From Trissonchulus latispiculum (lineage: Eukaryota; Nematoda; Enoplea; Enoplida; Ironidae): 64,000 nt of DNA. The stretch spans positions 62,001 through 126,000 of the forward strand of contig JASAND010026798.1 in NCBI GenBank assembly GCA_030248195.1, in the 5' to 3' direction. The translations under genes and the position numbers were made by a program. The notes below the pieces were generated by a model. That model did no database searches and had not been told where the DNA came from. It worked only from the letters and a program-made list of their open reading frames with translations. The first letter of the stretch is position 1. Each line of letters opens with the position of its first letter. Shown piece after piece: positions 1 to 64,000 of this stretch.

Positions 1-499
1 AAATTCCCTTGAAATAATCTATTTCACTTAGTTTTAGGTCAATTTGTACCAAGGGAACTTTTGACATAATTTTCAATTTCAGTTGTTTATATACTCTTGC
101 TGCAGCATCACTGAATCAGGTTTCATCAAAGTTTTATAAGGAGTAATTTTCAATGGCACGTAACTTTCGCTGTGTTCATCCGATTTGGATGAAATAAAAA
201 GTATTGTGTTCGGCTCGTTGAGATCTTCAAAGTTAGCCCTGTGATGACCACCTTATGACCCATTGGAAGCGCGCGTCGAATTGGTGACACCAATCTAGAC
301 ATGACTAGCTTCCAATCATAGGGCTAAACTTTGAAGATCTCAACGAGCCGAACACAATACTTTTTATTTCATCCAAATCGGATGAACACAGCGAAAGTTA
401 CGTGCCATTGAAAATTACTCCTTATAAAACTTTGATGAATCCTGATTCAGTGATGCTGCTGATGAAAACTAAGTGAAATAGATTATTTCAAGGGAATTT
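1..499. repeat. Foldback element with long inverted arms
   Basis: Bases 1-36 are the near-exact reverse complement of 465-499, and about 104-240 pair with about 320-450. A short inner stem lies at 263-270 and 308-315. The left arm carries about 65 extra bases (37-103). The outer left boundary may lie before the window. No coding potential is seen, so this looks like a non-autonomous foldback or MITE-type element. Confidence 0.85.
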
Positions 500-1254
500 G
501 AGCTGAATTAAACAAAATGAACAAAAAATGAACACAAAATGAACAAAATTTGAACAAAAACTGAACAAAAATTTGATGTAAAATTGTGCAAAATTAAGTC
601 CTAAAGTAGCAAGATGAGCACCCTTGGGCAAAAATTTAAACAATTCAAAAAAAATTAACTACCAAAATTCGACTTTTAAGCTCCTCTCTGCATCAAATAA
701 TTTTAACTAGAGCCCCCTCCGATACCTGTCAAATTTGATGGATGACCTGTCGGATTTGATGGATTAGACGTGGTCGGCACCTTGATCTCTACGAAATTAC
801 GCCGGGTTTACGAAGAAGTGAAGTCGTAATAAGTGAGGCGCAAACATTGCGTACCCCTCAGACTTCCTGAGTTAGTAGCGGTTCTCTACTCTCTAATAGC
901 GAATTAGAAGTGATGATACAGAATACATATAAGGGAAAGTTTCAAAGTTAGTACAATAAGTTAATAATACATTCATTACAATTAAGATATTTCTGAAACG
1001 GTGAAACGCAAACTGTAAGCCATAAGAACTATTAGCTAACTCAAAGCGAGTCTATATAAACGGTGAAATTCTGGTAAAGCGTCAGTTTGACTTGATCTTT
1101 CGTTGTGAGCGGTCGGTTTTCTAAGTGCTCTCTCTGCTCTCTAACTTCAAGTTAGTTACTTATCGGTTGAATTAGTTAATTATTGAGTTAGTTATTAATT
1201 AATTAGTTAATTACTAGTGCTAATTAGTTAATTATTAGTGATACTAGTTAATAA
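500..1254. other. AT-rich stretch without a gene
   Basis: No convincing coding sequence. Near 500-570 the phrase ATGAACAAAA recurs several times with small changes. The stretch 1140-1260 is rich in TTAGTTAATTA words. Confidence 0.6.
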
Positions 1255-1500
1255 AAAGGTTAGAATTAATAAAAGCACGAAGGGGGGTAATAAAAGGGCA
1301 AAGTTAAAAAAGCGAGAAGCATATAAACGCTAAAGTACCATATAAACGGCAAAGTACATATAAACGAGAAAGCTAAATGCGAGAAGTTCATAAAAGCGAC
1401 TAAGGACATATAAACGGGAAAGCTAATCAAAGCTAGAACTATACTGTTAAGGACATATATAAACGGTGAACAAGAGCAAGTACATAAAAGCGAGGTGTTT
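1255..1500 (+). repeat. Degenerate ~19-bp array of TATAAA-containing units
   Basis: About eight to nine loosely repeated units carry the word CATATAAACG or CATAAAAGCG followed by a purine-rich AAAG block, for example near 1320, 1338, 1358, 1408 and 1453. The array ends about 40 bp before the ATG at 1536. Each unit contains a TATA-box-like core, so a promoter role is possible, but this is inference. It may equally be the end of a mobile element. Confidence 0.55.
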
Positions 1501-1535
1501 TTCGAGGGAAAGGATCCAAACTGCAGGACAGTACA

Positions 1536-2222
1536 ATGTCTGCTATATCTAAGCTAAATGCTGCTATTGAAACGGGATTCTGGAGAGATGACCCCCAGGT
1601 GACCAAGTCCCTTAGAGACAAAGCAGTGGCCCTCATGAAAACTGAGTGGGATGGGGAAGAGATGGTGGGAACTGACGAGTTTTGGGCGTATTCCCAGACT
1701 CTACCCCTGGATATACCTACAATTGCTAGCGTGGAGCCAAAATGTTCAACTTGCAATGAGTCGTTCCCCAACTTGTTAGAGCTTCAGAGACACAACAAAC
1801 TCGAGCATTCGTCTAAAACGTTCTTTCCTGACTGCGTCCCACCCGAAAATGAGGAAGCATGGAAAATTGCCCTAAAAGACTTCTTTGTATTAGACCCTAG
1901 TCAAAAAAGAATCCCTGGGCTATTTAAAGAAGAGTGGAATGGAGAAGGCATAATAGCTCTTTGTAGTAAAACATATTTTGCATGGGGTGAAACTAATAAG
2001 GTGAGTCATAAAGGAGTGAGCAAAAAGTTGAACCATTACAGTTGGAAAGATTTTAAAGACGTACTAAAAACAGGATGCACAAAGTCAGGAGAGAATAGGG
2101 GGCTTAGAGGTATGGACAATAAAATGATACAATACTTTCAAACTAAAGACGCGCTATCGTACTTGTACCCTAAACGCAAAGTGAAAGCAGACGGAGTGAC
2201 GACAGTGCCCTTGGACAAATAA
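1536..2222 (+). CDS. C2H2 finger protein with a PolB-thumb-like C-terminal domain
   Basis: An intact 228-codon frame from ATG to TAA. One C2H2 finger is visible: C70 and C73, then H86 and H91 (C-x2-C-x12-H-x4-H). The C-terminal half (about 127-228) contains PGLFKEE, SKTYF, KGVSKK, NRGLRG and YPKRKV. This order resembles the region that follows the YxDTDS motif in family B DNA polymerases: SKTYF fits the K-x-Y motif and KGVSKK the later K-G motif. Similar modules occur in Polinton- or adintovirus-like polymerases and in many invertebrate genomes. No exonuclease or palm domain is visible upstream, so this is either a detached C-terminal piece of a larger spliced gene or a domesticated fragment. 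The start is the first ATG. The TATAAA-word array lies just upstream. The PolB link rests on motif recognition only. Confidence 0.6.
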   Translation: MSAISKLNAAIETGFWRDDPQVTKSLRDKAVALMKTEWDGEEMVGTDEFWAYSQTLPLDIPTIASVEPKCSTCNESFPNLLELQRHNKLEHSSKTFFPDCVPPENEEAWKIALKDFFVLDPSQKRIPGLFKEEWNGEGIIALCSKTYFAWGETNKVSHKGVSKKLNHYSWKDFKDVLKTGCTKSGENRGLRGMDNKMIQYFQTKDALSYLYPKRKVKADGVTTVPLDK

Positions 2223-2700
2223 TATTGTACAGTGGTCCTAAGAAGGAAAACAAAAAGAAGAAGATAATGTAAAAATACAAAAATATTAAACAAAAATTCA
2301 AAAATATTGTATGCACCGGACTAAATAGGTATGTAGGTACGTAGGTGGTAGATTAGTTAGGTAGATAGTTTTCTAGATATAGTACATAGCTAGGTTTATT
2401 AGGTAGGTAGGTAGGTTAGGTTGATTAGATTAGGTAGGAGTCCGGTAATGGGCCAACGCCGGGTCCCAAGCCCCGGGGGAAGAACACAGAGGGACGGAAT
2501 GGAAATAGGACAGCTATACTATAGAGAAGGGAATTTGGGTTGTAAAACAAAGTTGGACATGAAAGTAAAGGAGAGTTCAAGGAATTCAGTGTTTAAGGAA
2601 TATTGTTAGATGAATTTAGATGTGGGGATCAGGGAGTGTAACCGGAGTAGAAAGCGAACAGGCTAGAGGTGTAAAGACAGTGAAGGAATGTGACGGTCTG
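2223..2700. other. Noncoding stretch with GGTA-rich simple sequence
   Basis: Bases 2325-2440 contain repeated GTAGGTA/TTAGGTAG words. The remainder is ordinary noncoding sequence. I see no gene. Confidence 0.55.
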
Positions 2701-2704
2701 GAAA

Positions 2705-3224
2705 AAGTTGTATGGGTGGGAGGGGATATCTCAATCCAATGATTGAGGTGCGAAAAAAGGATACTATACTACTTGCAACTATCTATAAGCGATTTCTGGA
2801 GCTTTTGCCAATCGTGCAGGAGAGGCGAAAATGTTTCGCTGGTTCTGTTTTTCGTGGTACAAAAAGCACCAATATTACAAAGTTTTTACTTTGAAACATC
2901 GTCAAAAATGGACACTCAACAGAAGTGTTCCAGAAGGGTTATTTGCACTCTCTGATATGTCATTAACATGTACAACAAGGTTGTAGCAATGTATCTTTCA
3001 TACAGTGAAAATTTTTTCTGCCACAAACTTTTTAACCTAACTTTTTCATTTTCGAGTTTAACACATGTCGAGGTCACCTTTGTAGGGCTCTACAGCACGA
3101 TAGAAGCAATATTACGCAAAACGCTCTTGTCTAGTTTTGAGGACCAACTGGGACTACAAAATATGTGAAAACTAACAAAATCGGAGATGGTCAAAAAATC
3201 GGCCAAAAAGCGACCCCCCTGCTT
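2705..3224 (-). repeat. Copy of a C-run/TTAA-ended dispersed repeat
   Basis: Segments of this stretch match the reverse complement of 53997-54450. Shared parts include the block around the CTATCTAT word near 2780, the block around 3090-3170, and a terminal GGAGATGGTC...GACCCCCC...CTTAAG end. It is a diverged copy of the element family described at 53997-55216, in the opposite orientation. The short frames inside it are not credible genes. Confidence 0.65.
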
Positions 3225-3612
3225 AAGGGGTAAGTCCATTTCTTGGCCACTTTTTGGACCACTTCGATTTTGCTCATTTCCCGTGCCTTTCTTATCACCC
3301 AATTCGTGGAACGGGCTATGGAGGAGGAATACCCACCCTTGATCTTTGAAGCCCGAGCGATGGAAGACCCGGAATTAACCCCGTAAACGTATGAATATCC
3401 CCCTCCTCTTATGGATTTGGATATTTCGGAGACCCATGTAGCAGAAACTGGATCTACCCGATCCCACTACCCCCCAGAACAGAGGTCAACCCCAACAACC
3501 CCGGTACTCTCGGCCCCAAGAACCCCGTTCTTCCTATTCACGCCCCAGTAATAACCCCCGACCGGTATCCAACTTCCGTCCAAATTCAAATTCGACCCAG
3601 AATAAACCCAGG

Positions 3613-3660
3613 TTGTGCTTCTGGTGCGCACTCGAGGGGCACACTTGGCAACAATGTCCG
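3613..3660 (+). pseudogene. gag: Gag nucleocapsid CCHC zinc knuckle
   Basis: The frame starting at 3613 reads C-F-W-C, then H, then C with spacing C-x2-C-x4-H-x4-C, and all four ligands are intact. In Ty3/gypsy Gag this knuckle binds the genomic RNA. The surrounding frame is short and interrupted, so it is a relic. The minus-strand copy has the same knuckle with the second cysteine changed to serine. Confidence 0.8.
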
Positions 3661-4129
3661 GCTCGGATCCGAATGGTCGAGGCTTTCGTATCCAACCATC
3701 CCGGAATTCTTGGACAATCCTAATATGGGGATAGCTCCAAACCCTCAACAGGAACAAGATTACTCTAGCACCCGTGGAGGCACGCAAGGTGGCTTCCAAA
3801 ACCGACCTAATAACCCACTACGGAACCAGAATACCTACACCAATCAGGGAAACGCCAACCCGGGGCCCCACTAGAAAACCCCGGCGGGTACCCCCAACCT
3901 AGTCCCTATCTGGTAAGCATGGTCCTCGTTCAAAAAGATTTATCCCAAATGCGCGTCAACACTACTGAGCCGGACCGCACCCCCACCCAAAACTCAACTG
4001 TCCTTAATGTTAGTTACGACTCAGGTTCTTCATGTTCCTCGGACTATATACCCCTATGCCCACACCCCCAAAGGAAACAAAGGTCGTTAGTCTCCTTTCC
4101 CTTGAGGCCCCACAACCCTACCCTCTCCG

Positions 4130-4560
4130 ACGCAGATTTTCATTTCTCGAACCCAAGTATGTCCGGGTGTGTGAGTGGAAACCTACCCCAGAACTGGTTA
4201 ACATGTATGGAGGATATCCTGGAGGCGGGGATACCCTCAAGGATGGCAATGGCCGATTCCGCCTACGGGGTTTCTGGTCCAACTGGAAAGTTTCCCAAGG
4301 ACTGTAAGTCGTCTCGGCTAAATACGAGGAGATTTGCAGCGACCCTAAATGCAAGTATTGCATTAAGCGGAAAAGCCAACGTAAACGAAGACAAGTGTGG
4401 TTCCCTAGTCAGGAACTGGTCATGGTGCATGGCGGTTTTCCAGGTGGGGGAAATCTTGCCCGGGATGCTCGGGGCAACTCTAGATCATACAAGTTCTGGA
4501 ACTGTTGGCGTAAACAGGTAAAACCTTTTGGGAATGGAGGAGCTCCGTCAGCTAAAAGTG
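4130..4560 (+). pseudogene. Two tandem copies of a GGFP/WRK retrotransposon module
   Basis: Two stretches in the region after Gag encode the same unusual module. Copy 1 (about 4130-4310) contains ELVNMYGGYPGGGD and a degenerate WSNWK. Copy 2 (about 4335-4550) contains three cysteines (C-x4-C-x2-C), then WFPSQELV, GGFPGGGN, YKFWNCWRK and FGNGGA. The minus-strand gypsy copy has a single version at about 30000-30200. I do not recognise the module as a named domain. Its place between the zinc knuckle and protease suggests an accessory Gag/Pol segment, possibly nucleic-acid binding because of its basic WRK part and cysteines (inference). Confidence 0.65.
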
Positions 4561-5959
4561 CCCATTTCTCCCTTGAACGAGCTGTCGCACAGACTACAGT
4601 TACAGTCCCTACCCAAACCGAGTTGTCCGACGATTTACTTATGGACCACTTTGATCCTTTTCCAGTCCCAAGACATACTGTAGCACAGACTACGGCTACC
4701 GCCACCATCCAAACCAAATCGTCGGATAACTACGCACCCATGGACCAACCTGACCAAGTCAATAGGCCTTAATAGGGGCAAATCTGGTACTGTTGGGTCA
4801 GAAACGTAACAAACCCAGACAGTGGATGCCCTCTAAAGCCTGCTACAGGGGACATAAGGCAACCAAACGAATACAGGTAGATCCCATCGAAGATATCCCT
4901 CTCCTCAAAGGAAACTCCAATTCTCCTAACCCAAAGCCCACCCATTCCCAGGATGCAGTATGAAAGTACACAAAAACCCCTAAGTATAGGCAAAGTCCCG
5001 TGGAGATATGGACTCGTCAGGATATGGAACTTCCTCTCCCTCCCCCCATAACCAGACGCCAGAAAACCCTGAAGTCCCGGCTGAGGATGACTTGGTTGCC
5101 AGGCTACGTAACCTCTGAAATGTCCCTGATGGACCTTCCACTTCCACTCACAAAAACCCGGATAGCTTACGCCTAATAGGGAACAAGGGAGACTATTTTT
5201 GGAAAATAGCCCCCCCGTCCCAGATCCGCACGGTATGACCCAGATCCACCTACTATAACTTCGTCCAACCCCTTCACCACGGAACTATGGGCGCCCTACT
5301 ATGATTTGAAGGACATGTTCCAGTTAGTTCGCGAGTCACTGGTCGAAGAGAGGATAACAATGGTGCATGCACACAGAAGTGGTCAGCGCCATCAAGAGAA
5401 CCAATACCGATCTTCAGGTGGTCATGAACTTCACTCGTGGAAAAATTGCCGAATTCGAGAATCTACTAATGGATTTCATGGCCCGGGATCGGCAATGTTC
5501 CGAGGAACTGGGGGCGTCCGGTGAACTTTGTGCGCCTAACCAATCCATCTGGAGTGACTCGGCTTTTAAATCACGTCACCACCAGGGAAAGCCCCAAGTC
5601 TCTCCAGAAAAAACCCTGCCCCCCCCCCTCGAAAAGCCCCAAGTTTCCCAGAAAAACCTCCCTTTCCCCCATTAAAAACAACAATCCCTGCAAGAAAATA
5701 CCCAAACGCCCCAAGCTGTTTCGTCCACTAGTAAGCTACCCACTATACCCCATCAACGGTCCCTGTCGGAAGGCGACTCATCTAAGGAGCCCTTAACGCC
5801 CATCCCGACCATTACCATTGATGATGCTGACTCAACGCCAACGGTTGTCATGCCAAAAATTGTTCACCCATCCCTGGAAGAGGAAGCCGATGAGGACACA
5901 GTGCTACCACATGGCGAGAGGACAGACCGTGATGAAATCGGTCCAAACAGTCCTCCTAG

Positions 5960-6410
5960 GTCAAACATCCTTTTTCGTGTCTCAGTGCACAGGAAAATCC
6001 CCACATCCTGGTAAGCGAATTTGCAGTTAGAGCCCTCGCCCTTCTCGATTTAGGCGCGAATGTGTGCCTGATATGCAAAGCCTTTTTCGATCGGGCCAAC
6101 ACCACAGGTTCCCTCTCCCTTTCCATGGATACTTCAGCGGCCTCCAAAGTGTCTACAGCGGCCGAGGATAAGTCCTCCAAATTATCGGGGAGTGCGAAAT
6201 CCCATGCATTTGTAAGGACCATAAATCCACATTCACTTTCCATGTCACCCAAGGGCGGTATCAAGATTTCATCATCTGTTGCGATTTCATGGAAAAATTT
6301 CAATGGTTAGTGGCCCCCTGTAGCCACACCCTCTGGACTCCTACATGGGAATCCCCCCTCCTAACGCCCCATGAACTCCAGGCGTTGGTCAACAAGTTCA
6401 TAATAAATGT
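5960..6410 (+). pseudogene. pro: Retrotransposon aspartic protease relic (DLG instead of DTG)
   Basis: The conceptual peptide contains VSQCTGK, ALLDLGANVCLI (about 6030-6075), FIICCDF (about 6270) and PLLTPHELQAL (about 6355-6390). These align with the minus-strand copy's VSQCTHI, ALLDTGANICLL, FIIGYDF and PLLTPGDLQAL. The catalytic D-T-G triad reads D-L-G, and the reading frame shifts at least once, so the enzyme should be inactive. Confidence 0.75.
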
Positions 6411-6670
6411 CGTGGTCAGCGTTTTCTTATGTACGCATTTTCTTCTGTAAACTACAACCCTCTCCCCCCGGTCTAAAGCAATGGTCCCGGTACGGTGCCT
6501 CATTGATGGGGCCAAACAACCGGGATGCTTCAAACCGTCCTATTCGAACGTAACCCCGAGCTGATGGAACAGTTTGAGGTCTACCCAGTCCCTGGTGTCC
6601 TCGAAGCGTCGGACAAGGTTTCCTATGCGTATACAGTCCCCATGACTGCCAGGTAAAACTCCCTAAACAT

Positions 6671-7261
6671 TTGCCTCTTAGCAAAGCCGACCCGGTTACA
6701 CCCATTCAGACTACGGAAGGGTTCCAGTATGCTGCTGAATGGGGTGTGAATGCCCTCCAAATGCAAGAACAGTTGCAACCCTGGTCTGACCACCCGGCTA
6801 CGCAAGTGGCCCTGTGTCAACCCTCTTCCCCTCCCTCGCCTGAAATCGAGAAGGATCGGTTTCAACGTGGCGGTACCCCTATGATAGAGGAACTCATGGA
6901 ACCTGATCACGCCCCAGTACAGTGGATCGATCCCACAATTTATAACCTCCAAATCCCTCCAGAAACCCCATTGGATGATTCAGACTTTCTCCCGAATACT
7001 CCTAATCAGGGTGACGAAGAGGAGGCTTCTCAGAACTCCGTATCCCAGGAACAAATCGAGGCTACCCCCTCCCAACCCACTACAATGGAACAACTTGACC
7101 CACCCCCTGCCCCCAAGGAAAAAACGATGCAATGCGCGATGCGTTGCACCAAGTTAGAGCTTGTCTCGCGGGGTGTGTGTCTTTGGCAGCGCTATATGCC
7201 TATTCAAAAACGTGTCGCTGCAGTTTGGGAACGAATTCAAACTCAAGCGTGGTTCGATTGT
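6671..7261 (+). pseudogene. Proline-rich polyprotein segment after the protease
   Basis: An open stretch of about 197 codons continues downstream of the protease relic in the order expected for the linker before reverse transcriptase. It is acidic and rich in P, Q and T, with no catalytic motif. It ends inside the tRNA gene that follows, where the frame only reads tRNA sequence. I cannot assign a function. Confidence 0.4.
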
Positions 7262-7334
7262 GCCTGGGTGGCTCAATCGGTAGAGCGTTGGCCTAGTTAG
7301 CCAAGGGTTGTGGGTTCGATCCCCACCTCAGGTG
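7262..7334 (+). tRNA. tRNA-like gene, anticodon AGT (Thr)
   Basis: A full 73-nt cloverleaf can be drawn: 7-bp acceptor (GCCTGGG with CTCAGGT, two G-T pairs), D arm GCTC/GAGC with a GG-containing loop, a perfect 5-bp anticodon stem (TTGGC/GCCAA) with loop CTAGTTA, a 5-bp T arm (GTGGG/CCCAC) with loop TTCGATC, and G at position 73. The internal promoter boxes are intact. The anticodon reads AGT. Position 37 is T, where a purine is usual, so a tRNA-derived repeat or pseudogene is possible. It directly abuts the decayed gypsy element. Confidence 0.7.
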
Positions 7335-8689
7335 CTGTAGTGACATCCTTCTTTTTTTCGTTTATTATCGTGTATTCTTTTACTACAAAAACTTGGATTT
7401 TGATGGGAACCCATGAATGCGCTGGCGAGTCAAAATGTAGAGCAAGATTAGTAACATTTCTGAAATTTTCCCGCCTTCGGTGAGTTCTCCATTACATTTT
7501 TCAAAAAATTTATTCGCTTTACGTTCTTACTCATATTGCTGATTGCCACGACAAGTTGATTTTTTCATTTTCCTATGGACTTAAAAGGCCCTGTCTTGCA
7601 GATTGTAGCAATTGAAAAACTAATCAATTATATTCCAAAAATGATTATTCCTATAACTTCATAAATTAATGGCGAAAATACACGAGATTAGTTCCTGATG
7701 AGTCCTAGCGGAGCTTTCATCAAGTCCGACGATCCTAAACTTGGTAAAGCTTTTACAGGATGTAATGAAAAAGCTATTCCGGAAGTTCGTAGACCCTCTT
7801 TTTGTATAGCTAAAAAGGTACGACCTCCGCTCATTGCCCTTGTATGTTCATTATACTTTACAGTTTTGAGTGTACGGTAGTTGTGGACTACTTTCAAAGT
7901 GCAGGCAGCCCGTAGCCAAATCGCAAGATTCCAAAATAATTGAAAGCTGTTGAGAGTGTGCTACAGTAAGAACCAGTCGCCTTTTATGGCCTTTGTAATT
8001 TCTGAAAATAAGATCCTAACAATAGGTTTCGTGCTTATTATGTCTAAGGGGTCTGGATCTGATTGGTCGTCCTGTGAACAAAGGGAGCTAAAGTATGAGT
8101 CAAGAATGTGAGAGTAATATTTTCCAAACGCGGCTCAAGGCCAAACAACGATGTCGTAAAGAGAGCAAAACAAGTGCAGTATATCAATACGTACAAATCA
8201 AAAACTCATTATGGGCCTAAGAGGAAAAGCAATATACAGATGCATCTGTGTTAATAATTAAGAATCTATTAATTTCATGTACTGCATAGACAAAATTTAC
8301 CTATTATTAGCCTTCTTCGAAATCAAGCAAAAATTAGCTTCAACTCTATCATAAAATTGATGCAGACAAGTTGTTGCACTTAAATGTGTTATTCGGTATA
8401 ACTTGGTTTTAGATGAAGCTACCTCTGGATATCTTCCTAAACCGCCCTTTCAATTGATTGGAATTCAGTGATGGGCCTGAAGATTTCTGCCGTGATGAGA
8501 AATGCATAAATCAAGATTTTCAAAAAATTCTTTAAATACTTAGATTTCGCTGGATTTTAAGGCTACTACTGTTCATTATTTTGTTTCTGTTCATATCTGT
8601 GAAAAAACCAGCTGCCTGTAAAAAATTAATATTATTCTTATTTTCAAAATTGAAAAGCAAATTGACAAGAAAATTTAAAAAATTAAGCC
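7335..8689. other. No gene seen
   Basis: AT-rich DNA with many stops in all frames. I see no repeat with a clear boundary and no convincing exon. Confidence 0.5.
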
Positions 8690-8870
8690 GAAGACTTCTG
8701 TGCCTCTCGTGGGGACCCAACAAAACTTAATCCTTAATGACTTTTCTTCCAGCGTTAAGTGGCTGCCTGCTGAGTTAAGTTGGACAGTCTTAACAATAGA
8801 GAAGGCCAATTCAAGGTCAAATTGAACTCTGCCTATTTAGGTCCCCCCCACACCAGCACAAATGTTACCC
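8690..8870 (+). repeat. Repeat A, left copy
   Basis: About 180 bp starting with CTTCTGTGCCTCTCGTGGGG and ending with CACACCAGCACA match the reverse complement of 23345-23520 with few changes. Both copies lie just outside a (GATCC)n terminus, so the arrangement is symmetric around 9.2-23.3 kb. Confidence 0.8.
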
Positions 8871-8897
8871 TAATCTATAGATAAAGTTAATGCTACG

Positions 8898-9187
8898 TCT
8901 TTCCGTTTATTGACTGTTAGTTTTTTAACTGAAGAGTAATTTTACCGAAACATGGTTTGTCTAGTAAATTGTGTATAAGTTTTATTTTTATAACTCTAAC
9001 TTAAAAATAAAAAACGTTATTTGCCATAACTTTATTTTAGAAAATCTTTATAAAGAATTACTGAAGAAAAATCATTGATATGTTAACAGTTAGCAATCAA
9101 AAACAGAACAAAGTTTCCAGATTACTTAGACAAGCCGTGTTCGTAAAATTACACCTTTGTTTATTTAACAGTCAATAGAAGGAAACC
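8898..9187. repeat. Foldback element with ~75-bp inverted arms
   Basis: The left arm (about 8898-8975) contains TTATTGACTGTTA, GTAATTTTAC and GTTTGTCTAGTAA. The right arm (about 9115-9187) contains the same words in reverse complement and order, with small differences. It lies between repeat A and the (GATCC)n terminus and so interrupts the left copy of that composite. Confidence 0.75.
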
Positions 9188-9233
9188 ATCAAGAATTATT
9201 CTTCCCCACGCAGATGGTATTAATGCTAGTAAC

Positions 9234-9362
9234 TAGTGATGTGGATCGGATCGGATCGGCAGCCAAAATCACCTACCGATCCGATCCGCCAATTGACCGG
9301 CGATCCGATCCGATCCGATCCGATCCAGCCCCGGATCGGGCCGATCCGATCCGATCCGGCCA
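9234..9362 (+). repeat. (GATCC)n array at a hAT-like end
   Basis: The stretch is made almost wholly of GGATC/GATCC words after a TAGTGATG start, with a central CCCCGGATCGGG. Near-identical organisation occurs inverted at 23203-23342. Reading frames through it are repeat artefacts. Confidence 0.8.
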
Positions 9363-10050
9363 TAATTTTAAATTTCAATGTAGGCACTTCAATTGCGATA
9401 TATATATATATATATACACCTTTCCATTTCCTAGTATATGACAATACTCTGGATCAAACGTCGCATCTCATTCGTATTTAAAACTTTTTAAACTTCAGCT
9501 ACAGAATAGTGTGCAGTCAGCTTGGAAAAATAACGAATTGCTTTGTTTTGGGAGTTTAGGATCTAGTGAGAAGAGAACTATACAAAAGAGAAAACAATGT
9601 GGACAAAATTAGAGTATAAGACCAACAAAAGGTGCGCACAAACTTTGGTCGTTAATTGCAAGCTTAAGTATATATTTTTATAGTTTTATATATTTATAAG
9701 CAATGTATAATTTTAAATGGTTCTAAAATAGAGACATTGAAAATCAAGGGAAACCCAAAATCCTGGTTTTAATCACGGAAAATCTAAAATCATTCAATGA
9801 TTTGCTGTAATTTCTGCTATTGAAAATTTTGTATCCGTGGTCATTAAATATATAGAGGTGGTTCCGCCGCATATTTTTGCTCTTACACCCTTTTCTCGCC
9901 AAACTTCACCCCAATTACCAGAATTTTAGTTGTTTTCTGGTTTTCGTAGTTTCCGAATATGGAATTTTTATCCCGCCTAAAGGCGGGATAGCTGTTATCG
10001 AAACTATTGCCGGATGCACTACGTCGGCACTGCGCTGAAATCAAAGGTCT
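9363..10050. other. No gene; short (TA)n and end-like sequence
   Basis: A short (TA)n run lies at 9401-9415. Around 9850 is TATAGAGGTGGTTCCGCCGC, which resembles the terminus of the element at 43027-43708. A CCCGCC/GGCGGG hairpin sits near 9975. No coding sequence is supported. Confidence 0.5.
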
Positions 10051-10504
10051 ATGCTCAGCAGTGATGGAACCGGGTCACTTAGGCTTGACCCGGTGACCCG
10101 GTGACCCGGTAGAGCCCTGACCCGGTGACCCGATGACCCGGTGACCCGGTGTTCCAGAAAATTCCAAAATCTGCAAAAAATTTTTGATTTTGCCTAAGAA
10201 TGGATTCCGTGTTCCATCACCACCCCGAAAAGAATAACTATGACACACATACATTTGCTGTAGGTTTTTGGGTTGCCGCTTTTTCACAAAAAGGCAACCC
10301 TTTAACTTGGGTATGTCCGTTATTTATTATTTATTTATTCTCCGGATTCTTGTCCCCCCCCCTCTATCTCGAGATTGGAAAGGGGTAGAGAGGTGGTTGA
10401 TACCTCATTTTGAAGGTCTTGACTTGAACTGCTCCCGGAAGCGCGGGGAGCCCCGGGGGAGCAGAGGTGCTCCCGGAGCACCCCCGTGAGTAAAAATGAG
10501 TAAA

Positions 10505-11090
10505 ATAGAAAAGTTGTCCAAATGAGCTAATTTTGGTATCATTCGAAAGCTCTCGGCGAGTAATGAAAAAGTTGTAATAGGGTCAAGGCCGGAAAATGCA
10601 CCCATTTTGAGTTATGAGGCCGAAAATGGTCAAAATGGCCAAAAACGGCCAAAATGGCTCAAAATTGAAAATTATGGGATCGGGCTCGTATTGGTATCAT
10701 TCGAAAGCTCTCGACGAGTGGACAAAAAGTTGTAATAGGGCCAACGCACCAAAGTGGAGGAGAAATGAGTTACGGAGCCTCAAATGGGTCAAAAATGGCC
10801 AAAATCGGTCAAAATGGGTCAAAATTGAAAGTAACCGAAACCGCCCAATATGGATATCATTCGAAAGCTCTCGTTGAGTAGATGAAACGTTGTAATAGGG
10901 TCAAAGCACCAAAATGTACAGAAAATGAGTTACGGGGCCTCAAAGGGGTCAAATATGGCCAAAGCCGGCCAAAATGGGTCAAAATCAAAAGTTATGGAAA
11001 ACGACAATATGGGTATCAATCGAAAGATCTCTTTGAGTATATAAAAAGCTGTCATAGGGACAAGGGGTAATATCGTAGGATAATTGACTT
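10505..11090 (+). repeat. Tandem array with GGCCAAAATGG words, copy 1
   Basis: About three to four units of roughly 130-170 bp repeat the phrases ATTCGAAAGCTCTCG, GTTGTAATAGGG and GTCAAAATGGCCAAAA. The long frames across it arise from the repeat composition. Confidence 0.7.
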
Positions 11091-11412
11091 ATCTTATTTA
11101 TAAGAGGAAAAATGCAGCGGCAACCCGTTCATGCCACTTTGCTTGTTATTATTATTGGGTTGCCGCTTTTTCACAAAAAGGCAACCCTTTGTGTTGGGTA
11201 TGTCCGTTATTTCTTTATTATTTCTTCTCCGGATTCTTGTCCCCCCCTTCTAACTTTTGATTGGCTGGACCGATCCGGCTGAAATTTTCAGGGGGAGTTG
11301 GCGGTGACCTAAAGTGCTCCCGGAAGCGCGGGCAGTTCGGTACTTTCCGGATTCCGGGAATGGCGGTAACCGGAATTTTTTAGAATGGTAAGGGGGGACC
11401 AAGAGAAACGTA

Positions 11413-12110
11413 AAAATTTTTTGTCTCCGATTTCGCTCAAAAGTTGGTCATAGGGTAATTCGACCATGCTGATTTCGAAACTGAAATCGAAATTTCCGGA
11501 AAGTTTACGGATTTCGAGATATTCGCCCCGGAAAATTTCGGATTTTGAAAAATTTCTTCAAAAGTAGTTGATATGGTACTCAAATGAAAGAGCTCGTCGA
11601 GCTAAGCAACTTTCCTTCTTGTAACATTTTCCGGAAATACGTCTAGCGAAAGTTATGGCCGAAAAACAGAAAATCCGGGAATTTCCAAAAACCCGGATTT
11701 TGGGCCGAAAAATTTTTTGTCTCCGATTTTGCTTAAAAGTTCGTCATAGGGTAATTCAACAGCGCTGATTTCGAAACTGAAATCGAAATTTCCGGAAAAT
11801 TTACGGATTTCGAGATATTCGACCCGGAAAATTCCGGATTTTGAAAATTTTTCCGAAAGTGGTCGATATGGTACTCAAATGAAAGAGCTGGTCGAGCTGA
11901 ACAACTGTCCTTCTTGTAACATTTTCCGGAAATACGTCTAGCGAAAGTTATGGCCGAAAAACAGAAAATCCGGGAATCTCCGAAAACCCGGATTTTGGAC
12001 CAAAAATTTTTGTCTCCGATTTTGTTTAAAAGTTGGTCATAGGGCAATTCGACCATGCTGATTTCGAAACTGAAATCGAAATTTCTGGAAAATTTACGGA
12101 TGCCGTGGTA
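11413..12110 (+). repeat. ~293-bp tandem repeat, about 2.3 copies
   Basis: Units begin at about 11413, 11711 and 12005 with TTTTTGTCTCCGATTT. Each contains CTGATTTCGAAACTGAAATC and ACATTTTCCGGAAATACGTC. The third unit is cut short by the next module boundary. Confidence 0.8.
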
Positions 12111-12349
12111 CTGGACACGCAATATTTCTTGTTGATAAGAGGAAAAATGACAGCGGCAACCCATTCATGCCAATTTGCTTGTTATTATTTCTTCTCCGGA
12201 TTCTTGTCCCCCCCTCTATCTCGAGATTGGAAAGGGGTAGAGAGGTGGTTGATACCTCATTTTGAAGGTCTTGACTTGAACTGCTCCCGGAAGCGCGGGG
12301 AGTCCCGGGGGAGCAGAGGTGCTCCCGGAGCACCCCCGTGAGTAAAAAT

Positions 12350-12960
12350 GAATAAAATAAAAAAGTTGTCCAAATGAGCTAATTTTGGTATCATTCGAAA
12401 GCACTCGACGAGTAAAGAAAAAGTTGTAATTGGGTCAAGGCCTGAAAATGCACTCATTTTGAGTTATGAGGCGAAAAATGGTGAAAAATGGCCAAAAACG
12501 GCCAAAATGGCTCAAAATTGAAAGTTCTCAGATCGGACTCATATTGGTATCATTCGAAAGCTCTCGCTGCGTAGATAAAATGTTATAATAGGGCCAAAGC
12601 ACCAAAGTGTACAGAAAATGAGTTACGGGGCCTAAAATGGGTCAAAAATGGCCAAAATCGGTCAAAATGGCTCAAAATTAAATAGAGTCGGAAATCCACA
12701 ATATGGATATCATTGAAAAGCTCTCTTTGCGTAGATAAAAAGTTGTAATAGGGCCAACGCACCAAAGTGGAGGAAAAATGAGTTACGGAGGCTCAAACGG
12801 GTCAAAAATGGCCAAAAATGGCCAAAATCAGTCAAAAAGGGTCAAAATTAAAAAGTGTCGGAAATTCACAATATGGATATCAATCGAAAGCTCTCGTTGC
12901 GTAGATAAAAAGTTGTAATGGAGACAAAGCTCCTAGCTGCATGCAAACGGAGTTATGTCC
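12350..12960 (+). repeat. Tandem array with GGCCAAAATGG words, copy 2
   Basis: Same type of unit as at 10505-11090, again with ATTCGAAAGC, GTTGTAATAGGG and GGCCAAAATGG phrases. The two arrays sit in the same place of the first and third modules. Confidence 0.7.
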
Positions 12961-13584
12961 TTTGATAAGAGGAAAAATGCCAGCGGCAACCCATTCATGC
13001 CAAATTGCTTGTTTAAAATGCATTTAGTAGTAGCTGTAGCTTTTTCTAAATTAATGCGATTTTAATTGCAACACCAATTTATCCGATAATTTTGTAGTTC
13101 TAATATGTCACTAATATGTCTGACATGTCTAACATTTGTCCGTTAATACGGAGCATATACTTTAAAAATTTAGTTTTTCATTATGTATTGCGTTAAATTA
13201 AATTAAATTAAATTGTTCACTTACTTCAACGTTTACCTTGGTTTCGAAAATAATCTGAAAAACATATTCTACTGAATACAGTTCTGCAATAATCTAAAAC
13301 CTATAAGAGCCAGACAATAATTTGCCAGAGACAAACAGATTCAAATAACATCAAGCTGCGAAAATGCTCAAGACTAAAATATAAAAAAACGAATTAATAT
13401 TGGACATTGAACAAAAATTTAAGCTAAAATTTTAGCTTGGTAAGTCAAAAATTTCAAAAATTTGAGTTAAATTCAGAAAACCGGGTCAAGACCGGGTCGA
13501 AGCTCTTGACCCGGTGACCCGGTGACCCGGTCCAAAAAGTGACCCGAACTGACCCGGTGACCCGGTTCCATCTCTGATGCTCAG

Positions 13585-14251
13585 CATACGAGTCAGCGCT
13601 AGTTTACGTTTTTGTGCAGAGGGTGCGGTGGGTGAAAGTATTTTGTCAAGCGTTTTGTACACGGTACGAATTAGCACATGTTCCTGCTGGAATGAAGAAC
13701 TTCACGAATTGAGCGTGTTCCGGAAATTTTAATTTACGACCCCCCCTGTGATTTATTGCTTCCCACAAAAAACTCCTTTCATGTCATGCCCCCTTTGGTT
13801 GGGAACTGATTATTCCGCCGAAGGCGGAAACTTTGTAATGGGTGAACCTACTACAGTGTGTAATTCTAGGTATCGTTTGAGTCGTTCACTATGTTTAACA
13901 CATAGATCTAGCAGCGCAAGTTTTTTTCGAAAGGGGGTGTACTGTTTGCAAGTTGCTTAGAATCAGCTTTTCGACTGTTATGAAAATTTTTTGCTGTTTG
14001 TGGGCTAATTCTAGTTGAATTTCATCCGCATATTTTTCATTTTTTTAAAACCTGAATCTCCAGGAATCTAACTTTGAAGTTACAGAATCTTTTCATCAGG
14101 TCCCCCTCTGGAAATTTCAGATTTTTGTTATCGTTGAAAGAAAGCCTTGATTATGCAAATTAGATGAGCGCACTGAATTTTTATTTCAGTTTACAATTGA
14201 TGCGTGTCAGACAGCAGTCTGGAAAGCAAGCCCACAGTTGGACAATTTTCT
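13585..14251. other. No gene seen
   Basis: A short CCGCC/GGCGG hairpin lies near 13815. Otherwise this is noncoding AT-rich sequence between the hAT-type element and the BEN/DDE transposon. Confidence 0.5.
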
Positions 14252-14254
14252 TTA

Positions 14255-14345
14255 GGAACCGTGTCAAAAATATTTCGTATAATACGAAATATTATATACG
14301 ATTTATTGGCAGTCGTATATACGATATTTTATGATCGTATATACG
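14255..14345 (+). repeat. Left terminal and subterminal repeats of the BEN/DDE transposon
   Basis: The terminal 18-mer lies at 14255-14272. TCGTATATACGA lies at 14313-14324 and TCGTATATACG at 14335-14345. The phrase ATTTATTGGCAGT near 14300 recurs inverted at the right end near 20107. Confidence 0.85.
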
Positions 14346-14657
14346 TTTTATACAAAGAAATATGCGATATAAATACGTTTGCTTTTTAAGACCTTCAGAA
14401 TTGTATCAATTTTTTGGGAAACGCTTAAACACTGCTTCTTCAAAGGCTGTTTTCATCTAAAGCAGTTTAGCCTTACTTTTTGCAACTGCCAAAGCTGATG
14501 TCTGAATAGGACTAAAGCTCTGAATAAAATGAATCAGCTGACTGTTGCTTGTAGGAGTATTAGCATACGTATGGAAGCAAAAACTTACAACTAAGCTCAA
14601 ACTACATCCTAGTTTGCGGCGAAAAGCTTATACTTTATTTCTATTATTGTGTTGACC

Positions 14658-14993
14658 ATGTCTGACAGGTCGGCTGTTGTTATTTATGTCAGTGACAAAA
14701 ATGCGCTAAATACAGATTGTACTGTTTGGGTTGATCACATTTCTTTCAAAAAGTTTGTTGATCAAGAGCAGATTGCTGTTAATTGTCATGCTGAGGTTTA
14801 CTTCCAAGGCAAGCCCTATCCAGTTCATGTTTATAACATTTTCTCTGCCACCGAAGCTGAACTTGCAGAGAAGACTACAAATGACCTAGTCAAGAAATTC
14901 CAGGACATACGCGAAAAAGGATTGACGGTGAGCAAAACTAGTTATAACTTCAGTTTAACTGCTTTTGACATAGTTTACAATAGATTACACTGA
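14658..14993 (+). CDS. Exon 1 read-through form, 111 aa
   Basis: From the ATG at 14658 the frame stays open to TGA at 14991-14993, and an AATAAA lies only 26 bp further (15019-15024). A strong donor, GACG/GTGAGC, sits at 14927/14928, exactly on a codon boundary. The region can therefore act as exon 1 of the BEN-like gene or as a short intron-retained message with its own poly(A) site. The 90-aa shared part has no motif I can name. It may be a small domain like those preceding BEN domains in invertebrate proteins (inference). Confidence 0.55.
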   Translation: MSDRSAVVIYVSDKNALNTDCTVWVDHISFKKFVDQEQIAVNCHAEVYFQGKPYPVHVYNIFSATEAELAEKTTNDLVKKFQDIREKGLTVSKTSYNFSLTAFDIVYNRLH

Positions 14994-17900
14994 TTGGTCT
15001 GCTTGTTAATTATTAATTAATAAAGAGTAGGTAAGTACACTTTCAAAATATGTATGCAGTATTCGCCTTCGGCAATTAGCAACTATATCTTAGGGCCGTT
15101 TCGCGCAGCAAGTTAAGCGAGTTAAGAGTTAAAATTAACTCAATCCTATTCGCGCAGTGGGTTAAAATAGCTAAACACTTCATTTTAGCTCGCTAGCAAG
15201 GTTAAACTAGTTAAATTTTTTAACTTCACTCTACTAACTCGCGCGCGAATAGGCCCTTGAAGGAGATAGAGATGGTCGTAACGGCAGTAGAAACAGAGCA
15301 TATTTCTTATATTGTCGTCATACAGTCTATAGAAAAGAGATGTTTCAGTGGAATTTGCAAGAGTACTCCTTTAACAGAGCATTTCGGAACAAAATATATA
15401 TAGTCAGATATTTCGCACAAGCCTATTTTCGCACAGAATCTAAAATTTAGATGGCTAGAAACTCTCGAATAGTGTGCCATTCGCATTCGATTTTTACTTT
15501 CACTGAAACAACTCGAATTAGCAACATTAAATTGGCTCTAAGAATGCATTATGGATTCATGACGCTTTTGGTCTGCAGCACTAAGAAATACGTATCGACA
15601 GCCTTTTTCACATCGTCCTTTCACTGGGTTACGAAGATCTGAGTCGGCAGGTTTAGGTAGCCTGGATGTGATACCCAAAAGATTAAGATAAGTCAGCCTT
15701 TTCGTACGAACATCATCGATTTCAGGTGAGGGTATGAAATTCCCGTGCTCCACTAAAAATGACTTAAAGCGGGTGGCTAGGACTGGCTTGATTTGGCATC
15801 TGCATGTAGGGCTGTCACACTTCGAAAATTCGATTTTATAGGTTGTCCGGTTGCTGTGGTTCAGAAGAAACTTTAGGCAATCCTTATGGTCAGAGTTTGC
15901 GGCGTTCTTTAGAGGATTCTTCAAAAACTCAGACATTTCGTCGTACATTGATTTCGGAAAATAATCTGTATTTGCGGATTCATTTTTAACACAGTGAACC
16001 AATGCAGGGTATCCATCATAGGTGTCAGGGCGAAAATACCCTGCACAGATTTCTAGAGCCTGGTCAAAAACTTCCGCGCTTTTTCTTTCGCTGTCTTCTT
16101 TTGACAGAGCTTGCTTCCAGGGAGGAAGAGTCTCACCAGGCAAGCAAACTGGAATTGTGACTCCAGCCAGTCGCTTCGTCAGAGATCCCCATCGGCGCTC
16201 GATAGGATTATATTTAGAATGCCCTGGGGCATAACACGCTATTACCAGGTGATCCAACCCTAATTCTTTCCATAAGGTCCCAAACATGCAAAGATTTATC
16301 AGATTCTTTGGACTCCAGTCGGGACCGCCGTCTGCTATGATGAAGACTACGGATTTACCACTTTCCAGCAAAAGTTGAGGCAGAAAATTCATAATATTGT
16401 TTATGTGACGTTCAGATGTCGATTTATGATACTTCTGAACAGCTAGATATAAATATAAAGGCCCAGCTTTGTTACTTGAAAATCTTGGGCGTCGAAGTTC
16501 GTCAAACTTAAGCTGAGGATGTTTCAGTTTCGTAAAATACGAATTTTCTGAAACAGATCGTTTCCGTTGACATAGACCCAATCTTGGCGCCGTTTGATCT
16601 TCCAGATTCCTGCTTTGCAGGAGTTTCTGGTGCATGACCATATATCCTGACGGAGTGATCTTACTATCTGCAACAGGGAAAGTGTGGTCTGGATCGTTTG
16701 GTGCTAGGCTTTGAAGATGGAGACCACGGGGTCGATGGATACTGCTTAAGGCGGGCACACCAATATTTACTTTATTCTTATTGTCTGCTGACATAATGAC
16801 AATTTCGTCGCTGAAGATCACACTGAGGTCTGTCAGATAGTTAATCTGGGCAGCGGAATACTGAAAATCAGTGCTAGCATTAGTGGTTAAGTCGTTTCGC
16901 TTAGGAGGATGCTTAAAGGGAATGAGGCCTTTATAATATTTTGACGCTGTCGCATTCTTTCTGGGAGCCAAACCTAGTCTTCGACAACTACTTCGGCTTA
17001 TCTTAGCTTTAGGATCAAAGGGATACTGGAGTCGAAGAAGATGATTTACAGCATTGCTCATTTCCGTACAAGATGTGCCACAAGAAAACATAGTGGTATC
17101 CTGTCTTTTCTCGTGAGCACCGGTGGCGTTTTGGTTCAAAGTGTCGTTCACGAAGTTAATGACATCAGGGTACTTTGAGTGCACTGGAGGTCGTCCTCGT
17201 CTGCGTTTGTCAGATTGAGCAACTTTCTTGAGCCGCTTTCGATCAGCCTTGTCAGAAAAGATCCAATCAATATCCGAGTCGTCAGAGTCAAAATCTTTGG
17301 CCCACTCAACAAAGTTGGCCATAAAGTGAAATTTAAAATTATATGGATTAATTCAAAACTGAAACAAAACGAAACAGAAATCAACTTTGCAAGTGTAATA
17401 GTACAAAATAAAATGAAACTAGGGAAATCGAACTCAACAAAAAATATTTGGCAAAAAATATGCATTCTTAGAACTGCTGTGGAGATTTAAGAAAGAAGAA
17501 GTCGCATTTTGGTCGATTTTTCGACCGTCTCAGCTCAGGTAAATTACTTAAGTTGCGAGCAATAGGTCAGATCAACATAGGTGTTATTATCTTACGGGCA
17601 ATCTTATTTTTAGTCGGGTTCAGTAATTTAACGAACTTTTTTTTAATTTCAGATCAGCCCTTGCGGTGGTTGCTATCTTTCTAACGAGAGCCACCAAAAC
17701 ACCAGTCAGCCTGCTACCGACGAACCAACACAGACGCCTGTCTCTGCCGGAGAGCTTACGACATTAAAAACATTGCTGCATATTCAGGGAACGCAGATTA
17801 AGAATATTGCCAGCTCCATTGGTTCGATGAGAACGGAGTTGAACAATCGATTACGGACTTTAGAGGGATCGATGTCTCTAGTCAAGGAGAAGGTTGATTT

Positions 17901-19832
17901 GATGTCAGATATCATCTACAGAAGGTGATTTTTACTAAAGGTTGTGGTAGCATTTTGTAGTGGTACCGACGGTTTTTGGTTAATTTCTGTAGTCAAAATT
18001 TCAAATGACAAAATTTCATTGGTCAGAAATTAACTATTCTTCTTTAGCCACAATTTCGGTTTTGAAGCAATATAAGTTAAACTTTCGATTGTCAGAATTT
18101 TGAAAGTTAGAATTTCGCTAATCAGAAATTCGATAGTCAGAATTTTTTTGTCAGAATCTGTTGAAAACAATAGTTTTTCTGGAGCAAAGATAAACGAAAT
18201 TGTTAGTCGAAATAAAAGACGAAGTCCGCTTCTAAATAGTACGACTATAGACTACTACTCGTATTCAAACCACTATACTGTGCAACAAACTGGTTTATAG
18301 CTTTGAGGTGAAATTACTCGCTAACCGTAAGAGATCCGACTTTAATTTCAAAAACTCGTTAAAATATACCAATTGGACAACAAAATGTGTGAAAATGAGC
18401 AAAACCGGAGATGGTCGAAAAATCGGCCAAAAATGGACCCCCCCCCCTTAAGCTAACTCAGGAAAAACGTTGACATTTTAGGTCTCAACAGTCTCCCGAT
18501 GCTAGTCATCCTCCAGAGCAGGAAATGCTACAGGAGGAAACAGGATCGGCGACTGAAAGTTCAGCAGAAGGCTTAGCCATTACTTCGCAATTGATTACTT
18601 CAGCAATATCCGGTGAATTGGGCGGCGGTGGAGATGTGGTCTATAATAGCCAATTAGGTAACGACTACGAGCGACTAATCTAAGTACTTTCTTAATTGTG
18701 GCAAATTTGTTTGAAGTCAAATTTTATTGCAGTGGATTTATCAGCTCAGTATGGATCCAGCAATCAGAGGTTGCGGGTTCGAACCTAAATCGTACTAACT
18801 ATTGCTTTTGGTGACATAAACATTTTTTGTTGTTGTTGTTGTAACTAGAATCTTCTGTACAGCAGTGGTATTTCTAGGGATAAATCTCTTGAGATTTTCT
18901 GGTTTAAATATTGGAAATGAAAGAGTAGCCTAAACATCCAATATTTCCGTCTACGCATAAGTTAACTAGCTAACACGGCTAGTACTTAGTTCAATAACTC
19001 TAAGTTAGATTATATGGTACATGATCAATTATTAACTAGGTAGTAGTGCTTACAAAACAAGTAGTAATATTTCGACTGGTGGTAAGATTATTAGATTAGA
19101 TTAGATTATTAGATTATAAATATTAGTCATAAAGGTACTCTTTCTGTGCTTGTTTTAGACGCTGGCAATATGGAAATTGAGCAGGATTTGCATGAAATCC
19201 CTGAACCTGATCAGTCTGCCCCCGATCCACCATTCGATACTAACGAGTCTCTGGAAGTGCATCACGTTTCTCCAGCTATTCTGCCTCATGACACCGAAGT
19301 CGTCAATGATAATCGGTGTCAAGCAGCTTCGGCTCCTAGTCGGCGCATTGGTCATCTCTGTGACAGCTCATGTTGCAAAGTCACTGCTGAAGCTACCGTT
19401 CCAGTTGGTCCCGAAGATTGCTATCTCTTGGGTGGAGCTCCTGCTGGCGCTTCCAGTTACTGCATAAGCCTTAGCTATTTTGAAAGAAAGTTTATGAATG
19501 AAATTCTGCTTTCTAGCAAAATAGCACCGGATCAAAAACCGAAAAAATTTATTTCCAAATTGTTGCCGCTCTTGTTTACAAGAGATGAATTAGGTCAATC
19601 TAGTGTTTCTGGAAGCCCCAGAAAATATCAGGATATGATGCACTACAAGAGTCAGCTTTGCCGGCGGCGATTGGGGGTCCTCATGAGGGAGGTTCACCGT
19701 CAATTTCCCAATATTGCCACGTCTTCAAGCCCTCAAAAAATGAATAAGGATGCGAAGACTTGGATTAACAATATCTGCCGAAGTGCACATCACAATAATA
19801 AAAAAACTGCTGCACATTCGCTCAAATTCTAA
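14658..19832 (+). CDS. BEN-like domain protein of the transposon, four exons, 463 aa
   Basis: Proposed exons are 14658-14927, 17653-17924, 18482-18657 and 19159-19832. Introns have GT/AG ends, all junction phases agree, and the sum is exactly 464 codons with the stop. Residues 1-90 form a compact domain with aromatic and hydrophobic strands. Residues about 91-120 are Ser/Thr/Pro-rich. About 122-180 look like a coiled coil. About 347-427 contain KKFISKLLPLLFTRDEL, SSVSG and REVHRQFPN, which fit a BEN domain (DNA and chromatin binding). Intron 1 (2.7 kb) holds the transposase gene on the other strand. An AATAAA follows the stop by 80 bp. Likely role: accessory DNA-binding partner or regulator of transposition (inference). 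Exon 1 may also be read to a stop at 14993. Confidence 0.7.
15019..15024 (+). terminator. AATAAA poly(A) signal after exon 1 read-through
   Basis: Canonical AATAAA 26 bp after the TGA at 14991-14993, within intron 1 of the spliced form. Confidence 0.55.
15093..15256. repeat. ~164-bp MITE with GGGCC ends in intron 1
   Basis: The left end GGGCCGTTTCGCGC and the right end (inverse of GGGCCTATTCGCGC) differ at two bases. The flanks are TTA and TTG. The inside is built from AGTTAA/TTAACT words. The ends resemble the MITE at 26086-26649. Confidence 0.65.
15538..17322 (-). CDS. DDE transposase, 594 aa, Zator/Transposase_36-like
   Basis: An intact single-exon frame. An acidic N-terminus is followed by an AT-hook-like RRGRPP at 41-46. 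The proposed catalytic triad is D180 in MSADNK, D331 in IIADGGPD and E375 in YNPIERRW. The context APGHSKYNPIE is typical of DDE transposases in which the last acidic residue follows an N-P-x-E. The C-terminus has C502/C507/C509 and a finger-like C571-x3-C575, H588-x4-H593. It would cut and join the transposon ends. It lies in antisense within intron 1 of the BEN-like gene, with its ATG 331 bp from exon 2, so the interval between may hold a bidirectional promoter. I saw no AATAAA for it. The DDE class is well supported; the superfamily name is inferred. Confidence 0.8.
   Translation of the reverse strand: MANFVEWAKDFDSDDSDIDWIFSDKADRKRLKKVAQSDKRRRGRPPVHSKYPDVINFVNDTLNQNATGAHEKRQDTTMFSCGTSCTEMSNAVNHLLRLQYPFDPKAKISRSSCRRLGLAPRKNATASKYYKGLIPFKHPPKRNDLTTNASTDFQYSAAQINYLTDLSVIFSDEIVIMSADNKNKVNIGVPALSSIHRPRGLHLQSLAPNDPDHTFPVADSKITPSGYMVMHQKLLQSRNLEDQTAPRLGLCQRKRSVSENSYFTKLKHPQLKFDELRRPRFSSNKAGPLYLYLAVQKYHKSTSERHINNIMNFLPQLLLESGKSVVFIIADGGPDWSPKNLINLCMFGTLWKELGLDHLVIACYAPGHSKYNPIERRWGSLTKRLAGVTIPVCLPGETLPPWKQALSKEDSERKSAEVFDQALEICAGYFRPDTYDGYPALVHCVKNESANTDYFPKSMYDEMSEFLKNPLKNAANSDHKDCLKFLLNHSNRTTYKIEFSKCDSPTCRCQIKPVLATRFKSFLVEHGNFIPSPEIDDVRTKRLTYLNLLGITSRLPKPADSDLRNPVKGRCEKGCRYVFLSAADQKRHESIMHS
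17653..17924 (+). CDS. BEN-like gene exon 2 (linker and coiled coil)
   Basis: Preceded by a pyrimidine-rich tract and TTTCAG; followed by AAG/GTGATT. It starts at phase 0 and ends two bases into a codon. It encodes a Ser/Thr/Pro-rich linker and then a heptad-like stretch containing TLKTLL, RTELNNRLRTLEG and VKEKVDLM. Confidence 0.75.
18390..18451 (+). repeat. End of the C-run/TTAA repeat family inside intron 2
   Basis: The block GAGATGGTCGAAAAATCGGC, then a C run, then TTAA (18448-18451) matches the ends of the elements near 3224 and 53993. The other end is not evident in this intron, so it is a partial copy. Confidence 0.6.
18482..18657 (+). CDS. BEN-like gene exon 3
   Basis: Preceded by TTGACATTTTAG and followed by TTAG/GTAACG. 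It completes the split codon of exon 2 and leaves one base for exon 4. It encodes an acidic, Ser/Gln-rich linker with a GGGG run and no named motif. Confidence 0.7.
18733..18792 (+). repeat. Degenerate tRNA-like sequence in intron 3
   Basis: A GATTTAT and CTAAATC pair could form six of seven acceptor pairs, with a D-arm-like CAGCTCAG and a box-B-like GGGTTCGAACC. The anticodon and T stems are imperfect. It is probably a tRNA-derived SINE relic rather than a gene. Confidence 0.35.
19159..19832 (+). CDS. BEN-like gene exon 4 (BEN domain)
   Basis: The acceptor is TTGTTTTAG at 19158. The exon's first two bases complete the split GAC codon from exon 3, and it then runs 224 codons to TAA. It contains a Cys-rich CDSSCC stretch and the BEN-like region KKFISKLLPLLFTRDEL, QSSVSGSP and REVHRQFPN. 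Confidence 0.75.
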
Positions 19833-19911
19833 GCCTTGCCTTTTTGGCCACAGCATCTGTTGCTTATATTGTGTGTCTTAAAATTTTGCTGCGTAGGTAC
19901 TAACAGTTATG

Positions 19912-19917
19912 AATAAA
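19912..19917 (+). terminator. AATAAA poly(A) signal of the BEN-like gene
   Basis: Canonical AATAAA 80 bp after the stop codon of exon 4, still inside the transposon. Confidence 0.65.
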
Positions 19918-20170
19918 ATATGTAGTTTTTGCGAAACTGTATGCTTGCTTTCAATGCAGTCTTATACGTACACGAATGCATTAAAACAGCTGTGAACTGT
20001 GAAGTAGGCAGACAGACAAATGTAAAGCATAGGTTTTTGCGATAAAAAAGTGATGACTAGATATTAGCTGCATTAGACAAGCTTGGAGTCAAGACAAATT
20101 GTGCACTGCCAATAAATCGTATAATCCAAAATTTATACGATATTAGCCAGCCAAAAATACGATTTAAAGC

Positions 20171-20247
20171 AATCGTATATACGGTTTTGAATCGTATAAA
20201 CAGATCGTATATACGATATTTTTGAATGCTATTTTTGACACGGTTCC
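20171..20247 (-). repeat. Right terminal and subterminal repeats of the BEN/DDE transposon
   Basis: TCGTATATACG at 20173-20183, TCGTATATACGA at 20205-20216 and the inverted terminal 18-mer at 20230-20247, followed by TTA. The spacing differs slightly from the left end. Confidence 0.85.
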
Positions 20248-20250
20248 TTA

Positions 20251-22037
20251 CCGCGACCCTGCCTGCGACCCAAATTTGCTGTGGCTGCGACCACCTACGC
20301 TCGCAACTACAGCTCGCATGCTAATTTTGCGCCAAAAAATTTGAGTTATTAATCTCGTGTTTTCAAATTAAATTCACAAACAAATTCGTATATATCTCTT
20401 TTGCTGAAATATACCTGCTTGATCATAGCATTTTGTATATGTTGGCAGCTGTATCGAATTGGCCTTGGATAAAATTTTTTTGTGAAAATATTAAAACTTA
20501 AGCCAGGTCAAAATTCACAAACAGGACTTCCGGTGCCAGTGACTGTAAGACATAAGATCTGTGAACAGCCGAATTGAGACGTATTGTGACGTATAAATAC
20601 TTGTTCATAAGCGTTCTAACTAAAACGGATCCGATTGACTCATTACTTACCTTAAGTCAAATTTTGTGTGTGACGTGATATTTGAGATCTCAGGGTGCAG
20701 CTTAATCTAGCGTTATAAAGCTTATGCTTTGCTTATATTTCACTAAAATGAAATGCATATGACTGGCAAGTATCTACTGTTACTGACATGCACAAATGAG
20801 TGTTACCGTAACAAAGTAGCCAGCCGCCTGAGATTTTGGTGAGGTTCCGAACAACTAACAGGCTAGTTAAACGAGGAACGGTATGGAGTCAGTCATACTC
20901 TACTCTTTCTATCATTTACTTTTGGCTGATATGCTTAGGTGTTTCAGTGTTAGGCCAGTGTTAGGTGTTAGGTTTTCAGTGTTTCAGCATTCTAAACTGC
21001 ACAATCATTTTCAAAGTATATTCAAGGTAATACTGAACATAGGAAAATGCCTAAAGCCGTCCTTACGGAAAATGGTAGTGGCTAAGTGTACCCCATACAC
21101 TACGGAAGGAATGTTTCCCCTTTTAGGGGTTACTTGTTTTAGATTGTCTTAAAAACGTGCACAATATGCAAATTAGTTTGCAAATTGCTTGCCAGTTTAC
21201 AAGCTATGATTGAACTAAATCAAGCAGCTTTTTTCTTGGTGCAAGTACACAGCTATGCCTATTGCCTAGTTATTTTTACTAACCTACATAGGAATCTCCC
21301 AACCTAAATTCTCAAATCAACTTACTACATATCTTATCCCCGAACGTTTCACGTTTCTCAAATCTCGCTAAATTTTGATAAAATTTTGTATGCATTCTTT
21401 CAGTCACTGAAACAGAAACTGAAACTGATAAGACTTTGGCTAACCAACTGAAATTTATTATATTAGAAAGTGTACTGACATTTAAACTGAAACTACCCTG
21501 ATTTTAGAACTGACAAGGATTAGCTGAATCAAAAAACGGACTTCAACTTCTTTGTCTACGCCCCAGAAATTCTCAGTTATTCAACAAGATCGATAACACA
21601 TTTTTGGTTCAGCTGGATTCCACCTTGGAAGACTTAATTTAAGACTTTGAACAATTACAACTTTTGTTGCCAACCTGTTAGACGTGTGTTGGGGAAAAGG
21701 CACACAAGGCTTGAGGTGAATTCGTTCAGTTTTGCTAAAGTTAACATCAAGTGATCAGAGAACAGCAAGCTAATTAACAAACTGGGGTTACAGAACAGAA
21801 ACACAAAGAATCGTACGACAAGACAGTTGCAGTATTAAACTTAACAGGTACAGCTGTTGAATCCTTAAAAACTAGGCCTACATAGCAATTTCTTTTACGA
21901 TTCTACGTCAGGATGATGCTCCTTTTAGGGGCCTACTTGTTTAATTCCCCCGATATGGTTATCATTTAAAAGCTATTATACAACTCTTTTGCACTTTTAC
22001 TGTGTAAACACTGTGCATATAAATCAGATAATGCACA
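20251..22037. other. No gene seen
   Basis: AT-rich noncoding sequence. A small 89-codon frame at 20883-21152 has no recognisable feature. The phrase around 21545-21620 resembles part of the inverted-repeat element at 48890-49325. Confidence 0.45.
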
Positions 22038-22077
22038 GTGCAGCGTGCGTATAACTAAGTTATACGAACGCTGCACG
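22038..22077. repeat. 40-bp near-perfect palindrome
   Basis: GTGCAGCGTGCGTATAACT is followed directly by its near-exact inverse. Its GCGTGCGTATAA word recurs in the larger hairpin at 22318-22495, so the two are probably related. Confidence 0.7.
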
Positions 22078-22317
22078 CCGGGAGGACTGACCCTAATCTA
22101 AGTTGCTGAAGCATACAGATTCCTGCATGCTTCAGCAGTGCGTACAGCAGAGCCCCAACCTAGAGAGCTCTGCTGCACACCAAAAAGTAGGTCTCCCAGC
22201 CATGGCAAGCAATAATTTTGCTTCCACTTTATGTTCAAAATTTGTCTAAACTTAGCTGTCAGCTGCAACATAAATGAGTAAGGTTTCATCAATTAAGGAT
22301 ATGTTTAATCGTTGTAT

Positions 22318-22495
22318 AAGTACTTTACAACACACCTTAGCGTTGTTCACTAATTTCTACTGCGTACGTCGTATGGGAAGCCCTCGTGTGTGGCACTCGT
22401 GCGCTTCGCGCACTCGTGCCCCACACTCGAAGCTTCCCACACGGCGTGCGTATAAATCAGTGAATGCACGCTAAGGTGTGCTATAAAGTATACTT
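22318..22495. repeat. Full-length hairpin (178-bp foldback MITE)
   Basis: The two halves are reverse complements along nearly their whole length: ACACACCTTAGCG on the left and CGCTAAGGTGTG on the right, closing at the tight centre GCGCTTCGCGC. No spacer is left, so the DNA could extrude as a cruciform. Confidence 0.8.
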
Positions 22496-23202
22496 GACGA
22501 ACTGAAGACGTTTTGTAATACAATTCAATTGCAGATGCAAAACATGCAGCAGGAACAACTCTAGTCGATCATGGAAACAAAATTTTGAATGCGCTAAAAT
22601 TTTAGAGAAATTTAATAATTCAACTAATTAATATTAATATTAAATATTTTCCGTAATTCAATCCCGATATGCCGGTTATTCTAAATTTCAGTTCTTTTTA
22701 TTTTTCTTTCCAAATCCGATGTTAAAAAGAATACATTGTTGGAGTTTGCTCTAAAGGCGAGTTTGCAATAAACGACCGATTGAATGCAAAATTTTGGTCG
22801 TACAATAGCATGTACAAAAATGCGTCGGGTGGATTTTGCAGACTTCCGCCTGCATTTCCGAGCCAACGCTCTTTGGCGAAAAATTTTCATTCCAATTTCA
22901 GAGAATGGAGAACTTTTAATCATACCAGAATAAGTACACTCTCAGCGGCACTGAATTTAAAAGCGGGTCGGACTGTCCAAAAATTAATTACCTGAAAATA
23001 TTAGAGATCAATCAATACCATTTAACGGTTTTTATGTGTACACTTTTAACATTTATTTACCCAGAGAAAGAAATAGGAAAACTCAATAATTGAATATTCG
23101 ACTTTTGAACAAAGTTCAGATGAACGATTTTGAAAATTTCTTCGAAGAAAATTGGCAATGTAATGTAAAAAAAATTGGCACAAATTTCCAAATTTTGCCT
23201 GA
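22496..23202. other. No gene seen
   Basis: AT-rich noncoding sequence with frequent stops. The phrase ATAAACGACC near 22768 recurs near 43815 as an apparent old repeat fragment. Confidence 0.45.
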
Positions 23203-23342
23203 TTTGCCGGATCGGCGATCCGGGAAAATTAAGCCGATCCGATCCGGGCGATCCGATCCGAAAATTTGTCGATCCGATCCGATCCGATCCGACCCCGGAT
23301 CGGTCGATCCGATCCGATCCGCCGATCCGATCCACATCACTA
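23203..23342 (-). repeat. (GATCC)n array, right copy
   Basis: GATCCGATCC words with a central ACCCCGGATCGG end in ATCCACATCACTA, the inverse of the start at 9234. Confidence 0.8.
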
Positions 23343-23344
23343 CT

Positions 23345-23520
23345 ATTAACTCTGTGCTGGTGTGAGGACCTAAATAAGCAGAGTTCAATTTGTCCTTGAA
23401 TTGACCGTGTCTATTGTTAAGAGAGTCCAACTCAACCCAGCAGGGAGCTACTTAACGAGTCATTAAAAGTCATTAAGGATTAAATTTTGTTGGGTCCCCA
23501 CGAGAGGCACAGAAGCCAAG
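23345..23520 (-). repeat. Repeat A, right copy (inverted)
   Basis: Reverse complement of 8690-8870, including TTGTTGGGTCCCCACGAGAG. It directly abuts the (GATCC)n terminus. Confidence 0.8.
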
Positions 23521-23540
23521 CTGAATTTTGGACTCTGTAG

Positions 23541-25079
23541 CAGGGATGGAAACTGGGTCACCTTTTGTGACCCATGACCTACTCGACCCAAACACAAATT
23601 TGACCCAGACCCAAGGTGACCCATAAAATTTTAAAATTTAGTGACCCAGACCCAAATGACCCAAACGGTTTCGTGACCCGAACCCAACTGACCCAAGAAT
23701 TTTTGTGACCCAGACCCATATGACCCAATGGAATAACGTACATAGATTGACCCTAACCGAGACTTCCCCGCTGTGCAGTGTTTTTTAACTTTCTTTCTTG
23801 ATTTTTGAAAAAATGCAAGAATAAGTACATTCCACTTATTTTTGAAACTAGATCCATACTTTGTTTTTCTTACAAAAAAACCAGCTAAACGGAGATCTGA
23901 GTGGTTGATGCTGTATACTTTTAAAATCTACCGAAATGTCTCCATCTTAGTATACGTGCTTTTACTATGTGACCCAACTCATATAGAATGGCAGAGCAGG
24001 TGACACATAACTCTAGTGATTTCCGGGAAATGACTAGTAAATTTAACTGATTAGTTAGTGATAGTTAGTTAGTTAGTTAGTGATCGCTCCGAAGACACAA
24101 AAATTTTTCAGAAATGGTGGGTTTACCTTTAAAACTAGGCTACTTCTTTTTAGTGTTATAGCACCCTCGACGAAGTCGCGCTTCGAAAAGTGGGCGTTTC
24201 CGTTCGGGGTGGATTTAGCAGATTTTTGACATCTGGCTAGCAGCTGCATAGTTACACCTATATTCATTCGAAAGATCGCATTATGCCCTACAGTTTTGCT
24301 TTTCGAAGCAACTTTCTAGCTTTTCTCTATTGTGAGATATAGCCAACAAACTCATATTTTAGCGTCAAAAACTTGCCATTATTTGCAGAAATCAAATAAT
24401 CCATCACTTCTCGAGCTACGCAGGCCGTAAAATTAAACTAAATTTGTCGATTATTTGGTAAGGCCAGCTATTCGAGGGGTGATCATTACCCAACAGTTAT
24501 TTCTTTGTCTGTAATGATTAAAAATGCAGTTTTTGCGAAAATTCGACCGATGTTTTTCCAGCGATTGTGGGGCATGTAATATACACGCGCTGTAGAATTG
24601 CCCTTTAACAGATATGTTTTGCACAAAAATACCCCGAGAGCCTTTTTAGTTGCCCCGAATACTGATTTTTAGCTAAAGTAAAGTTTGACAAAGTTGATGC
24701 ATGCAAAATTACAATAAACAAATCTAATTTGAAATTTTTGACACCCGCGCCTAATTTGAAATTTTTGACCCCGCGCAAAATTTTCGTTGGCTGTATAGGC
24801 CACGGTCGCATCCATTGCCCATGTATGAAACTAGCTAAACTTCCACCACGAAAATTGAAACTTCAAAGATTTGGCAAGACCCCTGTGACCCATACCCAAA
24901 ATACCCCACTAAAATTGCTGACCCAGACCCAAAGTGACCCATAGGAAGCTTGACCCAGACCTACCCTGACCCAAAGGCTTTCCGAAATTGGTGACCAGTG
25001 AACCACCCAGTGAACCATGCAAAACTAGCGACCCAAACGACCCATGACCCAATGACCCGCGACCCAGTTTCCATCCCTA
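23541..25079. mobile_element. hAT-type element, 1.54 kb, 8-bp target duplications
   Basis: The left end is CAGGGATGGAAACTGGGTC and the right end is the inverse of TAGGGATGGAAACTGGGTC. The 8-mer CTCTGTAG is identical at 23533-23540 and 25080-25087. Both ends are runs of GACCCA words. There is no transposase frame, so it is non-autonomous. It inserted next to repeat A. Confidence 0.85.
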
Positions 25080-25504
25080 CTCTGTAGCGCCGAATTGGTG
25101 GCATCAAGACTACATGTTGCATCTCTTGTACCAAATTTAAACCCTTTTCATCGCTTTTCACAAAACTAATTATAAACCAAATATTGTTTTCCAAAATGGG
25201 TGATTCAATAAAATTATGCAAATAAATCCATAAGAAGTTACTGATAAATCAACTGGAAGGCTTGACCTGGACGTTTATGCTACGGCCCACTACGACTCAG
25301 GATTAAAGAATTAAAGTATTCGATACAGTAGTGTGGGTATTTAAGCTTTTAACTGGGTACCAGGAGTGTTCAAAAACATGATCATCCCGAAAATTTCCTA
25401 GAACCGTTGAGCCACAAACTTTTGACATCACCTTTGCAGGCCTTTACAGAAGAAATTTAGGGGAAGGTTTCCAACAAAAGTGGTCCACGGACTCATGTTG
25501 TCTA

Positions 25505-26060
25505 CAAAATGTATCTGTGGTAGCAAAACTGCATATGTTGGCAAATGTGCACGTTTTCCTGTCATTTTGGGCAAGCAGCACTTTCTCCAGCCGAAGACGG
25601 GCCAAACTGTTCTGGAAAGGCCGCATGTCAAGTTTAGCCAATTTTAACTACACGTTTAACTACACTACTACTTGTGAGCGTCTCAGTGAGATAATAGTGT
25701 GAAAATAAATCAAGAAAGGCCATTAGATGAAGAAACTGACTAATTGAAATTAAAATAACATTGACCAAAATTACTAAAACTACTGAAAATTTTCATCATT
25801 ACCCCTATATTTGTGCAATATTTAGAGGGACGGTTTCATCAATCAGTGTTGTTTTAGACGTTCCTCAGTTTTGCCAACGTTAGATTGACAAAACTCACTG
25901 AGACGCTCACAAGTGCAGTTGTGCCATTGAAAATTGGCTAAACTTGACATGTGCGCTTTCCAAAACAGTGTGTCCAGTTTTCGGCTGGAGGAAGTGCAGT
26001 TTGTCCAAAATGACTGGCAAATGTGCAAATTTGCCATCATGTGCAGTTTGCTACCACATA
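25505..26060. repeat. Foldback element with ~190-bp arms
   Basis: The arms are about 25505-25695 and 25880-26060. The left arm words TGTCAAGTTTAGCCAATTTT and GTGAGCGTCTCAGTGAG recur inverted in the right arm with modest divergence. The spacer is about 185 bp. No coding content is supported. Confidence 0.8.
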
Positions 26061-26085
26061 TCCATTATATAGATAAGATTACATA

Positions 26086-26649
26086 GGCCCTATTTCTTTA
26101 AAGATTAAACGGATTAGATTAAAATTAATCCGCATTAAAGAAATAGCACCTCGGATTAAGCGGATTAAGATTTAATCCAATGAGTTAAACGAGTTAAACG
26201 GATTAACTTTAGTCCTATTTCTTTAATGCACCTAGGATTAAGATTTTAATCTAAGCCTGTTTCTTTATTCACACTTCGGATAAAAAACTCAACGAGTTAA
26301 TTTTAATCCGACCTGCTTAATCGCTGTTTCTTTAAAGATTAATTTTAATCCGTTTAATCCTCCGCCTGCATTTTCCACTAACTTTTAATCCTCGTGCAGC
26401 TACGCGGATTAAACGGATTAAAAGCAGGTCGGATTGAAATTTTTAATCCCTGTTTCTTAAATGGCGGATTAAATGGGTTAAAATCAACTCGTTTAATCCG
26501 CAGATTAAAAAAGGTTGGATTAAAGCTGGTTAATTTTAATCCTTTTAATCGGGTTAATCATGTATTAAAGAAATAGAAATTAAAATTTTAATCCGGCTGA
26601 TTTTTAATCCGTTTAATCCGACCATTTTATTCTTTAAAGAAATAGGCCC
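26086..26649. repeat. 564-bp MITE made of GGATTAAA/TTTAATCC words
   Basis: The 18-bp terminal repeats are GGCCCTATTTCTTTAAAG and the inverse of GGGCCTATTTCTTTAAAG. ATA flanks both sides (26083-26085, 26650-26652). Nearly the whole interior consists of CGGATTAAA and TTTAATCCG in both orientations. Confidence 0.8.
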
Positions 26650-26652
26650 ATA

Positions 26653-27402
26653 GATGATGAAAAACACCCTTTAAACTGTTGAAGAGGCAGTGAAACTGAA
26701 TCTTAGCTTAATCTTAATCTTAACTGAAACTGAAGCTAACACAGGTATTAAAAATTCAACACTAGACTCATGCGCCAACTGCAAACAGTCATACATACCT
26801 ACCGTACCTACCAAATACGAGGATAACAGAACTCAACGAACTCCTGAACAATTTAGCAAATCAATTTCACGGTGCATAATTTTCAAGGCACAAAGAATGA
26901 CTTGTCAAATTCAGTTAGAATTCGTTCATTTTTATGGGTTAGCACAAATTGCAACTGTCATCCTAAAGCATTGTTAACTGCAACAGAAACATTACAAAAG
27001 AAAATATGAAAAAGCGGCACACTTTTGAACCTTTAGGAAATTTGAATTTCGTTCAAGACTTCAGTTAAAGTTCCCCAAACTGTTACTATTGAATTTTCAA
27101 TCATTTTTGATAGATATTGCCATACATTAACTGATTAACCCTCTACTGCCCAAGACTTGTCGGGGAAATCGGCTCAAAATCACTAATTTTATATTTTTTG
27201 TCTGCCATTTTTCACTGGGAGCACGCAGAGAGATCGTACTACCACCAATGAAATGAAGCATTTTGAAAAATAGTGATGAAAGCAAATAGCGTGCCCAACG
27301 AAAAAGCATAAAGAGATAGCATGAAATAAAATCGAAGCAAGATACAGAGGAACAGTAGTACAATGTGTGTACGAACTTTGATCGTTTATAGCTGATTGGA
27401 GT
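26653..27402. other. No gene seen
   Basis: Noncoding. Bases 27180-27270 resemble 36600-36700, a short old repeat shared by the two places. The region borders the broken 3' side of the gypsy integrase. Confidence 0.45.
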
Positions 27403-27843
27403 TTATAGCTCCGCCCGCTCGTTGGGCATAGCAAAAGCCTCCGCGTAGCGCGTGAGGTAATCAACTATACACAGCACGCAAGTATTGCCTCTATTAGTTT
27501 CCTTCTGTGTAAAGTGCATCACATCCATGGCCACGACGTCTAACGGTCGGCGTACCACCACCGTATTCTGCATTGTAGCTTGATGTCTAAACGGCCCTTG
27601 ATTAAACTTTGCACAGGGCTTACACTGAGCAATAAAGTCCTCTAGATCTTGAGAGATTCGAGGCCACCAATATCGTGTTTCTAGGCTGGCCATTGCATTT
27701 TGATGAGCCCGATGGCCACCCGTTGTAAAATCAGAATGAACCTCCTGCAAGAGTTGCTCTCGCTGGATCTTAGGCACTACCACAGTAGGAAACGGCAATC
27801 CTCTATGTTCGGCATGTTTATTCAGATGCCAACGATATAACAC
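27403..27843 (-). pseudogene. int: Retrotransposon integrase N-terminal part
   Basis: An open stretch of 146 codons includes an H-H-C-C zinc-binding domain: two histidines in HSDFTTGGH and two cysteines in CKPC, with YWWPRI between them. The start of the catalytic core follows, with the first aspartate in VVAMDVMHF and then CIVDYLTRYAEAF. The later D and E are absent because the element ends here, apparently cut by another repeat. No integrase activity is possible from this fragment. Confidence 0.85.
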
Positions 27844-28103
27844 CCCATCTCTAATAAAAAATGTAGATCGTAACTTCTGGGGGGAGACTTCCTACACCCC
27901 AGGCACTGGGTAGACCTCGTAGTCAGTTAAGATATCTTCCGATGGTGCAAAGATTACTGTTTGATTCACGGCCGGTTTGGCTGCGCCTTCGAGGTATCAT
28001 GACTTCCGAGCGAGGAGGCAATTTACGAGTCTCTCGTACACAGTAATACACTGTGCATGAAACCGCAATACTGAGCTATTAGCTATATGTTAGCTATATA
28101 TTA

Positions 28104-28108
28104 TATAG

Positions 28109-28141
<33 letters not shown>
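28104..28141. repeat. (TA)n tract at the RT deletion junction
   Basis: About 19 TA units lie exactly between the last protease codons and the remaining integrase side. Confidence 0.8.
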
Positions 28142-28143
<2 letters not shown>

Positions 28144-28145
<2 letters not shown>

Positions 28146-28712
28146 CTAGAGCTTGCAGGTCACCTGGTGTAAGCAACGGAACTTTCTTCTTGTCACACAA
28201 CAGGATATGTTGGTGTGGGAAGACCACCCAGTTATGGTCTGCTTGAAAATCGTATCCAATAATAAAACCCTGTTGTATACTATTCGTCACGTTAAAGGTG
28301 TATTCGTACCAAATACCAAGTAACTTGAAAGGAATCTTAACCGTACCCAAAATAGCAAGGCTACGATCGTCGGCCGCGTGGCCACTTCCGTAGCTTTGGT
28401 CACATCCAAGTGGAACCGTCCGTTAGCATTAATCTGATCAAAGAATTGCTTAGACAATAAACAAATGTTGGCACCTGTGTCCAACAAAGCGAAAGTCTTA
28501 ATGCCTTTGACCTCCACGATGACGTATGGACTTTTCTTCAGTGATATATGGGTGCACTGGGAGACGAAGAATTGAGAAGTTCCGTTCAGGACCGATAATA
28601 CTGCTCTATTCAGATGTTTATTAGTGGTTGCGGGTTGCCCGCCAACCTTCTCTGGGTCAACGTCGTCTACCTCTAAGTTGAGGTCCACTCCTCTAAGTTG
28701 AGGTCCACTCAC
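28144..28712 (-). pseudogene. pro: Retrotransposon aspartic protease
   Basis: ALLDTGANICLL carries an intact D-T-G active site, followed by SKQFFD. In a shifted frame come FIIGYDF (the conserved late protease motif) and PLLTPGDLQALA. One frameshift near 28340 splits the domain. It matches the plus-strand relic at 5960-6410 throughout. Confidence 0.8.
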
Positions 28713-29478
28713 CTTACTGGGGTAATGGCTGCTCTCAGTTGTTCTTCTAAGTCCGAGTTACCCAGCTCGTTTACAATATCCGCTGAAGTCACTTTAGTAG
28801 GTATTGCATCTGCAAGCGTATTTTCCACGGTCGCTGATTCTAGTACAGCAGAAGTAACATCTGCCTGCGCGGCCACAGGCTCATCATCAATTGGTGTACT
28901 GTCCTGGACAATGTTCTCGTTCGGGTCGTTTAATTGGACTCCCCGTCTGCCCTTCCGGGGTTGAGGAAGGTCCTCTGACCAGATTGGTTGGTCAGGTTCA
29001 CGAAAAGTTCCTTTTTGTTGAAGTTCTATGGTACGCTCGTAATCCTTCTGTACAAATTCAGCCAAAGGTTGCTCAAAAGCCTGTGTCGATTGGCGTACCT
29101 AATCCGTTACGGATGTTACGTTAACCGCCAACTGTTGAATCTGTTCGCCGATAGACTGAGCGACCACGTGCGCTTGTTGGACAGCTTGATTAACCGCTGC
29201 CCAACCTTGTCGGATTATCGCATATTCCGGAGTTTCTAACAGGGCGAACATGTTATGGGTAGATATACCGGGTTGCCCCGGCGTTTTCGGACGCTTCGTC
29301 CCTTTTTTACCTGTTCCCATCCTCCTTGGGTTTCCTTGCGCAATTTCAAAGGTGTTACCGGAGTAGCTCCAGTCCTATGAACTTCAACCGGTGCTAGCGT
29401 TAGTCCCGAGTTACTAGATTCATCATCCGAGACGTCCGTTTCCGTTAGCTCTTTCCGACTAGGGCTATTCACTGTTGA

Positions 29479-30372
29479 TCATGGTTTCAAGGCGCTCGGC
29501 CTTTTGGGTGGAGAAGCACCAGTACTTACGATACTGGGCGTCTTCTTCGTAGGAATGGGCGTTTTTGGCACGGCCAATTCTGACACTTGGGTTTCCCCAG
29601 TGCTTACTGCTGAAAGCCCATTACCCGTGGGCTGGTATTCCCCAGGGCTTTTACCTTGCTCCTCATTTACAGAGGCCTGGTTTTCCCCAGGGCTTTTGCG
29701 ATGAGCCCCAGCTCCCGAATGGTTCTCTGTTCGGGTTGACGTCCATTGTTGTAAAGGCCGAATGACCTCGATGGGGTCTGTTTGTACCTCCTTCGAGGTA
29801 GATGTTTTCCTTTGCCTCCGAGTCGGGCCCGCGCCAGGTTGCCTAGCACGAGTCTGCGCCGCCATGACTGCGGAATTTTCCTGCCACTTCATGGCCTTAC
29901 GCACTGTAGAGTGCATATTCCATTCAGTACCAGGTGCTCGTTTCCACCGCCTATTATATGGGACGGTACGTTGGGAAGCTCCTCCGTCACCAAAAAGTTT
30001 CACTTCTTTACGCCATCGGTTCCAATATTTGTATGGCCGGAGGTTGCCTTCGCCATCGTAGACTACGTCACCTCCGTCCGGGAAGCCTCCATTTGCGAGA
30101 ACCACTTCCTCTTCCGGGAACCATTCAGCCCGTCTACGTACTTGCTTGCAGGTTTTACACGGACATTTCCATGGGTTCACATCCCGATTCGTGTCTTTAT
30201 TCAAATACACGCACACAGGTTCCTGATCCCGTATAGGAAGGGGGTCGCCTCCTTTACACTCACTTTCCGAGTCACTACGCCATAGACCTCCATAATTCCA
30301 ATAAGGCTCATTACTAGGCTTGTTAGTAAGGTTAGAATTAGTAACAATAAAGGCTTGCACCGCACATACCAT
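29479..30372 (-). pseudogene. Polyprotein segment with the GGFP/WRK module, 297 codons
   Basis: The longest open piece of this element. After an acidic start come clustered cysteines (CPCKTC), WFPEEEVVLANGGFPDGG, a DGEGN block, YKYWNRWRKEVK and FGDGGA, then basic and Ser/Pro-rich sequence with QTDPIE. It matches the two copies in the plus-strand element. I know no named domain for it. Conservation of glycine, tryptophan and cysteine residues between decayed copies suggests it was under selection when the elements were active. Confidence 0.6.
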
Positions 30373-30742
30373 TTCACCAGACGGTTTTGTGAGGGAGGGT
30401 GAGGGACACGGGTCCAGGTCTACTGCCCGCGCCCCGCATTCTCGTTTCCCGGTTCCGGGAAACCTTCGTACCGACGTGGGCCTACATAACCCCTGCTAAT
30501 GGAGCGGGGTCTGACTGGTTGTTGTCGTTGATTCCTTCGATCCTGCTGGCCTTGCTGTCGTTGTGGATCCTGCTGGTTACGCTGGTCCTGATTCCTTTTC
30601 CTTTGGTTCCGCTGATCTTCCTCATAGCGGCTCCGGGCAGGGGGTCACCCTCCTGTCCTCTGTACCGGTACTGCGTCTGGGTATTACCCCGTGCCTGGTT
30701 CTGACCCTGATCATTCTGATTCAGGGATTGCAAGTAGTCTGG

Positions 30743-30785
30743 GCACTGTTGTCGCCTATGGCCGACCAGACCGGAATACCAACAC
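30743..30785 (-). pseudogene. gag: Gag zinc knuckle with a lost cysteine
   Basis: The peptide reads C-W-Y-S, then H, then C, with the spacing of C-x2-C-x4-H-x4-C, but the second cysteine is serine. The plus-strand copy at 3613 keeps all four ligands. Confidence 0.7.
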
Positions 30786-31041
30786 CTGCCCATGGCCTGC
30801 CGTGGTGGTGGCCGTTCGTCGTTACGTTGATAACCCTGGTTACGGTTCTGATTCTGATTCTGGCTCTGGTGTTGTGGCCGCTGCTGGTTCTGCTGGGGTC
30901 TCCCTGTGTAGCATTATAGCATTGTGGGCCCTGACTTTGGGCGCTAAGGACCGTAACAGCCTGTTCTTTGTCCAGTTCTACCTGCACTGACTCCACAATA
31001 TGTAGAGCCCGAGTTATCAAATCGTTTTCCCGTACATGAGG

Positions 31042-31642
31042 TCAGAATTGAATGTCAGCCAGCGGGGCAGCCATTCGAGATCGCAAGTCTGATTTCAGGC
31101 CTCTTTTGAACTGAGCAACCACTTTCTTTTCTCGATCAAACCCAGGTTCAAAGGGAAAGGCTTGTACCGCTAGCAAGCGCAACGCTGCCATGAAATCGTG
31201 TGGTTTTTCCTGAGGCTCCTGCATCCGGCTATAGAATTGCTCTGCGTACTGTTCCGTAGTAACGGGCAAAGGTTCGTATAATTGCCGGATCCTAGTCACT
31301 AGGTCTTCGAAGGTGTCAGGTGGGCATGGAGTCATAGACTCTTTAACTTTGTCGTCGAGTAAAGGTCCACAAGATTCGATACTTCATGCTTGCAGGAACA
31401 TCATGGACCTTTACTGTTGTTTCAAAGTTCGCCAGCCAGCTGGTAAACTTGATGCTACTCTGCGAACCTTGAAAGGGTTCAACCCCATTAAAGCTCTTAA
31501 GATATTCGCCCAGATGTTTAAAGCTCTCATATGATGATGGTTCTCGATGCTCCGACGGACATGGTCGTTGCGACCGCTCTCGACGAGAGTCAGGGTAGTC
31601 CCGATCGCGTGAGTAGTGTCTAGGGCTAGACGTTCTACGCAC
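31042..31642 (-). pseudogene. gag: Gag capsid-like region
   Basis: Two open pieces in different frames together cover a Retrotrans_gag-type region: FTSWLANFE and KYRILW in the upstream part, then FYSRMQEPQEKPHDFMAAL and QFKRGLKSDLRSRM in the downstream part. A frameshift and a stop near 31340 separate them. Confidence 0.7.
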
Positions 31643-31666
31643 TGGTGATAGCGACAGATAGCCCCG

Positions 31667-32892
31667 TCATGGGGTTCTGGACCGTCGCGTATCGTCTCGG
31701 TGCCGACGGGGTTGCGCCACCGGCGATTCTCTCACCTGATCATCAGATGAATCCAAATCTACAAGTGGTGGGACCCTCTGCTGGCTCCCTCTACAGCTAC
31801 GGATTGGCTCTGGGCTCGACTGCCGGCCCGGCTGAGACTGCCCCATTTGGAACGTGGGAGCCACTGCGTCTGGATCCAAGCTTGGGTTGGGCCACATACG
31901 CAGTAGCTCCATACAAACTCGAGGAAAATTCCGCTCGAGTGTCTCCCATGTTTCTCTCGGGATCTCTGCTATCCATGCTGTAAGCAGACCTCTGATCACG
32001 CTATATTCCTGTTCAGTTAGGCCCCTTACCCGGAAGAGGCCCGCAGTGTCCGGCGCTTGAGACCGATGTCTAACAGGCACCGTGGGTTGGTCCCGTAGCG
32101 GGACCACCCAACCATCCATCGGCCCACGCACTTTCGGTTTCCTATCCGGTTCCGGTTCAGGGTCATCGCCGTCCGGCCATTGACTGCTGCTAACCCGTTT
32201 CGGGCGTCTTGACCGTGTGAGGTCGATAAGAGCTGTAGAACGGAAGCGTGGGCCTGAAACCGGTGGGTCACTAGGACCTGCTAGCCCTGGCTGTCGCTGA
32301 TGCCCAGTCCCCCCCTTGCCGTTGCGGCTTAGAGCGGGTAAAGGAAGAAAATGGCATAGCTCCTGGTTGTCTGCGTACAAGAGAGATATCCGAGCCTAAT
32401 CTTGGCCGTTGTCAGAATAAAGTCAATTCAAGTTGGCTAATAAAAGCTCGTAAATCCGAAACGTCAGAAATACCTGGCACTGGTTCTGCTAGCGGCTCCT
32501 TGTTGGTCTCTCTGTTCTGGAGAGTAGAATCGATGCGGGCCAGCTTGAGGCGCAGGAATTCTAATTGATCTCTAATACTCGCTTGTTCATCCCATTCGTC
32601 TTCAATGAACTCCCCCTGGTCAGTCGGTGACGGAAATTTATCTGTCTTATCGTTGGTCATCGTGACCCTGATCCGTAAGTTCTTCCTGTGGTTCCTCCTT
32701 TTGGGAGGCTTTATTTTTGGTCGAATCCGATCGCAAGAACAGTCTACTAGGCGCAGCGCCTGTAGAGGCCGGACCAGCGGATGCCTGGCTTGCCGAGGAT
32801 TGAGTAGAAGAATGCTTGCTCAAGTCCGGTTGACTAAACAACCGCCCAAAGCCATCTGGATTCAAGGGTAGGTTGTCCATTGCGCTACTCAA
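31667..32892 (-). pseudogene. N-terminal Gag-side region in three frames
   Basis: Open pieces at 32892-32647, 32660-32412 and 32380-31667 overlap or abut in different frames. They are charged and rich in R, P and D, with no named motif. Position and strand fit the N-terminal part of this element's Gag polyprotein. The start near 32892 is a guess. Confidence 0.45.
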
Positions 32893-34260
32893 AGTGGCCG
32901 TATCGGCCGGCTTTGGTCGAAGCCTTAGTCGTTTTTACCGGTAAATGTTGTACCGACATTTATACAATTTTCTAAGAAAAGTTACGCGAAACGTAGGCCC
33001 GAAAATTATACACGTACAATTGGTTAAAATAGAAACTCGGATTAAAACAAAACGCCTAAAAGAACAACTAAATTAATTGCACAAGAAAAGTGATAGGAGA
33101 TCAAATCCGAGAAGCAAAAGGAAAAACAAATGACAACACTGCTGTGACAAAAGGAGAAAACCAAGAATGCAAAAATAAAATGGGACAAACTGGGCAAAGA
33201 AAAGAAAAAGGTCGAGGACTGGCAGCCTAATGTAAAGTTGGAAAGGTATAGCTAGCCAAACTTTACGGGCGGAAACTGTGCGCGTATGGAAACGACGAAC
33301 CTGGAGGAGACTTATGTTCCAGTTGACCTGGGCAGGATCTCTCCAAGAATAAAATAAGTCTAACGAACTACTAAACAGGACTTTCTAACGGACAAATAAT
33401 TACCTAACTAGTACTCACAGAAGGAACTTTGAATAAATTAAATACACGCTCAGGGAATAAAATTAAACTACGTAGGTCTGGAAACAACTCAGAACCCTAC
33501 CTACCGAATATACAATTCTAGTAAAACCTAAACTAAGACACCCTAACGGCTCAGTAACTGAGACCGCATTTAATAATGATTAAAGAAACAAAAGGGGAGC
33601 GACTCCCGAAATATTACAGGACAAATTTGGAAGAAGAGGCTTTCATAACAAAAACACAAAATTAGGAAGTTCAAGCGATAATGGAATTTAGCAAGACCAC
33701 ATTCACACTTAAAAACTAAATTACACAATATGGATCCTCCCCCAGACACAATAAATCCACATTTAAATAACGTCTCATGAATATTTCCCTAAGCCGTCGC
33801 GGCTGACAACAATATAAAGTTTAGCATCCTAAAACTTTTCCTAAAAAAACAAAACCTATTATTAATTAATTAAACAGAATAAAACAAAATACAAATACTA
33901 TAGACCACCAATAAATTTTGGTTTGACACCCAAAGTCGCCTTGGAGTCTAGTTAACCCACACTTAAAACACATAAACTTACAAGTACCCAGTGAGGAAAA
34001 TCCGAAGTAGAAAAATGCACAGCAAATAATAAGGCAGGGGAGCTAAGCAAAAGTACACAGCCGAACGCGCGAGAGAAAAAGATAAGACTGACTAGTTTTT
34101 GAAAGAGATGCTGAGAGAGGAGCCTAGTGAATTTTGATTGGTCCATTTTGAGACCCCCTTTGCAGACGGGATGTTCAGAGCGCATCCAGAAAAATTTCAA
34201 AAGACAAGCAGCGCCACCTAGCAGCTAAGTGGGCTGAATAAAATATAACACATTCTAACA
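32893..34260 (-). other. Leader/LTR-like sequence of the gypsy element
   Basis: No gene is visible. Bases 33230-33580 match, in reverse complement, the stretch 37160-37420: both have a GGAACN...TCTCCTCCAGGTTCG block and a TTAGAATTGTATATT block. This fits an LTR or untranslated leader shared by related elements. Confidence 0.5.
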
Positions 34261-34271
34261 TAGAGAACAAC

Positions 34272-34434
34272 CAATTTCAGACTAATTTCAAGACAAGTTT
34301 ACACAATTTTACACAACACACATTTCTCACTAAAAATACCATTCTTACTAAAATTTCACATTAAAATAAACTCACTAAAAATACATATACTCAACTCACA
34401 AAAAGGGACAGACGCAACGTCTCCCTATTACATC
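34272..34434. repeat. Direct repeat D, copy 1
   Basis: About 160 bp including ACACAACACACATTTCTCAC and the small hairpin GGGACAGACGCAACGTCTCCC-like block. Nearly identical to 35644-35803 in the same orientation. It could be part of an LTR or a local duplication. Confidence 0.8.
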
Positions 34435-35643
34435 TCCCCAGGGCTTACCGCCCGAGCTCCTGCGAGGGACACATAAGCCAAAAAGAAGGCAGAAATTTAC
34501 CCAACAGTGAAAACTTTTGACTGAATTTTGGTAAATGGGTCTCAGCAAGTAAATCAGAAGAAATATAAAAATACAAAACTAAACTAAACTTGACTAAATA
34601 CGAAACACAATAAAGATGACATGGCGTCAAACGAGTAGTGAAGACCAGCCATAAAAACACGCATGGGAAACTGCCGTATTAATGCCACGGGACGGTGCGT
34701 GAATGGGCAACCCATGATCCTCCAGCCGCAACGGCGGGGATCTCGTACCTGTATAAAAAGAAAACCAAGTAAATAAAATAAGAACCCAAATGTCAGCTTC
34801 GTCTGGGTCTCTTCAAGCTAGGGTACGGAGGTTACCTCCCGCCAAATGTAGGGTGCGCCATCTCCGGCTGGGTGGGTGGGGGGCCTAGGCTCGCATCGCT
34901 AACTCAGTTCCCTTCGGATCTCCTGCAAAATTAGAAAGTCGAAAGATAATTAATAAAATAATTTAAGGGAATGGATAATGGGATTAATTTAATCCCAGTG
35001 TTTCGCGTGTAAGTAGGAGTAAGTTTGTGGAGTTTTTAAGTAAAATATAAGTATTAAATTAAATTAAAAGAGTTACAAAGTAACCCTAAACATGCTTAAG
35101 CATGTATAAAAAGAACGAAAAGGGTACGGAGAGTCCCAAAGTACCCTCGTGGTACTATGAAAGTAAAGTAAATTAATTTAGGAGGGCTTAAAATGGAGTC
35201 TTAGAGTTACTAAAAACGCGAAACACTGATTAAAATATTAGTAGAAAGTCCCTTAAAATAAGAATTTTGAGAATATCCTCCCAACCGCGCATGCAGGCCT
35301 TACAGTAGAATAGGGGCATATAATTCGGGAACTACTTTTGCGCTCTGGAGTGGGAAACAAAACTGGCATTTAACCAAGAAAATTTTTACAAAAATCAAAT
35401 GACAGGTACAAATATGGACAGGAACCGTTGGGACAACTAAAAAAATAGGTACTAAAATAATTTTGATAAAAATGTGGCGGCAGTAAAGGACATAAATTGG
35501 GACATGGCTGGTGCGTCACACATTTTCTGACATTGCGTCAGGTTACAAAACACAAATTAAAAGGCACAAAACCCGCAATCAAACCCGTTAATAAAAATAT
35601 GAAAATGGAAGCTTCAAGAAGAGAATAGGGGCATATAATTCGC
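34435..35643. other. No gene; possible primer-binding-like site
   Basis: Noncoding. On the minus strand at 34860 the sequence TGGCGCACCC resembles a retroelement primer-binding site, but no matching LTR end is seen next to it. The phrase GAATAGGGGCATATAATTCG occurs at about 35307 and 35623. Confidence 0.4.
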
Positions 35644-35803
35644 AAATTTCAAACTAATTTCAACACAAATTTACACAATTTTACACAACACACATTTCTC
35701 ACTAAAAATACCATTCTTACTAAAATTTCACATTAAAATAAACTCACTAAAAATACATATACTCAACTCACAAAAAGGGACAGACGCAACGTCTCCCTAT
35801 TAT
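35644..35803. repeat. Direct repeat D, copy 2
   Basis: Near-identical to 34272-34434. Its right side is cut exactly by the inverted-arm element that starts at about 35805. Confidence 0.8.
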
Positions 35804-36865
35804 ATAGGAACGGATCCTGGGGGGGGGCTTGTCCCAAGAAAATTCTGAGGGGGCTTGTACCTTGAACCGAAATTTTCGAGGGGGGCTTGTACCACAAGCA
35901 TAAATTAACGCTAATAGTAATATAAAGTCAAAATTTTTAAAGAAATTGAAGAAAATTGCCAATTTTCAGAAAACATTTCAAAATTTTGATCGATTTTTTG
36001 GAAAAAAATTAGAAATTTTAGCAAAAAATTCCGGCGACGCCGGAAATTTTTTGGAATTTTGGTGCGAATACCTATTTTTTCCGGCCATTTCTGCTTACCC
36101 CATGCCCAATTTTTCATTATCCCTTGGCCCTGGCGGCGATAGGGTTTGTACCTTTTCCGGGTTGGGGGGTTTGGATCCCCATACCCCCCGCGTTAACCTA
36201 TGCTCAGTAATGTGCGATTATTCCAAAGACAAACGTTAATAACATTATCTTAAACAAAGCAAGACGAGAGTAGAAGGTATGCGTCCCCAAATAACTTCAA
36301 ATCCAAAACTTTTTATCTTTTAGCCTAAAAATACGGAACTGGTCCCAGAATGTTAAAAAGCAGGAAAACTGGTTACTTCGTAAGTTTTAGCTATTTGTGT
36401 ACAGTATAAAAGCTGTATGAGTCAAAATACCCGAAAGGAAACCAGCATCTTAAAACCTATCCACAGGTATAACTGAAGCTCAAATGCGGAATATTTTAGG
36501 AGCTTTCTTGATGTAAATACCACCGTTATTGGAAATTCAGCAATTTTCGGAATGTCAACTCTTTCTCGCATGTGGACTCGCAAATTCTGCGGTGCACAAT
36601 GATCGAGTTTATATTTTTCCTGCCATTTTTTATTGAATGAGAAGATGGGACTGCCACCAATCGATGGAGAATAAATTCCTCTTCATTTTATAGTCAGCAT
36701 GGAATGTTCCCCAACGATCCCAAAAAATAAGAAGCCATCATAGTCCAGTAAGGTTTGAAGCATCCCTCAAACTGTCGCTACTGAAAATGTTCAATACTGT
36801 GTAGGTTGTAGCGGTAGCCGCTGCTACGTCCACTCTAGTTTTTCATTGCATTCATTGTGATGCAG

Positions 36866-37060
36866 CTATCTTCTAGCTTCTTGGACATCGGCATTTTTGG
36901 ACCAAACGACCACAGAGCGGCCCTTGTCTGCAGGCTTTACGATGATACCGCGATTCTGCCGCAACTGCTGAGCAGTCTCCTTCCCTGCAGCAGACAGATA
37001 GGGTCGTCTGCGATGAAAAGGAAGTGACTGTATATCATTTTTCACGGAATCGCTGAACAC
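36866..37060 (-). pseudogene. Penelope-like reverse transcriptase fragment
   Basis: About 64 codons include NRGIIVKPADKGRSVVVWSK, which fits the K-x-A-D-K-G-x-x-V-V motif just before the catalytic fingers in Penelope-like element RTs. The catalytic Y-x-D-D part is missing. It lies between the inverted arms of the 2.4-kb element. Confidence 0.6.
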
Positions 37061-37159
37061 TTTGGCTCGAAGGTTACCAGGTTAAAGTATTCTCTTTATT
37101 CCTTTGTTTGTACGCATTTTTTCGGGACCTCCCCCTTGTCAAGCACATAATTTTATTAT

Positions 37160-37440
37160 AGTAAATGTGGTCTCTTTCTGGGAGTTGTCTTCCTTAGGTT
37201 AGAATTGTATATTTGGTAGGTAAGGCTTTTTACTGGGTTAGGTTGGTTAGATACTTGAGTGTGTAGTTTTTAGCAAATTTTTGGGTTTATTTAGTTTCTA
37301 GTCAAGAGTCTTTGCTCGTCATCGTCAGTTAAACTCCGTTCGGTAAGATTCACTTTGGCAAATTCTGGTGAGGTTCGCCTAGGTCGACTGGAACTACATC
37401 TCCTCCAGGTTCGACGTTCCCCTTGTGTACAGTATCCCAC
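37160..37440 (+). repeat. Gypsy LTR/leader-like fragment
   Basis: Contains TTAGAATTGTATATTTGGTA and CTCCTCCAGGTTCG, matching 33230-33580 in reverse complement. It is a remnant of an element related to the minus-strand gypsy copy. Confidence 0.55.
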
Positions 37441-38190
37441 TCGTACACCTCGTTACATAAACTTTATGCAGGAAAGGGTTAACACGTAAGCACATGAGTT
37501 TCGAGGGGGGAGCAAGGATGTGGAGACATGTGCAGGAGGAGAAGTTTGTGGGGGGAGGGTGATCCGACGGAAAATCGGACTTTTTCGGTTTTTGCGCAAG
37601 AAACCGGAACAATCCGGATTTTGAGAGGGAGATGGGGCACCCTTCCGGGTGGATGAGCTCCAGGTCTGGGGGAGGGGTTAACCCCCCCCCCCAAGCACAT
37701 GCATGCTGAGGACGCATACCTTCTACTCTCGTTTTGCGTTGTTTAAGATATTGTTATTAACGTTTGTCTTTGGAATAATCGCACATTTCTGAGCATAGGT
37801 TAACGCAGGGGTATGGGGGTCCAAGCCCCCGACCCGGACAAGGTACAAACCCTATCGCCGCCAGGGCCAAAGGATAATGAAAAATTGGGCAAGGGGTAAG
37901 CAGAAATGGCCGGAAAAAATAGGTATTCGCACCAAAATTCCAAAAAATTTCCGGCTTGCCCGAAATTTTTTGCTAAAATTTCCTATTTTTTTCCAAAAAA
38001 TCGATCAAAATTTTGAAATGTTTTCTAAAAATTGGCAATTTTCTTCAATTTCTTTAAAAATTTTGACTTTATATTACTATTAGCGTTAATTTATGCTTGT
38101 GGTACAAGCCCCCCTCGAAAATTTCGGTTCACTGTACAAGCCCCTTCAGAATTTTCTTTGGGACAAGCCCCCCCCCAGGATCCGTTACTA

Positions 38191-41100
38191 TGTTAATGTA
38201 TGTTTCTGAGCCATAATAGATTTCTTTGTGCACAGGAAAATCAGTCAAGCAGATTTGCCGCTAGGAAAGACATAAAAGTACAAAACTTATAGCTAGGAAC
38301 CAATTTTTAGGAATTACAAAGGTCATAAAAAGCAACTGGTTCTTACGGTAGTACACTCTCAATAGCCTCCAATTTTGTGGGGATTTTGCAGTCTTTGTCT
38401 GGCTGACTGAAGTTCTACAGTGTGCACGTCCACAACTTAAAACTAACCAATTTTTCAGTGCGCAGGTTCAATTTAGACAGTTATGAACTTCAAAGGCGAA
38501 GCAATGAATTTTGATGTCGATAGGTTTTAGGCTTTCATACAAGTACCGGCGAGTTTATTTTTATACTTTAGACTCGACAAACCATTCTACCTTGTTTTTA
38601 AGTTTGAGTTTTAATACATTTAAAAGTTCAGAAATCAAATAATTTTACGACTACAACGTAAAGTTCCGCCAATTCACCAATTCATTAATAACTCGCTGCT
38701 TTTAAGCTGTTGCAACGCATGCGAGACCACGAGTTTTAATTTAACGGTAACTTCTCTTGCAGACTTGATGTATAAAACTAGAGGTTTACATTTTGCTACA
38801 TCAACTATACAACGTCCAAAATTTTATTTCATATTCCAGTATAATGTAATGCCAAATTGGACTGCAACAACGGGACAACGGGAGTAATCTTGGACAAGGT
38901 TGCAGTTACGATGTGCAGTAGCCTATAAAAATAAACGAGCCTATAAAAATTAACGGTTTCTGACTGAATTCGGCAAGAATCTATCTTTAGTGCTTTGAAA
39001 GTTTATGTACCATGAAATTGATTTGGCTCTATAGTTAGGAAATTTCGTGCAGTTCTGTTTCTGTATATCTGGTAGGTATACGATAGATAGCACTGGATTT
39101 GGCACTATTTTTGATTTGGCACTGGAGTCTGAGTGTTGAGAGTGATGTTAGTTTGATGCAAAGATTTTGTTTTACGTTATCGACGAAAGCGCAATAAGTT
39201 GGTAGCAACAAAGTTTATCATTTCGAAGGATCATTGGCTTTGTCTTCCTACGGGTGCTGTTAGAAATTTTGGGTCGCGACTTTTTGCCCATCTTTTCTAA
39301 CGGGCATCTTTAGGCCGGAAGTTATGTATAGCAAATGGCGGCCGGGCTTTGCTGTACTCGGGCTCTACTCTACTCCGACCGGCCGACAACTCTACTAGAT
39401 AGTCTGAAGTGATGCGACTGTGTTGTAAGAGGACAATAATATTGGGAATTGTCTCAGTTACAGCCCACCTCCCGATCAAAAGTTTCAAAACATGACAGAA
39501 TGAAATAAAGGTTGACATGTCTACCACATGAATTTCGAATTTATTCGATTGTCAAGTGGAACCAGGATATACCGAAACCTTTTTCTTCGATTTTGCTGAA
39601 AGGTTATACGTGAAGTTTCTCTTTCACGGAATACGAACTTATATACGCATGCGGTTGAGCATGGCACATACAGTGTCAGAACTAATTCTTGAAAATTTTT
39701 GTACGGTGCCTTGCTCATAGCGATCAGGGCGAGGCGAAGTTTTTGTACGTGTCATGTCGAGCTTCGGACCGATAACACCAACTTCTGATGGCTCCACAGG
39801 ACGCTACGCTGCATGGAATTATATCAAACTTTAAACTATTTTACACTAAACCTATTACTATTATGTGGCAAAAGACTAGCTAGCTTTTCCAACATCGAAC
39901 TTTTAGTAAAATTCGTAGCACCCTCTTAAGTTCACTCCAGCGTTAGAACTTATAAAACTTGACCATTATTCGACCTAAAATTGGATATCAGTAAGTTTTC
40001 AACCACGTTGAGTTCAAATATAGCTGAATTTTTGATTTCGCAAAATTAGATTTCTCCGCTTCGAAAGGGGCAAGCAGAGGGGAACCAAAAACAAATGAAG
40101 TATCGTCAAAAGAAACATTTCCTGCTTGCAAAGTAGTACGGTCCTTTAGCATTGTTATTCACTTCGCATTCATTGGTCAAATTATATATGTAGCTAATAT
40201 TTGCTGTTTAGACCGCACGCATTCCTGAAAACTACTATGCTCTTATCGCCACCGACATGGTTGGGTCAGCTTTGTACCAATTCTTCTTGGCTGTCCCCAA
40301 AGCTTAAGCTTGAACTTTTTCTACGGCGTAGCTTCTGTAGTCCCAGTGGTCGATTCTCACCAAGATTGCGTCGAAGTATCCTATTTGTCAGCCAATCTCA
40401 TTTGCGTCCCGCCGAGGGTAGACGGCTAGGGTCGGTTGTTCGGAAGATAAAAAGAGGAGCCGGTTTTAAGCAACGGCCCTCCGATTTGCAGAGAAAGGTG
40501 GGTCAATTTCTCTATTTTACCGCTATAAATGGTGACATTTTTGTTACATTTAAAGTGTTTGTACTATACGACATAAGTGGAGGCTGCCTCAAGACCCAGA
40601 TTGGACTACTGTCTCCGGTCCCCCAGTAGTTGCGTAGGAGAACGAATCTCTTCGTCTCAGAATGCCCTGCGTTGGGTGCCTTTCCGTTTGATTCCGAGTT
40701 GAGTAGAAAGTCGTTTAAGGCGATAAGTCCCAAACACTGTTACTGTTACCTATGTATTTGCCGGTCGGTTTGCCACCGGTCGGCTGTGCTAAAAATGAAC
40801 CAAATTCCCGGAATTCACGAATTCCGGCTTGGGAGTTTTTCGTTAATTCAAAGAAGTGGCACATTTCTGCGAGTTGGCTCAATTGCAAAATTTACTCTGC
40901 TCATTACGAGCTTTAAAATGATACCCATATTGTGGGGTATTTGAGAAAATTTTCAAAACTTCAAGCAAACAAACAAAACTTCAAAACAACGAGAAAATTC
41001 CAGAAATACGCTGCATTTTCGTGAAAAGCTTGTAAGGGCAACAATGTGCAGCTGGACCAGCTCTATTCGAAAGAAAATTTTGGTTGCGATAAAAACTGGG

Positions 41101-41426
41101 CAATAATACTAAAATTTTAAATTTTTCGTGACAGAAACCCGAAATTTCGGTTTTCTCGGATTTTTGAAAGCTCGAGTTCCTGACAATTCTAAAATATTGG
41201 TTTTCTTTGTTTCAGATGATTCCATATTTTTTGGCCTCTGTTAAGACGATTGGCTTGGCTCAAAATATTCCTTCGTTCCAACCGCAAGTGACGACATACT
41301 ATGAACTCCAGATTTATGGGACCGATTCCGGTTTTCTTATTATTGAGAAAAGAATTATTCTGTACTATTAATGCATGATTTGAAAGCATTTGGGATCAAG
41401 TAACAAACTCTCCCAATTCGCATGTG
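38191..41426. other. Long stretch without a supported gene
   Basis: AT-rich, with several unremarkable short frames. A 142-codon frame at 40201-40629 has no recognisable domain. Bases 39975-40070 resemble the inverted-repeat element at 48890-49325. Bases 40800-40950 resemble phrases found at 43080-43500. Confidence 0.45.
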
Positions 41427-41439
41427 AACTAATCTATCC

Positions 41440-41452
41440 CATCAACAACAGC

Positions 41453-41508
<56 letters not shown>

Positions 41509-42160
41509 CGACGACAACAACAATAACAACAACAGCAGCATCAACAACAACTGAAACTGCCACAACAGCAACAACACCCGTCCAGGAGCCCCCCTCGCTC
41601 GCCAGGGGTTACCAGGCGAGTGGTAAGCAAAAACCAAAAGTATGTTAGTTTTTTACTTCTATTAAGACAAGGCTTGGGGGGTGAAAAAGGTCCCCCCGGG
41701 TCTCTGTCATATTAAAATTTGTTTAAATATGTTTACCGTAAAGCTCTACGCAACACACAAGGCTGATCAGATCGGGAGAATGTACCATCTGCATCAATCG
41801 GCCGCAAACATGAGACTAGGGATCCGAAGGATCCCTCAACAAAATTTCAATGTTTTGTTTTTCAAACGGGCCAGCTGGCCCCGGACTTTAGCAATCCCCC
41901 CTTCCCGCCTATGTCAACTAATTGTCCGAGAGTTAAGGGGCGGCCGCCTTCGGGTGGAGCTGCCGAGGTGCGTTCATCACACAGACGGTGATGGACAAAT
42001 CTCCAGCCTTGGTAAACGCCTCGGGTAATTGTGAAGACAATTATTCGGTGTCAGCCAATCACCCTTCCCCAATAGTCAAAATTTAAAATTATCGTGGCTG
42101 ACACTACTCCTAACTGGTGCACATCCAACTGGAGTGGGGCGTACGAAAAAAAAAAAAAAA
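41440..42160 (+). mobile_element. Retroposon (SINE or 5'-truncated LINE) with TSD and poly(A)
   Basis: A perfect 13-bp duplication, AACTAATCTATCC, flanks it at 41427-41439 and 42161-42173. It ends in a 15-bp A tract at 42146-42160. The 5' side starts with a (CAA)n array. The 3' part contains a hairpin of GTGTCAGCC and GGCTGACAC. No reverse transcriptase is encoded, so it was mobilised in trans. The crisp duplication indicates a fairly recent insertion. Confidence 0.85.
41447..41560. repeat. (CAA)n trinucleotide array
   Basis: About 110 bp of CAA units with a few CAG, CGA and ATA interruptions, at the 5' end of the retroposon. Confidence 0.9.
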
Positions 42161-42173
42161 AACTAATCTATCC

Positions 42174-43026
42174 TAACGCTCTATTTTTGTCAAAAGCTGA
42201 CCAACTTACATATCTCAATATTTGCATTGTATGGATGCTTCCCAGCGCAATTAGAAATTGATTAAATTAAATTAAATTAAGAACAGATAATGTTAAAACA
42301 CATAAATGGAGCAAGAAATGAGCAAATTCGGAGCAGGCGCAGAGTGAGCTCAATGTATCCTCGGTGTTAACTCGGAGCTAATTTGCAGTGGCTCAAATAC
42401 GAAACCTAGGGTTAATTACGTTCGGAATGCAACAAGGTAAGATTGTGGATGGACGATTTAAAGCTATAGAGAGGAGCTAGATATACGTACGAAGTAGAAC
42501 GTGAGTGACTCGATCACGAAAAAGGAAAGCCGGAGTAAAAATCACAGTTGGCTGTACTTTTTAAATTACATAAGGAAGGTTTATCTGTTTACAGTTTTGA
42601 GTTGAGTTAAATAAATACAGAACGCGATCTAAAAACTGATAACACCTTATGTCAACAAGATCCGGAATTCTAGAATTTTTTCGACAAAGATTAGGATGTT
42701 TCAGAAACCCAACCTGTATAAATTGTCTAAATTCCAAAGTCAGAAGACTTTTTGCTGTGGAGTCTACATTCAAACAAAGTTGCTTGAAAAGGAGGGCGGC
42801 TGCGGATTTCATATAAAAAGATCAGAATTCGTAAATCTTTGCTATATTATATTTTACATGTCTGAACAGCGGAATAATGCCCCTATTAGGGGCGATCTTG
42901 ATAGGATCATCAGGAATCCGAGATTTTGAAAATTCGGAAAAAATGGAAATTCCGCGTTTCATTCACGGAAAAGCTAAATTTTTAGTTTTTCGCCCAATCT
43001 TTATCACACCAAAATGTTGTTTTTAT
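42174..43026. other. No gene seen
   Basis: Noncoding sequence with short frames only. A small AATTAAATTAAATTAA run lies near 42260. Confidence 0.45.
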
Positions 43027-43708
43027 AATTGAATAGAGATGGTTCCGCTACACGTGTGTGCCCTTAGAAGCTTTCACGAAAGTATGCCCAATTTCCGGAA
43101 TTCCGGGTTTTCACAATTTCCGGAATATGAAAATTTTTTCCAATACCGACAGGATTCGAAGGCTCTTATCGAGCGGAACAATTTTTGTAATAGAACGAAC
43201 TCTTGAAAATGCACTCAATTTCCGGAATTCGCGGAAACCGGATTTTCCGGATTTAAAAGTTTTTCCAATACCCACAATATGGGTATCATTCGAAAGCGCT
43301 TGATGAGTCAACAATTCTTGCAATAAAATCAACGTTCAAAAAATGCACTAAATTCCTGAAATTCACGAATTCCGTGTTGAATTCCTTGGAACTCTAGCTT
43401 GGAAGTTTTTCATGAATTCCGAGAAGTTTGCTCATTTCTGCCAGTTGCTCTATTAGAAGACTTGCTCAGCTCGTTAAGAGCTTTCGTATGATACCCATAC
43501 TGAGGGGTATATGAGAAAATTTTTAAAATCCAAAAAATCGGTTTCGCGAACTCTGGGAGTTGAGTGTATTTTCAAGAGTTACAAAGTTACAAGAGTGCAT
43601 TACAAAAGTTAGGTCGATTAGAGCTTTCGAATGATGCCCATCTAGTGAATACCCATACACTTCTAAGAGCAAAAACTTGTAGCGGAACCAGCTCTATTCG
43701 ATTATGAA
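43027..43708. repeat. ~0.68-kb element with TAGAGATGGTTCCGC ends
   Basis: The left end TAGAGATGGTTCCGCTACA (from about 43036) and the right end TGTAGCGGAACCAGCTCTA (to about 43700) are inverse with one mismatch. The interior repeats TTCCGGAATTC and ATTCGAAAGC phrases. The ends look hAT-like but no target duplication is evident. Confidence 0.6.
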
Positions 43709-44512
43709 AACAAAATTATGCTAACGATAAAAGTTGGCGCAAAGCTAAACAGTCACGGGTTCCTGAGGACTCTAAAAATAAATACATTGTTTGGGTTTAC
43801 TTCAAAGGTTAATCTGTTATAAACGACCAAAGTTTGTACACACATTTTTGGTCGTACTTTAGTTCTGAGCTTCGTTATATATATACTTCAATTTCGAAGT
43901 TTTAAATTTTACTATAGGATTGATAAGCACTCTTGGAAGTTTCCATTTTGAGTACATGCAGCTCCCATCTTTGTCCAGACAATTGGTATGGCTATGCACT
44001 CCACAAAAGCGACACTTTCTGCTCTAGTGAGGCACCACAGAACTTCCTGGACAAACTTTGTGCCAATTGGCCCAGAACTTTAGGACCGGTGTGAACACAG
44101 CCTTTTGATTTGAAGCAACAACAATCTCTTTTGAACCTTTGCTGCCTTGAATGTCCTGTAGGACGAACTAAGAAATTGCTCTACCCTTCATGACAACGAC
44201 GCTTGTTACAATGCCTCAGCTTTGGGTACAACTGTAGCACGTATGTTCGAGATTTCGCCGCAGAGTACGACGTTTTCCGTGTGCGAGAAACTCCATTAAA
44301 GCCAATACCTAGTTGTTATTGGATCATGGCAAGTTTGAATTGAATTTGTCGGCCGATCTTGTCTCGACTCAAATGACGATAACCCTGCTGACTATACTGA
44401 AAGAGTAACCGAAGCGGATTAAGCGTGAGAAAAGAATAAAATTCTTGATCACACATTATTTATTAGTGTATATTTGTTTGTATTTATGAAAAAATATTTC
44501 GGGTCTTAGTTT
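43709..44512. other. No gene seen
   Basis: Noncoding. No boundary or repeat apart from a short phrase around 43815 shared with 22768. Confidence 0.4.
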
Positions 44513-45307
44513 GGCTTTACGTGTAGGTTTTAGACATAGTAGTAGGTAAGAAACTGAAATACTGGCATTTTCACTTGCAATTACAAGGCAGCAATTCTGA
44601 ACTTCTTCAGTTCACTGAGAAACTAGTTAAACAAGACAAACTCTTCCATTGATGGAATGCCCATCCGAGTGTGTTTGCAACCGTGGGGGACTGGGTTCTG
44701 CAATGGCCATACTGATTCAATTCGATACAGCTCAAAATGTGCCGTTTAAAGCAAAATCGCAGGGTGACGTTTCAAACGAGTAGCTGAACGATTACTGCTC
44801 TGAACAGCCAAAATCAAGGCTGCTGGATCACCTATTTGAGCCAGTGTTGGAGGGATTCCAGTTGTTTCGGTTTATGTCAATTTTTCAATTACGTATCGAT
44901 TAAGTGCATTCTTTATCCTTACGAGCTCAAGAACAATGATCCCTATCCTAGTAACATGCGAAATATCAGCCAAACCGGTTAACCCCAGCGGATATTCTGG
45001 TATTTGGCAACTCATTTTAGGGTTTTCATATCAATTATTGTAGTTTACTCCATGTAGTCATATTCATTTATACAGAAACGCAGACAGTCAAAATCTGAGA
45101 AATAGCAATCCTTCTGGCATTGTACCGTTTTGCTTCTGGACGTTAAGATGTTCTGAACGCAGTTGCTGCGACAGTTCGGAGTTTTAATGTATTCAGGTTT
45201 CTCACATTTGCTAACACAAAACTTGAGTGTCTTCGTAAGAAGCATTGTTAATGCTGTACTGGGTAAGCCAGCCAGAATAAGCATGAAAAATAAACTTATC
45301 ATTTTAA
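44513..45307. repeat. Segmental duplication block, copy 1
   Basis: About 795 bp matching 61746-62536 in the same orientation. It includes a cysteine-rich peptide gene and about 530 bp of its downstream sequence. Similarity stops five to six bases upstream of the ATG. Confidence 0.85.
45045..45302 (-). CDS. Secreted cysteine-rich peptide A, 85 aa
   Basis: A short frame with a hydrophobic signal peptide (about residues 1-19, LFFMLILAGLPSTA) and a 66-aa mature part with eight cysteines in four C-x3-C pairs. The spacing is C-x3-C-x10-C-x3-C-x13-C-x3-C-x6-C-x3-C, and the tail is acidic and aromatic (EYDYME). The coding part is one exon. On the minus strand, CTGCTTTCAG ends exactly 16 nt before the ATG, as in paralogs B, C and D. 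A conserved module lies about 1.35 kb upstream (46649-46702). Paired C-x3-C motifs suggest disulfide-linked helical hairpins. Function is unknown. Secreted defence, signalling or toxin-like roles are possible but not shown. Confidence 0.75.
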   Translation of the reverse strand: MISLFFMLILAGLPSTALTMLLTKTLKFCVSKCEKPEYIKTPNCRSNCVQNILTSRSKTVQCQKDCYFSDFDCLRFCINEYDYME

Positions 45308-45317
45308 GAGGTATTGA

Positions 45318-45321
45318 CCTG
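45318..45321 (-). promoter_or_regulatory. 3' splice site 16 nt before the ATG of peptide A
   Basis: On the minus strand TGCTTTCAG ends at 45319 and the 16-nt leader runs 45318-45303. The same 16-nt distance occurs in B (48358), C (52695) and D (59414). Confidence 0.65.
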
Positions 45322-46106
45322 AAAGCAGACAGATCATAAATAAGTCAATGAATCAATACGTTTTTCAAAACGTTGGTTCGACTGCTCGGTCGTAACCGAA
45401 GACAGTGTGAAGTTAGCACTGGCAGGAAAGATATAAATTATATTCGAGTTGTTAAGCCAAGTAAATTTAGCGCTACGTTTTCATAAACGTTCAATGATTT
45501 TTTCATACTCTTGTCTAAATTCGCAGGTCAGTTAGCTAATATGCACGATTTGTTAGGTTCGGGGAAATCGCGAGTTAGTTGGCTGTGCGCTTGATTGGGG
45601 TAAGGTTGTTTGTATAAGTTGGGGAAAGTTCGGAGTTATTTTGTTACCGCGTTTTGGGGTGCGCGCTATTCCTATTCGGTTTTTGTCAGTGCCATTAAGT
45701 GTGTTTTGTCCTTTTTATATTAATCAGTCTCGCTGAGTGTGCATGAAAATTAATCAATCATTGTAATAGCTTTTCTGGAGTTTAAGTTGGTCAGGACCGT
45801 ACATTTCTCAAATGTCACGCACCACCGGTATTCACTTGTAATTTAGGATTCTAACTTAATAATCAAATAGACAACAGTATTGTACTAACTCTCATAGGCT
45901 CAAACTTCACAACAGCTTACAACTGTGTGGAAGAGACCTTCACGGGCCGAAATTTTTAGGCCCGACCCGACCCAAAAATCTCAACTGCACAACTAAGGAC
46001 TGTATATTGGGTAATTGCCTTAAACATTGATTCAAGCCAAAATTCATATTCAAATCATATGTTATTCATATGATGTTCTTCTGTGTGATGTGATGATGTG
46101 ATCATA

Positions 46107-46312
46107 TATGTTCTTCTCGGTGTCACCTACACCCCTAATTTGTCCTGGGTCCCATTTGTCTCAACTAAATCCAGTCTCATCGGGCGACTTCTCGGAATTT
46201 TGCGTCGATGCAGGCTATCTTTGAGCTCTAACGCGCGGTCGCACATCTACAAAGCTGTCATTCGTCCCAACCTGGAGTACTGCCTGCCGGTCTGTACTAG
46301 TCTTCCCGAATA
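46107..46312 (+). pseudogene. LINE reverse transcriptase C-terminal fragment
   Basis: The conceptual peptide reads LGVTYTPNLSW, then GRLLGILRRC, then SHIYKAVIRPNLEYCLPVC. This is the typical segment just after the catalytic core of non-LTR (Jockey/CR1-like) reverse transcriptases. It is cut on the right by the CCGGGTA-word element. Confidence 0.75.
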
Positions 46313-46324
46313 CGCACTTATAGG

Positions 46325-46425
46325 CATGGGCACGGGTCCAAAGATTTGGACCCGGGTACCCGGTACTACCCGAAGCCCTATGTCGGGTAATTGCGACACT
46401 ACCCGGGTACCCTGCGTAGAATCCT
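46325..46425. repeat. CCGGGTAC-word array, hAT-like end
   Basis: Begins TAGGCATGGGCACGGG and continues as CCGGGTACCCGG words. It resembles the other YAGNNATG-started arrays in the window. The opposite end was not located. Confidence 0.5.
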
Positions 46426-46439
46426 TCTGGCTTGAGAGA

Positions 46440-47990
46440 GGGAAGTTGGGGCAATTCCGATAAAGTGCAAAGTATAGTAAAGTAAAGTAACCGATACGAC
46501 AAAGCAGTGTTAGGTGCTTTGAAATACTTCTGGCTTGAGTGAAGCTAAGTGAAGCTTGAGTGGTCATACCGAAAAGTCACCGATGCATCTAGTAAGATAA
46601 ACTAATAGATTGAATAACAGGTTCAAGTTTTCACCATTTGCTTGCATCAATTATGCATGATGCAGGTTTTAAACATTTTCCCACACTTGTTACGCATTAG
46701 AAGTTTTATTATCTGTTAGAATAGCTAGTTTATTTGGAGTTTAATTCTTGTAACTCAACCCTTTTCTTTTTCATTAAAAATCCTAACTCAACTCACCCTC
46801 CCTTTACTATTCTCTGTTGCTCCGATTTCTTGAACGCCATTCATCCCAAATTTTGGTGCCTTCTTCTGTTCCCCCTTTTCCGATTTACTTAGTGTTGCCT
46901 GTCTCCCTCTCCCTTTATTATATTGTTGTTCTTTTGGTTGCCCCGCTTTCTTCTCCTCTATTCCTCCCAAATTTTGTTGTTTTCTTCCACTCACCCTTTC
47001 CCATTTTTACTGTTGTCTCCACCTCTCTTATATTGCAGCCCAGTGGGTCGCCCGCTGTTATTGTATTAAGAATTCTTCCAATGGTCCGCCATTGTTAATT
47101 TTTGTGTTTTCCACGCTGAAGTCTCGTGAACTACTCCATTCTTATTAAAATCCATTCGTTGTCCTTACCCTTAATCATGAATTTATTTACTTTGTTTTTA
47201 ATGTAATTAGCTACGTAGAATTCTGGGGGTAGCCCCGAATTATCTTGAGGTAGTTCTGCGTATTTTGTTTCCAGCTGCCTTTTTCAGGCCCCCCGTTGGA
47301 ATCCCCCAAAACTCCTTCTCCTGGCGAGGCAAACTCGTGCCGTTGGAGTAAATATTTAAAATATCCAAACTTGCATTCTCCAGGTTTGCGTTCAGGGGAG
47401 GTCAGAGCTTATCTTAGCTATTCCCGGATCACTCTGGCTTTTTCCTACAAAGGGGTGGGGTGGGGTCACCCCCGCCCCATCCCCAGAGATCGGCTCTCCC
47501 AGATCTGGGACACCCCCAGGATTCAGACCTTCCCCCAGAACTCTAAAGTGCCTGGAAAAATAGGGTTTTGAGGGTATATTTTGAAATATTTTTCCGGCTT
47601 CGCCGGATTATTTAAAGCATTTTTAGCTATTCTTAGCTTAAGTTTGTTTTACAAACAGTTAATTGTTTAGCTCAGCAGCTCAGCAGCAACTTTTTAAGCA
47701 TTTTTACTATTTCCTCCCTTCTTCCAGAAATCCGTGCCCTTTCCCCCCCCCAGACCGCCCCCAGACTTCCCCTCCCAGAAATTTTTGTCTAAAAAAAGCT
47801 AGGCTCACACCATTACACAAGCTGTGTTCAGTTAGTTTCAGTTAGTGTTCAAGACAATAATTTTATTTTGACATTTCCTACAAGAGTTAATTTAATGGCA
47901 TTCTAACGGAGTGGTTAATGTAAATATTCAAATCGATTTTTCCGCTATAATCAGTAAGACAGTTTCATTCATCAGTTAATGTTAACATTA
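46440..47990. other. No gene; pyrimidine-rich stretches
   Basis: Apart from the conserved module at 46649-46702, the region holds C/T-rich runs (46770-47080, 47680-47790) but no supported gene. Confidence 0.45.
46649..46702 (-). promoter_or_regulatory. Conserved upstream module, copy near peptide A
   Basis: On the plus strand it reads TTATGCATGATGCAGG ... TTTTCCCACACTTG ... TTACGCATTAGAA. It aligns with the modules at 51301, 53092 and 60884. It lies about 1.35 kb upstream of gene A on the gene's strand. It is the most diverged of the four. Confidence 0.55.
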
Positions 47991-47997
47991 ATAGTTA

Positions 47998-48003
47998 TTT
48001 ATT
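47998..48003 (-). terminator. AATAAA poly(A) signal of peptide B
   Basis: TTTATT on the plus strand, about 58 bp beyond the stop codon of peptide B. Confidence 0.55.
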
Positions 48004-48060
48004 GGCTGCGTAGCAATTTGTGAAATTCATTCTTGTCTTACTTTTGTTCATTAGCGGTAA

Positions 48061-48342
48061 TCACTTCTGCTCATAATAGTCATAATGCTTTCTACAGTCA
48101 CTCAAACAATTCTGATAAGCTGTCTTTTCATCCGTCCGGTGGCAATACGTTTCTTGACACTGCTGTATGCTGTATGCGTAAACTCTAGCGTTTTGCAAAC
48201 AGTTTCTGCGACATTCCGATAATTTACTGTAATCAGATGTTGCGCACTTGCTGCGACAAAAATTGCGTAGCGGATCGGAAAACGATCTCCCTGCAATTTG
48301 GGATAAACTTGCCGCCAAAACAATCACACTTAAACAAATCAT
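48061..48342 (-). CDS. Secreted cysteine-rich peptide B, 93 aa
   Basis: Signal peptide of about 18 residues (MICLSVIVLAASLSQIAG), then a mature part with eight cysteines spaced C-x3-C-x10-C-x3-C-x13-C-x4-C-x11-C-x3-C. The C-terminus ends YEQK, as in peptide D. On the minus strand TTGCTTTTAG lies exactly 16 nt before the ATG. It shares the four-pair cysteine scaffold with A, C, D and E but little else, so the family is divergent outside the cysteines. An AATAAA follows. The nearest upstream module copy is 3 kb away at 51301, with MITEs in between. Function unknown. Confidence 0.75.
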   Translation of the reverse strand: MICLSVIVLAASLSQIAGRSFSDPLRNFCRSKCATSDYSKLSECRRNCLQNARVYAYSIQQCQETYCHRTDEKTAYQNCLSDCRKHYDYYEQK

Positions 48343-48889
48343 CGCGGAAGGGTTTTCGCTAAAAGCAAATTTTCGAATACTTTATAAAGCAATGCAAAAC
48401 TAATTTTAATAACTTTTATTTACTGAGTAATTAACAATAATTAAATGTCAGATAATTTTGATATGAAACGGGTTCATTTTTCCGGATCCGTACTCCAACG
48501 TGGGCACAGGTCGAAGAATAAGAATTCAGATCCAGAGCCAACTCGGAGGGCTATGCATCGAACGACAGGGTCTTGAAGTCAAGTAACAGTCAGTAAACTC
48601 ATTAGTTTTTGTTTCGATTTAGATTCTACTGCTGCATTCTCAGCTTACTAAGGATGCACAAGACTAACCTCCAGTTTATGGCATAATAAAGCCATCTTTG
48701 AACTAGACTCAATGATACCGCATGGCAAAATAAGTCCCCCTTTAAAAGGAGGTATTCATTCAACAAGGCTTAAAGCAATTAAATTAAGCCAGCCGCTAAC
48801 AGTGTTCATTTTCCTCCATTTTTAATAGGGGATTGTTTTCAACAATAGTTCTGATGCAACATTTGGGAGCATTTGTAGGTCTTATCCCG
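48343..48889. other. Upstream region of peptide B, no gene
   Basis: Presumed intron or 5' flank of gene B on the minus strand. I see no conserved module in this near part. Confidence 0.4.
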
Positions 48890-49325
48890 ATTACCCTCCT
48901 ACCACTCAAAATCCTCGAAACCTGAGCAAATCAGCTAAAATTTGGTATGGTATGTTTTCGACTACGCTGAGTTCAAATATCGCAAAATTTTTTCGTTTTT
49001 CGATTCAGAGATTTTTTGTTAGCGTAGCTGCATTTTAAGCTTAAATCTTTAACTTATAAATCGCAAAACGGACTTCAGATTCGTGTTCTACGACCCCGAA
49101 AACCCCTATATACATCTTTTCAGCAAAATCGAAGACAAAGCATTTTTCGGTTTCCCATGACCCCCCCTTAGAAATCAAAAAAAGCCGAATTTCGCGAAAT
49201 CGAAAAATTTTGCGATATTTGAACTCAGCGTAGTCGAATGCATACCCATACCAAATTTTAGCTCACTGGGTCAAATTTTAAGATTTTGAGTTGTGGGGGT
49301 GATAGAGATAAGACCCGCACTTGGT
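48890..49325. repeat. Element with ~150-bp inverted ends
   Basis: The left side (GTCTTATCCCGATTACCC, ACTCAAAATC, TTTGGTATGG, TTCGACTACGCTGAG) recurs inverted on the right, ending near AGATAAGACCCGC. The centre contains TTCGAAGACAAAGC-like phrases also seen near 21560. Confidence 0.75.
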
Positions 49326-50786
49326 CTCCCTACCAAAAAGTGAAGATGTGCTGTTTGTTCATTTTACCTCCCCTCTTTTCAAGCCGGCTAGACTAGATGG
49401 CCATAGCTGGGTCCAAATTAAATTCAAGTCTTAATTGCTTTATTGGGCACCCTGCTGTGCAGTTTCCAATTTGAATGTATAAATAAAGAAATAAAATTGT
49501 AGTAATGCAAAAACAACTTACCACTAATTTAAAACGAAAAGCTTAAAACTAAACCTTAAAACACTAATTAATTTAAATTATTTAAAAACTATTTTTATCT
49601 AGATTTTTATAAATTACCTCATATAGTATGCCAATGTCACTTACCTAGGAGTCAACTCAAATTCAAACTTCGATATTTCACATGTTCTTTCATCTTTTTA
49701 TAACTTAATATCTTATTTTCTAGTTAAAATTTTATTTTAAATGAAAAGTCAGTTATATTTACAACCGTAAAACTTGTTTTGTTTACCCATTCACTGCTGG
49801 GGCCCCTCTATTTGTACTGTGCATTAGAACTGTGTATTAGAATTGACCTTTCTATGAGACTTCAAATGGGAAACTGCACGGCAGGTTACACAGTAATGTT
49901 CGGGTTATACGCAATAATAATAAACCTATTACATGAGCCATGTTCGAGTTACAACTAAATTTTGTACTTTCACGATCTTTATCATCCTTTAAAAGAATGA
50001 CTATGGTATACCTTTGTGGTAGTTTTTCCAGTCTTATAAAAACTAAAATAAAACTGCAGCGTTTTTAATATGTATAAATGCCTAAACCAAAGTTATCCGT
50101 CTGCAAATGTTGCAATTTCTATTAATTATCTTAGAACGCTGGGGATTTGTAACCTTGGGTTCTTTTTCAATTATTATTCAACAGGTTAAATATGTTCCGA
50201 ATTTAAAATGTTGGCAAATTTGATATAATTTATAATCTAAATATAATTATGAATTACAATAATCATGGAACCGATGAGCCTGCGACTATAACCACTGAAA
50301 GTATTCTTGTAGAGGCTTAATTAAACAAAGCACAAGCTGCAAGAATGCTGAATTGTAAAATAAATTAAAATAAAACGCAAATTAAGTATAAAAAGTAACG
50401 TTTAGGTTTAGTTTCAAAAATTAGAATTTTCTGAAATTTGTAGTAAGTAAAGAAAACCAGGTGACTGTCTCATGTGACGCTGCAACCTTCTGCCATCCTT
50501 TCGTGATAGCTACTTGTATGAGCAATATAGGATTGTAATAGCCTTCTCCTTGAAGAGCGTCTTAAGCCTAGCTAGAATATACATCCTCTTGACCCCCAGG
50601 TGTTCCCTTGTAAAATATCAGGAGCTTTTGAAATTTGTGAAAACAGTCACCTGAGACAACCACTGAAAACCAGGTCAAGACTGACCCTGTCAGAAAAATG
50701 GCCTGAACTAACCCGGTTCCATCGCTGATAAAGTAATGTCAGCTGTATTCGAAATCCTTTAGATTTTCTAAACACTTACTAGAGTG
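49326..50786. other. No gene; solo hAT-like end near 50715
   Basis: AT-rich. At 50690-50725 TAACCCGGTTCCATCGCTG resembles the right terminus of the hAT element at 10059-13576, but no left partner or target duplication was found. Confidence 0.45.
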
Positions 50787-51186
50787 TACATATGAGCACG
50801 GGCCAAATTTGTTCGGCCCGGCCCGGCCCGGCCCGCTCCAAATCTTTGCTCAGCCCGGCCCGGCTCGCCAAAAGAAAAATTCCAAAATCTGACTAACAAT
50901 ATTATTTCAAAGGCTTCAATTCAAGGAGACATGGAGAGACTAAATTATGCTACGAAATGTTAAATTTTGCTATAAAAAACCAGAGTCAGTAAATGGGTAG
51001 TTAGTTTTAGTGGTTTTACAACATTTTCGAGACTTGATCCGGCCCGCTTCGGCCCGCTCCGGCCCGCAGTTAAAAAATTTCTCGGCCCGGCCCGGCCCGG
51101 CGCGCTGACAAATGGAGGTCGGCCTGGCACGGCCCAGCCCGCGGACCGGGTCGGGCCGGGCCGACGGGCCGAAATCCTCATCTCTA
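50787..51186. mobile_element. 400-bp hAT-type MITE of GGCCCG words
   Basis: The left end TACATATGAG and the right end (inverse of TAGAGATGAG) differ at two bases. The flanking 8-mers CTAGAGTG (50779-50786) and CTAGAGTA (51187-51194) match at 7 of 8. Both subterminal parts are runs of GGCCCGGCCCG. Confidence 0.7.
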
Positions 51187-51300
51187 CTAGAGTATATTTA
51201 AGCAAGTAAAGTACCCGATGCTAAAACGCACAGTACAAGCAGGAGTAGATATTTGAAGAATGAATTCAACCAGAATATCTGTTAAACATTTGTCAGGTTC

Positions 51301-51351
51301 AGTTATGCACGACGAAGCTTTTGGGTTTCCCGAATTTATTATGCATTCGAA
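51301..51351 (-). promoter_or_regulatory. Conserved upstream module, copy near peptide B
   Basis: On the plus strand it runs from TTATGCACGACGAAGC through TTTCCCGAATTTATTATGCA to TTCGAA. It is about 3 kb upstream of gene B. The core TTATTATGCATTC is identical to the copies near C and D. Confidence 0.65.
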
Positions 51352-52349
51352 TTTTGTTACATGCTTTTACTTTGGCAGTTTGCCGTGAACAACAAGTTTT
51401 ACCAATTACATTTGCATTTACAATTCATCGCTTTTTGAACAAGTCAAACAGTCTTTCTTGTAATTGAACAAAAAGGCGTGTATTCCGAGCAGACCTCTAA
51501 AGAACAACTTTTACCACGCACTATTATTCCCCTACTGGTCCTTGCAAAGTTTTCAATAGTAATACAGTAGAAAACATAGGGGGTTGCAATTCGTAACTAT
51601 TAACTTGGTACATAAAAAACTTTGACGACAATCGTCATCAAATTTGTTGCCTGACTATTACTCCACTTGGTTGAATCAGCTAAGAGTACTTAATACTGTC
51701 ACATTATTCCTGCCAAGATTTAATTTTTGAGAGAGAAGCATAACCACGAATTGCTTTTGTCAAAAGATACTGAGCTCAATAGTATACATAGAAATCACGG
51801 TTCTGGCACCACTGAAAACTAAATCTGACACATTCACGACCGAAAGTTCCATTCCCAGAATATGGGAACCATTGAGAGTTTATTGAATATTTTCCAATGA
51901 ATCTTTGTTTTTATCGGTATCAGTATTTTTGACAGACGCATATGCTATAGAGTCCACCCTGTTCCTGCACCAGTGCCGTTCCTACCAGTCGCTCTGCCTG
52001 TGTATGTGGACCGGGTATTCGGTAATCTTAACTGTTATCACTTTCACTGTCAAGCAATCGTTAACTGTTACAACCGACCGATTTTACCCCAGTCCTGACA
52101 ATTGCTCTACCAATGCTATTCTTATAAAGAGTTTGAACTTGTCTGTGGTTTACCCATCAGGAACGCTAAATTTGTATATCAGTGTATTTCAGTGATCTTT
52201 TTGTAGGTAGGCACTGAGGTAACTAAATTTTTAGACCTAATGAAAATTACATTGGTTCTGATATCTAATAGCTCAATACAATGAAAAATGCTGAACTAAA
52301 TTGCTTAGGTATCTGCTACAGTAATCACTCATTTAACTCATTCAAGTTG
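51352..52349. other. No gene seen
   Basis: Noncoding. A 96-codon frame at 51905-52195 has no recognisable feature. Confidence 0.4.
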
Positions 52350-52355
52350 TTTATT
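52350..52355 (-). terminator. AATAAA poly(A) signal of peptide C
   Basis: TTTATT on the plus strand, about 46 bp beyond the stop codon of peptide C. Confidence 0.55.
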
Positions 52356-52400
52356 AGACACATACGAAAGTCGTTTAAGTGTTATCCTTTGCAGTCATTT

Positions 52401-52679
52401 CTATCCATATTGGAAATGACTTCTACAGTCATTCATACAGTCGCTATACGTTGGCATTCCTTGCGGTACCTGACAATACAATTTCTGACATTCCAGAACT
52501 CTGTATTCAGCTACTCTGGCTTTTTCCAAACAGCTGCTGTAGCAGCCCGATTGTTTGCTGTAGTCAGGTGTGCCGCACTTGGTGCGGCAAAACTTTTGCC
52601 CCGGTGGAAGGACTTGATATGATGTTCCGCTAATTTCGGATAAACCAGCCAGCATAACTATAAGTATGATACGCAGCAT
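52401..52679 (-). CDS. Secreted cysteine-rich peptide C, 92 aa
   Basis: I start at the ATG whose complement ends at 52679, because TTCATTTTCAG lies exactly 16 nt before it and the extra upstream codons would be intronic. Residues 1-18 form a signal peptide (RIILIVMLAGLSEIS). The mature peptide has eight cysteines spaced C-x3-C-x10-C-x3-C-x13-C-x4-C-x11-C-x3-C, identical to B. An AATAAA follows about 46 bp after the stop. The conserved module lies only about 0.4 kb upstream (53092-53138), the closest of the set. Function unknown, presumably secreted. Confidence 0.75.
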   Translation of the reverse strand: MLRIILIVMLAGLSEISGTSYQVLPPGQKFCRTKCGTPDYSKQSGCYSSCLEKARVAEYRVLECQKLYCQVPQGMPTYSDCMNDCRSHFQYG

Positions 52680-52784
52680 CCCAAATGTGTGTGATCTGAA
52701 AATGAAGCAAGTTGCCACAAATTGAACACAACCTTAGCTCTGTAGCGAAAGCTCCACCATATACTGTTACTATTATATCATATT

Positions 52785-52836
52785 TATATACTTATATATA
52801 TTATATGTTATATATTATATATATTATATATTACAT
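52785..52836. repeat. TA-rich simple sequence
   Basis: About 50 bp of TATA/TTATA words upstream of peptide C, inside the presumed intron or promoter. Confidence 0.6.
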
Positions 52837-53091
52837 TTGAAAATTAGCAAAATCCGTGGATAAACCAAAGAGACCCCCATTAAGATTGGTGCTAAAGTTT
52901 CAAGGCGACTTACAGGATGAATCAAAAATCACGTATTTCGCTAAAACTGGTTGAATATAAGTACTTGAGCTGCTATATATGTAAAGTCGCCGATGTACCT
53001 ACAACCAAGATTGTTCTACGAATGGATACCGTATACTATGAAGCCGGAGAGAAAGCTCAGTACAACACTTCAACTATTTCAGTGCATTTAT

Positions 53092-53138
53092 TATGGCTGA
53101 TGAATCTTTTGAATATTCCCACATTTATTATGCATTCC
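53092..53138 (-). promoter_or_regulatory. Conserved upstream module, copy near peptide C
   Basis: On the plus strand: TTATGGCTGATGAATC, TTTTGAATATTCCCAC, ATTTATTATGCATTC. About 0.42 kb upstream of gene C's ATG. Confidence 0.7.
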
Positions 53139-53261
53139 ATTTTCATCTTGCTGTTTTTTCCTTTATAAATTGTTGGTTTAGCAGGATCAGCCAAATTTTC
53201 ATGATTGATTCCGATAACATGGAAGAGACCTACTCATAAGGTTAACAGGTCCAATGACCCT

Positions 53262-53515
53262 ATACCCGGGCAAGGTACAAGCCCTACCGTTGTCAGGTGT
53301 TATTGGTAAAGAAAAATCGGGCAAGGCGTAAACGAAAATAGCCAGAAAAATAGGTTTCGCAACAAATCTCGAAAACCCTTTTGCCTAAGCCGGTAGTTTA
53401 TGCCGAAATTTCTTGCCATTTTGACCAAATTTTTTAAATTGCTAATTTACTTACTTACTTATCTTTCTATCAACGTTGATTTATGCTTATGGTACAAGCC
53501 ATGTGTTTGTCAAAA
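53262..53515 (-). repeat. Degraded copy of the CTTGTACC-word repeat
   Basis: Contains GGCAAGGTACAAGCCCTA at the start and TTATGCTTATGGTACAAGCC at the end, matching the arm of the 35805-38190 element with heavy decay. Confidence 0.65.
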
Positions 53516-53890
53516 TAGCGCTCCTTATTAATTGGGATAAAATTCAGGAAATATTCCATAGACTGCCCCCTCTTTTGAAACACAAGGGTTAGTGATAAAA
53601 TTGAATGAGTTTGTGCATCCCATCTAGTATCTACCAGTAAAAATAATGCGTGTTTTAGAAAAAAGGAAAAGATAAAATTGGTGTATTCCTCGGCCCTAGA
53701 ACTCCGGAAACTCGGTCCCCCGACTTATACACACTAAGGGGATTATTTGATAGACACATATTGACAGACACACAGAACAGATGCAGACGGATTACACCGA
53801 CTACACATATTTAGAAAATGGCAATGGACAACTTGAGCCGGGACGAGAGGGCACAAATCAAAAAAGGCACCCCGAAAAGAGGTACGCTAT

Positions 53891-55625
53891 AGCCCGGTTC
53901 ATACCTGTCTCTAAGTCTCTGTCTCTTGGTCTCTGTCACTGGCCCTTTCATACCTGTCTCTGTCCTTTTGTCCTTCTGTCTCTAAGCTGTCCTTAAGGGG
54001 GGGGGGGGGTCACTTTTTCGCCGATTTTTCGACCATCTCCGATTTTGCTGATTTTCACATATTTTGTAGTCCCCATGGGTCCGCGAAGCAAGACAAGTGC
54101 GTTTTGCGAAATATTGCTTCTATCATTCTGTACATGCCCTTAAAGGTGACCTCGACATGTGTTAAACATAGGAAAATGAAAAAGTTAGGTTAAAAAGTTT
54201 GTGGCAGAAACATTTTTTGCTGTATAAGAGTCAGAACTTTGAAACCTTTTCAGAACCATTAAGGACATATCGTAGAGTGCAGCTATCTCCTCTGAAACGA
54301 TTGTGTTCAGTATTGGATTTTTGGCGAATTTTTAAAGTCAGAATTTTGGAAAATCGCCCATTTTTGGACCATGAAAAACAGCACCTACGGTACTCTTTTG
54401 CTTGTCCTGAACGATTGGCAAACGCTACAGAAATGGCCAATAGATAGCTGCACTCTACGCTTAAAGCCGCGTCTTATGAAAGTACTCGCATGTTTCTATC
54501 ATCTACAGTAAGCTCGAAAAACTTGCCACAAAAACAGCAAATTTTGCTAAAAATGGCCATTTTTCATAATTTTCAAATTCTTTTGATAATTTCTCACTCA
54601 TTATGTGGTAAAAGATCACCAAACTTGGCAGATTAATTAATATGTCTATGTCTGTCACATAATGTGGCCAAAACAAATGCGCCAATATTGAACATGCTGC
54701 TGTGGCGGCACCTTTGATCTTTATAGGTGAAAAATGGCAATTTTAAAATTTTTCCAAATATAGACAAAATGGGTATCAATCGATAGCTAATAGAACGAGG
54801 AGCAACTTTTCTCATACAACCATGGGTCTAAAATGTTGTCTGTGCAAGATAGAACGAGTTAAAGTTATACTGGGCAATCCTGCAAGGTTAGGTCAGTGCA
54901 GCACTCAAGCATGCATTATGAACGCCTGGATAGCTGGCCTTGAGCCACGTCTGCACTTAAATATTACCTTAGTAAAAGCTTTAATTTGGTGTATCGGTTA
55001 ACCCTGCTTTCGGTCGCGTTTGGTCTCCACCTGACCTTGCAGGGCTCATCGCCGGAATTTTCAAGTTTTCCGGCTTTGTACCTGAATAACTCTGTCACAG
55101 TTTAATTTCGAACGCTAATATTCTAAGTTATTTTTCAGAACATATGGGGGGCATATTATGTGTAAAAATGAGCGAAATCCGTGACTATCGATTTTTGACC
55201 AAAGTGACCCCCCCCCTTAAGAGTCTCTAAGCGAAGTTGAACAATGCTGTACTTTTCTGCCTGTCCTTAAGAGACAGCCAATCAGAATAACAAATGATAT
55301 CACGTGAAAAGTGTCTGTTACCTGAATACTTAAAAGTAGCTGCATCTATATCCAATTTGAAAATAAGTTTTCCTCATAATATAACGTTAGCTGTTAACAA
55401 GACAATAACAATGATATTGTATCGTTCCAATTTAAAATATTTAGTTAGTTTTTAACTACACCAAGTGACCAATGAAATTTGAATTTTTTGTCATATGACC
55501 AAGTCTCTGTCCTTTTGTCCTTTTAAGTATGAACGACTTGTCTCTATCACTGTAGAGACAAAAGGACAGAGACGTAGAGACAGAGACTCAGAGACAGAGA
55601 CATAGAGACAAGTATGAACCGGGCT
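53891..55625. mobile_element. 1.7-kb inverted-repeat element with GTCTCT words
   Basis: The ends AGCCCGGTTCATACCTGTCTC and its inverse (one mismatch) are followed on both sides by runs of GTCTCTGTCTCT. A second element with TTAA ends sits inside it. No transposase is visible. I found no clear target duplication. Confidence 0.75.
53997..55216. mobile_element. TTAA-flanked element with G-run ends
   Basis: TTAA lies at 53993-53996 and 55217-55220. The ends are a G run then TCACTTT, and the inverse. TTAA duplications with G-rich ends fit piggyBac or Kolobok-type MITEs (inference). Parts recur at 2705-3224 and 18390-18451. It is nested in the 53891-55625 element. Confidence 0.6.
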
Positions 55626-56864
55626 TTATGCGCACAACTCCACAAAACACCAAGCACAAAGTGAAGTTCCTGCAGAGGAAATGTTCAGACATTCAAAAGC
55701 AAATTCTCCAGACGAAAAAATATGCAGTGACAGAAAAAATACTGTGGGTCCGGGAAAGGGTGTAGCGGAGTATATTTTTAGGCAAGAAGGGTTGTACTAT
55801 ATGAGTGTTAAAAGTACATGTCCGAACAAGAAAGTGCTCGGTAGAGAGAAAATAGACTGGCTCCGTAAGAGCCTACACCGGAAGGGAATAATTGAAGCAA
55901 GCACTAAGAATGCGGAAATGGCACTCCTTGAATGTCCCTACCGGAGCCGTCAAATAGCCACAACTATGCATAGTACAATCCGAATATATAAATACAAAGC
56001 CAATATTTAAAGCAGACAACAGCAAAATAATAGCATAAATACTAGCAATAAAGTCTACCGAATCCGGTAGACTTCAGGGCAAAATAAGGCAGCCGATAGA
56101 CATTGCCATAAACGACATGGAAGGGTTTTGAAAATGAAATATATCAGCGACAAGTTAATATGAAAAAGAAAGAACAGTCACAGATTAAACAAGTTAGACA
56201 GTTACCCGAAGAACAGAATAAAGATACAGCACAGAATAAAGCAGCTATACCGAGCTAAGACGGTGCCACCCTACCCGCACTAGAATCCCTTGAAACTACA
56301 AAAACAGAAAAAGAAAAAATTCAGAAATTATACATAGCAATAGCAATCGCTATAGCAGTCGCTTTCTGCCAACCTTAATTTCTTGTTCAGAAGTGTTTGA
56401 AGCCGGCTGGAAAATTATTTCTCCGGCCGACCGCCGGCAGGCATCTATCTCTTCCCGACTGCGGGTCAGTGACGCCGACCGGTTACCGAAAGACCGAAGT
56501 CACAGTTACTGCTAGTTATTAAGTAGCCAGAACTAAAATAAGAAGGACCCCTATCCCTTAAAGATAATTACTTTAAGCAAATGATTTAATCCTCAGCACT
56601 ACTACAGAAACGTTCCCCGTCTTCAAGACGTTATAAAACAATTTATTTAACTTATAATGGCAAAGAACAAGTTAGTTTGACTCTGACACTGAAGATACAT
56701 AATTTTTGCATGAAAAAATATTTAGAGTAGAAAACTGAAACTTTAATATGAAAACAAAACAGACGTTTTTTTGCAAAGTACGCGCACTGCGCACTACAAA
56801 TTGAAACCTTAAACGTTTGTGGTCAAGCTTGAACAAAAAGTTTTCAACGTTTTCGGAAATAATT
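55626..56864. other. No supported gene
   Basis: A 109-codon frame at 55681-56010 is basic but has no recognisable motif, so I do not call it a gene. Bases 56390-56500 are GC-rich with CCGGC/GCCGG hairpins. Confidence 0.4.
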
Positions 56865-57262
56865 GGTCTACCACGATAACTACGGAATGAAAAGTGGCGG
56901 AATTAATTAATCACGCCGAACGGTACGGCGTGATTAATTAATCACGCCGAACGGTACGGCGTAATTAATTAATCACGCCGAACGGTTCGGCGTAATTAAT
57001 TAATTTAGCTAAAAATCTTGTAGGCTAGTTATTTAAATTACACATAATTCATGCAAAAACATTAATCTTTCCTTTCTAATTTTTGACGTAATTAATTAAT
57101 TACGCCAAACCGTTCGGCGTGATTAATTAATTACGCCGATCCGTTCGGCGTGATTGATTAATTACGCCGATCCGTTCGGCGTGATTAATTAATCACGCCG
57201 TACCGTTCGGCGTGATTAATTAATTCCGCCACTTTTTATTCCATAGTTATCGTGATAGACCC
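56865..57262. mobile_element. Foldback MITE built of tandem 28-bp palindromes
   Basis: The ends GGTCTACCACGATAACTA and its inverse frame three units on the left and four on the right. Each unit is an A/T-rich ATTAATTAAT block plus the palindrome CGCCGAACGGTTCGGCG or a variant. Left and right arms are inverse copies for about 80 bp. There is no coding content. Confidence 0.85.
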
Positions 57263-57635
57263 ATAATCAACAAAGCTTACAAAGTCATTATATATGATAT
57301 TTTCATGAAACAAGTGTACAAAGCTTGAAAATGAAACGAACACATTTGAATACTGTATAAAATGGTCAATAATGATTAGTACATGTACGGAAAGCATGCA
57401 AAATTGGATTCTATAGGTTAAATATTCTGTGTGTATACTGTATAGCTACCTGTTATAGGTTGTAGTATATTGCTCATCATAAAGCTCTTTATTGATACTA
57501 CGTTTCTTTGATAGCTAGCGTCAGAATTGTCCCCGCTAGTTTCCAGTTTATGATTGTCAAGGTAAATTACCATTTGTGTTCAACATCAGCAACCTAGAAA
57601 GGTTGAAAGCAGTGTAATTGTCTAGTCTCGACGTC

Positions 57636-57738
57636 TGGGGATGTGGCGCAAGCGGTGCAGCGTTATACTTCTTCACTCTACGTTCTCACCAATGCTCGGC
57701 GGTTCGATCCCCGTCCTGATCCCGTTCGATCCCCGACA
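57636..57738 (+). repeat. tRNA-like sequence, probably tRNA-derived SINE
   Basis: A good box A (TGGCGCAAGCGG, 57643-57654) and two box-B-like stretches (GGTTCGATCCC at 57701, CGTTCGATCCC at 57723). The acceptor could pair GTC(T)GGGG with CCCCGAC. The T and anticodon stems do not form properly, so I do not call a functional tRNA. Confidence 0.4.
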
Positions 57739-57739
57739 C

Positions 57740-58740
57740 TTTTCTTTCCTTTCGTATTTTCAAACGTTTTGCTAAAAACTAGAACAGACAGGAAGGGTTT
57801 GAAGGTTTGAATTTTTGAATTTGAATTAGTTTGAATGTCGTAGTCAGAAGGAAAGAAATTTTATTTCTTTCAAGATAGCATTTCTTTCTTGTTTCTTTCA
57901 TCCCCTAAAATCCTACATCCTACAAGTACCTCTCTGCGTTTAATACACAGCTCCTACAATTAGATTACAGTATTTAAATACCACATTTAGCTTTTCATTA
58001 TAAATTATCCATTTATTCACTGTTTCTGGTAATTGCGTCATACCAAAATAAGAAATATTTTAATCATAGTTAAAAATTCACAAGTATATAACTAGAATCT
58101 GTAGGTGGATAATTCGTTCATATGCTATATATGGCTACATATTCATATTGCTACACTAAAATTTCATTAATTGGTCATGATTTTTAGTTTCTTTTCTGAT
58201 AAGGTTTTTTAATAAAATTAACCAGCATTTTAAGACCATTGAAGACTTTGTCCCGTTTTAAAAGTTAAGAAGTCCCCCAGAAATTATGGAACCATTTTGG
58301 TCAAATTTTAAATGTCCACTTCCAACTCTAGGCTTACATGTGTCACATCTGTTACATGTTTTTCAAAATAATTTATCGAAGATTGGAATATGATTTATCA
58401 TCATTTTAGTTTAAATCAATAAGTATACAAAATCAAAATTATCATACTTGACACTAATGTTTTACATACTATGTTTCGGATTTTAATATTGATGTCGATT
58501 TTTCTTGTAAACTGTAAATAGCAGGAACACTTAATTAACTTTTAACCAAAAGTTAAAACTTGTTAACCTATTAAATTATTAATTAATTAATTTGCTAAAT
58601 TAATTAATTAGTCAATTATTAAGTTGACGTATTAATTAATTTGCTAAATGCACAAATGTGCAAATTTTCGAGTTGAGAGCTAACATTTATACAACCAAAT
58701 TAAAATTTGTATTTTGTAATAATAATTGAAATTTTGTATT
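57740..58740. other. No gene; AT-rich
   Basis: Very AT-rich, with ATTAATTAATT runs at 58570-58640. No frame of interest. Confidence 0.45.
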
Positions 58741-58744
58741 TCAA

Positions 58745-58890
58745 TATCCCACGGCGTCGCATGTGCAATTTTAAAATTGCACGGAAACTCTATGCAATTT
58801 CAAAATTGCACGGTAGTTTCCGTACAATTATAAAATTGCACGATAAGCCTATGCAATTTCAAAATCGAAACATCGTGCAATTTTAAAACT
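58745..58890. repeat. Tandem GTGCAATTTTAAAATTGCAC palindromes
   Basis: About five partly degenerate palindromic units spaced 25-45 bp apart, downstream of peptide D. Confidence 0.75.
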
Positions 58891-58919
58891 GCACGCTTTT
58901 CAATATTGGACGTAACATA

Positions 58920-59015
58920 TGTACGCCCCATGGTTTGTACACCAGTATTTAGGGTGTGCACAGCGGTATTAAAGTTTGCACAGCGGTACCTTTTGGTTTT
59001 CACAGCGGTACTTAA
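58920..59015. repeat. ~29-bp GCACAGCGGTA repeat, three copies
   Basis: Three consecutive units share CACAGCGGTA after a TTTGCAC or TTTTCAC block, next to the palindromic repeats. Confidence 0.65.
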
Positions 59016-59107
59016 TTTTTGAAAGTCCCTCCGTTGGCAAGTCACTCAAGTAATTTAATAAGACATGTGTGGAGGTCGCTCAATGGTTACTGATTTATGA
59101 TTTGGTC

Positions 59108-59398
59108 TCATTTCTGTTCATAATGAAAATGATTTCTACAACCACGCAAGCAGGCGTCATAAGCTATCCTTCCATCCGTTGTCTGACAATACATCTCCTG
59201 ACATTGCTCCATTTTGTATTTAGATACTTGGGCACTTTCCGTACAGCTGTTGTAACATTCCCAGTATTTGTAGTCGTAGCCATCTGCATAGCACTTGCTT
59301 TGACAAAACTTATGTGACGGTGGTGGTTTCATTCGAATTGACCTTCCGTCAGTTTCGAATAAACTAGCCAGTATAACTATCAAAATGAAACACAGCAT
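59108..59398 (-). CDS. Secreted cysteine-rich peptide D, 96 aa
   Basis: Start chosen at the ATG whose complement ends at 59398, because TATATTTTCAG lies exactly 16 nt before it. The signal peptide is about 1-20 ([16 protein letters not shown]). The mature part has eight cysteines spaced C-x3-C-x11-C-x3-C-x13-C-x4-C-x11-C-x3-C and ends HYEQK. It is closest to B and C in layout. An ATTAAA-type signal is possible near 59054. The conserved module lies about 1.5 kb upstream (60884-60931), with a (TA)n tract and a repeat copy in between. Function unknown. Confidence 0.75.
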
Positions 59399-59523
59399 CC
59401 CCAAAGTGGTTAGTCTGAAAATATAGCACTTCACCACAAATTAATAATGTAAACTTAAAAGGAAAACTCTGCCACAGTCTTAAGCCACTAATAGGCGATC
59501 GGTGTCTACATATTTGCATCACA

Positions 59524-59530
59524 AGCAACA

Positions 59531-59563
<33 letters not shown>

Positions 59564-59570
59564 GTATATG

Positions 59571-59661
<91 letters not shown>

Positions 59662-59670
59662 ATATATATT
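59524..59670. repeat. (TA)n microsatellite with TG/TATG interruptions
   Basis: About 145 bp of TA units. The isoleucine-tyrosine frame across it is an artefact. Confidence 0.9.
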
Positions 59671-60249
59671 CAAGGCGAAACTGCGTTAGATTCTAAATTC
59701 TGGTTTCACTAAATTCATCTAATAAATAAGAAGAGATTGGCAGTTACTATTATTTGAGAACGCCCACCTAAGTCTGACCTTCGGCCGACGATTTAGTCAC
59801 ACCCTTATTTTTAATAATTCGTTTTAATCTGTATTTATTTAGCCAAATTTACCAAAATCGCTGTTTTGTCTAAAAATCGATGACAATGATGATTGATTCT
59901 AAAAAATATGATTTTCGAACTTTGAATGGCCACATCTCAAAATCGGGTCAGGGTCATGTTCGCGATTTCTTCGCTGGTCGTTGCTATTATGCAGACGGAT
60001 AATAGTTATGAAAACTGTGTACTACTAAAACCTAATAGCGTTGATAACGTAGGGTAATAAAACTGTTGAGTATGGATGCTCAAGCGAATGTTGAGGTCGC
60101 ATGAACTGATTAGTATTAGTGGCTAAATGCTCTAATTTACAAAGGTAGTCGTCCCATATGTGACGCCTATATTGTTAAATTATGAATTGTCAGTCTACTC
60201 TATCAGTTGATTGCTGCATCACACGGCGCGTTAAACCCATCATACATTA
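59671..60249. other. No gene seen
   Basis: Noncoding, upstream of peptide D on the minus strand. Confidence 0.4.
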
Positions 60250-60675
60250 ACATAGGGTCGGGTCCTGGGGGGGCTTGACCCCAAAAAATTTGGAGGGGGC
60301 TTGTACCTTCAACAAAAATGTTCAGGGGGGGGGGCTTGTACCCCAAGAAAAAATTTGTAAAATTTTTCGAAAAATTAACGCTAATTTTATTAAAATTAGC
60401 AATTTTTTTGTCAAAATTTGCAAAAATCTTCAATTTCTGGAAAAAATTTCTAAATTTTGCCCGCCGCAAAATTAAACATTTCGGGAGAATCGGGCAAAAT
60501 TTTGAAATTTTTTGAAATTTTAGTGTAAAAACTAATTTTGTCCGGCTGTTTTTGGTTACTTCTTGGCCATTTTTTCGTTACCCCTTGTCCCCGACGGCGA
60601 TAGGGCTTGTACCTTGTCTGGGTTGGGGGGGGGGGGCTTGGACCCCCGCAGACCCCCCCGCGTTAATCTATGAAA
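60250..60675 (+). repeat. Full copy of the CTTGTACC-word repeat
   Basis: Starts with ACATAGGGTCGGGTCCTGGG and ends with CCCGCGTTAATCTATG. Both ends carry GGGGGCTTG words. It matches one arm of the 35805-38190 element. Confidence 0.75.
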
Positions 60676-60883
60676 CTCATCATAAAAAATTCACTAATAT
60701 TGCAAAAACTTGCTGGATTTAAGGAGTTGAGCTGTGATATTTGGAAGTTACAGTACAGACACACTAATATAATTACTCTACATGCCTAATATATACATGC
60801 AACCTATTGTTTGACGAATTTGTGAAGAATATTGTGATATCCGACTAAGCTCAGTATGCTATTTTAACAATTTTTTGCATAGA

Positions 60884-60931
60884 TTATAGCTCACCAAACT
60901 TCTGGACATTCCCACATTTATTATGCATTCA
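60884..60931 (-). promoter_or_regulatory. Conserved upstream module, copy near peptide D
   Basis: On the plus strand: TTATAGCTCACCAAAC, TTCTGGACATTCCCAC, ATTTATTATGCATTC. About 1.5 kb upstream of gene D. Confidence 0.7.
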
Positions 60932-61083
60932 ACTTCGGAGCTTGCTACGCTCAGTTTGTAAATTGCTTGTACCGGAAACAGCCAAATTTCATTGTTCACA
61001 CAGAGTAAATACTTGGTAATAGAAGATATTCGTCTACATATTTGGAATGAACTATTAGGGGCTGGACTACCATTTCCAAGCAT

Positions 61084-61745
61084 GATTATGCGTATTACGC
61101 TGTGTGTAACAACTCTTAATCTTCTAATTCCGTGATTTTGTTAATTTATCAAAAAGTTCATAATACGCATTATACCACGAAATTTCAATGTTTGGTATCC
61201 ACGTCTTTGGAATCCATAACTTGAAAAACAAGTGTATTCTCCGTCGGTGTACAAACACCGTCAGTTCTAAACATTTTCAGTGTCTAGATTAGGTCTTTTG
61301 CACAACGTACATTTAATATTTTATTTATTTGCCAGTTTGTTTAGTTCATTCGTTATTTTCAATATTGTTGATGCAACCTAACATTTGTAATGTCAAAAAA
61401 TTTTGAGTTTTAATTCTTGTTTCAGTCAATGTCAATTGAGGGCTTCGCCAACTGAAATGTAGTACTTGTCGTTTTGGTGATGTCTGTAGTCTACACAAAC
61501 ATAAGTTGCACGTGAAACTCTTGGTGGAAGTGCTAGATGCTATGTTGCAGCAGCATGTGTTGAAAAACGTGGTAGAGGTGACCAGTGGAGTGGCAGTGGT
61601 GTAGTCAAAGGAAAAGGGCCAGTAGGATGAAGAAGCTGGATCAAAAACATTGACTTCAGCACTAACGCATTTTATGTTAAGCGTTTATTGCTTATATCCT
61701 CTGTATTGAAAGCCAATTTATGTTTACCACGAAAGGAGAACAGGA
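61084..61745. other. No gene seen
   Basis: Noncoding sequence before the second duplication block. Confidence 0.4.
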
Positions 61746-62536
61746 TGGCTTTACGCTTGGGCGTTAGACTTAGTAGTAGTTGAACAAGTAACTGAAATAC
61801 TAGCATTTACACTTGCAATTCACACGGAAGCAATTCTGAACGTTTTCAGTTCATCTGAGAAACTAGTCCGACAAAACAACCTCTTCCGTTTATGGAATGC
61901 CCGTCCTTTAGAGTGTTTGCAATCCTGGTGGACTTGGTTCTGCAGTGGCCATATTGATTAAACTCGATACAGCTCAAAATGTGCCGTTTAAAGCAAAATC
62001 GCAGGGTGACGTTTCAAACGAGTAGCTGAACGATTACTAGTCTGAACAGCCAGAGTCAAGGCTGCTGGGTCACCCATTTGTGCCTCTGTTGGACGTTGTT
62101 TATGTCAAGTTTTGCAATTATGTATCGATTAAGTGCTTTCTTTACCCCTACGAACTAAAGAACAACTCTCCCTATCCTAGTAACATGCGAAATATCAGCC
62201 AAACCGGTTAACCCCAGCGAATATTATGGTATTTGGCAACTCTTTTTAGGGTTTTAAAATTAATTATTGGAATTTACTCCATGTAGTCATATTCATTTAT
62301 ACAGAAACGCAGACAGTCAAAATCTGAGAAATAGCAATCCTTCTGGCATTGTACTGTTTTGTTTCTGGACGTTACGATGTTCTGTACGCAGTTGCTGCAA
62401 CAGTTCGGAGTTTTACTGTATTCAGGTTTCTCGCATTTGCTGACACAAAACTTGAGTGTCTTCGTAGGAAGCATTGTGACTGCTGTATTGGGTAAACCAA
62501 CCAGAACAAGTATGAGAAATAAACTTATCATCTTAA
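61746..62536. repeat. Segmental duplication block, copy 2
   Basis: Direct-orientation copy of 44513-45307, about 17 kb away, with scattered substitutions and small indels. Confidence 0.85.
62274..62531 (-). CDS. Secreted cysteine-rich peptide E, 85 aa, recent duplicate of A
   Basis: Differs from A at 11 of 85 residues, seven of them before residue 23, that is in or next to the signal peptide. All eight cysteines are kept, and an additional one appears (NCCSNC). The downstream flank matches A, but upstream similarity ends five to six bases before the ATG, so the conserved 16-nt leader and its splice site are lost. A weak AG lies 10 nt upstream. The frame also stays open further upstream (to 62639), which I regard as chance. 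It may be a pseudogene or use a new first exon. Confidence 0.6.
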   Translation of the reverse strand: MISLFLILVLVGLPNTAVTMLPTKTLKFCVSKCEKPEYSKTPNCCSNCVQNIVTSRNKTVQCQKDCYFSDFDCLRFCINEYDYME

Positions 62537-62779
62537 TGCGTCTTTCAAAAAGGTTAGCAGGCTGGCGTGAACGGAATCCGGAAAGCGAACCAGGGAAAGC
62601 TGGAATTCCGTTAACGGACGGGGTAAATTCCGGAATCACCTCGGCAGAAACGGATTTTCAAAAATTCAAGACGGGGAATTCCATTTTGGAAAGGCGTTGT
62701 ACGTTAACAGAATTCCGGAATCCCGTCAACGTCAGGCAAACGATAAATGCCTATAAGAGTCAACCTAGCTAATAGCATA

Positions 62780-63066
62780 TAATGCTGTAATGGATACAAT
62801 GTTTATAACTGTCTGGCAGGCTGGGAGTAGGGGGGGAGTGGGTTGTTGATTATTTGAGAGAGGGAGGGAATACCATGGTTTCACCGGAAATCCTTGGTGG
62901 GGGAGGGAGAAAAGGGTCGAGGGGGGTAAACTTTGGAAATTTGGTTGGCTACCCGCGAAATATAATGGGGAGAACCCCCCCCCACAATAGAGAACCTCTG
63001 GAAATCTAAAAATGACCCAAAGTTAAAATCTGGCTTGGGGGGGTGTCTCAAAAATAGGATATATTA

Positions 63067-63147
<81 letters not shown>

Positions 63148-64000
63148 CAAAAAACTACCCAAACTGTACCCCTATTTTTTCAGCTAAAAAGGGCCCTTTA
63201 TTGACATGGCATCTACTAATATCGACATAAATATACTCCAAAACTACTCGTATTGCGTTTTACAACCTATTTTTTTAGCGTTTTTAACTATATATTTGCA
63301 GACAATTTTATCAATTTTTTAAAAAATTGCAAACATTGCAAAAATTTGACATTTTTTCTCTTGTTGGGACTTGGGTTGGGACCCCATTTTAGGGGGGGGG
63401 GGTAGGGGGGGGGTCTGAGCTCGGCTTTTGGGGGGGGGGCTCACACGAATCCCCATTTCCAGAATACAATTGGAAAACAGTTTCCAATTTTTATCCGTAA
63501 CTTCCCTGATTGTTACCAAAATTGTTTCTAATAGTTTTCTATATATATATATATTTTTTTTTTCTAATTGTTTTCTTGTGGTTTTGTAATTAATTTCTGT
63601 TAATTTTTTCAAACCAGGCACCACTTTATAATTGTTTTCTGAATTATTTCTAATTGATTATATATATGCACAATAATTTCTTTTTTCTTTCAAATTAATT
63701 TCCTAATAAAAGTTAACAAATTCTAAATATATAACCCAGTCATTACCTACCTATTTTCTACCTACCTACCCACCTACCTATTTTCCAAAATTCCGAGGGT
63801 GGGGTCGGCACTTTTCCATTTGGGGGGAGGGGTCCCCCCCCCAAGTATATATATATATAGCCATGGGGGGAAAAACCCATATTTTCGGATTTTGGCTGGA
63901 ACTTTTTTAATATAAGGGTTATATATCTGAGAACTTTATATATATACCATCGTACTTGGCGTACTGCGGCGTTTCATGCGCAAATTGTAGAGCAGATCGA
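62780..64000. other. Low-complexity region without a gene
   Basis: G-rich runs at 62820-62990 and 63390-63440, a (TA)n tract at 63061-63146, smaller TA tracts at 63541 and 63847, and CTAC repeats near 63745-63780. No coding sequence is supported. Confidence 0.55.

Follow-up and report, generated by a model that had tools for sequence, protein, structure and literature searches.

A 5,993-bp segment at 14255..20247 of the 64-kb window (the whole stretch of DNA that was analysed) raises the question of whether a DNA transposon can carry, as a gene of its own, a BEN-like gene whose first intron encloses the transposase on the opposite strand. We consider the best explanation, and a probable one, to be an apparently intact, autonomous cut-and-paste transposon of the Zator type (ISAzo13-related) with two genes.

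Ends and subterminal sites of the element

The segment is bounded by 18-bp terminal inverted repeats (TIRs) that are perfectly inverted: the left one (14255-14272, +) reads GGAACCGTGTCAAAAATA, and the right one (20230-20247, −) is its exact complement. Copies of TTA directly abut the left TIR (14252..14254) and the right TIR (20248..20250), bearing out both the 18-bp inverted ends and the TTA duplication of the original prediction as perfect in sequence. Scanning the window for perfect inverted 14-mers with equal 3-bp flanks at a spacing of 1-10 kb yields two pairs: the element's ends and one more at 33297/37412, which has GAC flanks. When TTA joined to the 15 outermost bases of the end was searched for with up to 3 mismatches, only the element's two ends came up in the window, where 0.10 sites were expected; at least two sites occurred in 1 of 100 shuffles. 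Internal to the TIRs, a subterminal 19-mer at 14295..14313 (+) has a perfect inverted partner at 20105..20123 (−), and a count of at least two was reached by none of 100 shuffles. An exact 17-mer of the end sequence in viral contig L001 was presumed to be a chance match, and an Rfam scan of the element gave no credible match.

The palindromic subterminal sites claimed earlier are likewise present, with perfect CGTATATACG paired near both ends. This palindrome has four perfect copies in the 64 kb (14314, 14336, 20174, and 20206), all within 91 bp of the ends, and a fifth site with one mismatch at 39638; these five sites with at most one mismatch compare with 1.0 expected, a number reached by 0 of 100 shuffles. 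The left subterminal palindromes (14272..14345) comprise ATTTCGTATAATACGAAAT at 14272-14290 together with the two left copies of CGTATATACG, and the right ones (20174..20215) comprise the other two copies. Moreover, of the 31 occurrences of CGTATA/TATACG in the window, 13 lie in the terminal 146 and 148 bp of the element and one in its interior. Owing to the subterminal palindromes, each terminal stretch forms a more stable single-strand fold than its shuffles do (z scores of −3.9 and −3.3; 0/200 shuffles each).

Transposase and superfamily placement

The transposase is encoded by an uninterrupted open reading frame (ORF) of 594 amino acids at 15538..17322 (−). Its likely catalytic triad is D180, D331, and E375, and the protein has an AT-hook-like RGRP at residue 42 and a C2H2-like motif at residue 571. 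Paired ends, a target-site duplication (TSD), and an intact transposase with a catalytic triad, the features that define an autonomous DNA transposon, are all found in the sequence. The element is therefore apparently an intact, putatively autonomous cut-and-paste DNA transposon, which supports the original prediction on this point.

That prediction named a DDE transposase of 594 amino acids and gave no superfamily; Pfam and NCBIfam profiles identify the protein as ISAzo13-related. It matches PF07592 with E=3e-5 and 23.6 bits, under the cut-off of 26.9, and the ISAzo13 model NF033519 with E=1.1e-5 and 24.7 bits, missing the NCBIfam equivalog cut-off of 200 bits for the ISAzo13 family proper. 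IS630 matches appeared beside NF033519 in the profile search. Among the 15 members of the transposase family, 11 match PF07592 at E≤0.1 and 11 match NF033519 at E≤1; a precomputed PF07592 label is present on 5 of the 14 relatives, which include proteins from Hydractinia and Diadema. A PHD finger within the transposase protein is matched in 2/15 family members, which from their sequences were read as P0013 and P0014, so that an association with chromatin-reader domains may have arisen more than once in this family, a lead for further work. Searches of viral contigs returned no relatives of the transposase, and PDB sequence searches using the protein and its alignment gave nothing relevant. A Foldseek search with the transposase model yielded no match at E≤0.001; the top match was Mos1 (5.9e-3), a predicted fold resemblance that any protein related to the IS630-Tc1-mariner group could show. 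The TA duplication of the Tc1/mariner superfamily itself is absent, the one here being TTA.

Published accounts place Zator together with the ISAzo13 family and give a 3-bp duplication for each (PMC5718144, PMC10045372; see also PMC7386202). The element combines an ISAzo13-related (TP36) DDE transposase with a 3-bp TSD and is classified as Zator-like for these two reasons. The ISAzo13 relation and the TSD length, set against published descriptions of Zator, thus point to this superfamily. In the available text of the literature matches listed, no D-to-E spacing is given for Zator.

The four-exon gene and its BEN-like product

The predicted splice model of the second gene places exon 1, with its ATG at 14658, at 14658..14927 (+), where the frame, a GT donor, and codon-position signal coincide. 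Intron 1 (14928..17652, +) contains the entire transposase ORF antisense, as the nested layout of the original prediction had it. Exon 2 (17653..17924, +) encodes a heptad, coiled-coil-like stretch, exon 3 (18482..18657, +) has a weak coding signal of its own, and exon 4 (19159..19832, +) ends with the stop codon and encodes the BEN-like domain in its C-terminal half. A possible poly(A) signal, AATAAA at 19912..19917 (+), lies internal to the element. The earlier claim of four exons closing in frame was reproduced from the sequence: the model spans 1392 nt, or 464 codons including the stop, with GT at 3/3 predicted donors and AG at 3/3 predicted acceptors. A sigma-70-type promoter scan is inapplicable, the host being eukaryotic.

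Coding signal was assessed with a codon-position model and codon-usage log-odds, both trained on the transposase. With the former, the spliced frame leads all other phases and strands by 34 nats, a lead matched by none of 277 overlapping control stretches taken from elsewhere in the window. For single exons, the lead is 15 nats for exon 4 (attained by 3/284 control stretches), 8 nats for exon 1, and 1.6 nats for exon 3; exon 2 is tied with a reverse phase. The codon-usage score of the spliced gene is 0.090 in frame vs 0.095 in one reverse phase (background mean −0.069, 95th percentile 0.019), and that of exon 3 is −0.008 vs 0.142 in a reverse phase. Judging by the exon lengths, a transcript without exon 3 would lose the frame. 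Exon 4 corresponds to a stop-free run of 223 codons; none of 300 random sequences simulated from a model of the element contained one as long (maximum 190), and the heptad pattern of residues 130-178 was reached by none of 500 shuffles of residues 91-200. Collectively, that the second gene codes for a protein is well supported by these sequence analyses, and its exact inner exons are less well supported.

Profile searches of both products, which the original prediction had proposed, matched a transposase profile in the 594-aa ORF and BEN in the spliced product. The BEN match is below the Pfam gathering cut-off of 23.2: the whole protein scores 16.8 bits and a C-terminal piece 20.1 bits, the second value being favoured because the piece was cut after the first BEN match was known. 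Shuffles of this piece gave BEN in 0/9 cases and other Pfam families in 2/9 (E 0.039 to 0.091). The BEN label is supported by this C-terminal profile match, but the match is under the cut-off and belongs to a protein for which no homologue was found. At E≤10, scoring 7,992 candidates against the full-length protein and 253 against exon 4 alone gave none. Viral contigs held no relatives of exon 4; in prokaryote genome contigs, 14 stretches fit the peptide pattern and 0/14 were relatives by tblastn. A Caulobacter phage match in a tblastn search of phages (E=9) was taken as chance.

A segment of the BEN-like protein, KPKKFISKLLPLLFT...SVSG, aligns with BEND6. When PDB sequences were searched using the C-terminal piece, BEND6 (E 0.29) was level with VirB8 chains (E 0.12, 0.19, and 0.31), whose stretch partly overlaps that of BEND6; this search is thus weak, and equally so with exon 4. 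VirB8 was set aside as an identity because Pfam names BEN, not VirB8. Foldseek returned 17 matches for the model of the BEN-like protein, the best with E=4.7, and in a second look BEND6 stood no higher than rank 30 among the matches listed; families absent from these lists may still resemble the model.

Alternative explanations, proposed working and relation to known systems

Other accounts of the locus overlap with the two-gene Zator-type transposon, and their probabilities together with that of the preferred account do not sum to one. It is possible, with a clearly lower probability, that the element captured the BEN-like gene, introns included, from among the chromatin genes of its host and carries it as a passenger without a role in transposition; this would be compatible with a Zator-type element. 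The four exons, the dispersed-repeat pieces in the introns, the absence of a BEN match from all 15 transposase-family proteins (protein sequences only), and the lack of a homologue in the searches made would agree with capture. The gene nonetheless retains a full-length frame and coding signal, has its AATAAA inside the right end, and spans the element from ~400 bp from one end to ~400 bp from the other, all of which argues against a passenger; nor did a matching host BEN gene turn up in the sequences covered. The repeat pieces, a fragment in intron 2 at 18368..18447 (+) with other copies at 3143-3219 and 54000-54072 and a shorter piece of the same repeat in intron 1 at 17501-17531, fit either capture or long residence in the genome.

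Somewhat less likely, and again compatible with a two-gene Zator-type transposon, is that the gene has decayed or that the exon model is partly wrong, with exons 1 and 4 real and exons 2 and 3 or the joints mispredicted. The mere 1.6-nat lead of exon 3, the tie of exon 2 with a reverse phase, and a codon-usage score that fails to set the frame above one reverse phase are what a partly wrong model would give, and the model is a prediction from sequence for a protein for which searches gave no homologue; against this, every joint is GT-AG, the frame is kept across 464 codons, and the heptad stretch of exon 2 was unmatched in the 500 shuffles. A transposase-only transposon that had landed in the first intron of a BEN-like host gene would account for a transposase lying wholly within that intron, but this is very improbable: the paired ends and the duplication enclose the entire BEN-like gene, at 14255 and 20247; no further copy of the end sequence turns up in the window when up to 3 mismatches are tolerated; and the other flanked 14-mer pair is the one at 33297/37412.

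For the two-gene Zator-type transposon, we propose the following working. The transposase would cut at the 18-bp ends and insert at a 3-bp target, and the product of the second gene would combine a coiled-coil-like stretch with a BEN-like DNA-binding domain at its C-terminus. We tentatively suggest that this product binds to the palindromes paired near the two ends and aids or restrains transposition, and that its pre-mRNA, antisense to the transposase gene, couples the expression of both genes. Perhaps dimeric through its heptad stretch, the BEN-like protein on the palindromes might help to pair the ends or repress promoters; the transposase itself is an equally possible binder of these sites. 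Transcription of the BEN-like gene must traverse the transposase gene antisense, so that the two genes may interfere. Short palindromes are bound by the BEN domains of Insv, Elba1, and NAC1, whereas the NAC2 site is non-palindromic; a monomeric state is reported for NAC1 (PMC7764960). In the Tn3 family, the transposase reads the transposon ends partly with a BEN-like domain (PMC9579193). More speculative still, and rather doubtful at present, is that a Zator-type lineage adopted a BEN-domain protein as a dedicated palindrome-reading partner, with expression coupled by the nested antisense layout.

The element shares an ISAzo13-related DDE transposase, a 3-bp duplication, and TIRs with the Zator superfamily, compared here by description, and with prokaryotic ISAzo13; it differs in adding an intron-bearing BEN-like gene around the transposase. 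With BEN proteins such as BEND6, NAC1, and Insensitive/Elba, the second protein has in common a C-terminal BEN-like domain and a heptad stretch upstream; unlike them, it falls under the Pfam cut-off, has no relative in the searches made, and is transposon-encoded. Harbinger elements pair a transposase with a Myb-like protein. KolobokP combines a transposase with a His-Me finger nuclease (PMC9587614), and fungal DNA transposons with a TET/JBP dioxygenase have been described (PMC12730594). Common to all of these and the present element is a DDE transposase accompanied by a further DNA- or chromatin-acting protein, whereas the superfamily and the partner are different here and the transposase is nested antisense in an intron of the partner. 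DBD1 of Tn3-family TnpA (PMC9579193) is similar as a BEN-like fold that reads transposon ends, but it is bacterial and lies inside a transposase of another family.

No DNA transposon encoding a BEN protein appears in the available text of the literature matches listed, which include PMC9579193 and PMC11075544 and leave subscription journals mostly uncovered, so that the absence carries little weight. Should the gene prove to belong permanently to the element, the segment would represent a eukaryotic DNA transposon encoding a BEN-type protein. It would then offer a further route for BEN factors between genomes, bracoviruses having been linked to another, and a testable case of a BEN protein at transposon ends that parallels the Tn3 BEN-like domain; the nested antisense layout would be an unusual coupling of transposase and partner.

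Other features were observed in the window. In intron 3 of the BEN-like gene, at 18776-18845 (+), GGTTCGAA resembles a tRNA B box and precedes a TTG repeat; the two may be what is left of a SINE. The only tRNA found in the window is a tRNA-Thr-like sequence at 7262-7335 (+; 60.7 bits), which may head a tRNA-derived SINE. On the reverse strand, five small Cys-rich ORFs (45048-45344, 48064-48381, 52404-52733, 59111-59440, and 62277-62657) are related to one another, have a hydrophobic N-terminal stretch, and perhaps form a local family of secreted proteins; the three of the five that were scanned (48064, 52404, and 62277) gave nothing in Pfam at E≤0.01. At 27406-28757 (−), fragments of an LTR-type retroelement encode an H2C2 integrase domain (E=8.5e-16) and match a retroviral-type protease under the cut-off (E=0.0019); the adjoining long ORFs at 29482-30495 and 31670-32395 have no Pfam match. 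Long tandem arrays occupy 10535-12930, where one with a 295-bp unit lies between two others whose 160-bp units abound in GGCCAAAA-like motifs.
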